In this document: one piece after another, positions 1 through 64,000 of the stretch
How the letters are laid out: each line of letters starts with the position of its first letter
Position numbering within the stretch: the stretch's first letter is position 1
DNA from: Antedon bifida
Lineage: Eukaryota > Echinodermata > Crinoidea > Comatulida > Antedonidae
Length of the DNA: 64,000 bases
Reading direction: 5' to 3'
NCBI GenBank assembly: GCA_963402885.1
Contig: OY727093.1
Coordinates: 7,575,501-7,639,500 of the forward strand
Translations under genes and position numbers: made by a program
The notes under the pieces: generated by a model
What the model saw: only the letters and a program-made list of their open reading frames with translations
What the model was told of the DNA's origin: nothing
Databases searched by the model: none

Positions 1-1260
1 TATTAATCAATAAACATAATCAAAGTAAACCTTTTTCTTGTCAAATGTTATACTTTCATTACATTGTTGATACTTTTATATTTGTTTTCCTATTTTATTT
101 GTTTTCCCTTTTTGTTGAAACACATGCCATGAAGATAAAATCCGTGACCCTTACGACGTGGGCATTATCTTGTCGTAAATCTTTTGTTTACAGCTTTCTG
201 TGATACGAATTTCAAATATTAAAATCGCTTTTAAGATCATCAAAATGTTTTTTATTGATGTTGATGTTTGTAATTACTATCCTCATCTCACCGACACGCG
301 TCAAAGAATTCACATGCTGAAGCCATTAAAATGATGTTGTCATAACCGAGTTATTAAAGAACACTTTACAAGGTGATAAACAATAAACTGATGAAATAAA
401 CTCACTTTACTCTCTTTAAACATTATTGAGAAATAAACCGAGAATTAAGCTACTGTGTAATGCAGATTCATTAAGGTCGCGTGTATCCAATAACTTAAAT
501 CGATGCATAGACATTTTGAACAAGTTAAATAATAATTGGCGTTCATTTATAAGCAGATTCAAACAAAATACTGAAACTTTTTTAAACAATAAATGATAGT
601 AAAGTCAATTATGAAATGCCCATTAGGCCTAAAAGTTAAGTTTATAGCAAACAAAAATTGTTTAAAAGTAAGCCGTAACATACCAATTGTTATGGTTGAG
701 TTTATTACGGTAATTATAAGTTAAAGAAAACATTATTAATATTGAAGAAATTGGCCTACCTGATCAATGCTATATCATAGATGATATTGTCAATAGTTTT
801 AGGCCTACAATCGGCAATGTATTATTATATTCACAACTGTGGCCCGTATAGGAGAAAGTGGTCTTTAGCGTGTCAGTTTCTTATCCAAATTGCTGTATAG
901 ATGTTTCTAATCAAAAGTAGCTTTTAAAAAATAGAAATCCGTTATAATCAAGGTACCGTTTCAAACTTTATTTTTCTTACTCATCTTTTATATTTTCTAT
1001 AGGATATTGTACATGTTTTGATATTGTTGCTTGACTGATCTAAAAGTTTAAAGTTTTTCCTCGTTTGATATTCCCGCATTGTTTTTTTAAGTGACATCCG
1101 CCCTAGTCAGTAGGTCAAAAGTATATGACATTGTCACGTAGTGATGTAGCCATGAAAACACAAAGCGATTCATTAAGTAACGAATCGTTTGGTGTCATCA
1201 CCGACTTCCGACTTCATAATACTTCGGTCACGAACACTGTTTTTCTTCCCAGATTCTATA

Positions 1261-1268
1261 TGACGTCA
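1261..1268. promoter_or_regulatory. CRE octamer in Hox3 intron
   Basis: A perfect TGACGTCA palindrome, the consensus CRE site for CREB/ATF bZIP factors, lies in a less AT-rich stretch of the Hox3 intron. Binding is inferred from the motif only. Confidence 0.3.
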
Positions 1269-2353
1269 TTATGTTACAGAGTACCGATATTTTGACGCGT
1301 ATTTTCAACACAGATCTGAGTATAAACAGTTTTTCCTCTATAATAGCTATAGAAGGATAACCAAATTCAAACAAAAGATTACAAAAAAGTGTATAGAGGA
1401 CTACTTTTTAAATTTTCTCTACTAAGTGACCAATGTGATTTAATTTTCTTAAAACATGAATTCCTTCTTAAAAAATAAATTTTGAATGTAATGTTTTTAA
1501 TTCTTTATCTTCTGTGTCTTCCCACTTTTATTTCTTAAAGATTGTTATGAACATGATATTAGAATATATGATCTTCAAATTCAAATGCTGAAATTACTAA
1601 ACCCTTTCCTGATTTAAAAGGAATAATAAATATACTTCCATTTTGCGAGGAAATATTTAGAGATTTTTAGTCCTGTTCCATGTTTACATATAGTTGTTTA
1701 CAGTTCCAGTGAGTAAAAATAGGCCTAACATTTTTCCAAAAGTTACCGCTTTACGTTCGTACACCGGGGATAAGTATCTTTTGGATTGGGATAATCGTTA
1801 GGCTTACGGCCATATTGGCATTGATCTCATTGCAGTGTGTGTAAATTGATAACAATCGAAAAGATTTCTTCCATGTCCACAAAGAACAATTCGAAAATAA
1901 GACGACAATTCGGTCCAGGAGAGCATTTTTAAATTCCTGAAATCAATCGAGACATTCGTTTCCTTTCTGATTGAAAGAGACTCATTTGAGATTTGAATGT
2001 CAATGTTAAGTCGAAGATATTGCTCCAGATAATGTGAAGGAACCTCTAAATATGAACCTAAAACCTTTTTTAAACTATTTGCTAGGCTACGGTAACAATT
2101 GGACTGACAGTGTCTTCACTTTTTCTTCACTCTGTTTATTTTTTATATTTTATTATGGTGATTTTAGAAAATTGTGAACCATTGGAAGAATTATTATTGA
2201 CATAACACATTGGGAACTAGAATCTACATTTTTTTAAATACAAATTTTGTAATTACAACCATGCAATGTTTATGAGTTTTTCAGTTTTGTTTACGTAAAC
2301 ATTTCATTTCCAAATTACCACATGTTTGTGTATATCGCTTTTAATTTAGTCCT

Positions 2354-2374
2354 ATGACGTATACGTGACGTCAT
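2354..2374. promoter_or_regulatory. CRE-containing inverted repeat upstream of the Hox3 homeodomain exon
   Basis: The arms ATGACGT and ACGTCAT form a perfect 7-bp inverted repeat around a 7-nt centre, and the right half includes a full TGACGTCA CRE (2366-2373). It lies about 170 bp upstream of the splice acceptor. A bZIP binding site is plausible; function is inferred from the motif. Confidence 0.3.
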
Positions 2375-2545
2375 ACCACTACAGTAATCCATAATCATAA
2401 GATTTTGTTGATTTTGTTTAAGATGTTTTTCATGTTTACGGAAGTTTTCAATACCAATATTTTACTAAACCCCATGGGTCAATTTAAAAAAATAAAAATC
2501 TTGTGTAGTTTGTTTTGACTGTTTTCTTCTTTTTTTTAAATACAG

Positions 2546-3051
2546 GTTATGAAAAACCACCAACAAAGAAAACCGTCGATGTTACAGGGACATCAAAACG
2601 AAATAGAACAGCATTTACAAGTGCTCAACTAGTAGAGTTAGAAAAAGAATTCCACTTTAACCGCTATTTATGTCGACCCAGACGGATTGAAATGGCAAAT
2701 GCATTAAATCTAACTGAGAGACAAATAAAAATTTGGTTTCAAAATCGAAGGATGAAATACAAACGTGACATGAAAGAAAGTGAGCGAGCCGAACGTGGAA
2801 TGAAAGTATCCGATTCGGTACTTGCTAGGCAGTCAGAGAGATCTAGCCTTATAGCAGCAAACTCGCTTATGTTCAGCCCAATCGGAGGCATGGAACGGAC
2901 ATTTCACGGCAATAGTAACAGCGTACCTACCACATGCGGAAGGGGAGGTACAGGTGTTTTACCGACAATAGGCCCAACTTTTGATAGATTTAATTCTCAT
3001 ATTTCTTCACATTCAACTATGACCTCAGGATCACGATTAACTCACCTTTGA
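2546..3051 (+). CDS. Hox3: Hox3 homeobox protein, homeodomain exon (partial)
   Basis: Last exon of the anterior Hox3 transcription factor. The acceptor is a T-rich tract plus TACAG ending at 2545, and the exon enters in phase 1. The homeodomain covers 2593-2772: N-terminal arm [12 protein letters not shown], helix 1 [13 protein letters not shown], then [18 protein letters not shown] and recognition helix [16 protein letters not shown], with W48, Q50, N51 and R53 intact. [20 protein letters not shown] and [11 protein letters not shown] are typical of group 3. After the homeodomain about 92 residues follow, ending in SRLTHL, like the KLTHL C-terminus of chordate Hox3 proteins, so the 3' end is complete. 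The C-terminal tail is much shorter than in vertebrate HOX3 proteins. Exon 1, with the hexapeptide, is outside the window. The ORF extends upstream of 2546 only into intron. Confidence 0.95.
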
Positions 3052-4503
3052 AGGAACAAACATTGAATAAAGAAAAAATGGAAGTTTCTATTGCTGCAGA
3101 TTCATTGTCATTGATGACAAGAAAATCACCAAGTTATTGTCATCCTATGAAAACTGTGGTGCGGTGTTCAAGAATACAGTATTTTGCCATGTTCTCGTGT
3201 GGCCCCTTCGTGGCGGGGTTGCTGTTTATCAGAACAACTGTCTAATGTTAGTAGGCATAACTGACATAAACATTTGTATTGAAAAGTATTGTACAATTTT
3301 ATTTCATTAGTATTCTTTATGCAATATGAATATTTTCAATAATGTTAATTTAATACAAAAACATTTCTTAATGTTGTTATTTTTTTGTAAACCATAACCG
3401 TATATTTTATCTTTAAAAATAATATACAGAATGTATAATCTATAAATAATAAGATGAACATTTTCATTTATAAGATGATTTCCATAATCACATTTTTTAG
3501 TCCTCTTTAAATTATTTTAACGATAAAAATGCGGTAATGAAAAAAAAATGACTGGTTTAACAAAGTGAATTAAAAATGTAGATCAGGTACTTTGATGATA
3601 TCATGATTTAAATTTTAAGAAACCAAGAAATATTGAATAACTTGTTTTAGTGTAATTTTAATATCTTTTCTTTCCATATTATATATTTCTATCAACATAA
3701 CATGTTAGTCTATTCCCTGAAATCATCAGTTTATTCAAATGAGCAGTTTTTCAGAAGACTATCGTAATGTTCTAGATTTATTAACGAGAACACAAATGTT
3801 ATCAATTATACTTAAGCCTCTTGCTTCGTATTGTCTATAATCTTGATTAAGTCTACCCACACAAAATCCAAGCAATTAAAATTTACTTTTATATTTCTGG
3901 CCTGATTTTAAGAAACCGAACTTGATACAAAAAAAGCAACAATAACCATGCATCATACTTTTTTTGGCTCATTTATTTTGTTAAAATTAATTTAAATATT
4001 AGGCTTACAAGAAAAAGAACAAGATTCACAATCAATGCGTTAAAAATGGTATAACATTTTAATAAAAGTCATGGAAAAAAGATTAAAAAGTACCAGTAAA
4101 GAATTGGTGTATCAATGATATAGGCCTAATTATCATTATTAAAACTACAAAAATTATCACTACTTTAAGAAAACAAATTTTAAAAAATCTCAGGTTTTCC
4201 ACAATTATTATCATTTGTTTGTAATCAGAAATTATAAAACACTTCGGTAATGTCGGTCTCTAACTAGGATATCTAAGAAGTGTATTTGGAGAGGGTGATA
4301 TTGTTGGACTTTAGTATGCGTGTACAGTTCCATCGATATTTCATAATCAATGAATAAAATCATGCATTACTTAATCTGTGTATCAAATTGTATAAATATC
4401 TAAGTCTTCCACTTTATTCAAATTCTACTCAAAATGCTTTATGATACATATTTATTAGCCTGATGTTTTTATACCCTTTTGTACTGAACTGTATTTCAAT
4501 AAA
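3052..4503 (+). other. Hox3 3' flank, candidate 3' UTR
   Basis: AT-rich sequence directly after the Hox3 stop. AATAAA signals occur at 3066-3071, which is only 15 bp past the stop and therefore doubtful, and at 4498-4503 in a run of TATTTCAATAAAATTAATT. The small open frame just after the stop (to 3245) has no domain and overlaps the Hox3 end, so it is taken as UTR. The true poly(A) site cannot be fixed from sequence alone. Confidence 0.3.
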
Positions 4504-4812
4504 ATTAATTATTGCAACTTGGAATAATATTATATATACAACATTAAAAGTTACATTTTCTTGTTTTCTTGTAGAAATCTCTTTGCACCATCAAGTTGGT
4601 ATCTTGTTATCATTGATTTAATTCTGTCTAAGCATATAATCTTTTTAATAAAATGTGATTAAAAGTTGGTTCTCCGGAGAAGATGTCTAATCTCAATCTT
4701 ATTTGAATAAATGATGTATTACAATCTCAATCTTCAATCTGAAGAAACAATGAGAGTTGTAACTGACGAAAATTAAATTCAATTCATACAATAATTTATT
4801 TTTGAGGAAACA

Positions 4813-5140
4813 GATTAAAAAGTCCTCCTGAAAAAAACTAAATTTTACAAATATTGTATGTATTGTTAAATATGCCATTTTAATGTATAGTTATATTCAC
4901 TTTGACCAAAAACAAAATTGGATCAAAACAATATTATTTTATCTTAAAAACTGTAATCTAAGTCAAAAATTGTGTGTCAGACAATGGGGTTTTGGATAAA
5001 TTCAACCGTTTATTTTGTCTTGTATAAGTGACATTTTTTATATGGATGTGAATAACGCTATTAAAACTGCAACATGGCATATTCAAAATATGATTTTATT
5101 AATCTTCGTTTTTAATATTTTTGGGGAACAATTTGATATT
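4813..5140 (+). mobile_element. Degenerate copy of the ~310-bp MITE family B
   Basis: This segment matches the ordered blocks of the family seen at 7861, 19921 and 44573: a CCTCCTG start, AAATATGCCATTTTAATG, a TTGGATC block, GGTTTTTGGAT with AATTCAACC, GCTATTAAAACTGCAA, ATTAATCTTC and a TTTTGGGG end. The terminal inverted repeats are eroded, so the ends are approximate. Closest in sequence to the 19921 copy (shared GACCAAAAAC block and CAGACAATGG), but in the opposite orientation. Confidence 0.6.
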
Positions 5141-5340
5141 TCATAATGAATTATTGCTATATAAATAAACTTCGTTTTGCTTTCATGTATGCCTAAAATA
5201 AATATCAATAAATAATAGCATAATATTCGTATTTTATTACTTTTTTTCAAAACTATACAGTAAACGGTCCAGTTGAACCAATTTTACTTAAGTTTGGTAA
5301 AAACTATAAGGAGAATGGAACGGATAGATAATGTGTTCTA

Positions 5341-5600
5341 GAAAAGTGGAGTGGAGTTGTGATGCTTGGCTACCACTCTAAGGGTCCTGGGTTCAAGTCC
5401 CGTCACATGTCAGGATTTTTTCTAAGGACCAAATTACTCGACTCCCAAAGACTTGTAATAAGACTTTGTTTATGTAGAGCGACAGCAGCATCTTGTGTAT
5501 ATGTTTGTCTTGTGAACCTCTGAGGGTCCCTAATGATCAGCAATAGCTGGATGGATCACCCTCATTAAATATTGTTTAAAAAAAAAAAAAAAAAAAAAAA
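5341..5600 (+). mobile_element. tRNA-derived SINE with poly-A tail
   Basis: A Pol III B-box (GGTTCAAGTCC, 5389-5399) sits in a tRNA-like context (CCTGGGTTCAAGTCCCGTC), with a degenerate A-box-like AGTGG region about 40 bp upstream. A non-tRNA body follows and ends in an uninterrupted A tract of about 23 nt at 5578-5600. This head, body and tail layout is that of a tRNA-derived SINE. It is not an intact tRNA gene, because acceptor and anticodon stems do not form. The long, pure A tail suggests a fairly recent insertion. The 5' end is approximate. Confidence 0.7.
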
Positions 5601-6284
5601 GTGTAGATATGAGATGCTAGAATTTGCCTGATACTGGACAAATCGGCAAAAAGAGGTTAAGGGTAGGGCATGATACTGGCGTCACATGTGTTTCAGATGT
5701 GATGCTGTATCATGGAATTTGCATATTATTCCCAACACATAGATACTACAGAGAATAGACTATAGAGCACTGTTATTATCATTTGGCCCGATTACATAAA
5801 CTAAAAACATTATCAGTGAAAAATACTGAAAACGCGTCAATAAGGTATACGTTGATTAATTGCGGATGTATTTCTGGTAAGCCTAGACTCGAGCTGAGAT
5901 AATAATAGAAACAGCGATATGCACACATCTGGAAGTGTCACCTTTGATTTTGCTGCCAGTTTTTGTGATTTTTTGTGAAAATCGTGTGATTCTAAATGGC
6001 TCGATGTGGTAAAAAAGAAAGGCATCTATTATAAGAGATACACCCGGTAGATTAATCAATGTTGTCTTGTTGATGCAAGTCATAACAAATATTATCATTT
6101 CGTTTTTTGTTCATACATTGAACACTTTTGTAAAGCTGAGTCAAAAACAAACATTGTATTTCTATTTACATGTATCAAAACAAAGAAATATAATATAACT
6201 ATAATAAAACTATACGACTTTGGTTTTTCATTATAAAACTGGCTTTCGAATATCGGTAATCATTGCAATATTATTATTAGTATT
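5601..6284. other. Intergenic DNA, nothing recognised
   Basis: Between the SINE and the first family A MITE. Only short chance frames are seen, all without recognisable domains. Confidence 0.5.
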
Positions 6285-6446
6285 AAGCTCTGTCTACACT
6301 ATCAAACTAATTTGACAAAAAATGTGATGTGCCCATATATGGACATGATGATGTCATATTGCTACCATATTTAAGCATATCAATACCATATTTGGCCACA
6401 TCACACTTTTTTTGTCCAACTAGTTTGATTAGTGTATACAGAGCTT
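6285..6446. mobile_element. Foldback MITE family A, copy 1
   Basis: The ends are long inverted repeats starting AAGCTCTGTCTACACTATCA on the left, and on the right, read in reverse, AAGCTCTGTATACACTAATC. The match extends about 45 bp inward, including the TTTGACAAAAAA and TGTGATGTG blocks, so nearly the whole element is a palindrome. There is no coding capacity. Copy 2 is at 7161-7319. The right flank starts with TA; the left TA is not intact here. Confidence 0.8.
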
Positions 6447-7160
6447 TACAGATTATTCTTAGTTGTATTTTATACCTTGTTAGAATGTTTAAATAGTTTA
6501 AATATAACGCTCGCTTACGTAAGCAAAATAATAAAATAAAACTTTTTACAGTTTAAACGGGGTGTACGAATATTATCATCGATTGACTAAGGCATCAAAT
6601 AAAATACAAAAATCTATCATAAGTAAATTTATACCAGAATAATCAAATCATGAAATAAAATAAAAAGAGTTAAAATGACATTATAAGTAAATATAAACGT
6701 TTGCTAAAGACGTGATGATATTACTATGTTAATAATATTTGAGCCAAAAAAAAACCTAATAAGCAAATCTAGTGTTGTCCATTAACTGCGAGATTTATCT
6801 GCTGTGAAAGTAAAACGTGACGACAAACAAGATATCGATGACCGAGATGAAGTAAAAAACAAACTCAAGGGCGCAAAATTGGATACATCGTATCACTGAT
6901 ATGGATGTTTTGCATTAATCATTACGTGAACTGTGTCAGTCAGATATTAAAGCTTACAACACATTTCTTAACAAGTCGACTATTACAAGCTGGTGTATTA
7001 ACGTTTCTCTGTATTATTTGGTTTAGGCTTCACACTAAGTTAATAAAACGCGTGTATCAAGATGGTATCATTTTAACTAACATGATGAGACAAGAGTGGA
7101 CCGACAGATAGCAAAAGTTTAATTTAGAATGGGCAGGGTTTACTTTTTTTACACAGCCTA
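6447..7160. other. Spacer between two MITE copies
   Basis: About 0.7 kb between the two family A MITEs. One open frame of 68 codons (6905-7111) is present, but it has no recognisable domain and is AT-biased like the surroundings. I see no supported gene. Confidence 0.5.
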
Positions 7161-7319
7161 AAGCTCTGTCTACACTATCAAACTAGTTTGACAAAAAAAG
7201 TGTGATGTGCCCAAATATGGCAGTGATATGTTTAAATATGGTAGTGATATGACATCATCATGTCCATATATGGGCACATTACATTTTTTTGTCACAAAGT
7301 TTGATAGCGTACAGAGCTT
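7161..7319. mobile_element. Foldback MITE family A, copy 2
   Basis: Same terminal inverted repeats as copy 1, with left end AAGCTCTGTCTACACTATCA and right end CAGAGCTT. TA dinucleotides flank both ends, consistent with the TA target site of Tc1/mariner-type transposases, which would have to act in trans. The interior carries the shared TGTGATGTGCCCA block and its inverse TGGGCACATTACA. It is non-autonomous, with no ORF. Confidence 0.8.
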
Positions 7320-7860
7320 TATTATGTGTTCTACTGAATGCATAGGTCTAATGTGAATCGTGCTAAAACAAATAACTTATAGAAAAATGCTGACGCGTTT
7401 GCGTTTATAAAGGCATTCTCCGCGTTTCGGGTAATTGTCGAACATATCAAAAACGCGTCGAAATTGATACATCATATTTAAAACAAATTGATCCGGTCTG
7501 TCGGTTTTTTAGTTTTGTTTTATCGTGGTTTTCACATCTGGATTTTCAAATTACTACTGTATATTAAAGTCCAAACGAAAAGATATGAAACCTGGCTAAT
7601 CGGCAAAACAGGTGCCGTGTAATATCAAGTATACCTATACATTTTGTATGAGATGTACAAATATATGAATAATAGGGAGAATATATGGATATTATTTTAC
7701 AGAAGCTGTATGTGAATTCTGATCATAAGAACAATGCTTAAAACATTAACAAAGTTGTACGATTATTAATGCGGGTGGGATGGGCGGGGTTAATTACTCA
7801 TTGTAAACCATCAAACTAAACGAGGTTGGTTTTTCTTTTAAAATTTAATAAATATTAATT

Positions 7861-8192
7861 TAAAGATGTATTGTTCCCCTCATTTTTTCAAATATGCCAT
7901 TTTAATGTCACATAATAGTTATCCAATTTAATAAAACATTGGATCTAAAAAAAATTATTTACATGAAAAACTATAATTTAAAGCAAAAAAATTGTCAAAT
8001 TGGCTGCCAGCCAATGAATTTTTGGTTGAATTTAACCATTTGTTATGTTATTTTAGGCCTATAGGTGAAAACATTATTTGTTTTTGTTTTTTTTTACGAA
8101 AGTGATTAACTTTATTAAAACTACAAAATAACCTATTCAAAGTCTAATTTAATTAATCTTTATTGTTCATGTTTTTGGGTGACACATCTTTA
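7861..8192 (+). mobile_element. MITE family B copy (332 bp)
   Basis: Starts TAAAGATGTATTGTTCCCCT and ends with GGGTGACACATCTTTA, an imperfect terminal inverted repeat. Internal blocks (AAATATGCCATTTTAATGTC, ACATAATAGTTAT, TTGGTTGAATTTAAC, ATAGGTGAAAACATTATT, ACTACAAAATAACCTATTCA) match the copy at 44573-44883 nearly word for word. No coding capacity. Confidence 0.85.
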
Positions 8193-8684
8193 AACGTTCC
8201 ACTATTCTTTTTTTTTCTCCATGCATAGAAGGCAGGACTCAATTATCAATATTTCAAAATACGTGGCCTGTGTTCATTTCTTGGTATACGGGTTATCTAA
8301 GCCAGACGAAAATTGAAAAGTACGTATTATTCCTAATAACTATAAGATTTATGCGATTTATAAAGGGAAAACAGAAATATAATCTGCCTCGTTAACAATT
8401 TTTGAACGAAGGAGTGTCCTTACAGGTGCGTAGATGTCTGATACAATGCGGGTGCGGTGATCCAATCCCCTGTATAGGCCTGGGATAACCTATCTCTGAC
8501 CCCTTTATTTTTTTAGAAAATTTGCTTCCCGTATTAATTTTGCCTTTAAACGGTTTGTGTTGCATGCGAATACATTATAATAATAATTTATCTGTGTTTG
8601 ATTATTTTTAAAATCTGTCTGATATCATTACTTTTGTTAACAAATGTGATGTATAACGTGTAATGAAAAAAGGCCATATACATG

Positions 8685-8790
8685 GCTGCAGTCGCGTGCT
8701 CAAATTAGTGTTTACCGACCACCGACCGGACGACCAACCGACCAACATAGTGAGCTGTAGAGTCGCGTTGCACGCGACTAAAAAGGGGAA
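8685..8790 (+). mobile_element. Microsatellite element with terminal hairpin, possibly Helitron-like
   Basis: An AGTCGCGTGC arm at 8690-8699 is matched by its exact complement GCACGCGACT at 8770-8779. The right end AGTCGCGTTGCACGCGACT (8761-8779) is itself a perfect 8-bp hairpin with a 3-nt loop. Between them lies a decayed ACCG/CCGA tetranucleotide tract at about 8718-8743. Short inverted repeats, a central tetranucleotide satellite and a 3' hairpin are the layout described for microsatellite-bearing Helitron-associated elements of marine invertebrates; that family assignment is inference. It stands out as CpG-rich in AT-rich DNA. Confidence 0.55.
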
Positions 8791-11700
8791 TTTCAGAACA
8801 TCGAACGCTGAAAATAGTGGAGGACATGCGAAGTTGAACAAAAACAAAGATGAATTTTAAAAATTATAGCCACAGAACTTCAAAGCCGCGTATGAACAAC
8901 GAACCATAACAAAATATAATTATTATAGTCTAGTTCACCGACTCTTTGACTTTTTTTATATACAGTTAATAAATTCAGTAAAGTCTTTCAACGTTTCTTT
9001 AAATACTATCAAGTTAATTAACAATCGGTCTAATTATAAAGGCTGTCACTCAAATCAACCGGTTTTATTCATTTGCAGTTATAACCTTGTATATTATCAA
9101 ATTATCTGTACGGATTTAAGTCTGGATTTAGAGATTTTAAAACAGATTGGAAATGTATCCAATAATATACGATGTTCTCGCTTCAAAAATAAAATAAACA
9201 AAATGTATTCGACTGTAACATTTAAAAAGCATATTTCTTGTTCTTCAGAAGCAGTCAATCAGATGGAATTGTAAAACAGTAAAAAATAACAGTAATATAT
9301 CTCAAATATATCGCGGATACATATGATTTTATCATTAACCAGTTTACCCTCGGGTGTCGTTTTATTCATCTATAAAGGATCTTTATTAATACGCACAATG
9401 TTAATATGACTGAAAACACAGTAGAAATGGTTTAGTTAGGCCTATAATATGCAGTTTCCATTATATTATAAAAAGTATGGCCTATGTATTATTCGTCGAT
9501 GACAGACATGAGTGAATTTAATAACATTTACAATGATTGTCATCGTTTTATTCAGAAAAGATGAACTTCATGAATAAAATGGGGACATAAAATAGGTCTA
9601 CCGTATCTAGTGTAGGGACTTGCAGTTATCCACCTTTGATAAATTTCCTTAAAAGGTGATCAAATGGACTTACCTAAATTTTACTCAATATTGTTTTTTT
9701 TTAAATTGATAATTGTCATTAAAAGTAATCTAAACCCACAATATACATTATACAGTAAAAAATAAATAACAAATTCAACCCAATAACATATTATAGATTT
9801 TACTTAAATATTGCTCATAATTCTAAATTCTAGTTGTTTACATTCAGTTTACAAACAACATATCTGATGTTGTTTGCCAATAATCGAAACGATGAATAAT
9901 ACCATACTTGTTGACAGAACATAACTTTTATTGAGGGCGCATAGTCTTACTTTCAACACAAGGACGAAGACGTAACGCAAAGGCGACGGCTGGATCATGA
10001 AGATGTATTAAAACGCCTTCAATATCGTCAACAATAATCTTTTTAAAAATATATTTGCCCTACCACAATTGTACATTTTCTATTGAACTATCTATTTAAT
10101 AACCATGATTGAGAAATACATGGTTGATACAGGATAAATATTTGATAAAATGTAAGGACTATGATTTTATTAAATAAAGATTGGGGGCGTAACATTGAAT
10201 TAAATATTTCACATTAGCCATCAAAACCCATTAAATGCGCGCGACAGTTGTAGGATTATTCGTCATTTCTGATTGGTCAAAATGAATCACGTTGCGCGTG
10301 TGTCGTTGTATTGAGTCCTACTGGAGGCACCAAGCTTAAAAGTATGTTCTGATAAAGTTCTAAAGTTAAATATCGCCCTCTTTTTTCGGTCTGAATTTGT
10401 TTAACCTTTTTGACCGTACTCTACAAAGATGGTTTTTTTTGTCAACCATAGTACACATTCTCTCAATTAAATTCTATTTAATTTCCTGACAAAACCGTTT
10501 AATATCATTTTCATGTTAAAACAAATAATAATATTTTAATGATTTATGTTATTTTATATAATCAAAAAAGTATTTGGAAGAGACACAAGTCAATCAACCG
10601 ATGATAGTTAAAAGTAATGATCCGTCGTCAGAAGTAATTTGGCGTTTGTAGCTTTTGAAGAAGGGCAGGTTACGATAGGCAATATTTATTCATAATTATT
10701 GTGAATAATTTAAAGTACGAGTAAAACGTATTTCTGTTTAATTGAGTCATTTAATTTTCTGCAATATTAGATATATTTAAAAATCGTTGAAATAATTATG
10801 CCAAAATCTGTCGCAAAAGACGTTTCTCAATTTACTGAACAATTACCTTCTAAAGTTTGTTCCAGATGGGTTTTGATATTATGCATACCTTTTATCTGTA
10901 TTGATCGCCTGCTTGCGAATAGGCGGCAAACTTGTAAATGCTAATCGTCTGAGTTAGGAGAGGTATTTGACAAATAAACAAATGTCATTGGTCCATAGGG
11001 GTTAATTAAGTTGGACAAGTTAATTAGCATTTTGCTTATATGGACATAAGAAATCTCATATTGACATGAGAAATCTGATTAACAAAATATTTACATATAA
11101 CAAAAAAGTAACGGGCCGATTAATATGATCATTTTGAAATAACAATAGGCATAATTGGCGCCAATTTTACCGCCCGTCTTGTTTTACTTATTTCTCCCTG
11201 ATGGGTAATTAAGATATTAAATACTTACTTTTAAGAGATTGTTTTTGTTTCTTTAAATGTTTGATAAAGATTTATTTTAATACTTTACTGCTGTGACAGC
11301 AGTTACTATACCATAGGCCTACATTCCATTCCAGACTCAAATGGGGGTCCGACTCATACAAATTGACCATAATATTAGAGCAATGATTGCAGAATGCCAA
11401 TTCATTTGTTGGGCCCAATGATGTCACCTTAATATATAGATACATGCGAAAAAAGATAATATAGGCAAAATAATATTAAAGCCGAATTATGTGTTTTCTT
11501 CCTTCAATTTTTCGGCCAAATGGATTATCCATTCACAATACGTATGACGCCATCTATCGATACAGAATATAGACATTGACAAGACGATTATACAAAATAA
11601 GTGAAAAAATACACACACAGCCTAATAATATCAGTTAAGACCAATAATATCAGTTAATCCTCATGTTAAATTAGGTATCTGTGCTGGAGCCTTCACTCTA

Positions 11701-13444
11701 GTATAGCCAATAGGCCTACATAACTTTCTAAAAAAGACAATTATTTGACATAGACACCTGTACCTAGACACCGGTACATGCGCAAAAGCGCTTCTTCAAA
11801 ATGTATTGTAGATGGAGAAGCATTCTATATACTTAAGTTTAGAGTTTACGATTTTTCTTTTTCTGTTTATATGTTTATTAATATGGATGATATTTCCGAA
11901 ATAAAAGAAATTGAATTGAAATTAAATTGAAAAGGGTTCGTTGACACTACGCCTGCGGAAGTCATACCAACTTGAGGACATTCAAGTGGTCAAGGTGCAT
12001 CAATAAGAACATTTCATTCGAAAAACTTGATTAGGCCTATCTGTTTCTTTATAAATACACTGTAAAACAGTTTGTTTAATCCGAGTAATCACTCGTGACA
12101 TTAGAAAATGTGTGTGTTGACCGTATACCATCATTTTTTCTCCATCTTTTTTTGTATAAAGTGGAACGTATAGGCCTACACTGGCGTTTGACAATCAAAA
12201 TAAACTTTTCTTTTCAAAAGAAACGTGAATATTCTTCTTATATTGCGCTTTTTAATATTATATTATTGTATAAAACTATTTCATAATTGGAATCTTAACT
12301 AAGATGTTGTATTATTAATCTTCATTACAATGTCTGGAGATATAATATAAACCAAGCACATACATTTCACTAAAACACACAACTCGACTGGCAGCTAACT
12401 AGATAGTCAAATCAAAATCGATGAAGAATAATTCTAAAATAAGGGTTGATGTTCTGTAACGAACGAAGCTTGGGTGTGTGAAGAAAAACTCATAATTGTG
12501 ACGTGACCATAAATCATCATTAGATTACTAAACAACATGAAAATGACCTTTATGTTTATGCAAATGAGAACAAGTTTTAGGCCCATAATGACCACATTGA
12601 AGAAGAGAATTCGTAAAAAGGTGGTAAATTCTACAGGTAATTATACAGGATGTACGCACAATCAGATAATCAACGAAGCTCGACCGAATCGTACACTTGC
12701 CGAATCACCGATTTCACTTCACCGAAGTATCTTTTCTCAGCTAAAAGAAAATGTCAAGAAAATATTATACACGTCTTTAAAAGACAAAAAATAAAAAATA
12801 CAGACACTTTATACACGAAGTCTGTCTTTGTTAAAATGCTTTGTTATTTTTGTTTAGTAAAGATAGTACGCCGTGGTTGTAAAATATCTGTCTTTTGTTT
12901 TCGGCACACGATCCATAGATGTATATAATTGCAAATGAATAAACTTGATTTTGCCTGCAAATGGTTTACATTGTTAGTGTATATAGATTATTAAAAGCAG
13001 GTTGGGATCAAAAGGCCAAGATTTACTAAATTAAAGAAATTGTAAAAGTTCGTATAATCAGTGAAAATACACTGATACAGCTGTAAGAAATTTGAAATAC
13101 AGCTGCACGATGTACAAGACAAATAATGCGTACTTTCAATAAGGTAAAATCCGTAGCATTGACCCATCCACATGCGCACGGCTATGGTTAAATTTTAATT
13201 TGATTTCTGATCTCAACAAAACAATAAGGTAGATTTTAATAATGTTAATGTTGTAATAAACGGTTAAAAAAATAACAAAGTGTGTGTTTTTATTCAATCG
13301 CGCATTCATTGTATATAGTGACCTATATAATTTGTTTTCAGTACAGAAACATCAGCGGTGCCACTCTTGTTATAGCCTATAATAATTTTTTTTTAAACAA
13401 CAACACTGAGTAACATCACACAACGACGACCGTTATAATAACAA
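8791..13444. other. Hox3-Hox2 intergenic DNA without a supported gene
   Basis: No ORF has a domain or coding-like composition; those around 12.0-12.9 kb are short and low in complexity. The stretch 10.6-11.2 kb is less repetitive, with several TTAATTA-type homeodomain core sites and the palindrome at 11153-11166. It looks like ordinary unique sequence and might hold an enhancer. Several TAGGCCTA palindromes are scattered throughout. Confidence 0.5.
11153..11166. promoter_or_regulatory. Perfect 14-bp palindrome AATTGGCGCCAATT
   Basis: A fully self-complementary sequence with a TTGGCGCCAA core, resembling a double E2F-type half-site flanked by ATTGG/CCAAT. It lies in unique sequence between Hox3 and Hox2. 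Function is not shown. Confidence 0.25.
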
Positions 13445-14300
13445 AGTAGCATCAGTTACAGTAGTAAACAGCTGTATAGTAGTACACTTAGGTAGCAACG
13501 TCACTTTGTATCAGTTACAGTAGTAAACAGTAGTAACAATAGATCAACACCATAGTAGTTAGAAATTAGCAACGCCACTATAGTAGAACGTATAGCATCA
13601 GTTACAGTACGAAAACAGTTGTAGAACATTAATAGATAGCAACACCAATAATAGAAAGTAGCATCAGTTACAGTAGGAAAACAGATGTAGTACAGTAATA
13701 GATAGCAACACCAATAGTAGAAAGTAGCATCAGTTACAGTAGGAAAACAGTTGTAGTACAGTAATAGATAGCAACACCAATAGTAGAAATTAGAATCAGT
13801 TACAGTAGGAAAACAGCTGTAGTACAGTAATAGATAGCAACACCAATATTAGAATGTAGCATCAGTCACAGTAGGAAAACAGTTGTAGAACATTAATAGA
13901 TAGCAACACCAATAATAGAAAGTAGCATCAGTTACAGTAGGAAAACAGATGTAGTACAGTAATAGATAGCAACACCAATAGTAGAAAGTAGCATCAGTTA
14001 CAGTAGGAAAACAGATGTAGTACAGTAATAGATAGCAACACCAATAGTAGAAAGTAGCATTAGTTACAGTAGGAAAACAGCTGTAGTACAGTAATAGATA
14101 GCAACACCAATAGTAGAAAGTAGCATTAGTTACAGTAGGAAAAAAACAGCTGTAGTACAGTTAGGTAGATAGCAACACCAATAGTAAAGTATAGCATCAG
14201 TTACATTAGGAAAACAGCTGTAGTACATAGATAGCAACACCAATAGTAGAAAGTAGCATCAGTTGTAGTAACAGTAATAGGTAGAAAGCAGTTGAACAGT
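13445..14300. repeat. 66-bp tandem repeat array
   Basis: The marker CATCAGTTACAGTAGGAAAA recurs at about 13452, 13511, 13598, 13663, 13729, 13795, 13862, 13928, 13994, 14060, 14126, 14198 and 14260. The period is 66 bp over the regular central part and irregular at both edges. Each unit also carries TAGATAGCAACACCAATA. Units at 13617-13760 and 13882-14025 share private variants (GAACATTAATAG, CAATAATAG), showing a higher-order duplication of four units (about 265 bp). There are no unique spacers, so this is a minisatellite and not a CRISPR. Reading frames across it are by-products of the multiple-of-3 period. Confidence 0.92.
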
Positions 14301-14970
14301 AAAGTCCGACAGATAGCAGAGTAGCAGTTAAATAGCATATTACATTAGCAGTTATAATGATACAAAAACAAGTAGCAGCAGTTGAACAAACGGTAATAGA
14401 ATATAAAATATGTATTGTAGTACGGAAATAGTTGGATAGAAGACAGTCATAATAATGAAAAGTAGCAACATGGTTGAAGAAGAAGTTATATGTACAATTA
14501 TGTTGTAGTAGGATGGTATGAGAAACATATAACATATAACAGAAGGTAGCTGCAGTTCTACTAAAGTGTAACACTTTGTACTGAAGTAATAGAGTAACAC
14601 CAACAGTTAATAGAAACAGCAGTAATAAGTGTACAATAGTTGCAACTTGCAACAGTAGCATCAACAGTAGCAGCAGTAATAGGAAGAGAACAAACATGAA
14701 GTGCAGCAAAATATCAACACATGTTATAATAGAAAATAGTACTGTAGCAGTTGAAGAAGCAGCATGCATTATAATGTACATAGTGTTAGTACAAAACAGC
14801 CGCAACACCAACTATAGACAGAAAGTGCAGCAGTTGAAGAAGCAGCAACATAGTGTATAGTTGTAGCAGTGTTATAGTAACAGTTAGATATACCGATATA
14901 AAGTATAAGAAACAGTAATAAAAGTGATAGTATTATAGTGTTGTCAGTATAGCAACTCAACAGTACGGTA
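14301..14970. repeat. Degenerate GTA/CAG-rich flank of the 66-bp array
   Basis: The sequence keeps the vocabulary of the array (GTAGCA, AACAGTA, CAGCAGT, ATAGTAG) without a regular period, as expected from old decayed units or cryptically simple sequence. A long minus-strand frame (14206-14811) reads as low-complexity L/T/C/Y-rich sequence and is not taken as a gene. Confidence 0.55.
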
Positions 14971-17900
14971 ATAATTTTGTTTTCATTGATTCTTTTTATT
15001 TCACAATTTCAAAATGTAATGGATGCTGCTTCTTCAACTGCTATAAAAAGAGAAATAGGAACAGTATTTTAGTATGCTAGATAGCAACAACACCGACATT
15101 TTTTATGTGTAAAAGTAGCAACTGTGACATCATCTACATCATAGAAATTATATAAATAATATTTAAAAAAGGCCTTGATGCGAGTTTTATATTTTACTTA
15201 TGACCAGAGAAGAGCGAAATTATACACTCTTCCCTGTAGACTAACAGTATCAGAAATAAGTTTCGGCATCCCGATTGATACTTGGTTGTAATAATATTAG
15301 TAGGTACACAGTAAAAACAGAATAGTTGAATCATATAGTTTGCAACGTAGCAGTATACTGTAGTATTGAGATCATTGAAAATATTCACAATAACGTAGGC
15401 GGGTATTCGTAACACGTTTACATTGGCATTATACTCAGCTTTCCCATGGGCCAAGACCAATTCCAATTTTAAACATTAAAACAACGTTTAAACGACAATT
15501 TAAAAACTATCCATTTATATCTATGTTTATTCTTTTATACATTGATCATAATGGTAATCATTAAAGAAAGAAATGGCGAAGTATAAATACGCGGATTTAA
15601 CGGTTTAAATATGTATAAATGCATTCGATTTAGAATTAATCCCATGTGGACAGTAGCCACAGGGTCCAGAGCCCTTGTGATTTTCGGACAATGCGAGCGA
15701 GCGTTAGATCATATAGAATACTTAATTATTACGATACGCTCTTTGAACGATCCACCGAAATTATTCAATATCTTTGTGAACTGTCGAATTCTTCACACCA
15801 AGCCTACATGTTTTTAGTAAATATATATAACTACACATCTACTATGACAATAATGATATTCTAATAATTTAATTACTATTTCACAAGACTATTATATTCA
15901 GTATATTGTATTACTATTTGTAGAACTAACTGTATCAAACACATAACTACACAAACAGAAACATTTAGATTAAATGAATTCGTTCTTGAAGACGATAATA
16001 AAACGAATAATATTATTGTATAACTTTATATGAAATTTGGATAATGGTAGCTCATAATATTAATACCGGTAGTGATATTAATATTTGATTCATTTAGTGT
16101 TCTCTTATAGCTTTTAGATTTGACGGGGTTTGGGGTTACGTGTTGTTATTATTGGCAAAAATATTTTACTGTTTTCTGTTTATTTTTTACAAATAACAAC
16201 AGGCCTAAATGAATGAAAAATGTTACTTATTATAAATAATATTAACACATCCTTATTCTGGGTTTCTATAACATCATGTTTGGCAATATCAGTATTCTTT
16301 AAAAATAATACGTTTTAGTAAAATTCGAACAATGGATCAAAATTTGACAATATAAGCGTAAATACAATATAGGTCAAATTATTTTTTCCTCCATGGATAA
16401 ACAAACAACGAATATTAAAACTAAAGTGGAATATAATCTTAAAATGAGACAGGATTAACACCTCTTTGATGAGTTTAATGGAAATAAATTGGAAACGGTA
16501 ACTACAATTGTTCGGATTGCTTTTCATCGTATATTTACGTCATTAACACCACCGAGAGAAACAAAGACGAAACGCACATACTAAAGCGTTATTAATTTCT
16601 TTAGCGTTGAAACGCGCGCACTTGTTCACGTGTCCTTTTTTTTTTGTGACAGCCTATAATATCGCAATGGTTTTAGTGTAAATCCATGTTTTAAGGACGT
16701 ACGGTATTTGAAATGATACCAATGGATATAGGCCAACATTTTATTTACATCTGAATCTATCGAACAAATATCACTGTAATAGACTGTCTCTTTAAATAAG
16801 TTATTTTCATAATTTCCAAGAATTTGCATATCGTTGTCTATATACGATACAGTAACTGGATACGGTTGTTTTCTTCACTCTTCTTCTAGCTGTAAATCTT
16901 GACGTTTATGATTTGAACTTGATTGATAGATCTACATTTCTATCACTTTAGAAACTTAATTTTTAAAAATTCGTTTTTAAAAATCAATCCATGGTTTGTT
17001 ATAGTAAATTGTCTATTTTAGATAGTATTGAATAGGCCGTTTTGAATCTTCTCACAATGCAGTATTCACAGATATGAAATATGGTATAAGAAAATGAATT
17101 AAGGCTTATTATACATTGTAGGCCTAAACTTATTTATGATTACTTAATTACTAGGCCTACTTAATATGTGAATCAAAATAAGCACACACTAAGCATTGTC
17201 CGTTACAACAAAACAAAACGTTTGTAAACCATAACAACGATATTGGGTTTTTTTTGGAAAACCTATTTGCAACCATTTGCCAAAGTCGGTTAATTTAAAG
17301 GATAATAATTTGACAATAATCAGTCTAATGTTATATTGTTCAATGTTTGATATAACTTTTGGAAATTATTGTATGAAAAGGACAGCTTTACGTAATAGGT
17401 ATAATTTCTATTTATTCGACAATGTGAATCAATCATACAATACAGTATTGAATGCTTAATAATATGAATACACTATGATTCGTTTAATATTACTGTTTAC
17501 ATAACTGAATGATGATTTATCATTAATAAAACCACTTAAAAAACAAACAAATGTAAGCTCTATTCAACTTGTTGGTTTGACTAAAGAAAACAACTTTTTG
17601 TTGTTGCCACTTAAGTCTGGATTCTTAAGTCTGCTGTCATCGACGTCATTGCCGGAATGCTAATGCTTAATTTCGGAGGTCCATTATCATTGTTGATTAC
17701 CCTTGTATATGCTCATACCGTAGTTATTTGTAACTCATCAAATATATATATTTATATATCGGTAATCATCAATATATATAATGGTATAGCAAATACCCTC
17801 CCTAATTGTCCATTATATGTGTTGTGTGTTGTTTTATGATGATGTATTTTTCATTATATTTGATGAATATATTACGTGTAATGATGTATTCTGACGCCAT

Positions 17901-19920
17901 TAATCAGTTCATAATACTTAGTAAAATACCAATAAATCATCAGCCGATATACAAGCACTATTCACAGGTGTTTAAAACCTCTTGTAAGTGAATGCTAAAA
18001 AATGTCATTCGATTTTGTCGATATAAAGCAATCCGAAGGATCAAAACCGTAAAGAAAAATATTATCGGCTATGCGCGACGTTTGCTGCTATAAGGATTAT
18101 ATAAAATACATTATTTGCTGTAACGTTTCCATTCAAGGTAAGCTATTTGTTTTCTACACATGTAGGGATTAAGAAGTATTGTTTGTGTATATTTCTGAGA
18201 TATCGACATAAATGCGGTATAGCGATGAGTTGTGGTTAGTCTAAAGAAAGCTCATTAATTTACCAAAACATTCGATTACAATAATTATTGATTGAACAAT
18301 ATCTTTATTAAAATAATATTGATTGTAAAGAATTGTGTTCAACCATTACGATACTAAATAAAAACAATATTTATAGTATAGGTTTTCTGAAAGTTATACT
18401 ATTTATTGTTGTGCATGCCTAATATATTTCTATCCAACAAGCTCAATGTAAATATAGGCCTAACTAAAATTTTGTATAACAGATATCATTTACAACATAA
18501 ATAGCATATATCAATTATATACGTATCGTATATTTTGTTGATATTATTCTACTTATAGGGCTACTATCAATGAATACGCACATTATCAAATATAAGACTG
18601 TTGTGTTGGGACTGTTGTAGTTGTTGACACCGGTAAAACACAAGACCTTTTGTGGTCTTTATATTAATTTTTAATGTACAACAATTATTAAAATATAAAA
18701 TTGAACACATTAAATACATTTTGTGGCTAAAAATCAAAACTTTTTTTTCTTCGGGTGTTACAGTGTATCCAAATATAATAATTAAATATTAAATTATTAA
18801 TCGTGTAATTATTATAGGCTCATCCAACTTAATGTGTTGATTTACACATTACAAATACGTAAACCTAACACACATTCGGCATCAAAGTTTTCTATTAAAT
18901 ATGTATAATAACCATTTTATTATTTCAACGGATCAACGCACAGAAATGTTGACTCCCAATCATTGACACCGTCTCGTACAATTTGCCGACAACTAGAATT
19001 TTTCTATTAATATAGGAACGAAATCAGATTCAAACTCTGGCATATCATTGCTTTGGCCTTGTCTACCAGATATGATGGATGATCTATTAAATACTATTCA
19101 TAGCATTTTCAGATTGCATAACATGTTACCGACGGTATAATTTGCGAGCTAGGCACTTTTCAAGGGCATTAATTATCGAAGAAAATTTCATATTTATTTC
19201 AATTACAATTTTATTTTTGTTTGAATTTGGAATAAATAAATGATTATAAGGAAATATACGATAAAACGAAAGAACTTCAGTAGGTATAGTGTAGTAGCGA
19301 GATAATACATTTTAAACACGTACTTTCTGAATAATATAATGTTTAGATAGGCCTAAATATTAGAAAGGTCAAAGAAATATGAATATGTTTAATGTATTAT
19401 ATTTACTTAATTATTTTAAATTATTATTTACGTTATTAAATTAATCCTAACTGATTGGCCTGAAGATAGTATTGTTTTACTTTAAGTCTTTTAGCTTAAA
19501 GTGTTTCTTTGATCGATGTAAATAAGCAAGTGTATGTGTTTTAACTTACATTAAGCATGCGTTAACGTTAATTAATTTAAGCGTTTAAAAACTACTATGA
19601 GGATTAGGTAAATCCGTTACGATTACCGTAATCCTTCAATAATTTAATCATGCATTCAATAAAAAAAAAAGTTAGTTTAATCGGTTGCCGATTTAAGGTG
19701 ATTTCGAAATTAATTTTTGAATATACAATAAATTGTCCTAAGGTATAAGGTCATTGAACTGAATACAGAAATGACTTCTATTTATTTATTTTTGTGTGAC
19801 TGCTTGTGTGGATTTACGGCTTACATTAGCACTTTATTCTATGTAAAATATAAAATCAGGAAACATTTAATTCCCGGGAAAACTTCGATTTAAATTTATA
19901 CCAGGACAGAAAGGTTTCCT
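14971..19920. other. Intergenic DNA, nothing recognised
   Basis: AT-rich sequence with many short chance ORFs, none with a motif or coding bias, and about five TAGGCCTA palindromes. No RNA gene or transposon end was recognised. Confidence 0.5.
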
Positions 19921-20264
19921 TAAAGATTGTTGTCCCCCAAAAACTTGAAAAATGAAGATTAATAAAATCAGACTTGAAATAGGCCATTTTGCAGTTTTAA
20001 TAAAGTTATTCACTTCTGTAAAAAAAAAATTATTTCACTTATAAAAAGACAAAAGAAACGGTTAATGCTAACCAAAAACCATTGTCTGACAGACAATTTA
20101 AGTATGTTTTGTTTTAAATTTACATTTTCAGGCAAATGGTATTTTTTCGATCCAGTTTTTGGTCAAAGTGAATAACTATATGTAACATTAAAATGGCAGA
20201 GCCAAACAAAAATTAAAAAAAAAATGTTTGTAAATAAATAATAAACAATAGGCCTATATCTTTA
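19921..20264 (-). mobile_element. MITE family B copy, reverse orientation
   Basis: Reads as the reverse complement of the copies at 7861 and 44573. It opens TAAAGATTGTTGTCCCCCAA, has TGAAGATTAAT, GCAGTTTTAATAAAGTTA, the ACCAAAAACCATTGTCTGAC block and CATTAAAATGGC, and ends ATATCTTTA. A TAGGCCTA-type palindrome sits next to its distal end. Non-coding. Confidence 0.8.
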
Positions 20265-23200
20265 AGCTCAAATTCTGAACTTCAGAGCAAAAGTAATAAT
20301 ACCATCCTTCATTTAAATTCAAAGGCAATCAGAACAAGACGCGTAGCCTATCACATCAAACTGAATTCCCCAAGATAGAGGCAGGACACGATGTCTATGG
20401 GATCAAAATGCAATTGATTTAATTCATAAGCTAGATCTTATAATTCTTGCTGTATTCGAATCATCATCAAGTTAATCGATCTTCATTGTCAGACGTAATG
20501 AGTTGATTGAATATACTCAAACCGTTAATGCTCTTTTTTTCTACAGAGGTCTTATACTTTATTGTTTATTATTGAACATCTGGCTCCTTCTGTAAAACAT
20601 TACTCTCTTTACCGTATTATTATTCATCAGATATATAGAATAAATATAAACATATTTTATTATCTATACGTAATAATAATTAATAAAAGTAAATCAAACG
20701 ATTTGTACACAATTTCGTGAAATTCATATTTAGGCTTAACTTAGATATTTTATTTAATATTAGTAAGTTTAATATGATAGACTGTATTATATGGTATCAT
20801 CATTTGAATCATCCAGGCTCCATAACAAAATGATGGAGATCCTGAGATGATCTGATACCGGTGGTTTTTATTTGTGTCTGCCTTTTTTATTTCAACTTAT
20901 TTATGCCAATTGACATTGTAACTATTGACGTTCGTTTCCAAAATAAAAGTAAAATGTAATATAAAACTTATATGAACCACGGTGTAGGTCTGTATTCAAT
21001 AATTGTTGCACTAGTGTTAGCCAGAGAATATTATGCCTAGCTTAAACATTGTATGGGAAATAAGGTTCTCTCTATGCATTGAAGAGAGTTCTTCACGAAT
21101 CGTTACAAATGGATTTTAGAGACATGATACATTTATTATTCAAGAGAGTAAACATAAGAAATGAAAATAATCTAATCTAATATTATTGCATTATATTTTC
21201 AAGAGATATGCCTAATTTATATGTTCAATATAACAATTAATATCTACAAGATTAAAATAAAGTTAAATTTAATTTGTACAGTTTTTTTTTTCATTGTATC
21301 TTTAAAAAAATACAATTTAGCTTCTTTTTACGAATTCTATGTATGATAATAAATAAATTGTAGGCCTAAACCAACCAAATTATATTTTAAATAGTTATAT
21401 TATTCGCAATGAAAGCCAATCAACCACATTAGATTCTTAATATTATTAAAACACTGCAGGGATTGCATTTTTTTGTCGAGAAGGACCGACTTTTTAAAAA
21501 TCAAATTTATACAATTTATTTAGTTTCGTCAACAAATTTAGTTGGGTAATTTTTGGTATTACGTAATAATTTGTCAGTAATTCAACAACAAGCTTTCTTC
21601 TTACAATAAAATCAATATAAGGAAAATATGACTAATTCGAAATTATACATTTAGAGACATATTGTATTTTCATTTAGTTTCGTCTTCAGTATATTTGCGA
21701 GTGTATTGACGTGATTTAGGAGGTAAACAGAAAATAGGCCAATGGTGTATTTCATAATCCACCTTTGGTCGATATAAACAAGAATATAACAAATACAGTG
21801 GCCTCATTAATAGACTCTTCGGTGTCTTTCCTTAACGAGTAAATGCGTTACCATTAACGAGAAAAAGAGTTAACAATAAGTACTTCCGTTTACCATTAAT
21901 TTAATATCTATATACTATTGAAAACACTAGGTACTAATGTAGAGCAAATTAGTTGGACCTATACTAATAACTCGATCTTAATAGGCTATTACGTCATAAT
22001 AACGTGTCGTCCCTCCCTCCTCGGCGCCGAACGATTCTCGGTCAACGCACCAACGTATTTTTTTTTTCGAATTCCTTTCTCATCAACGCAACGTGGAAAT
22101 TACACACGGAGATGAGCAGATATGAGAATAGTACAGTTGCATTTTATTGAACGAATTTTAAAAACTTTCGGAAGCAATAACAGATAGTAAAAGAAGAAAC
22201 GCACGAACACAGCTGGTTCTCCGTCAGTCGAGTTTGAGTAAATGAGAAGTTGGCGACACATCATCGGTAGAATGAATGAAGAACATGATATATATGGTAC
22301 ATAAGACGAATCACCAACAGACCTCAGCTTATGGATAAATCAATATTTTGAATAGAGAATGCGTCTAACCTTTCATATACAATTCACCTAGGAAGCGAAT
22401 TGGTGTCAATTTGCATCAAAACCATATCGACAGGTTCATAACTTATAGAGGCAAAGATAACTAAATAACATGTATTGAAAAATAAACATTGTCCTTTTGA
22501 AACAGCTATTGATGAGATAGAATGTGGAATTTATGTAAAGTTTAGCAACGTTTTTGGCGATTATCTTTACTTGAAGGCATAATGAAGATTTGATGTTAAC
22601 CTGTAAATGGGGTGGGATGTAATCAGAAGGATAAGTACCACTATTTGACATAACAAGTCACCATCAAACTCATTTATCACATAAATGTCATCGTAGAAAT
22701 AAATGGGTACCACATAATAATATGTATAGGCCAATACTTTTTAACACATTTATGTATAAATTAAAGTGTATATGCATAAAAGCTCGTGTTATACTACGGT
22801 CGATAACCAACGAAGTTAAAATAGTATAACATATACATTTTCCACAGAAAACAAAATAAATTAGAAAGTTTTCATCCCATAACGTTTTATCGTAACGATG
22901 TTATTGTTCTTACTGATCATGACGTCATTTGATTACATTAAAAAAAATATTATTTTAATAATTATTCTAAGTTCAACAATGAAAACTTTAGTTTTCTCTG
23001 GAAAAATATCAATTTCGACCTTTATGAACGGGCCTTAAATAAGTAAAAACTGTTGGGACTGAAATTGTTACTCTGCGTACCTCAGTGTCAAAATCGTCCC
23101 CTTATTCTCGTCCCGCTGACTATAAACAAAAATTTGAAATAATAGATGCATGAGTTGATTATAGTACTTCGCTGTTTAAATTATCTATATCATTTAGACC

Positions 23201-25364
23201 TAAAAAGTAAAAAAAAAAATCTAAATTAATTGTTGTAATAGTGGAATAGTTATTTTACAAAGCCTCAGGAAAATCTATAATCGATGTCATAAACAATTAG
23301 CTAAAAAATATATTTTTGCTAATTTTTTCGAAATGTCATATTTTTATTCGTCCTACATAATTAATGGTTCATTAAATGAATAATTAGTGTTTGTTAAAAC
23401 TAAAAGCTATATAACTTAAATATTTAACTTATTATAATAATTATGGTTAATATTTTTTAATTTTCTCTTTATAGTTTATTTACAAGTCAAATGAGTTAAG
23501 TTATCAAATTACTTTTTAAATAAATGAATAATATTGAATTGTATCGAAAAAAAAGCAAAACATTCTAAAACCCCTAATATTTACAACGACGACATATTTT
23601 CGTATGGAAAATGTCACATGATGAACCGTACGCGAGTTGATCAACGGATCTCGAGCCGCTCGAGAGCGACACAACTTGTGAACGTGGTATAAATCATGTT
23701 ATCACACTATTATCAATGTGGTCACTACAACCAAAATGTGATGGTAAAGCTATACTTAAACCATGGGGTTCATTCTTACCTGCTCGAACCCCATTTTCTC
23801 GTGCAGTAATCCAATCATAATCTGAAGGCGGAGGTGCGTTAATACGGTTTGTTAATACCATCAAGGATTTTCGACTGATAGTCGTCGGGATGGGGGAGGG
23901 GTATGAAGCGATGTCCGTCTAATAGGTGTAATAGGCCAAATAGACCTAATAACTGTGAGGGCGTATCAGGTTCACGCTCTGTTTACAGGGGCTTGGAAAA
24001 CAGAAGAGGACTCTATGACATATTTAACTGTTTACAGTTATACAGCATTATTTTAAAGCGACAACATCATGCTTTAGTCGTTTTAAAGCCGACAAATTGA
24101 GTCCACAATTAAAAATGACTCTATATTAATAAACATAGCCTAAATATGCCTATATAAGAAATAATAATAATATTATTATTTCTAACGTATTGCATTTTTT
24201 CATTAGTTATGTCAATTACTCTACGCATCGACATATTAACATTATAATTCACATGAATATGCCTGAAGGAACCCAGGGATTTGAGGCGGACGTCCTGGAG
24301 TCTAGGCACCCATCTGTTAACATAAAACTGGGCCTACGCCTACATAACCCATCATTTAAACAAGTAAATATTATTTAAGAATAACACGTGCGTGACTTAT
24401 TATGTTGATATAACAAATAAATCGTTTTTAAATGTCTGTAGGATATGTATACATTTATTAATATTATCTTAAATGATATACTCCAAAATTGTTTGTCTGA
24501 ATGTTAACAATTTGGTTTTATTGTTTTCCTAATTCAATACACGCGACCGTCTGTGATCAAGTCACGATATATGGGTCTCGTATATCGCTGCAAATCAATT
24601 CTAACTCGTCTGTATACATATTTATTATTTGAATTAAATATAAAGAGACAATTATTGGATTCACATTAAAAATGATGACAAAGTCTTATAATTATTCAAT
24701 TGATATACTTTATGTATTCTTTTTCCATTAGATTCTTTAGTTGATAGAAGTTCACTTGTATAGGCCTACCTACACAAGTTGTATGTTATGATATGATGTA
24801 ACCACGAGGAAATATAATGGGTAGTCACTCTTCCCTGATATAACGTATATTTGTTATCACTGTTAAAAATTAATTAAACAAAATATTTACTTAGGACGGT
24901 AGAATAAACTACATTTAAATTAGGCCAATAATGTGCAAGTTTACAGGCCTCGCGTTTTGTAGCCTGGAACTGTCATGTTATTTATGGGGTGGGAGTGGGT
25001 GGCTGGTTTAAAAAAAATTGGTTAGATTGTTGCATTTCGAATACGATAAAATATTTTAAACAAAATCAGACGACGACTTTCATTATACAAATTGATTTTT
25101 TGCCGGCCTAAACTTCTAATTTTGAATCAGGTGTCAGCGAAAATGAAGCAAGTACAGTTCGTGACATATCGACAACCGCTTCCGTGAACCGCATTCACAG
25201 AGTGATGATTAGTACTAAAGAGACGGTAAGGGACATAAAACATTTACTTCATGTAAATACAACAGCTAATCGTTCCAAATTGTTATTGTTCAACAATAAA
25301 TTCTAATTTCTAACCTAAATTGGTTTATTTTAGCAATTTCCCTGAACAAAAACTACAGCGTCAC
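20265..25364. other. Intergenic DNA, mostly unrecognised
   Basis: AT-rich with several less AT-rich islands (about 22.0-22.1, 23.58-23.69 and 23.8-24.0 kb). Short frames at 21.9, 23.9 and 24.2 kb show no recognisable domain. The island at 23.6 kb holds the palindrome listed separately. Confidence 0.5.
23649..23665. promoter_or_regulatory. CpG-rich palindrome TCTCGAG-CCG-CTCGAGA
   Basis: Two XhoI-type CTCGAG cores form a perfect 7-bp inverted repeat with a 3-nt centre. The immediate flank is also CpG-rich (ACCGTACGCGAGTTGATCAA) in otherwise AT-rich DNA. A paired E-box-like site is possible; function is unknown. Confidence 0.25.
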
Positions 25365-25455
25365 GCTCCGGTTGTCTATTGCGTGATACGACGTAACAAT
25401 TTCGGCAGTGCGAAATATTGTCTGTAGTGCGCTGCCCTTATTCGTTTCGGCTACA

Positions 25456-25993
25456 ATGGACGCGGCAACACCCGCGGCATTTGCGGCACTACGTAAAGAA
25501 ATGCTAATAGTTACCGAGGCGCCAAAAGCCTGAGCAATGCCTAAAGGCTTACAATACTGCCAGCAGTTGAACTCTACGGAGAAATTGTCTACTATGTTGC
25601 AAAAAGAGAAGGATCTCCCTAGACTATGAAGTGAGCAGAAACCGCTGGAAGATTTCTGTAAACATAATTTTAGACACGAATGTAAGTGTCATTTGCTATT
25701 CCTTGTAATTATAAATATGATGAAACGGCAACCTTTGCGATAACCATAAAAGCAATGCAACGCACCAGAGAGAGGCCTCTCTTTGGCAAAGTTAGTCATA
25801 AATCGGCTTTCGTTTGAATTCATCTTGGACGAATGTTGAATACAGATATGGACAACCTTAAGAGTAAGGAAGAAGCATGACAGACAGAAGAGGCGAGAGA
25901 GAGAGCAAATGGGGCGTTAAAATTGAGAACCAACCAGAAGATCAATGCGATGAAAGAAGAGAGGCAGATATTGCGAGAGAAAAATATTAGAAA
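25456..25993 (+). pseudogene. Decayed coding sequence of unknown family
   Basis: From 25456 one frame reads MDAATPAAFAALRKEM, then continues past an in-frame TGA to MPKGLQYCQQLNSTEKL and MLQKEKDLPRL, another TGA, then SEQKPLEDFCKHNF up to about 25741. A second segment in other frames reads RLSFEFILDE and, from 25841, NTDMDNLKSKEEA, a TGA, QTEEARERANGALKL and NAMKEERQILRE, ending at a TAG near 25993. Composition is more GC-rich and charged than the surroundings, and the last part is coiled-coil-like. All three internal stops are TGA, as expected if CpG decay turned CGA (Arg) codons into TGA. I do not recognise the family. It may be a retrotransposon or processed-gene relic, or chance. Confidence 0.35.
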
Positions 25994-28764
25994 ATAGGGA
26001 CAAAGATAATTGATTCGCTCTGAAAATAAGACGATTATAGCATTGTATTTATATAGGATATATAAATTCACAATAAGCTTAACTTTATTGTACCAATCAC
26101 CCTGTTGAAAGTCACACATTGTATAAATAACACAATGGGCACGTATGATGAAAGCTGTACTTTTAAACGGTGTTGACGTCACCACAATATAATATGTATC
26201 AATACAGTTGTTTAATCTAGCAATTACAAATCTTAAGAAAGAAAAATATGCGGTACACCTTGTGGAAATGCACTGTTACGTACAATATCAAATGTTACTA
26301 CACATTTTGTACATCTCATTATAAAAATATTGCAATAAAGACGGCAAACATTAAACATTTCAATACACACATCTCTTCAATCCATTCACTATCTGAAATG
26401 TATATGACTTGCCGATAATCAGGTACTCATTAAGTGATACCTTACTTGTATATCATGAATATATATTTGAGTGACCCTAGCCTACAGAAAAAGAGACATT
26501 TAAAGGGCTAAAATCAATGAATATCTTAGAAGTAACAGAGGTACTAAATGAACATGTCCAACTGAGTACCCTAAGGATAGAACCTTGTTCAAAATGCTGT
26601 ATGGCAAACTGAAAAGGTTAATCACAAATTTGTTTTACTAGACATGCACGATATTGTCTCTTTGTTCAAGTAAAACGTGAAAATTCATATTAATTAAGAG
26701 ATTGGATTAAAATGAAATTTCATATGATCATATTTGGCGATCGTTTTGCCGCTGCACGACATTCAATGCCCTCGTCGTATTTAAGTGCAACTTGATCATG
26801 CAAAATAAAAAATAGTAAACTTCTCGGGCGTTTTACAAACCGATGACTGGGCAAGTACAGAGATAACTTACAACTGTTACCTATATTATTCAACGAACAT
26901 AATACAATCCCTAATCAAATGATTGATAAATCGATTAAAAAGTTTAAGAAAGTTTACTGCCATCTGAATAAATTAATATTGTCAGATTCCAGCAATAAAT
27001 CTTCCAAAATAGAACATCATCTCATGATATTTTTTTTCTAAAGTAAACATTTATATAATTATTCCATTAGAAAACATATATAACTAATATTGATAATTGA
27101 TTTTGTATATTAATGATTTAAATTTATGATAATAATTGTCGATAAGCCGCTTTACAAAAACCCAAATATTCCACATAAAAATTAACAATTAGATTAAGTA
27201 ATCAGAGAAATTCAATAGAGACAAATTGATGTATCAATTCTCGAGTTATTGCAGAACGTTAAAGCAGGGAAACAATGCAACGCTCTGTGAAAATCATTAT
27301 CATTACTAATTGAAACAAATTAGTTTGATTATCAGTTAAGTAGAATGGTGATTTATTCTAACAACCTTGATAAATAATTCCAAATAACGACATATTACAA
27401 GTATTTTTTCTTGCTTCCAATTCAAATGATCAAGGTTAATGTAAACAATTCCCGACGAATCTAGCCCCCTTCATGCAAATCTGAGCCTAACTTTTGTTTT
27501 GGTAATGGTCGCCCAGGGAAAGAGACAATTATTCCCGCATGAATTAAACAAATCAGTTTAGCTTAAACCATTCACAACACGATTTTTATAATGCTTACAA
27601 AAATATTGAGCAGAATGTATTTGCATTCCCTAGACGTTGGAGTGTACCAGTACTGTAGTTTATAATGTTCTATGTTGTATTACAGTCAAATCAAAGAACT
27701 TATATCACAAGAATCTCCTGTTCGTCCGAAACGCGTAACAATTTCAAAAGGCATTGTGGGATAGAATAGAGCTATGGGTGGCGCCATTGTGACCCATGGA
27801 GTAGGGCACCCGCATCAAATTAGAAAGTCAAAATCATAGAGGGGATCTGCTAATACTTTAGGGGGATAGAGTAATTGACTTTCTAGTTTGGAGGGGGCGT
27901 TGCTCCATGCTGTGAAATCGCGTCGCCCAGTTTGACCTTTTAACCCTGTACTTCCGATACTGTGTTTTGAATGCAAATTGAAGAACAGTTTCTTTGGTCA
28001 AATGCAGAGTACATTGATACTTGAAGGAGGCGGTGGTGAGGTTAATGATGGTGGTGGATGAATATTGGTCGGGGTCAGCAAAGTATCAAGAATTGCAAAG
28101 AACTGACAGTGTCATCGTATTGTCCTACAAATGACAGAACATGGAGTGTAATTGTTTTGTAGTTGGTGCTACAATTGCAATCATGATCAATGTATGCTAT
28201 TTAATAAATCGTTAAATACAAGTTTTGTTGTGGTATAGTAACTTAAATAACCATTATATACATTCATCAAATTCTTAAAAAACATTACATCCATTTTGAA
28301 AAGTACGTTATTTTTGTTCAAGAAAAAGTAAACAACTTTAACCAAATATATTTATAATTAGAATAACTATATATATAATGAGATATCCATTCTTCAAATT
28401 AAAAATATTTTCAATCATACTAGGCCTATAGGTTCAAAAAATAAGAATTTGAATTTCAAACTTAATAATAATGTATTTGAAAGGTACATTTTATTAGCTT
28501 TATATGGTAGGCATATGGGCACATCATATTCTGCTTGTTAAATTAAACTACATTCATTAAAATCAATTATTTTTTCTACTACACCATTTTGGAATTTCAG
28601 AAATACTTTTTTCTTAAATTCATTGTGGATGAAACTTGCGGTTAAACAAATTATTTTACGAAATCGGTGACAATCTTAATTAATCAATTCTCCTACTACC
28701 ATTTAAAACTGAAGACCAATGATTGTATATTCCTACGTGCTATGCAAGAAGTCGCTCACTTATT
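25994..28764. other. Hox2 5' intergenic DNA
   Basis: No gene recognised. Fairly complex unique sequence at 26.7-26.9 and 27.4-27.6 kb, the latter with an ATGCAAAT octamer at 27473-27480. A more GC-rich stretch at about 27.76-27.96 kb carries a short inverted AGAAAGTCA/TGACTTTCT pair. These are candidates for cis-regulatory DNA on position and composition only. A perfect CRE (TGACGTCA) lies at 26174-26181. Confidence 0.4.
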
Positions 28765-28926
28765 ATGCAAATGTAACTTCTTATCGTACTTGATTGGCTT
28801 ACCGCGGTCACGTGAAGACTTTCACGGTTAATTCGGTCCAATAATCTAAAACTCTCAGATCATCAATGCCCAACAACATCTTTCTAAGCATCGTTGTATA
28901 AATATATTAGAGGAGAAATTCCTAAA
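28765..28926 (+). promoter_or_regulatory. Hox2 core promoter
   Basis: In order: POU octamer ATGCAAAT (28765-28772), inverted CCAAT box in TGATTGG (ATTGG at 28793-28797), E-box TCACGTGA (28808-28815), forward CCAAT (28838-28842) and a TATA box TATAAATA at 28897-28904. Start of transcription would then be near 28927, about 85 nt before the Hox2 ATG. NF-Y binds CCAAT and USF-type bHLH-Zip factors bind CACGTG. The same ATTGG-N10-TCACGTGA-CCAAT order occurs before Hox1. Site identities are motif-based. Confidence 0.5.
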
Positions 28927-29011
28927 ACGGAAGATTTAATCTAGCCTGATCTATCTAATCATTTTCAAACATAAACACAGGTCTTGAAAAGGTACTGAAA
29001 AAAATCTAAGC

Positions 29012-29402
29012 ATGTCTTGCGCGTTACTTGGCGATTGTAGTGACGGTGGAGGAGGAGGCGGTAGCGGGGAACCATCTGCAGGAGATGTTATCAACACTCA
29101 GGCTTCAAATCAATCAATCATGTCTTCAAGTAGGTACGTTAATAATGAATGTGTGGCAACCAGTCTAGCCTCTCACTCTACACCATCTCCGACAACAGAC
29201 TACACACCCGTGGACCCAACAACTTTCTCCTGCTCCCTCGGGTTCGCTGGCCTACCCAGGACTTGCACCAAAGTCGCAGAAGTTTCGCCGGATGAGCGTA
29301 ACAAGCCGATTGCATCCGTGAAGCTACCGGAATATCCATGGGCAAAAGAAACCCTAGGGCCTATACAAACACAATTGAACCAGACAAACAACGGGAGCAA
29401 AG
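29012..29402 (+). CDS. Hox2: Hox2 homeobox protein, exon 1
   Basis: First coding exon of the group 2 Hox transcription factor (proboscipedia orthologue). The ATG at 29012 has A at -3 and lies 115 bp after a TATA box. The 130 complete codons give an acidic, glycine-rich N-terminus (MSCALLGDCSDGGGGGG), a Ser/Thr/Pro-rich middle and, at residues 107-113, the PBC-binding hexapeptide EYPWAKE. The position after Trp is Ala; Met is usual. The exon ends after GCAAAG with donor GTAGGC, in phase 1, about 20 residues past the hexapeptide. Joined to 33258-34111, the split codon is GAG (Glu) and the whole protein is 414 residues. A later Met (residue 37) is a possible alternative start. Confidence 0.88.
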
Positions 29403-32400
29403 GTAGGCTATTCTTATTTTGACAACTTGACGTATTGATAATTAATGAAATTGTTTAAAAATCGAAAATGCTTTTAAGATAACTGAGATAGATTTGTTAT
29501 TGAATTACTAAAACCGTAATGTATTTTTGAAATCATTATTGTATTGTTGTGCATTAATAACACTTTTTTTCTTAATTTGTAATAATGTTAATATGCATCA
29601 GCGTATCATCAAAATGTTGACAAAAGAAATCTATGCAAATCTATCAAAAGTGTGCAATTGTTTGACAGATAATTTTTGCACCTAAATTGTTCAGCAATGT
29701 ATGATTTACAACACAAATATTTTCTTATCAAAGTTTTAGAACGACGTAGGCCTAACATGTGTTCCCACATAGAGACATCATTTTTATTTGCGCTATATGT
29801 AAATCTATATATTATTATTACTGTACATCGTAAAAACAATTATTAGATAATTCCTCAATGGTAAACCAACAAACAAATTAATGTTTGGGTTCGATTTTTT
29901 CCTTTTCTATTATTTACTAATCTAAAAACGTGATGATAAAATAAATATATTTTAGAATAGTTCTAATGAAAAGTATCTTATCATGTAGATTGTGAGTTGC
30001 GAATAATATATCATGGTATCGGTGTTATATAATACGTTATGCATAAATTTAACCATTGTATAGTAATTTATATAAGTACTTAGTATATTACGATAATCGC
30101 GACTTAAGTTCCTACATTTTAAATTTTCTGTTTGGTGACCAAATGGTTTTTTTTTTGGTAGGACAGAATAACCGCGATAAACACTGACTTTTACATAAAC
30201 ATTTTTCAAAATTGTTACTTACACACTAATTGGTTCATCATCTTGTCGTTTATAATCATTGTTTGTGCGACTCAACTGCCAACTTATTGTCATAAGTTGT
30301 AAAGATGATTTTACACTATGGTTATAGGTTCTTTATTATTAAAATGATACGATCGTATAGCAAATAGTATAAAGTAGTTTGTATTGCGACTTTATTTTGA
30401 AAAAGTTTAAAAAGTTTATTTTTGTATAACGAATTTGGGTATCAAACAAGTTGAGAAGTTATGTCAAAAACAGCAACTTGAAATTATAGTCCTTCGTAAT
30501 AAAAGTAATTATTTTGTTTTGCTCTGCTTTGTTTCACATTTAACATTGACTTATTCAAGTATGTTCAAAGACTATGCCTACTTGATATTATTATTGGTTA
30601 TTATATATGGTTGAATATCGCCACTGTCTTTGGTGTACATGTTCCAGGCCATATATTTCCAATAGGACTTGACTGAACTCATTTGTATACAACGTTATAT
30701 AGTACTATATTACCATAGAAATTTAGTAAACGAAATAGAAAATATTTATATTTCCTGTTGTTTACATGGTAATTTAATTTATTGTTAATATTCGCGTTAT
30801 CTTTCTATCGTGTTTATAATATGTTAGGCTAAGTAACAAAATGGCATATTAGTTATATGTGCAATTAAAATTCTGATTAATCAGTTTTTCCTAAACTTAT
30901 ATAATAATTCATTCAATAGTCTTACAATATTCGTTGAATTGAAAGCATAGAACGTTGTTTTATCTTTTGAAAAGACGATAAAAATATAATATCAAATTAA
31001 ATATTATATTATATAATCATTTTCAAAAAACGACTGATATGTGACGTATTGATAGAAGTGCATTGTGTGTCTCAAGAGATAAAATTAAAACGGAAAGAGA
31101 AATTCTATCCCGAGTCGGTTAGATCATAGTTGACAAAAGTGTTAATAGAGTCTTCGAGTGGTGGAAGCAGTAAAAGCAATATACCGCTTAGGCCTGTAGC
31201 GTTATAATCGCGTTGTTTTTGCATTTTCAATATGTTTGTAAAAAAAATATTAAGATAAATATTTCTCTTAAAAATCCAGTAACATTTCAGCTCGTTTCGT
31301 TTATTAGAATGGTCATTTGTAACGTAAAATTAAATATTTAATATAAAATAAATAAGTTAATAATAATTTCTAGACTTACCTAAATTTATAGTATTAGGTC
31401 CAAACTTGAATTGAAACGAGTGTAACTCCAAATAAAGCGACAGGATACATTGATATATTTAATCATTTTCAAGAATCTGCTCAAACTTGGTTGATCTCTT
31501 TCACTCTTTTCTAACCTCCAAGAATAATTTATGAAGACAAACTTGTTCTTCTTTTGTAACATGTTTCTTAAAAAAAACAAAAAAAATTGTTTCTTTATTG
31601 GTATGTGTTGGTGAAGGATGTTAGTCAGGATGTACCGTACCCAGAACACCTTCGTGACAAAAACATAACTTAAATTGTACCACTACTTAACGGTAGGCCT
31701 AATAGTAAAAATTCACAGTTGTAATAATTGGTCTTTATAAATGAACGGTAGTTGTACGGTATTTCATCAAATCTAAAGAAACGCATTAGGCTTTTTCTAG
31801 GCCTACGACATGCTTACTTGCGACGGGTGCGGGGACGGGTATTAAACAAACGGCGAGAATCTGAATTTACATACATATTTTGAATGTTAATTTAATTGTT
31901 TATAATTAACTTAATATCTAGGTAATCTTTTTTATAGTATTGTTCATTGTCTACTGTTAACTGTTAATCAATTTTACTTTACACAAACAATGCAATTGAT
32001 TATATCGTTGGTTAATCTGAATTTGTAAATGTTTTTCTTCGCCTAACTTATTTCATCTGCGGCTAAATTCTGTCACTTTATCAACTCAAATCGCCACCTG
32101 CAATCCGTATTATGTCATTTTTTGTCAGCTATATTTCTGTTCATTTCTTTTTGATCAAAATTGTATGAATTCCATTTCGACCACTCGTTGTCCATCATTC
32201 AACTGTCGCAGAAAACTTTATAAAGCGAATGTAATGCATTATGTGTGTAGCAAAATATTAGGTAGAATTGCATAAATACTGTATAGTTTATTTATCATTT
32301 GTGTGCGTTTTGTCATCATTTGTCAATGCATTGTTAAGTTTCTTTATCCTTATGTTAATATTGATATTGTTTATACAATTTTTACCAATCCATCACTCAA

Positions 32401-33257
32401 TGAGCAAAGCATATTCCTTTTTAATGCTAATTTTCCTTCACAGTAGATGATAAAGCCGATCGGTAATGTAATTTAAAGTTTGCGTATGAATTTAACATTT
32501 AAAAATTACGTAGGAAAAAAAACAATGCGGTGAAATTTGAAAAGCGCACACGTAGTCGGGTCTTGGTTTTCCATAGAGTTGTTGAGACGTTCATTGTTAA
32601 TCACGACAATAGCTCGTCAATTAGTATATTAATGAGTTTATAACTGATCGAAGTAAAAACAGCTAAATAAAGACTTGACAAATTGCGAGAATATAATTTT
32701 AATTCTTAGCACGCAATACGTATGGGTAAAATTATCGGGCAAATAAAGTTGTATCTATTACAATGCGTAGGCTAGACACACTGTTCCCGGTGTAGGTCTA
32801 ACTACAGTACGGGCTGCTGTAGGAAAAAGTTACCCTGGTATATGTGTAACTGGGGTGTCATAACAAATCAACAACCGGTGAATAATTGAAAGAAAGGCAC
32901 ACAAGAGCAGTCTAAAAATCTAAAAATAATTATTTATATTGATTCTAATAATGGATTATTAATATAGTTATTGCTATTATTTTATCTTGGAATATACCAG
33001 GCTCATTCGATCCACCTCAGTGTTAGGAAAACATAATTTACATGTACTTTCAAATTGTTTTCTTCTACATTTGAATGTAATAGATAATTAAATGGTAAAC
33101 TAATATTATTATTACAATTTTTTGTAGTGCGCCCTCATAGTTAAATAAAGTTTTTGTATTGTTTATTCAACTTTTGTATTGATTGATTGATCACCTTATT
33201 TCAGAATAACAAAATTCCATGTATTATATAAAACAAACTGAATTCTCTTTTTTTTAG
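29403..33257 (+). other. Hox2 intron (3,855 bp)
   Basis: Bounded by a GTAGGC donor and a CTCTTTTTTTTAG acceptor, both in phase 1. AT-rich, with no internal exon or transposon recognised. A repeated TGATTGAT site (33180-33193) is near the 3' end, and a few TAGGCCTA palindromes lie inside. Small chance frames are present. Confidence 0.85.
33180..33193 (+). promoter_or_regulatory. Overlapping TGATTGAT sites near the Hox2 acceptor
   Basis: TGATTGATTGATCA contains two overlapping TGATNNAT-type sequences, the bipartite Pbx-Hox consensus used in anterior Hox autoregulation, 65 bp before exon 2. In such AT-rich DNA this may be chance, and it also overlaps the area where the branch point would be. 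Confidence 0.25.
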
Positions 33258-34111
33258 AGAGTACGAAAGGTGAACCACCAAGACGAGCAAGGACTGCATT
33301 TACCACCACCCAATTGCTTGAACTAGAGAAAGAATTTCATTACAACAAATACCTATGCCGACCAAGAAGAATTGAAATCGCAGCCATGTTGGAGCTAACA
33401 GAACGTCAGGTAAAAGTTTGGTTTCAAAACAGGAGAATGAAGCAGAAACGCGTCGCGCTAAAACAGGCGGCCAAGAAACGGTCGCAGAAAATCCACGCTG
33501 GAGACACGGGTTCACATTTGGATCATTTGAATACAGACGCTACGGCACTTAGTAACTGTTCAATGAAATTAGAAAACTCTTATAAATCCTGCGTGGTAAG
33601 CAGGTCTGATTGCTGTATAGGAATGCCGGACTACCAAAGAGAAAGTGAACATTGCATTGAAAAGGTAGCTAATAATATTCAAAATGGTTACCATGGGCAG
33701 CCGCACTCAGGGCAGACGTGGTATGATTCCGCCGTACCGGTATCGGACAACTCAATACAACAAAATTCAAACAGAGTTTGTCAAATTCCTGCTTCTGCAG
33801 ACTCTATTTCTCAAGTAAGACGACCTATTTTTGGTGCTAATTCTCATTGCATCTACAGCAACACGTCTGCGCCGACGGACGAGAATTCAGCATGTCGTAT
33901 GGCGTCATCGATTCCGAATTTACCGGCAAATTATCAAAGCTTTCCCACTAATTGCAATTTCCCGACAAAATATGTTACCGATTCATTTATGAGTCTTAAA
34001 CCAGGAAAGAAATCAACATGGGCAGGACACTTTCCAGAACAAATGCTAGGCCATCAAGGAGCGCAGCAAATGGTGTTCCAGTCGGCGGTGTTTCCGCAAA
34101 CATTCACTTAG
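33258..34111 (+). CDS. Hox2: Hox2 homeobox protein, homeodomain exon
   Basis: Second exon of Hox2. The acceptor AG at 33256-33257 supplies the last two bases of a split Glu codon; STKGEPPRR then leads into the homeodomain at 33278-33457 (protein residues 138-197): [75 protein letters not shown] and [13 protein letters not shown] are diagnostic of group 2 (proboscipedia/HOX2). W48, Q50, N51 and R53 are intact. A 217-residue C-terminal tail, rich in Ser, Asn and Gln with basic residues right after the homeodomain ([10 protein letters not shown]), ends VFPQTFT. A sequence-specific nuclear factor for anterior patterning, acting with PBC cofactors. Confidence 0.95.
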
Positions 34112-34565
34112 ATCCACAGCCTCGGCGGTACTGGCACCCGATGAAGTGTTAAGTGCCGTATGTGATACCGTACCGATGTTTAAAAAGTTTGTAATTAAAA
34201 GTGTTAACAAATTGTGTAAGCTATCGTAATTGTCACAGCATTATAATCATTGTTTCTTTATAATTAATGATTGTATTGTAAAGAAACAAACAAATTATGT
34301 TTAATTTTCTTAATCATTCGAATATTCATTCTGATTTATTATTTGACTTTGACAACCACCCTTTTTTCAGGTGTTATTTAGATGTAATTTCTATAGATAA
34401 GATATACAATACTACATTAAAAAGTATTTTTCACTCAAGACTGCACTCACACCACACACACCAATTCGTGTACGGATGTGTTTATTCTGTGCATAGGCCT
34501 AAACGCTTAATATGTGTGTAAATTAATTGTAAATATATACTTAATAAACTATGGAGGGTCTGATA
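34112..34565 (+). other. Hox2 candidate 3' UTR
   Basis: An AATAAA at 34543-34548 in TTAATAAACTATGG, followed by a GT-rich GGAGGGTCTG, would give a 3' UTR of about 450 nt. No better signal lies closer to the stop, but the region is AT-rich and the call is weak. Confidence 0.3.
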
Positions 34566-35675
34566 TTTTATGCTTAATAATAATCATCATATCGTGATTC
34601 AAAGGTTTCACATTCTATGATAGATTATGTGGAAGAATCACATTTTTCATATTAAGATTCCAAATTAAAAACTCCCTTTTCATTTCTACTGGGAAAACAG
34701 ATTTTCCTAACCAATTATGTAGACAGAGGGAAAAGTCTCTCTAATAGATTTTCGCAAATAACCTCCTGGGTCAATTCTGAAGCCTCTGGGATTCAACACA
34801 AAATCCTTACCTCGTCAACTTTGTGTAGAGTTCGAGATACGAGTTCTTACAACTGATTATGTATCTTCTTATCGTGAAGACAATGCTTTATTAGCTGAAT
34901 GATGAAACGCACACTTGGGAATGTAGGTTATTAAAAACGCATTTTTTTTTCAATTGCGATTCAATGTCACAGGTCCAGTGAGCTACTCAAAAGTTGTGTT
35001 CATGCCTATTATATAATCAGTTTATTTAAAACCGGCCAGTGTTGTTTAGAATAAAAATGTGGCACGTTATTGTATTACCACTAAAAGAGTACTGCACATT
35101 AAGAATACACTTTTAGGCCCAACAAAGTGTCCATTATGGGTGCCTGGAATGGGGTTTGGCCGTGTAGTGTTGTATATTCACCCTCGTTCGTTTCAAGTGT
35201 CTCCTTGGAAGGAGTGCCTTCGGATAGATCTGTTTTGAGGTATTATAATAAGTACAGCACATTCGTGTACAATTTTCAATAAAGTTTTAGCAGCAATAAT
35301 TATATGTATAGTTCACACGTGATCGCAATCGAGAACTAAGCAACTGCTTAGAAGGGTATTCTGTCCGAGTTCTGATTATTTAATCTTTGATTTTATATTT
35401 TTTACATAAGTTTTATACATTATTATATGTAATTATAATTATTATGTTGATTTTTATACATGTTTGACCAATCGATTGCTCAACGATCAAGAAACGTGCC
35501 AGAGGGCTTGGCGATGCGCTTCGAAAAAATGTGCATGGATTGTGGATTAAATAGATTAAATATAAATGAGAATGGATTACCGTTAATCCCTAACTTCAAT
35601 GATACAAACATTTCGCAAATCACTTTTAATAGTCTTTTACTCGTATTTAATAATAACAAATTCCCTTTTCTATGT
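34566..35675. other. Intergenic DNA 3' of Hox2
   Basis: Unique-looking sequence with somewhat higher GC at about 34.7-34.85 and 35.1-35.25 kb. An open frame at 35460-35696 has no recognised domain and runs into the tandem repeat. A CACGTG E-box lies near 35315. No gene supported. Confidence 0.4.
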
Positions 35676-35795
35676 AATACGGGGATAAAGCGATGACGTA
35701 AAAATTTACGTCGACAATTACAGGGATTCAGTGACGTTATAAAAACTTACGTCACAAATTACGAGGATCAAGCGACATTATAAACGTCATAATTT
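35676..35795. repeat. Three-unit ~41-bp tandem repeat rich in TACGTC
   Basis: Units begin at 35676 (AATACGGGGATAAAGCGATG), 35716 (AATTACAGGGATTCAGTGAC) and 35757 (AATTACGAGGATCAAGCGAC). Each carries an ACGTCA/TGACGT-like half-site, and the first has an inverted GTAAAAATTTAC. The units are diverged. The repeat lies 1.6 kb beyond the Hox2 stop. Confidence 0.6.
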
Positions 35796-35954
35796 TAAAT
35801 TATTCATTTCCAAAATTTCACTCATTTTAATTTATTAATTATTAAGTTCATGATATTTACAATGTTTCCACAATGTGCAATAGAACGACTGTGGTGACGA
35901 TTAAAACGTGTTACATTTATTTTATAGGTTATGTGCAATTTTAAATATATTTAC

Positions 35955-36130
35955 TTTCTAATGTAATGTTGTTGTTGTATAGCGCTTATACAATCAAAAG
36001 ATTGTCCCAAAGCGCTGAGAGAAAAAACAGAAATAAATTACAAAGAAAAAAGATGGGTTTTTAAGAGTGTTTTGAAAACTATGATAGAGGATGCATTTTT
36101 AATAAGATCTTTTTAAAATTCTGAGGCATC
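35955..36130. repeat. Dispersed-repeat fragment with AGCGCTT hairpin
   Basis: AGCGCTTATACAATC (from 35981) and GATTGTCCCAAAGCGCT (to 36016) form an imperfect hairpin, followed by an A-rich stretch and GATGGGTTTTTAAGAGTGTTT. This wording resembles a repeat end that I have seen widely in marine invertebrate genomes. The assignment rests on recall and the visible hairpin; family not identified. Confidence 0.4.
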
Positions 36131-37992
36131 TTCCCTTATTTTTTGATAAAATATTATTTTACACTATAGTAAACTGATTAATGTTAATATTCCGTATAGG
36201 CTAATATGATTGGTGGTCACTTTTGTTTTAAGTCGGTGTACTTTGTAATCAAAACATAAGGAAGATTACAGCGATAAAGTAGGCCTATTTTTGTTACAAT
36301 TTAGTATATTATAAAAAAAAATAAAAAAATGCTTTTGGGAATTATGTATCCTTGAAATTCAACAAGGAATTCAATCAGCATAAGGTTTCATGAAAGAAAC
36401 GCTTTTCAACTTAATTTATATGAAAGAATTCGCGATGAGATCGTTTTCAATTCTTTCAATTTCACAAAGTTAATCAGCGTTTCTGATTTATGCATCTTTT
36501 CATAATGACTTATTATTAATATTATTATTAATATTATTAAACTTCAAAATCCGCTAAACCCTACACAGAAGCGGGCTCTCGATGTACCGATAATTACAAA
36601 AATGTAAATTTTTATAATTTAAATATCTGTTTGCGTAATGTTTAGGAATAATTATTGGAAGATACACTCTGTGTTCTTTATTTAATTACATGTATAATGT
36701 TCCCACGAAGGTCTTAACTTATGGTTATTTCAATGTATATAACTCAGATTTTACTGGTTAATGTAAAATCGCGTATCACGGCTCTTACGTTTTTAATAAT
36801 TTGTACATCATTTTTTCAGTGTATGTAAATAAAGTAATGTACAGTATCTACAACAGGGTACGTGTAAATAATGTGCAATTTAATATTTTGTATATAATTA
36901 TTATTATTGTAATATTGATAGTAGACCTATTGAAACACGTAGGCAACACTCTGAACTGAGTTCATTATATATTATAATTATGTATTTCCATGTATTTTTT
37001 TTTGTCTTATGAATATCATTATAAAAACAGGGTAAGCGCTATCTCTTGCTGTAATTGTAAGTTATCATGCAATATCATTTAAGTAATAAACATGTTTCAA
37101 GAAAAGATTTAGTTTTATTTGTTCTTAACATCTTTGAGTGATATTTAAAATGACGATTACCCTCTGAATTTAATAAATTGCCTTATTGTTTTCAGAGATC
37201 TATGTGAGAAAAGCATTGTAATGTATGCAAATAAGGTGTACAACGTGGGTTTATCACTATTTCGGTGATATTTATAAAAAGATAGTAACAGAACATAGGA
37301 CGGTGATGATGACGTTAAAGATAACGACGAATAATAATGATTCATGATAATGATGACGATGATGATAATGACGGTGATGCGTCGATGTCAATGATAGTGT
37401 TCCTGGGTAACGATTGTGATAAGGATTATGATGATGCGAAGACGAAATCAACGTCACCTTTAATCGAAACGTCACAAGTATACAGCGCATGCGCGTACAG
37501 TATAATTATATTGAGAAGAACATGATTTTTGACTCTATGAAATACTTCTGTTTTCTTTTGCTTTGTGTAATGTTCTTTAACGACTGCAGGTTGATGAGGC
37601 TTACAAACACCATAGCCTTGGACGCAATCTTAAATGTAGCATTTCCCGGTTTTAACTTCGTATTGTTAATAATAACAATATTAAATCTGCCACAATAGGG
37701 CAATGGCCGGGTAAAGGTTTATTAATATGACTTAACAAAACACATGATTGCACTGAAGGCAACTCATTTAAGCTATCTCCAATTATATATAAATGTAACG
37801 TTGATGTTTATTTGTTACGAGGATTTGTTTTATTGTAATACCTATAGCCGTTTCCGATAGCTCAGCATTAATCTTGATTGTTAGCTTTTATTTTGATGTT
37901 TGCCTATTTTATATCTCGATTTGCGATAATTTTTAACTGGAACAGAAAGCTTAACACAGCAAAATATATCTGAAATAAATAATGATAAGATT
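36131..37992. other. Intergenic DNA with a GAT-rich simple tract
   Basis: AT-rich; no gene supported. An imperfect GAT/GAC tract at about 37298-37390 generates opposing D/M/I-rich and H/S-rich frames that are not genes. The more GC-balanced piece near 37.4-37.7 kb has no recognised domain. Confidence 0.5.
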
Positions 37993-38556
37993 GAAGTAAA
38001 CCACTGAGAGTGAAGGAAAATTGCGGGAGTGAAGTAAACCACTGAGAGTGAAGAAGTTGCGGGAGTGAAGACAACCACTGAAAATTGCGGGAGTGAAATA
38101 AACGACTGAAAATGAAGAAAAGTTGCGAGAGTGATGTAAACCACTGAGAGTGAAGAAAAGTTGCGGGAGTAAAATAAACTACTGAAAATTGAATTAAACC
38201 ACTGAGAGTGAAGAAAAGTTGCGGGAGTGAAGTAAACCACCGAGAGTGAAGACAAGTTGCGGGAGTGACGTAAACCACTAAGAGTGAAGACAAGTTGCGG
38301 GAGTGACGTAAACCACTAAGAGTGAAGACAAGTTGCGGGAGTGAAGAAAACCACTGAGAGTGAAGAAAGTTGCGAGTAGAGTGAAGTAAACCACCGAAAG
38401 TGAAGTAAACCACCGAGAGTGAAGAAAAGTTGCGAGAGTGAATACAAGTTGCGGGAGTGAAGTAAACCACCGAGAGTGAAGAACAGTTGCAAGAGTGAAG
38501 AAAAGTTGCGATAGTGAAGTAAACCACCGAGAGTGAAGAAAAGTTGCGAGAGTCCT
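37993..38556. repeat. 38-bp minisatellite array
   Basis: About 14 or more units of roughly 38 bp, reading GAAGTAAACCACTGAGAGTG followed by AAGAAAAGTTGCGGGAGT, with small indels and truncated units and variants at CTG/CCG and GGG/AGA. The minus strand gives overlapping Phe/Ser/His-rich frames (HSRWFTSLPQL and similar) in all three phases, because the period is not a multiple of 3 and the unit lacks minus-strand stops. They are not genes. Confidence 0.92.
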
Positions 38557-41500
38557 CACAACCGATATGTCTAAAACAAACAAAAACGTAGGCCTATATA
38601 TCCAATATTAAAAAGCATCTAAGAAACAGATTAATGCAAAATAAAGACAATGGAAGCCATCCGATAATTTCCTCAATATATGATATAAATAAACGTAAAT
38701 TATGAAATTCTGATGACTTTAATTAAACTAATACATGCTTTCTCTATAGTAACATCATTAGCAAAGGAAAAAAATGTTGAGTCACCTTAGGACAGGTGCT
38801 GTTGAACTTATTAACTACAATGGAAGGATTTGTAATATTGTTACATGTTGTATGTATATAATACTGCATAAAATCAGATGGCTTATATATTACATGGACT
38901 TTAGTTTGATAGAATAACGGAATTGTTGATTTCAATGTCGATACAATTCAACTGCTTAACCATGGAAAGAGAAAGAAATTTAACAGTGTGTATTGTTATG
39001 TATAATTATTTTGAATAAACTTAGAAAGTTTAACTTATGTTGCTATGTAATATGCTATAATTATAACGTTACCAGTGTGGAACACGGTATACTATCATGA
39101 AGTAATGAAAAATAATATAAACAGTAAGCCTATTGGAAATATTTCAATTGGTGGAGGTTTGGATCGCACTATTCAATTACTCACGTCTTTCGAATGAGAC
39201 GTTAAGTTGGTTCCGTAGGCATACTGGATGTTCATTTCCAATTGGTGCGTAATCCAGATCAACATAAATAAAACTTTGCAAAAATTGCTATTAATTTTCT
39301 TAATCAAAGACCCTAAAGAAAGACGAGCTATGGGTATTTAATGTACATTATTATTATTATTTTTCATTAGACCTATGTTGTTTTATTAACAATCTTGTGA
39401 GTGACACTAGATTCAGAAAAATGCATTTCCAAGCCTGATAAGGTATTCTTTGATTAATCTTGATCAAGCTTAGCTTGAAACTTTTCATAATGTACGCGGG
39501 CCTACGATGAGAATATCTAATGTTGTTAGGCCTAGAGTCCCGAGGGACCGGGTAGCATTAAAAGACAAAGGGTAACTGTCGGCATTCGAACGAATATTGC
39601 GCCCGTCAACAAATTTGCCGCTTGGCTGCGCATTCAGTGTTGCTGTTTGTCGGATGGGGACACGAAGCAAATAATTTAAAATGGAAATAGTAGCTGTAAA
39701 AAGGAATAATTGGCCATTAGAACGTAGAATACAGTCTCAACAAACACGATCATCTTTTCAGCATTTGACAAGTGATAATGTGATTCAAATATTGCAATTT
39801 TATATGAAATGTATTTAGATTTTTATGAGTTGTTTGCTCTTAAGAAAACATTTACTCGGATTAAACAGAAAGCCAAGCAATTTAATATTTTAAATTGCTT
39901 ATAAATATGGAATAAAGTTAACTGAAAAAATGCAGAAATATGTAATTTTACTAGAAAACACCATTATTTTGAAATATATTGCTATTTGACAAAAATATTT
40001 GCTGATTAAAAGGAATAAAGGGGAAACAAATTATTCATACTTTGAAAAATGTATTATTACTGTAATAATAATAGTGATAATAATAATTTTTGTTATAACA
40101 CAGTAATAATTATTCTTTTAAAAGCCTTCATTAATGATTTATTCTTAATATCTGGCTTAACGTTAGGATCATATAACTTTCCAGAAACTGGGTTTCTCTA
40201 CAGAATGAATGACGGTATGCATGCATAGTAGTTTGTCAACTATGTCTCTACAGAAGTTATGGTTCTCCTGCATTATATCCCTCAGTTAAGTTGAATATTA
40301 CCAATAAATTTTCATTTTAATATAATTTTTAATACTGTAATTCGTTTTCCGGTTTTTTTTTGTACAGGATCATATTGATTGTTTAACTTATAACAATGTT
40401 GTGTAAATAAAGATAACTCACTAAACGTTCTTTACATTTTGATTGAGATTTATCCCATGGGGAAATCGAGATCAATCATAAACCTCATAAAACTGAAATA
40501 TATGGAGCATGTAAAATAATGTTAAAAATAGACCTTGACCATGGACAACGACAATACAAGTGACTACATTTTATTAGTATCATGACCTGTAATTATAGTT
40601 TAATTGCACACAATATTTTGTTTAATGAACGTTTTAAACATGTTATCCAACACAACCGAGCAAGCTGAAACGCGTAAAGCGTCCTTGGTGGAGACACGGC
40701 GACGCGATCAGCGACGAAGCGTCAAAACGCGTTCTCGAAATAAAAGTCGTCCTCTTAAAACTTTCTTTCAACTTTTGTAAAACGCTCTCTTTTCTGCAAA
40801 TGTGGTCAACAGTGATGAGAACAGAATGCAAATGGTTTATATGTCGTTCTCTTTATTCTTCTCATTCAGCAGGCCCATCAATTAGTCAGAGTTATACACA
40901 CACTAGTTCCATACTCGATTAGGCAGGCGAGCAATGTACACCAAGTGATAACAAATAGACAGAAACAGGAAAACGTCTCAATTTGAAGAACTGAAAGTAG
41001 CACATTCTAACATACAAAAGAATTTTCTCATCAATCTGTGGTGGAAATGATCGGTAGTTTCCGGTATTTTTATGTCTTCTTTCATTTGTTTTGCCTAAAG
41101 TTTTTGTTTGCTATTTTCTAATTCATCATTCGAGATACGAAGATAGTATGTCACCGGTTAAACAATATCGCAATAGCTTTCGATTAATTTGTATTTGAGT
41201 ATCGCCAGTTCATGACTTGGTCTAATATTGTTCTCTATTTTAAATTCAGGCCACGGCCAGTTGCATGTCTTTATCAACGGTGGTTACGGTCTGTCTGTTA
41301 CGCCAGTTTGTCGCCACCATGGAACTGACTTCGATCGTGGAGGAATTTAATGTCTCTATACATATAGTATTTTAAATGTTCAACAATTGGGAATGTTGTA
41401 TATAGCATTTACATGACTCATTTTTTTAAATATTTATTACTAAAACACAACGTAAAAAAACTACCCGTAATTGTATCACGAATGTTTTATATAGCTAAGA

Positions 41501-44500
41501 TTTCAAAATACTGAAACAATCCTGCGAAATTTTTGAAAATAGCGCTGTCAATTCAAAATAGAACATAAAACAAAAACCTGCGATACTGCAGCCAAGGCAG
41601 TCGGTTAAATAACTATATAATAATTTAGAATGACAGTCAAATCCGGGTAATTAGTCTCTGGGCTATTGGACATTATTTGAAAACGATTTGTTATTTGTCA
41701 ATTACGTTTAATTAGTGGCAATTGTCCATTTAGCACTTCATTACGGCTATTACTCACTATACTATGTCATTGGTCTAATTGTATTAGATAAGCAACTTAA
41801 CTTGATGACTTATAAGCGCACTTAAAGATCAGAAATTGATGTTCAAGATTATAATTCGAGTTTAATCTACTCTCGTTTACCAATGCCATATAAAACCTGA
41901 TCTGTTAGTCTACGGTAATAATCCTTACAAATTACGTTTACACAACTCAGCGCTATTCTCAGGCTTTTAAAGCTAATCAACACTAACATCATTACGCCGC
42001 CTAATAGTTATTTGAATAGGTTTAAATTGTGCGAGTTTGATTTGTCTGGACAAATCATGTATTTAATTTATCTCGTCCCCACCTCCGAGTGTGATTCAAT
42101 AAATTAAACAAGAAAGTGGAGCGCGGTTTTCGTTAGCGCGAGATACTTCGGATGATCGAGCGGTCAACTAAAATCGCGCGTTAATCCGCAGACGATACGC
42201 AACTGATGGATGAGATGATTTAAATGGAAGATTTAACATCTTCTTGTCACCAAACACTTCACACGATGCTCAAACTGTATGATAGTGTACATTTAAGGAA
42301 TCTAATCTTATCCTTTTATTGTTTTAAACGAAAACACTGTTTCACCTTTTACCAGAAAGAAACACGAATACGATTAGCAAGTGTAAAATATATTCTATAA
42401 CTTAATCATGTAAAGTGCATGTGTTTAAATATAGGCATATTGTTTGAATTAGAAGAACATCTTTCAACTAACCTGTAACTTGATTATTTTATATTGAAGA
42501 CGTACAGTACCATGAGGATAAAGTATTACAATATCACGTTTGAGACTGCAGAACAAATATTTCGTTGTAGGACTATCTTTATATTATACAAAATATGAAA
42601 AAAATGTATAATTTATTAAATCTGCTAAAACCAAATGTTTGCTTTATAAAGTGGAGATCAATACTACGGTATAATGAAAACATTTATATTAAATCGTTTC
42701 ATTTGAAATGTACGTAGTGGTATAAAAAGACTACTGTCTTATAAAATAAGACTTCCGAAATGGTTTCATAGCCACAGGCGCTAGTGCACTCAGACAGCCC
42801 GACAGGAAAGCTAAATTCGAAAATCCATCCATCAAGCGAGCCTAACAAAGGCAAGCGGACATAGTTAAGAACGTGCTTTATACCGCCTATGAAAACGTAC
42901 AATTATGGCTGATAGACCATTTGAATGTACAAACCGATTGTGAAATTTGTAGGATCAAACAAATCAATGTGTATTAGCGGTCGGCATTAAGCAACTGCTA
43001 TATCGTTTATTGAGTTAAAAAAAACCACAGCGCGAATGTTTATTTACGCACTGTTCTTCCCGGTTTAGCTGATCATAATTCCTGCATTGTTAAGTTAACA
43101 TACTGTTTGCTTTGCTCATCACGAGTTGTTTTCTTCTCCCTTTGTTGTTTATTGAATTAATACAAACATTGAACGTTTGTCGTAAGTAAACGAGCCACGG
43201 GCTACGGACAACTCGAGAAAACACCTTCCTTGAAGTTCAAGCCGATAAGTTCGTTATTATGTAATTAAACCTACATTTTAGACGCAGCCATACATGTTAA
43301 TTTACACAAAACAATATTGGATTCATCATATTTTATGTACGTCAGGAAATGAATAGATAATTTATAAACTAAAAGAGAGTCTGCTTGAACAAATTTGTTA
43401 ATAGTTATGATATAAAACAGGATGAACTAAACACAGACTTACGCAGCTGCGGGTAACAGGCCAAAAAAAGAGAATGAGACTTAATGAACAGAAACTTATA
43501 CATTTTAAAACATTCAAGAGCAAAATAAAATAATCAGTTATAATTCGGTGATACATGTTTGCGGGGAGGCTGCACACAAAAAAAAAATCGCAATCGATGT
43601 TCCTAACACAACCTTACAATTATGGACCGCCGCGCCACCGCGCTGTCGACAGTGCACCACCAAAAGAATCATGAGAGTTACATGTAATGGTGCTAATCAA
43701 TGAAAACATTATACTTAAATGACTTACAGTATTTGCTTCAATATAGTTAGACTGAATCTTAAAAACTATGTATCAATATGAAGGCGTAATCTGTGTTCCT
43801 TATTTATAGAATTTTAAATCATAAAATGATTATGAAATTGAAAACGGCCAGCTGAATAAGTGACTGTGCCACCATAAAAGTAAACCGAGACCTTAATTCA
43901 TAACTATACCACTGAATCTACTGAACAAGTGTAACGATACACGCTCAATTTCATATTTACTTATCTTTGTAATTACACTAACGGTAATGATGAGTGAATT
44001 AGGTAAGTGTATAATATTTATGCTTATTCGTCATTTTGTTTGGATCTTTGTGTTGTTCAGTGAATAGAGTTGGTGCTGTGTTTAATCACCGTATCCACAA
44101 GTATATCTTATTACGTGTTAGAACTTGATGGTGCGACGCAGAAGTTCATCAATTTTATAATAAGAATTTCGTTGGCAAATGAAGGAATTCCACCTCAGCT
44201 TGCAGCATAAACAAATTTAAAATACACATTGTAAGATATACTTTAATATATACTCCTAATAGTAACCATAGACTGGTTCAATAACTGTTATTTAATTCAA
44301 CTAATATAGGCCTAGGCCTATAACATGTACTTTACTGTACAATAATTACCCGGTTGTACCACTATAACTCCGATGGATGAATATCTAAACTTTAAAAGGG
44401 AAGGGGAAACAAAATTCAAAGACGGAGAATTACTTATTGGAGTATATTCAGTCACTTTGATTTTTGTTTAGATTTGATATTCTTTAAAACATGTTTTCTA

Positions 44501-44572
44501 TATTTTTGTTCTAAATCTTTTTCTTTTCTAAAAGCCGATTAAAAAATTAAATAAATCTCGAACATATACTGC
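38557..44572. other. Hox2-Hox1 intergenic DNA, no gene supported
   Basis: Unique, AT-rich sequence with no domain-bearing ORF. CpG-rich pockets stand out at 40.65-40.74 kb (several ACGCG words) and 42.11-42.20 kb (GAGCGCGG, GCGCGAG, AATCGCGCGTTAA). The stretch 41.6-42.1 kb is dense in TAATTA/TTAAT homeodomain cores and lacks repeats, which makes it the best enhancer candidate here by appearance only. A GCCACCATGG start context near 41318 opens only an 18-codon frame. Confidence 0.4.
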
Positions 44573-44883
44573 TAAAGATGTATTGTCCCCCTGAAAAAAA
44601 AATTCTTTAAACATTTTTGGTTGAATATGCCATTTTTATGTCACATAATAGTTAATTATCCACTTTGCCCAAAAATTGGATGATAAAAAAAATTATTTAC
44701 CTGAAAAAATGTAATTTAAAGCAAGAAATAGTCAAATCATTGGGTTTTTGGTTGAATTTAACTATTTCTTTTGTTATTTTATATAGGTGAAAACATTATT
44801 CCTTTCATTTTTTTGTTAAAACTACAAAATAACCTATTCAATTAATCTTCATTTTTCATGTTTTGGGGGACAATACATCTTTA
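44573..44883 (+). mobile_element. MITE family B, best-preserved copy (311 bp)
   Basis: Perfect terminal inverted repeats: TAAAGATGTATTGTCCCCC on the left and GGGGGACAATACATCTTTA on the right. The interior matches the copy at 7861-8192 throughout. Non-autonomous; no transposase in the window. The length and clean ends make it the reference copy for the family here. Confidence 0.9.
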
Positions 44884-44929
44884 ACACATCTTAGTACCTC
44901 GTTGAAATTGGAGAACGAGTGAGTAAATT

Positions 44930-45035
44930 GAAGATATAGAATTTAGAACACAACGAAGGAATCGAACCGACGTCCTTGAATTCAAAGAAAAATGAAGCAA
45001 CTACCACAATGTTTGCTATATAGGTTACAATGGCC
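44930..45035 (-). mobile_element. tRNA-like SINE fragment, reverse strand
   Basis: Read in reverse, a perfect Pol III B-box GGTTCGATTCC occurs in GACGTCGGTTCGATTCCTTC, with an A-box-like TAGCAAACATTGTGGTAG about 45 nt upstream. Stems for an intact tRNA do not form convincingly, so a tRNA-derived SINE or a tRNA pseudogene is more likely. It sits about 50 bp from the family B MITE. Ends are approximate. Confidence 0.45.
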
Positions 45036-45562
45036 ATGACCGGTGCTAGATACTATTCCCCCAGGAAACTTACAACACTTACCCTTCCCTGAAAACGTCT
45101 GTTATTCATAGCTCATCACGTTCATCAAAAAGACATTAGGGGTTCTTTCGTCATGTACCGGTAAGCGACATCATTTGCAAATGAACGTAAAATAATAATG
45201 TTTAAATTACACTTGAGGTAAAGATGAAACAAGGACTCTATACAGTTTGTCTTACTCACCTATATTGCAATGAGCATGGGATATTAATCTTAGTATAATA
45301 ATTTATATTAACAAAACCTTTGATTATTTTTATTTTATTTATTTATTTTTTAATTATTTATTCTCATAATGTTGTTTCAACCCTACAGAACAGTACTTAA
45401 AAAAAAAATATTATTAAAAGTTTTTTACAAATACATTGATTGTTTAATTAATTTAAATTTAAATAATAGGCTATTATGATGCACTTGAACAGCATAAAAA
45501 TGTTTTCATAGTAAAAATATATGACTTATTTCTTACTAGCAACCATGCAACAATAATATGGT

Positions 45563-45673
45563 CGTCAGAAGGTTGGACGTCCCCACAAAACCTACATAGA
45601 TCAACTATGCGAGGACACAGAATGTAATCCGGATGAACTGCCTGCTGCCATGGACCACTGTAATGTCGTACAG
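45563..45673 (+). pseudogene. LINE reverse-transcriptase ORF C-terminal relic
   Basis: An open stretch without its own start reads RQKVGRPHKTYIDQL, then CEDTECNPDELPAAMDH. This matches the familiar C-terminus of many LINE ORF2 proteins (GRP.KTYIDQL.ED.....ELP.AM.DR..WR). The final DR..WR is lost and nothing upstream stays in frame, so it is a short dead 3' fragment. Clade not assignable. Confidence 0.6.
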
Positions 45674-46176
45674 TTTAATATATTTTAAAATAGCGTATTA
45701 TTATCATTATTAATATTAGAAAAAACACAACAACGTTATCGTATAAGTTTAATATTTTTTAAGTAGCATATAGCATCATTATTTGAAACCTATCAAAAAT
45801 GAACAGCTACTTTCACATCGAAATGTTGAGAATTGTTTTAAAGTAAAGGAATTCCTGGTAAGTAAACTTAAGTTGGTGTTGATGGCTTTTTCTTCGCTTC
45901 GTTAACGCAGTAACATGATAGATGCCGCGATTAAACATACGAGGCTATGTTCAATGTTGGTTTTATTTATTTACTTTTTGTTAGTTTTTTGTGTAATAGG
46001 CTAAGACTCCAAATTATGAGATATCGAAATACGATGGACAAGGCTAAACAATATTCTTAGCCTATAGAGGGCATGTGACGAAATTCTGTTTAATGACACA
46101 GTGTGTATAACACTAAATACAATATGTCATCAACCACAAAATAGGGTGGGCATGTATCATTTTTATATCTAGTTAA

Positions 46177-46195
46177 AGGTCAAAGTTGAAGGTCA
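46177..46195 (+). promoter_or_regulatory. Three nuclear-receptor half-sites in tandem
   Basis: AGGTCA (46177-46182), one base, AGTTGA (46184-46189), then AGGTCA (46190-46195) with no gap: a DR1-like pair overlapping a DR0-like pair, or two perfect AGGTCA at 7-nt spacing. RXR-containing receptors use direct repeats of AGKTCA. It lies about 4.7 kb upstream of Hox1. This is not the DR5 or DR2 element known from chordate Hox1 genes. Confidence 0.35.
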
Positions 46196-47170
46196 AATTT
46201 AGAGGGTTAACTGAATGTCACTATACCGCTGATTGTCTGCCGTGTACATGTGCATGTCATCATGATTTGCTTTCGTTGGTAACTTTGTTAGCAGACATGA
46301 ATAATATTTAAAGATAGTTCGTTAAATATTTGACAGAGCCTTACAAGCGGTAGAACAAAGAGTGTGTGTTAAGTGGAGTGAGTGACGCCCGACGGATTTT
46401 ACAAATAATCAAAACAAACAAAACACACTATGTATACATCCAGACCGAACCAAAAATAAATCGAATGTTAGACCTTCCATGGATTATAAATACATAACGA
46501 CATATTTAAATATGGAAATATATTTGTAAATAGATATTATGAAAGATACGACGTGGATAAAATGAAAATATGAAACTAAAAGTGGATTTCTAGTTCGAAA
46601 CAACATCTTATTTGGTATCACCCCGGAAAGCTGATGCCTACATACAATAACCAATTAAATGTTATGTTATTAGGAAATAACGCTAAGCATTAAAACAAAT
46701 ACTTAGGACAGAACATCACATTATTTGTGGAAAATAAAATTAATTTAAAAAGGGACGGTCACACAGAATCATCGAATTATGACGTAACTCGTGTACAAAC
46801 AGCAAAAAACAAATTCCATAAAAAATACTATAGAAAGAAAAAATTATGAAGGGTTAGTTGTTTCTTTAACTTTGTAAGTTTAACTTATTTTTGTTATTAT
46901 TGTTTGCTTGTTTAAAGGGATCGGCATCGGATTAAAAGTTTCAAGATGGTCACATACGATGAGGGCGGTATAATCGACACGTCTAAAACTTTAAATTGAA
47001 GTCAAATCAGAACGTTACAAATGTAGATAGTCCGCCCTCAACTTGAGGAGAAATATAAACCATATACAAACTTTAAACTATACATTTCATTACAAATACT
47101 ACACACAAATCGTACATCAAATATAATGGGTAATGATGGTAATTAAACCGACGCTTCCTATCCGTGATAA

Positions 47171-47233
47171 CGTGGGTGGGTGTGGTAGGCGATGTGGGTG
47201 GATAAAGAGGTGTGGGTGGGGTAGGATGTGTGT
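47171..47233 (+). other. G-rich tract, possible quadruplex
   Basis: Five runs of three or more G (GTGGGTGGGTGTGG ... GTGGGTGG ... GTGTGGGTGGGG) occur within about 60 nt of otherwise AT-rich DNA. The loops between the outer runs are about 15 nt, so a three-tetrad quadruplex would be long-looped. Confidence 0.3.
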
Positions 47234-48463
47234 TTCTGGTACTCAGCCAGACCCAATTAGACGCAAATTAAATTTAAGCAGATGTTATAGATACAACACA
47301 ATTCTGAAACTTAAGGTTATTAACAATTAAACAAACACTAAACAATTTGATTTCCATATCAACACCTCGGAAGGTGATTTTACGTCATTGAAACTTCAAA
47401 TTAACATTTTCTTTACATAAATGTACGTCTGTGTGTATAATTGACACCAATTCACACACAGAGACTAAACACGTCGATTGTTAGTTTAACACGGACATTT
47501 GGCAAGCCGTTTATAAGGGCCGTATTCAAGTATTTACTTAATTTTATCAAGACCTTTTGTCAATCTTAAGTTGATTTACTCACCAACATAAGAACACACA
47601 GGCTGCATAAAGCAGGCGGAAACCCTCAAAGTTATAGAGTTATAACGGCACAATGTGTTCTGTTCGAGATACAACACGTTACGATGAATCGATGCTTTTC
47701 ATAAAACTATGGCGAGAACAATCATCTGTTGCGTTGGCAAATATTGCTAGAATGACATCATTGTGATAAGGAACATTAAGAATGTGACAGAGGGCAAAAT
47801 TAGAAACAGAGGTGTGTTAGCAGAAATATTTTAAAAGATAACACGGTACATAGGTTAAATTAAGAATTATGTTTCGAACGAAACTAATCTATTAGACCAC
47901 TATTTATTCTTAATATAGACTACTAAAATCAACGTTTTAAAGATAGAATTGCAGGCATATTGAACTTATGTCGATTATCGAATTCTTAGAAAATAAAAAA
48001 TAAGTTGATTCTGGGGTCAATTTATAAATGTTGTATAAGAAAAAAAAAGTTGTTCCGAGTTGTAAATAATCACTTGTCACAGAGGCCCTGATTGAAAGAT
48101 TTAACAATGTACGAATAACATTTTAAAAACAAAATGAAGTAAAACATCTGAGCCTGGCAATGTTTTTTACTGGTTCTTGTATCAACATGTATAAAATGTG
48201 TGACTAAGAAAGGTTAATGTGAATGTGTGTAGACTGCCATACTGTTCAACAACTATATTCGTGTGCACACAGCTATGTGCACAAGTTCTGATTATGGTTA
48301 TTACTTAAATAATTATGAGTTCACAACCAACGTTATTAAAGCATATGGATAGGTCAACATGTTATTAACATTCTTAGAACCAAAGTCATTATCATCATTT
48401 AGTATCAGATATCGACAAGTATAACCGTCACTCTCGTCACCATTTATATGTATTATAATTATT

Positions 48464-48520
48464 ATCATCACTATCGTCATACGTATCATCATTATCATCA
48501 TCATCATCATTACCATCCCT
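48464..48520. repeat. ATC/TCA trinucleotide microsatellite
   Basis: An imperfect ATTATCATCA... tract with five uninterrupted TCA units near its centre. The frames it opens on both strands (H/Y-rich on +, M/I/D-rich on -) are artefacts. Confidence 0.8.
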
Positions 48521-50771
48521 TTAGTATCCTTATCTTTGTCATCACCACACTGGTAGCCTTTATCATTTTCATCACCATTGGTCAAGAAAATCAATCATAC
48601 GTTCGTATAGATTACAGTTACAAAATCATAGTAATTATCTGCATTCGTAACCAAATATTTTCCATCGATTTTCACCGTTTATTACATTAATACCTATTTT
48701 GTATTCTTTTCACGTTCAGAGTAAGGTAAATGTGTTTAGGATTGCATTATTCGACCGCTAAATCATTTAGCCTATAACAACAGGTGATATGTAAATATCA
48801 ATTATCCAGTTATCAGTTTCGGCAACTCGACTAACATCATCGTTCTTTGTTGACACACTCATGTATGGAACGCCACTAAGAATTAACAATTAAAACGCGC
48901 ATTAAAGTTGCGGTTAATTGCAATCAGAATTGTAATCATTTAAGTTTGTTTACAATTTTTGTAAAGCTATAGTATACTTTTTAACACAAAATATAGTACA
49001 ATAAATTATAATGAACGAAAGTGATGATGATAATAATAGTTTTACATTAACAATATCTGGCTTTCAACAAAGCAATGAATCCTGTCCTGAAAAGTAAAAA
49101 ATGGAAACAAACGGTGGAGCGTAATGTCGAAAAACGGCAAGAAGGGGGAAAGCACTCTAGTACGGTAAATAGGATAGTTATAGACATAAACATCTCGACC
49201 ATCGTCGTGAAAAATCATAAATTATAAGCCAAACTAAGTAAGTAAGTAATTTTTACTTTTTAAAATGATTGTTATAAATTACAAATAATGAATCACTATT
49301 ATATAATCTTAACCATCGTAATGGCAAATTACGTCAACAATATATATTGTTACTTGGTAAAGTGACTATAATAAGTTATTTTTTATGGTGGAGAACATCC
49401 TAAATATCACCACCGTCATGGCAGAATATTATACGCCAACATATAACGGTATCCACTGTTGCTAATTGTTGTTGTTTCAAGTATGGAGAATAAGTAGAGA
49501 CTTGCCATGTTTTAAGTGACTATTACAATTTGGTATTTAGAATTTAATATTTCGTTATTAATAAATTAACATACTAAATGCATATTGTTATTATGTGAAC
49601 ATTACATTTCATTAGTAAGATAATGATACATTATTCGAAGCACAAAGGGTGAATTAAAAAAGTAATGTTATTAAAATACTGGAGACTATTAATAGTTCTA
49701 AGGTTTAAATAAAATAAATTAAATTTGCTATATTAGGCATACACATGGTCCTTTAGACAAGAAATTTATGAGGGAATTAAGAATGGGTTTGAAAAGTTGG
49801 GCTATTTAAGAATATCATGTCAAAAATCTAATGAATTTCACCACTAACCTAGGCTAACAACTTAAAAACTATGGAATTTATTCGTGTTAAGTACAGATTA
49901 TTAATTAAACTCATTCATACATAATCATAATACTGTTTAATGTTTTATGATAATGCGATTATATATTCATTCATTCATTTCCTTTTTTCGGATAGTCTAT
50001 ATACAAAATATACAAAACAAAAAGATAAAGAAACCACCAGTAAATTAACAATAGCATCTTCCACAAAAACAACCCAAACTATCAATTTGCACACTACGCT
50101 GATGCCGGTTAGATTGTGGAAGTACATTGACTATGGTTATAATTACACTGTAATAATAACTGTTATGAATTCTGTTCTTAAAACTATAAATGGAGTTCCT
50201 CCAATATTCATAAAAATGCATAACAACATACAATAAAATCCATAAAAGTTATTTTTTACATCCTAAATATTTCGGTTCTTAAAGCTTTAAAAATGAGTAT
50301 TATAATATGTTTTGATAGATTTATTATCTTGTTTTTATCATATCCAATGTAAATAAGATAATTAAGAAATGAATATAAAAATACATCATCGTGAAGAAAT
50401 AATCTTCCTAACGTCAAGTACCCATTTGCAATTTTTTAATGTCGCGTCCTTCTCGAGAATTAACTCCTATAATATGTTGGGTTTTTTTCTCCTTGCGTTT
50501 TCTACGGAATTTAGTGCCTGCGCTTAAAATAGGTTCGGCATTAGTTCACGCGAAAACAATAAATAGATAAATAGCGGTAATAAAATCTATGTAAAGAATC
50601 GCATCTTAATAAAATGCGGAAGATGAGTTTATCGTCTGGTTGTGACCTAGCGTAGCGTGGAATATGTTTGTATTGATTGTAAAGGTACGGTGTGCAAGTT
50701 AAATACAGACTAGATTATTATTAAGACATTGGTAAACATTTAACACAGAGAACGCGCGTCTCAGGTGGTCT

Positions 50772-50884
50772 ATTGGTCACACGTCATCACGTGACGATAC
50801 CGAGTCGAACCAATATCGAGTTTAGAGTATTGTACGTACAGTGGTTGTCATTTCAAAGTCAGCTAAAAAGAGTCGAAGCATTTA
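50772..50884 (+). promoter_or_regulatory. Hox1 proximal promoter
   Basis: Inverted CCAAT (ATTGG, 50772-50776), 10 nt, E-box TCACGTGA (50787-50794), then forward CCAAT (50810-50814). This is the same order as before Hox2, with the same 10-nt first gap. The E-box is embedded in GTCATCACGTGACG. No good TATA is seen; a weak TAAAAAG occurs near 50864. NF-Y and USF-type binding is inferred. Confidence 0.5.
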
Positions 50885-51569
50885 ATGAGTCTCACAGTTA
50901 GTTTACAGCCTTGCTTCAGTAACTTTGCAAAGGTTGCGGATAAAGTAAGAAATTTGGTCGATTCTTACGATTTCTGTATTAGTGAACACGACAACATGTA
51001 TTCGGCGAATGCGGCGGCCACGGCTGCAACGGATCTGAGTTATCACTCTTTACCTATATCACATTCAGGTTCATATCATGGACATTATACATCAAGACAC
51101 GATTCGGACAATCGATTGATGAATTACCCCTTGCAGACAGCTGCTACGTATCCCTCGTGGAACGGGGTATCAAATAATTCGGAATGCACGTCAAACAGTC
51201 TCGCACCATCCTCGTCACCGTCAGGTTATCACAGTTATAGCAATGCAGTTTATAGTTATAATATGAGCCTAAACCATTACCATCATGATACTGAACATTC
51301 CGGGGCACAAGATTACCCCCATATTCAAAGAAATTTACACCTACAAACGGCGACATGTCCGTCTGCGTATACAAACAGGGACAGCATTTCAAACGCGCGG
51401 GAGACGGCGGTACACGCCCCAGTCTCGGATACTGACGGATCTGGCACAACACTGGGGATAGACAGTGATTCTCCCCCTCCCACCCTGACAAATCTTGATA
51501 ATCCTCAAGTCAACGGAGAGGCGGCTGTATATAGCTGGATGAAAGTGAAAAGAAATCCACCAAAAACAG
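50885..51569 (+). CDS. Hox1: Hox1 homeobox protein, exon 1 (partial)
   Basis: First exon of the group 1 Hox factor (labial orthologue). It encodes 228 codons plus one base: a Ser/Tyr/His/Asn-rich N-terminal region (SYHSLPISHSGSYHGHYTS, SGYHSYSNAVYSYNMSLNHY) and a Ser/Asp/Pro stretch before the hexapeptide VYSWMKVKRNPPKT (residues 215-228). WMKVKRNPPKT is the deuterostome Hox1 signature. The exon ends at ACAG with donor GTAAGA, in phase 1, the place where Hox1 genes are normally split. Reading on past the donor gives a meaningless tail to 51697. The ATG at 50885 has a weak context (T at -3); Met38 at 50996 has A at -3 and may be the true start. The homeodomain exon is not in the window. Confidence 0.9.
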
Positions 51570-54500
51570 GTAAGATATATCTTCTTTTTTTTAAATATAA
51601 TTCTTATTGTCGAGCGACAAAGCTCATCTTAGATAACAGTAAATCCGGATGGATTACCAGTCGTCTCCTCAGCGCATCTTTTCCACGAGTAGAATAAGAC
51701 TAATAGATTTGAACGATATAAAATCAGAGAATAGAACGTAGAAAATCAATTCATAACGGACACGAAGATTGTGATCAAGTACTGCTTGCTGACTGACCGC
51801 GTATTATGACCTAGCTCTAGTAAAGTTGAGCTTCGGGCGAAAGATTACTTTAATGGTGGTCTATTCCAAGACACAAGAACATATATATCCCGACCGATTT
51901 GTAAAATACGTTAACGATGAATTATAGTCTCTATTTTCCATCCGGTTATATGGAATAAGCTCAGTCGGTAAGTAAACAGTTATCTATAGGGAAAATAGTG
52001 TATACTAAACATGTTTTTGCTTTCTTATTTTAAAAAAATACATAAAATACAACGTATGTTGCTTAAACCGAAAACTAAGTTCTGTAAAATAGCATTTTTT
52101 AATTTGTATTTTCTTTCAAACTTCAAACATTCTTGTCTAAAATGATTGAAATCACCGCAGGGGGTATACACGTAAGACATATATATAAAACAATGTATAG
52201 AATCTACTAAGTTAATATTATACAATCGCATTTGCACAACCAATCTATTTATGATCTGTCCGTTTGTACTGAAACCATTCAAAACAGAAAACGTGGCATA
52301 GTTTGACATTCGTTTTAAATACCGAAACATAATTAATCCAATTTACTGCAGTATTAATAAACATTTCTAAACATATTTCATTTATAATTTATACGGTAAT
52401 AGTAAAAATTATCTATATCATTGTACACTTTTAATAAACATGAAATGAACTTACAGTGTAGGCCTACACAATCTGGTGCGTTTATTTTATGTTGTTAGGT
52501 TTAAACCAGGATAGTGATAACACTACTTTCCCCCAGTATATGACTTCATCCAAACCCTCAACGTAAAACAGGGTAGGCCTAGCCTTTACTCATACTGGGT
52601 TCCATTATTAGCTTTTGAAATAAATTGTATTTAGTTTGAATCACTAGTACATTGTTGATAACCCAATAAACACAATACACACACACTGGTTATGTTGTAT
52701 ACAACGAACTTTGAAATTGTTAGTAAAATGCATAATGCTGTCAAGTGTGTTCTACGATCTATTTTAAAAAGAAACATGATTTTTTAAATACTATAATTTT
52801 TGTTTTACTATAAATGAAATACCATCTGATTTATTTTAAAATATGAAAACATCATAATATTGCAGAACTTTGTTATATTTCTTCATATTCAATTTGGTAA
52901 TCTATTAATAACTAACATAGTTCTGATCAATATGTAATTTTTTAACTATTAATTTAAATAATACAGTTACTATAGTTGTTTGTATTTGCAAAAACTCGAT
53001 AAATAAGTAATTCATTCTAAAAGAAAATTGAAAACTAAGTTTGACAACTATGAGCATGAATAGGCATAGGCCTAAATGTCTGTAGGCTAACGGTGCTCCA
53101 GAGAATCGGTGGAAGCAAACAGGCTAGCCCTTCAATAACTACAGGGGAAATAAAGCATATAAGGCCTATACAATCTAGCCCTTACGAATTACCTTTTATT
53201 CTGTTGATGTTAGTTCGTAACCTATCGATTCATCTCCATTCTCTAGTTGGCATGTTTACGCAAGAGCTTTAGTCCGTGCTTAAACGAGATTTCAAGCCCG
53301 ATCTAAGTCGTCTCGTATCATTCATATACTTACTAATGGGCCTGATGTTAATTAATTCATAATCACAAATTATAATCATAACACATTTTGTCGTCATATT
53401 TATGATTGTTAAAGCATAGCTTTTCTGGTAATTTGGAATATATTTGATTTGGTAGAGGTAAATTCAAAAGCTAAAGCTTGGAAATTAAATTTATGATATT
53501 ATCTCTCATGATGTTATATACAATAGGCCTAATAAGAATCACTTTTCCTAAATTTTTTTTTTTTGCCTAATTATGCCTTTTGTGTACAGGGAAATAACAA
53601 TGGAAGGTAATGCATATACTGTGTCGCTATAAGCCTGGTGACCAATTACTAAAAATAATATGCGAATAATCTCTTAGGGTATTTGCTAATTCTCACTCTA
53701 TGTAATTGTCAGTCTAATATTATTTATGTTTTCCGAATATTAATATTAAACACACTGATAATAGACCATGCATAAATGACATTATAATATTTTATAGACG
53801 TAAAAACATCTAATTTAAATTCACTTTACACGTGAGAGAATATGGAATTAGGCCTACACAAATAAATAAACAGTACTAGGCTATAACATTATTTTTTTAA
53901 ACATAAATAACGTAGATCGATACTTTTCTTCTGGTCGGTTTCCTGTGTTATTATATATTTTCAATTGTTGCTACAAAGGTTTAACCACGTGTAGGCTGCT
54001 GTACTAAGTATGAATATTAGAGACACTGAAGTGATTAGTGAAAATAAAATATTATAATAAACATTAATTAGGCCTAAATTAATCATAATCTGATCATTTA
54101 TTTTAATTAGTCTATTCTAGTATTCGTTAAAGTTGCTAATTAAAGCATTATCAAAAATCCAATATATTAAAATATAATCAATACATCTCCTTTCAGTTTG
54201 CAGTTAAATACAGGCGTTATAAACCTATCATTAAAACAATATAATATACAATTAAAGTTTAAATTAATCTGCAATATTTTTAAAAGTATTGTCTAAGTAA
54301 TAAGCAGTTGTGGATATAGATTAAGTAAATGAGGTCTACCGTATACGTTAAACGCCTTCGTCACATCATAAATATGCCATGTTTTATAGTAGGGTACAGT
54401 TTTAAGAATTGGTACCTTATTACAAATTCAACTTATGCCAACCATAACAAAAACCAATATATTAGTTTTGTGTAAATATTCACATAACTTTTATGAATGA

Positions 54501-56722
54501 ATTAGAAATTATTACAAAAACCTAGCCAACAGATTTCAAATTTAAATATTAATTTTGAAGCATAACAAAACAATATGGCGTTCACGGTTACGGTTGAATT
54601 TTCAGCTGGAAGGCGATGATAATCTTTAATTAATATTACCGTTCCATACAATTCATTTCTAAACAATGTCAATAATTAGGCATTATTATATTACCAATGT
54701 AATTAATTTCTGTTTGTTTTGCTCATCTCGTTGACTTTAAAGTTGCTGTAGTAAACATATATTGTTATTGATCAGGCCAATGTTTGCTAAGGCCACTTGT
54801 ATATTATCCCATGGTAAAGGATATAGAGCCAGCCCAAGTTATTTGGCCGTATTTGATCAGATGTTTAGGGTGTTTGAGATACGGTTTAATGGCGTATATT
54901 ATTATTCCGTATATCAATATTCAATCACATACAAATTTGTTTTATTCTATAACTTATTTTCATCTATCAAAACTAATTATTGTATAGAAAACTGGACAAC
55001 AAACATGCAATCGGAAAATAAAGTCAGAAAGAGGTAGACTTGTCTACCAAATGACGATTTGTTTCAATTATGTGGGGAAAGGTAGGACCTATACTCCCTG
55101 TACAAAACATGGTTACTGGCTCACTCGTTGTAGAAGAAAGCCTAATATACATCAAAGAGGAAGAGAAATAAATCGAATGAACATTTTGTTATTCTACTAC
55201 AGAGTTATGTATGTGCAAGTTTTTTTTTCTCAAATATAAAGAAATCATTTCTTACCACAGTTATGGTTTTGATGAAGGTGGAAGAACTAGGGTATTTTTT
55301 CTAAAACTGTTATGTAGGCCTATACTATTTGGTAAAATCACTATATTTCGCTCTCGTCTGAGACGCATTATGAATTATAGGCCTAGCGTGCATTTAATTG
55401 GAAATATGTAGGGTTGATACAAAACGTATCGTTCCAGTGTACCCTTAACACCATTAACACCGTGCTTGTTTCGTTACAGCTTTCTTGACCTTTTATCGGG
55501 CTAGAGCTCTTCTCAGTATACGATCATTATTTTATACACGAATATACCGGTGAAAACATTTTTGCTACTGAACCTCTCGTATTTATCCAGCACAATGAAC
55601 GTTTACAGATCGATTCTTCTGACCGATTTCTTTCTTTTATTTCCGACAGTGAGGTTTATGTATTTCCTGTGATCATAATGAAAATATAACAAATCTCACA
55701 CCTTATCCATGTAAATACCATATCAATATGAGAACTATGCTATATAAACTATATATTATTTTGGGTATCTCATTTGATAATTGGTTTATGCAATCGATAC
55801 ATTATACATTATTGATGAATTACAATACGTATCGATAGTAAATTAACCTATTAATAATTACGAAAACGATACAATTAAGGACAATGGTTTAAACTTAAAT
55901 GTTTCAATAAAAGAGAAGATTTTTCGAGTAGGCTATTTCTCGTGTTACGGTGGTTTTAGTGTAAAGATAATATCGCTTAGTTACAGTATGCCACTATACA
56001 TTAGTATACATTTTATTTCGATTGGCTACGTTTGTTGTTTTATAATCAAGTACTGTACTAGTATTAGTTTATTTTACTGAATTTTACTTAATTTCAAGTT
56101 ATAACATCATTTAGTTAATGTCCACCCTAAAGAACAAATATAATTTTAATTGAGTTTAGTCATTTTCTTCTTTTTGTGTATTATTTTAATTTATTCATAT
56201 CTTTGGTCTAATTATTTCTTGTTCTTTCACCTCTGGCTAGTAATGAATTAGTTTCTAATGGTTAGTTTTACTGATATCATTACTTTAAGTGTCTTCTAAC
56301 TTCATATTGATTTTAAAATATTTCATTTTGTATATTTATATTGATTATTTCATTAAGCACCGCGTTAAAAATTATAATGATGTCAACAACGTCGAACCGA
56401 TTTTGTGTTAACTTTGATATAATGTATGCAAATGAGGTTGTGAGTCCTATAGTTTGCATATAGAGATTGTCGAAATCGAATGCCATAAAACTGAAATATG
56501 TTACGTCCCTATTTATCGCATGCGCAGTGTCTGTACGTAGACGACGACAGGCAAGTGTCATGTAACATTGATAATGATTATGATATGATGAAGATTGTAT
56601 AGGATTGATTACGATATCCATGTTGATAATGACGACTATTGTGACATTGATGACTGATTGTGACGGTGACGAAAACGAAGATGATGACAACCATGGTGAT
56701 AATGACCATGATGTATTATGTA
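51570..56722 (+). other. Hox1 intron, first part
   Basis: Follows the Hox1 donor. No TGG-TTY-CAR homeodomain signature is present on the + strand anywhere to the window end. AT-rich, with a dense run of TAGGCCTA palindromes between 52.4 and 55.4 kb (about ten). Frames near 54.8-55.4 kb have no recognised domain. A GAT-rich simple tract lies at about 56.58-56.71 kb. Confidence 0.55.
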
Positions 56723-57550
56723 CAGTACAACCCCTCTGTTGGGTACACCCCTGTTTAGGAGGAATGAGGAGAAATGTATTGTCACTGCCATCCATATACA
56801 GGGGACACCGCTCTTCAGGAAATATGCTGTAGAGTCCCCAATGTGTCCCCTTAAAAGGTTTTACTACAGAATATGCCTATTAACAAGGTCATTCTGCTAT
56901 AAGGTCGTCTACGACAAAACATCTCCATATTTCTATGGCGTACTCATACACTCTCTTCAAAGTGTTATTAATAATAAAAACAATTGTGTCCAGTATCATT
57001 ATCATTATACTAATATTCCACTTATATTATCATTGTTGTTAAATGAAACTGAACCAACAAATAAGCGACTTGTTTAATAACCACGATGACTTCATAATAA
57101 GCCGCTGAACATTAATCAAAATATTACGTCAAATCTGACATAAATTGTAATTATTCCACTATGAATCATAATTATAATGAAAATGAATATGAGCATTCTT
57201 AATGCTTCGATTGGCTATCAATTAACACCTTATATCTTTAGACACTCAACTGTCGAACTTTGTCCTAGCATGATTCAAGTGTCAGCGATTAAAGTATTAT
57301 TATATTTTTGTTTAATCGCCTGTAATTAAATTTCTTCATATTCAAGAGATTCAATTCAAGTGAGCAAAACAAAATGTATTTTAATTATTATAGGGTCTGA
57401 ACTTACCGTCGCAAATTAAAATGGTAGGCAATTGGTCGTGTAGTGGAATTAAAACATATATTTCCCCTCATTAATTTCATGGGAAATAAATAGTCCTCTT
57501 AATAGCGGTGACACTTGAATTGAGGTGTCCCAAAGTAAAGGGCTCTACTG
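56723..57550. mobile_element. hAT-like non-autonomous DNA transposon
   Basis: The left end CAGTACAACCCCTCTGTTGG followed by GTACACC and the right end, read in reverse, CAGTAGAGCCCTTTACTTTG followed by GGACACC form an imperfect terminal inverted repeat. CAGTA..ACC and GGGGACACC wording is typical of hAT-type MITE ends. A third, similar end (GTCCCCTTAAAAGGTTTTAC, to about 56866) lies inside, so a short element of about 145 bp may have inserted next to or within a longer one. Open frames here lack a transposase domain. No clear 8-bp target duplication flanks the long form. Confidence 0.55.
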
Positions 57551-57841
57551 TAATTTAATTATATGGATGATTAGTAATAAAAAAAATTAAAGAGTGCTTA
57601 TTTGGTAAACGATCTCATACAGTATCGTAGAGTTGTGTATTCCAGGAAAATATGAAAGGCGAGTATATGATATCATTAGACTGGTCATGAAACAGAACTG
57701 AATCGCAATTGAGATTATACCAAATTAACAACAACAATTTCATGATTATCAGAATAATAATTATTCCATAAAATAATTGTTTCTAAAATAATTTTATAAA
57801 ATACTGTGACATGCATTAGTCCTATGTACAATTAGTTTTAC
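57551..57841. other. Hox1 intron, nothing recognised
   Basis: AT-rich sequence between the hAT-like element and the duplicated modules, with no recognised features. Confidence 0.5.
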
Positions 57842-57908
57842 AATTTATGTAGGCTTAGATATTTTACTATAATGACGTATCTGCAGTAATGATACAGAGA
57901 GAGCGTTT
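57842..57908 (+). repeat. Duplicated ~67-bp module, copy 1
   Basis: Shares AATTTATGTAGGC, TTTACTATAAT, GACGTATCTG, AGTA, GATACAGAGA and AGCGTTT with 58040-58108, in the same order and orientation. Flanking sequence does not match clearly. A GTATC...GATAC inverted pair is kept in both copies. Confidence 0.7.
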
Positions 57909-58039
57909 GGTCCTTTGTATACAGTAATTAGTTTCACAAATCACAACGTGCACCCATAATGTTGTATGCAGGCCACATTGTGTGTAGGCCGTTTACGCAG
58001 GTTTACTTCTTATGCTGTTATGATCAAAATGTTGTTTTT

Positions 58040-58108
58040 AATTTATGTAGGCCTAAAGTTTACTATAATACTAGACGTATCTGTAGTATCGATACAGAGA
58101 AAGCGTTT
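58040..58108 (+). repeat. Duplicated ~69-bp module, copy 2
   Basis: Direct partner of 57842-57908, starting exactly 198 bp later. It carries a TAGGCCTA palindrome where copy 1 has TAGGCTTA. Function unknown. Confidence 0.7.
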
Positions 58109-60519
58109 ATAATAAAACTCGTCAGTTAATGGAATCGTCACTTTTACGCTCTGTAATTAATTCTCGTAGGCTGACATATCCGTCGTGCACTGATTGTCCC
58201 GAGTCACAACACGATGTTTCCATCTGCTCAACCGTAGGTGAAATCCCTCCCTTTGTTATCTGATTTGTATTTTTTTTCTAAGAAAATTAATACAATAGTG
58301 ACGTCACATATTATGGAATCAAATTAAAATACGGTAAAGTACGTATCGTGTCACAATATATAAATTCTATCTGATCGATGAAACATTCTAACGTTTATTT
58401 ACACAATACGGATTTGGGGGTAGGGGTATATAAAAAATAAAATTCTGCTATAAAAAAAACCTGGTATTACCTCGAACATGAAATTTAACAAGGTTGGTGA
58501 TGGTGGATAATTGTTTAAATAGCGCGAAAATAAAAATCTGAAATTGAATAAGAACATCAACAATGTACACATCAAGTTATATTATCTATTATATTAATAG
58601 TCTTTAATGCAAATGTTTGCCACACCGTTTAGGCATGTGTCATACTTATGCAAACAAGTATGGGTGTTCTCTGGTTAATTCCATGGAGGAAATATAATAG
58701 ATATATATTTCCTCCATGATGAGAATGGGCATATTTTCAACAACAAACAATTATGAAACATGGGAAACTTTGATCGATAATTATTGAAATGCATGATCAA
58801 TAGAAATGTTTTTTCTGCACCTGGCCTTTAAGATGATTCCATATTAAAAATGAGTTGGATTAACTTGAATTGATTTAAAGTAATATACGGCATTGTCATA
58901 TTAAACTAAAACGCTAAACACATTTTCTTTAAAGAAAATGAGATACAATCGCAATTAGACCATGGACATTCATGCCCTGGGAAATGGTAACATGTTCGTA
59001 ATTATACCTTTAGATAAAGTAGCCTAGCTGAATACCGTTACTATATATTGGAATGGTACTTACACTATTTTGACTATTAATATATAGGTCTGCAGTACTA
59101 AAGTGGGAAGCTAATTTTACTTCAATAAATCAATGCTAAAACCAAAAAACTTACAAATTACATACAAAATGAAGGAAATAAAAATATAATGTAAAGTTAA
59201 AGTTGAGTTACTTGCAGAATCCCGGAATTAAAAAAAAATTGTTCTTTATGTGACCCAATAACAACGCTCCGCAGATAAGATGTACTTGTTCAACAATAAA
59301 ACAATACGAGGACAATGTGCATAATGGTATTAATGATTCCGCAGCCTATTATTAGCGTCAACTAACATTATACCAACACCTTAATAATTGATAGGATAAT
59401 AACGTAGAATCATCCCCGTGGACGTTTGCTATTGCCACGTAGACTAGGCATATTAAAGTGAGATGTCGTCTCCATCTACCAAGGGATCCGATGAGCTCTC
59501 AATATTCTATTTAAACGTGTCCCAATCGTGTAAGTCTATATCATTGTATGACGTTGTCTGTTGAGATATTTACACTTGTTTTGATGTCAGAAAGTACATC
59601 TGATCTGTGATATATGCAAAACTTAACATTATCTTAACTTAAGAGGCATTGTATTCATCAGCGTATATTGTACAGTATGTGTACTCACGGATGCATGACT
59701 ACTTAGCAGGTTCTACAATTATTATTTTTACTTTAGGGAACATTGAATACAAATATACTAGTTGATAATTTCGTTTGGTCAATTGGAGTGAAGTTCATAA
59801 TAAAAATGAAACATTCATTGCGCATTAATGACCACAGGTCAATTATGTACAGCCTTAAATAATTTAACATTTCAAAAAGAAACTCCCCCATCACCCCCTC
59901 AATTTGATACAATATGATCTTTCTTCAAGCATGATGGTATATTAAAAACATGGAGACGAAAGTAAAATAACTATTAGGACGTCATGATTGATCAGCAAAT
60001 AGTTCTAAAACCGTTCTGAGACTGGGAAAAAGTGTATGATATGAAAATTAGAATTGATCTCTGTCTAATTCCACTTGGTTCCTCCAAGGGAGCAAACCAA
60101 CTGTCCACACCATCACACATGATGGATTGACTACATATCTTAGTTATGAATGATCTTAAATTAATATTACCTAATTATTAATAACATTTCAGTTATTGTC
60201 TTCTGAACCACTTTGAATGATATCAGCCTAGGTATTTACACACATTGGGACTACCACCAGTTAATGAGTTCGTTCCTTTGGCTAAGCATCAGCAAACTAA
60301 TAATTATCTATGCCTTGGGGTGAGATTTGACACGTTAGTGTATAACATAGCCGGTATTAACCCATCAATATTTTAATAGATTAATTTGACAAAAATGAAA
60401 TAATATAGAATAGTTGTTTACATTGAATATAAAATGGTTTACATAAATATTGTTACTTGTATTTTATTTCATTCCTAATGAATACCTATTGGCATTCTAT
60501 TGTTATTGAGCCCATTTTT
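58109..60519. other. Hox1 intron, mid part
   Basis: Unique AT-rich DNA; no exon, RNA gene or transposon end recognised apart from the hairpin at 58682-58718. A perfect CRE (TGACGTCA) lies at 58299-58306. Confidence 0.5.
58682..58718. other. Perfect 15-bp hairpin
   Basis: CATGGAGGAAATATA and its exact complement TATATTTCCTCCATG are separated by a 7-nt loop (ATAGATA). It is not part of any recognised repeat. It could fold in DNA or RNA, or be a dimeric protein site. It is too short for a standard animal pre-miRNA. Confidence 0.6.
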
Positions 60520-60725
60520 AAGACGCAGACGAGGGGAGATAGGCGGCGGCGACGATGATCAGTGGCATTGACGGCCTGAGCAAACGCCGCGTCGCATCTG
60601 TTAACGACACGACGGTTACTGTTAATATTAATGACGGTAATGAACCGCGATAGCGATAACGAAGATGTCGATTTTTTCGAAGATGTCGATTAAAGTAACG
60701 ATATCGATGACGTATCTACCACGAC
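60520..60725. repeat. CpG-rich cryptic GAY/CGA simple sequence
   Basis: A patch rich in CG, GAT and ACG words (GGCGGCGGCGACGATGAT at the start) with a short direct repeat CGAAGATGTCGATT near 60660 and 60678. It is clearly less AT-rich than its flanks. It looks like a decayed trinucleotide repeat or a small CpG-rich regulatory island. Confidence 0.45.
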
Positions 60726-61142
60726 TGTATTCACTGTGACCGTATAATCCTAAAGAACATCTCTAGTATAAGATAGCAACGAAAATGTAAAATGTATCGC
60801 ACATTATTTGTATAGGTGACCACTAGGTGAAGGGTTAGTTGTATACATATCCGGATCTTGTGAGGGTTTAAAAATCTGGGTCAGAAAAGCCGTCTGGTTG
60901 ATAAGTTGTTTTTGCTATTGTACGTGTCTCAATTTCTGAAACCCGCGGTCAGTCTGACCACTTAAAGAATTCCAAAACGCCGCTCTGGGCCGCTGATTGA
61001 CGTGTTTTCCTCCGTGTAACGTCTTCACACGTCGAACAGTTCAATATGCTATAGTGGCGTACGTTACCGACACTTAACATAAACAGATCTAAACCAACAC
61101 TCAAACACACTCGACAACGCACGATATCGGGACCTATTGAAG
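60726..61142. other. Less AT-rich intronic stretch, function unknown
   Basis: CpG content is raised from about 60.9 to 61.6 kb. A 139-codon minus-strand frame (60949-61368) spans it but shows no domain, signal peptide or family I recognise, and its middle is an I-rich low-complexity run. Confidence 0.4.
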
Positions 61143-61197
61143 TTGACTTAAACATTAGTGACCTGGTCAAATCGATAAACCACGAATTGAAACTGAT
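61143..61197 (+). repeat. Duplicated 55-bp module, copy 1
   Basis: TTGACTTAAACATTAGTGAC, then CTGGTCAAATCG, CACGAATT and AAACTGAT; about 80% identical by eye to 61341-61395. Confidence 0.65.
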
Positions 61198-61340
61198 AAT
61201 GATAATAATACTACGATGTATACACGGGCGTTTTACGCGGTGGGTTCCGTTCCTATACGCGTTCCTCTTCTGTACCAATATTTCCGACCAATAATCCGCA
61301 ACATACATATCATATGAAACAACAAAAGACGGCGGAACCT

Positions 61341-61395
61341 TTGACTGAAACAATAGTGACCAGTTCAAAATCGTTAATCACGAATTCAAACCGAT
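61341..61395 (+). repeat. Duplicated 55-bp module, copy 2
   Basis: Direct partner of 61143-61197 (TTGACTGAAACAATAGTGAC ... CACGAATTCAAACCGAT), also offset by 198 bp. Surroundings are not obviously duplicated. Confidence 0.65.
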
Positions 61396-63251
61396 ATACC
61401 GTCAGGTAAATCGTTCGCTTCCCTTTCGGTAGTCGGTTGGGTAGACCACCTCAAAGATCCGTAGCCTGCCGAAAATTAAATGGGTGCAATTTTTCATCGG
61501 TAAATGTGGCACTACCAACACACAGGGGTATTCGAGTGGACCTATTTCTGCAATATTTGGTCGTAGATCAATCTGTCAGTGACAATGATCATCGATCATT
61601 GGTCTTGCTTTTTTCTGATTAATAAGGGTCGTTGCCTTATAATAAAATAATATTTAAAATGCAACAAACCCGACACATTTTTGCTTGTTTAAAATTGGGT
61701 TCATTCACCTAGTTGGATAAATTTATTCAATGATGGAAGATAAATTTATTAAATGATGGAGAATAAGTATTTATTTATACATTATTATTTGTTTTTATCA
61801 ACCTAATTTTTAGAATTAAAAGCATAGGTCCATGCTTCAAGCGTCCCGTTGTTTTTAGAAATGGTCTTTGAATTCCTGTGAATGTTAAACGTGATCCAAC
61901 TGTAGCAAAATGTATAGCTCAGTCATTTCTTTTAGACCTAACAGACTATAATGCCACAAGACTGTTTGATGCTAATGAGTCCGTGTAAGATTTACCTTCT
62001 CAGCGCATTTGTTTATACACGATGTAGTCTCGAGCTTGTCGGTTTGTTTTCCTTCGGATGTATCACCGTTTCGCGCTATTCTTCACGATATTGAATCTAA
62101 ACACACTCATCACCGCGCCACGTTTAAAGAAGTTCATTATTAAACTGTATTGTGTTTTAAGTGATCCCGTTTATTCCAATTACTCAGCGTAGCATATATT
62201 AAAATGTATATTCTACCGTATAGTCTATTCTGGTCGGCCTGCTATAGGCTTTTCCCTAACGCTTTAGGCAAGTTATTATCTAAACGTTAATTTATCGGTA
62301 ACTACTCGGTTTATTATAACGACTTTCTGTATAATGGGTTTAATTACAATCGTCTTAGTATACTGGAGTTAAGTTACAATGCCAGTCTTACACAATGATA
62401 CCAATTTGTAAAAAAATTGAATTATGAAATTAGAGAGAGAGCAAACATATTTATTTTGCTTATAGGCCTATACATGGGGAAACACGTTTTATAAATAGTA
62501 AAATGATGATTCGACCTAAATAGTTTAGCAACGTTTGAGATCATTGACCTTATTCCATACTTTTCTATATCAAATTTGTATAAAAAATATGCTAAATATT
62601 CAACGCATCAGTTATTTTGTAATTAACTGATTTTTGTCAAAATTAAATTTATAATTTAAAAATGTAACATTTTGCCTCACAAATTTAAATGATGCAAAAA
62701 TATCAAGGACGCAAATGTGTGTTGTGGCGCATATCATTTTATGTATTGTAATTAAAGGTATATTCTGTGTCTAGCATCAAGACGCGGACTTACGTTTAAT
62801 TCCGTCTAAAACCATCCCGCCTTTTGGCTACCGCTGTACAATGAAAGAGAGCCGTAAGTGTTCCTAATACTACTGTGTCAGTCGTTGAATCCATTTATCC
62901 AGCTTCCATTGAATGAAACTTATTCTTAGATTAAACGGATCTAATCAAATGCGTTTTTATAAGATAATGTACATCCTATAACTTATTTACTCAATATTGA
63001 GTCTTCAGAATCTAACAAGGAGTGACGTGCGCGAAGTTTCAACGAATATACTCTTATAGTCTGCCCACAACAATGTGCGTATGTGTATATTATATATTTA
63101 TTTATTTTCACGATCGTAAAAATAAACTGAGGCTCTGTTTCAGATACCAGTGTAAATAGGCCGATTAATCAGGATAATCAACTTATTGTTTTATTATGTT
63201 AATTACTTACTTATTTACATACAACTTGTCCTATTGGTATATAAGCACTCT
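61396..63251. other. Hox1 intron, 3' part in window
   Basis: No homeobox, RNA gene or complete element seen. A 61-codon frame near 61437 has no recognised domain. From about 61.6 kb the DNA is AT-rich and unremarkable. Confidence 0.5.
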
Positions 63252-63332
63252 AGGCGTTGTTTACTGTTCTGATGATGAGAAGAGTTTCTCGAAACATGTC
63301 ACATTTTAAGGCAGCCTTTTTATTAAATGCCT
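63252..63332 (+). ncRNA. Hammerhead ribozyme-like motif, Penelope-type
   Basis: CTGATGA at 63269-63275, stem II GAGAA/TTCTC with a GAGT loop (63277-63290), then GAAACATGTC (63291-63300). This matches the hammerhead core CUGANGA, GAA, a palindromic stem III ACAUGU and C17 at the cleavage site. The self-complementary stem III fits the minimal, dimer-acting hammerheads known in Penelope-like retroelements. AGGCGTT (63252-63258) and AATGCCT (63326-63332) could form a distal 7-bp closing helix with one G-U pair. Deviations: one extra U between the core and stem II, and a poor proximal stem I. Probably a relic of a Penelope-like insertion; no reverse transcriptase is seen nearby. Confidence 0.42.
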
Positions 63333-64000
63333 CGCTATAGTCATTTTAACTATTAATTATTAGTAATTAAATTCTATCATAATAATTATCATTTGTTTGA
63401 TTTGAATAAAATTGAAATCTTTTAGTTATACAGGGAGTAGAGCTAGATAGGCATGAAGTTGCCTTTTCTCTTCTTCCTTTTTATCCAATTATTTTATTAT
63501 GTTTTATATTATAATGTTATGTTTATGTATTTTTTTGGATGAATAAAGAAAGAAATCATTAACTCGTAAGTTTGGTGGTATTATTCATGATTTAATAATA
63601 AGAATAATAATATTGATATTGTGTGTAACGGTCATGAATTTCTGCTCGCCCTTAGCCTAACTTTTTGGTTTCTAAAGCGAATTATTTTAAAATTGGTATT
63701 ACTGTAGTTACTGTAAGATATTAATATAATAAAGCAATCATTTATGATGGAATAGGCCCGAATATAAAAATATTATAGCATATCAATTATCAAATTTAAT
63801 ATATGAAATAAGATGGTTTGAGAATAAACTTTTGAATAACGTGTAGGTAAACGAGGGGCTTTTCTTAAGAAGTTATATTACAGTATGTAATAAACCCCCA
63901 CAGAGTAACAGTCATTGTTATCACTTTTTTCAACATCAAAAAAAAAGAATTTTAATTCAGTAGGCCTATTCTTCCAAAAGTTACAATAAAAAATATGTAA
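63333..64000. other. Window end, no gene seen
   Basis: AT-rich sequence, still presumed Hox1 intron, ending with a TAGGCCTA palindrome near 63961. Nothing else recognised. Confidence 0.5.

Follow-up and report, generated by a model that had tools for sequence, protein, structure and literature searches.

Hox regulation is mostly described through enhancers and chromatin, and to our knowledge little is known about promoter codes that are common to paralogues. The question raised by this locus is whether the promoters of two neighbouring Hox genes carry the same short code, and of what kind that code might be. The window, by which we mean the whole 64-kb stretch of DNA that was analyzed, had a GC content of 31.7% by base counts and contained the Hox-type genes Hox3-like, Hox2, and Hox1, all on the plus strand (Table 1). 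The paralogue names are our assignment from gene order and motifs, and for Hox1 the label is assumed from gene order and the presence of YSWMKVKRNPPKT within exon 1. Pfam gave zero matches for exon 1 of Hox2 and exon 1 of Hox1. The first exon of the Hox3-like gene was not found in the window and presumably lies outside it. Neither a short-motif search nor a WFxNxR-type search revealed a Hox1 homeobox in the remainder of the window (51570-64000), so intron 1 of Hox1 is apparently longer than 12 kb.

Table 1 Features of the Hox2 and Hox1 promoters and of the gene models in the window
Feature	Position	Strand	Remark
Hox3-like homeobox exon	~2.5-3.0 kb	+	Pfam PF00046, E 2.5e-24
Inverted CCAAT upstream of Hox2, likely NF-Y site	28793..28797	-	minus strand reads AGCCAATCA
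E-box TCACGTGA upstream of Hox2	28808..28815	.	CACGTG core 28809-28814, 11 bp from CCAAT
Second CCAAT at Hox2	28838..28842	+	22 from octamer, poor flanks; outside common geometry
TATAAATA, possible Hox2 TATA box, weak	28897..28904	+	58 such words on plus strand of window
Hox2 exon 1	29012..29402	+	likely ATG to splice donor, read by eye
Hox2 homeobox open frame (exon 2)	33242..34108	+	Pfam PF00046, E 1.8e-23
Inverted CCAAT upstream of Hox1, likely NF-Y site	50772..50776	-	minus strand reads GACCAATAG
E-box TCACGTGA upstream of Hox1	50787..50794	.	CACGTG core 50788-50793, 11 bp from CCAAT
Second CCAAT at Hox1	50810..50814	+	15 from octamer; outside common geometry
TCATTTC, possible Hox1 initiator, weak	50848..50854	+	110 such words on plus strand of window
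Hox1 exon 1	50885..51569	+	likely ATG to splice donor, read by eye; contains YSWMKVKRNPPKT

Queried with the Hox2 or the Hox3 homeodomain, the PDB gave a large number of homeodomain matches, of which the best 60 of 129 and the best 60 of 133 left the paralogue groups unseparated, and Rfam gave 0 matches at gathering score. When viral contigs were scanned with the Hox2 homeodomain, 34 stretches fitted the pattern and 0 were confirmed as relatives. Two tandem arrays were also seen. Between Hox3 and Hox2 there was a minisatellite (13567-14264; 66-bp units, 10.5 copies, 90% matches), to which ten CCAAT words at steps of about 66 bp from 13645 to 14240 belong, so the CCAAT count of the window is inflated by it. 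Between the Hox2 homeobox exon and Hox1 there was a degenerate array (37973-38553) with nested periods of 19, 38, 57, 76, and 96 bp.

An earlier note on this DNA had proposed that Hox2 and Hox1 use one three-part promoter grammar, ATTGG-N10-TCACGTGA-CCAAT, with helical phasing kept at 10 nt. The positions it gave for the three words at each gene were exact, and so were the gaps (10 and 22 nt at Hox2, 10 and 15 nt at Hox1); the E-box is also close to the Hox ATG, 204 bp upstream of it in Hox2 and 98 bp in Hox1. Both CACGTG and CCAAT were thus present at both genes, and read on the minus strand the two promoters alike gave CACGTG-N11-CCAAT, with the same gap and the same orientation relative to the gene and a centre-to-centre distance of 16.5 bp (~1.6 turns). 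This exact arrangement was repeated at both promoters and occurred nowhere else in the 64 kb, which counts for a composite element. By the NF-Y consensus for the flanks, AGCCAATCA at Hox2 is a likely NF-Y site. The claim of a 10-nt helical phase turned out to be a counting artefact, because the 10 nt had been measured from the edge of the octamer and not from the CACGTG core. The third site was not fixed, and the downstream CCAAT was dropped as part of a common grammar, its gaps being 22 and 15 and its flanks poor (GTCCAATAA and AACCAATAT). So of the proposed NF-Y/USF module the E-box with its inverted CCAAT stood, fitting human geometry, while the second CCAAT and the 10-nt phase fell away. 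The spacer between CCAAT and E-box at Hox1 (50777-50786) contains ACGTCA, which we take to be a CRE-like half site and which is missing from the Hox2 spacer.

The geometry can be set beside published systems. In human ChIP-seq data, USF1/2 are very strongly biased towards a position 10/12 bp from CCAAT, and MITF is placed likewise, 10-12 bp away on the 5′ side of CCAAT (PMC7793273). The gap at both genes here is 11 bp, and the E-box precedes CCAAT on the 5′ side, as in the human NF-Y/USF1/2 composite. Among 2748 analyzed regions co-bound by NF-YB and USF1, CCAAT lay mostly 17 or 18 bp downstream of the E-box (PMC7046753), as compared with 16.5 bp between centres here; since the papers differ in how they measure spacing, what is matched is a range and not a single base. 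The fit to the reported E-box-5′ geometry of USF1/2 and MITF with NF-Y is the strongest argument for a composite element, and because that rule was derived independently in human data, an NF-Y/USF composite is a plausible reading of the E-box and inverted CCAAT. We therefore think it likely that Hox1 and Hox2 each have a composite proximal promoter element, CACGTG-N11-CCAAT, for NF-Y together with USF or a similar bHLH-Zip factor. The element is real and well formed at both promoters and probably functions, and from its form we infer binding and activity.

Several published observations count against the composite element. Human regions with NFY and USF are mostly distal, with a spacing counted as 21-22 bp (PMC5219757), unlike the two Hox promoters here, which belong to another animal and are known from sequence. 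Promoter clusters of NF-Y and of USF were almost mutually exclusive (PMC6238301), the USF1/2 sites in common with NF-YB were often in quiescent or Polycomb chromatin or in HERVs (PMC7793273), and NF-Y is reported to repress egl-5, a Hox gene of C. elegans (PMC11802806). The HoxB4 promoter had no narrow USF2 peak in K562, although by ChIP-qPCR both USF2 and NFYA were found at HoxB4 and HoxB7 (PMC5223348). This ChIP-qPCR counts in favour of the composite element, and so does the spacing of 10 bp cited for HOXB4 (PMC5223348), a target of NF-Y and USF1/2; HOXB4 is, however, a vertebrate gene of paralogue group 4, and its likeness to the present promoters is one of cited spacing. NF-Y is also reported to compete with YY1 at Hoxb4 (PMC3976385), a further case in which it may repress. 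HOXB7 is likewise controlled at its promoter by NF-Y and USF, together with YY1 and Sp1 (PMC5223348, PMC3976385), but its spacing is 21 bp (PMC5223348) and it is not anterior; a spacing of 9 bp was predicted for five loci (PMC5223348).

If the composite element acts as its form suggests, the inverted CCAAT would be occupied by an NF-Y trimer and the E-box, at a distance of 11 bp, by a dimer of USF or by a bHLH-Zip factor with like site preference (e.g., MITF/TFE). Across this constant gap the two proteins could make contact and thus bind cooperatively, which may open chromatin around the transcription start and give access to distal Hox enhancers. In work cited by PMC11514967, the USR domain of USF1 is reported to mediate contact with NF-Y and cooperative binding. 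In human cells the hSET1A complex is recruited to HoxB4 by USF1 (PMC3675019), and this suggests a way in which an element of this type may open chromatin and activate transcription. The start-site positions are predicted: the Hox2 module would be at about −116 if transcription begins ~30 bp past TATAAATA at 28897, and the Hox1 module at about −60 if TCATTTC at 50848 is the initiator, and both placings are weak because each word occurs many times over the 64 kb (Table 1).

The alternative that survives best says that an NF-Y/USF element of this type is generic promoter furniture, present at many genes of the genome with nothing specific to Hox. This reading is compatible with a composite element, and we put its chances slightly above even. 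The human pair occurs at many loci, non-Hox genes included (PMC7046753, PMC5223348, PMC7793273), and the sample here is two promoters. However, human NFY+USF regions show enrichment in the neighbourhood of Antennapedia-type homeobox genes (q 4.0e-4; PMC5219757), which also speaks for a composite element, and targeting by NF-Y and USF is documented for HOXB4 and HOXB7 (PMC5223348, PMC3976385).

It is also conceivable, though fairly unlikely, that a different bHLH-Zip factor (MITF/TFE or Mondo/MLX) occupies the E-box beside NF-Y, so that the input would be metabolic or lysosomal and would not come from USF. TCACGTGA presumably suits MITF/TFE. MITF shows the identical 10-12 bp geometry, but around its E-boxes it may avoid CCAAT and NF-Y, and it is USF1/2 that are close NF-Y partners (PMC7793273). 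At the Txnip promoter NF-Y is required by Mondo/MLX, and E-box-type and CCAAT sites, the latter both direct and inverted, cooperate there as the present sites may do; but the Txnip layout differs, with two ChoREs around two CCAAT boxes and Mondo/MLX in place of USF (PMC2791861).

The next alternative is chance, that is, two functionless matches selected by a search for known motifs, and here the abundance of the words had to be separated from their arrangement. TCACGTGA occurred twice in 64 kb with an expectation of 0.46 ± 0.64 from shuffles; this count alone is only mildly unusual, since 6 of 100 shuffles reached 2. Neither short word was enriched in the window (CACGTG, 7 observed and 6.95 expected; CCAAT, 140 observed and 156 expected), and 5 of the 7 CACGTG sites had no CCAAT within 80 bp, the remaining 2 being the Hox sites. 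ATTGG-N10-TCACGTGA was found at 28793 and 50772 only, and 0 of 100 shuffles reached that count of 2. CACGTG-N11-CCAAT was observed twice, as compared with a mean of 0.037 per shuffled window, and 0 of 300 dinucleotide shuffles had two; widening the gap to 10-12 bp raised the mean to 0.06 per window, again with none of 300 having two. Apart from the Hox pair, the window had no CACGTG or CAYRTG followed by CCAAT after 10-12 bp, and relaxing the E-box to any CANNTG gave one extra case, at 16488. What stands out is therefore the arrangement of the sites and not the abundance of either word.

The degree of surprise hinges on the question that is posed beforehand. In a blind test we asked how often two 300-bp upstream regions have some 8-mer and some 5-mer in common at equal spacing (the script set the Hox2 ATG at 29013, one base late). 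Random 300-bp pairs from this AT-rich window succeeded in 7656 of 20,000 cases, and when the words had to be as GC-rich as those seen, 133 of 20,000 random pairs and 208 of 20,000 shuffled-promoter pairs still did so. By plain identity the module (15/23) was the top same-strand pair, and four opposite-strand 23-mers scored equally. The significance of a blind common dyad is thus weak, which speaks for chance and, in the GC-rich case, counts against a composite element. The rule-based test, by contrast, required CACGTG followed by CCAAT at a distance of 10-12 bp, and we held it fair because the rule had been published, though it was located after the sites were seen. Shuffled promoters passed it in 2 of 20,000 cases for Hox2, 5 of 20,000 for Hox1, and 0 of 20,000 for both together, and a Markov model gave 1.4e-4 and 4.0e-4 per promoter (product ~5e-8), so the overall chance per promoter was about 1e-4 to 4e-4, a rate to be read with the caveat that real promoters differ from random sequence and that the apt base rate would be the fraction of promoters in this genome that carry the element. 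As gap and orientation fit a rule published independently of this window, and two modules appeared in none of the shuffled windows, chance is an improbable explanation.

Shared descent, in which the module would be left over from a promoter duplicated with its Hox gene or from a dispersed repeat, is very improbable: orientation and gap are identical in paralogous neighbours and NF-Y/USF pairs occur in human HERV repeats as well (PMC7793273), but the flanks are dissimilar (top blastn match of one 2-kb upstream region to the other, E 0.49) and nothing resembling a repeat copy of the module regions was seen elsewhere in the window (next-best match 22 bp, E 0.005). An origin by recent duplication or from a dispersed repeat was rejected because all blastn matches, between the upstreams and of the modules against the window, were short, and very old shared descent is compatible with them.

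The composite element is thus a known kind of module in a new place, two neighbouring animal Hox promoters. A search of titles and abstract starts, which covered few subscription journals, found among those listed no report of the module at an invertebrate Hox1 or Hox2, and this is weak evidence of absence; a paper on anterior Hox elements of chordates (PMC3227721) mentions none of NF-Y, NFY, USF, CCAAT, or E-box. The earlier note had proposed that an old module may define anterior Hox promoters in this lineage. The element was present at 2 of the 2 Hox promoters in the window (Hox1 and Hox2), so the scope of that wording is two promoters here, with HOXB4 and HOXB7 as the documented human cases (PMC5223348). 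That an ancestral Hox-promoter NF-Y/USF element with a fixed 11-bp gap predates the divergence between chordates and this lineage, and was kept at Hox1, Hox2, and vertebrate HOXB4, seems rather improbable to us. If it were true, there would be a promoter-opening code common across the Hox cluster and separate from its enhancers. If the human NF-Y/USF spacing rule also applies to Hox promoters in so distant an animal, it provides a short and exact string for searching any sequenced genome, and whether Hox promoters have an old entry code in common would then be a directly testable question.
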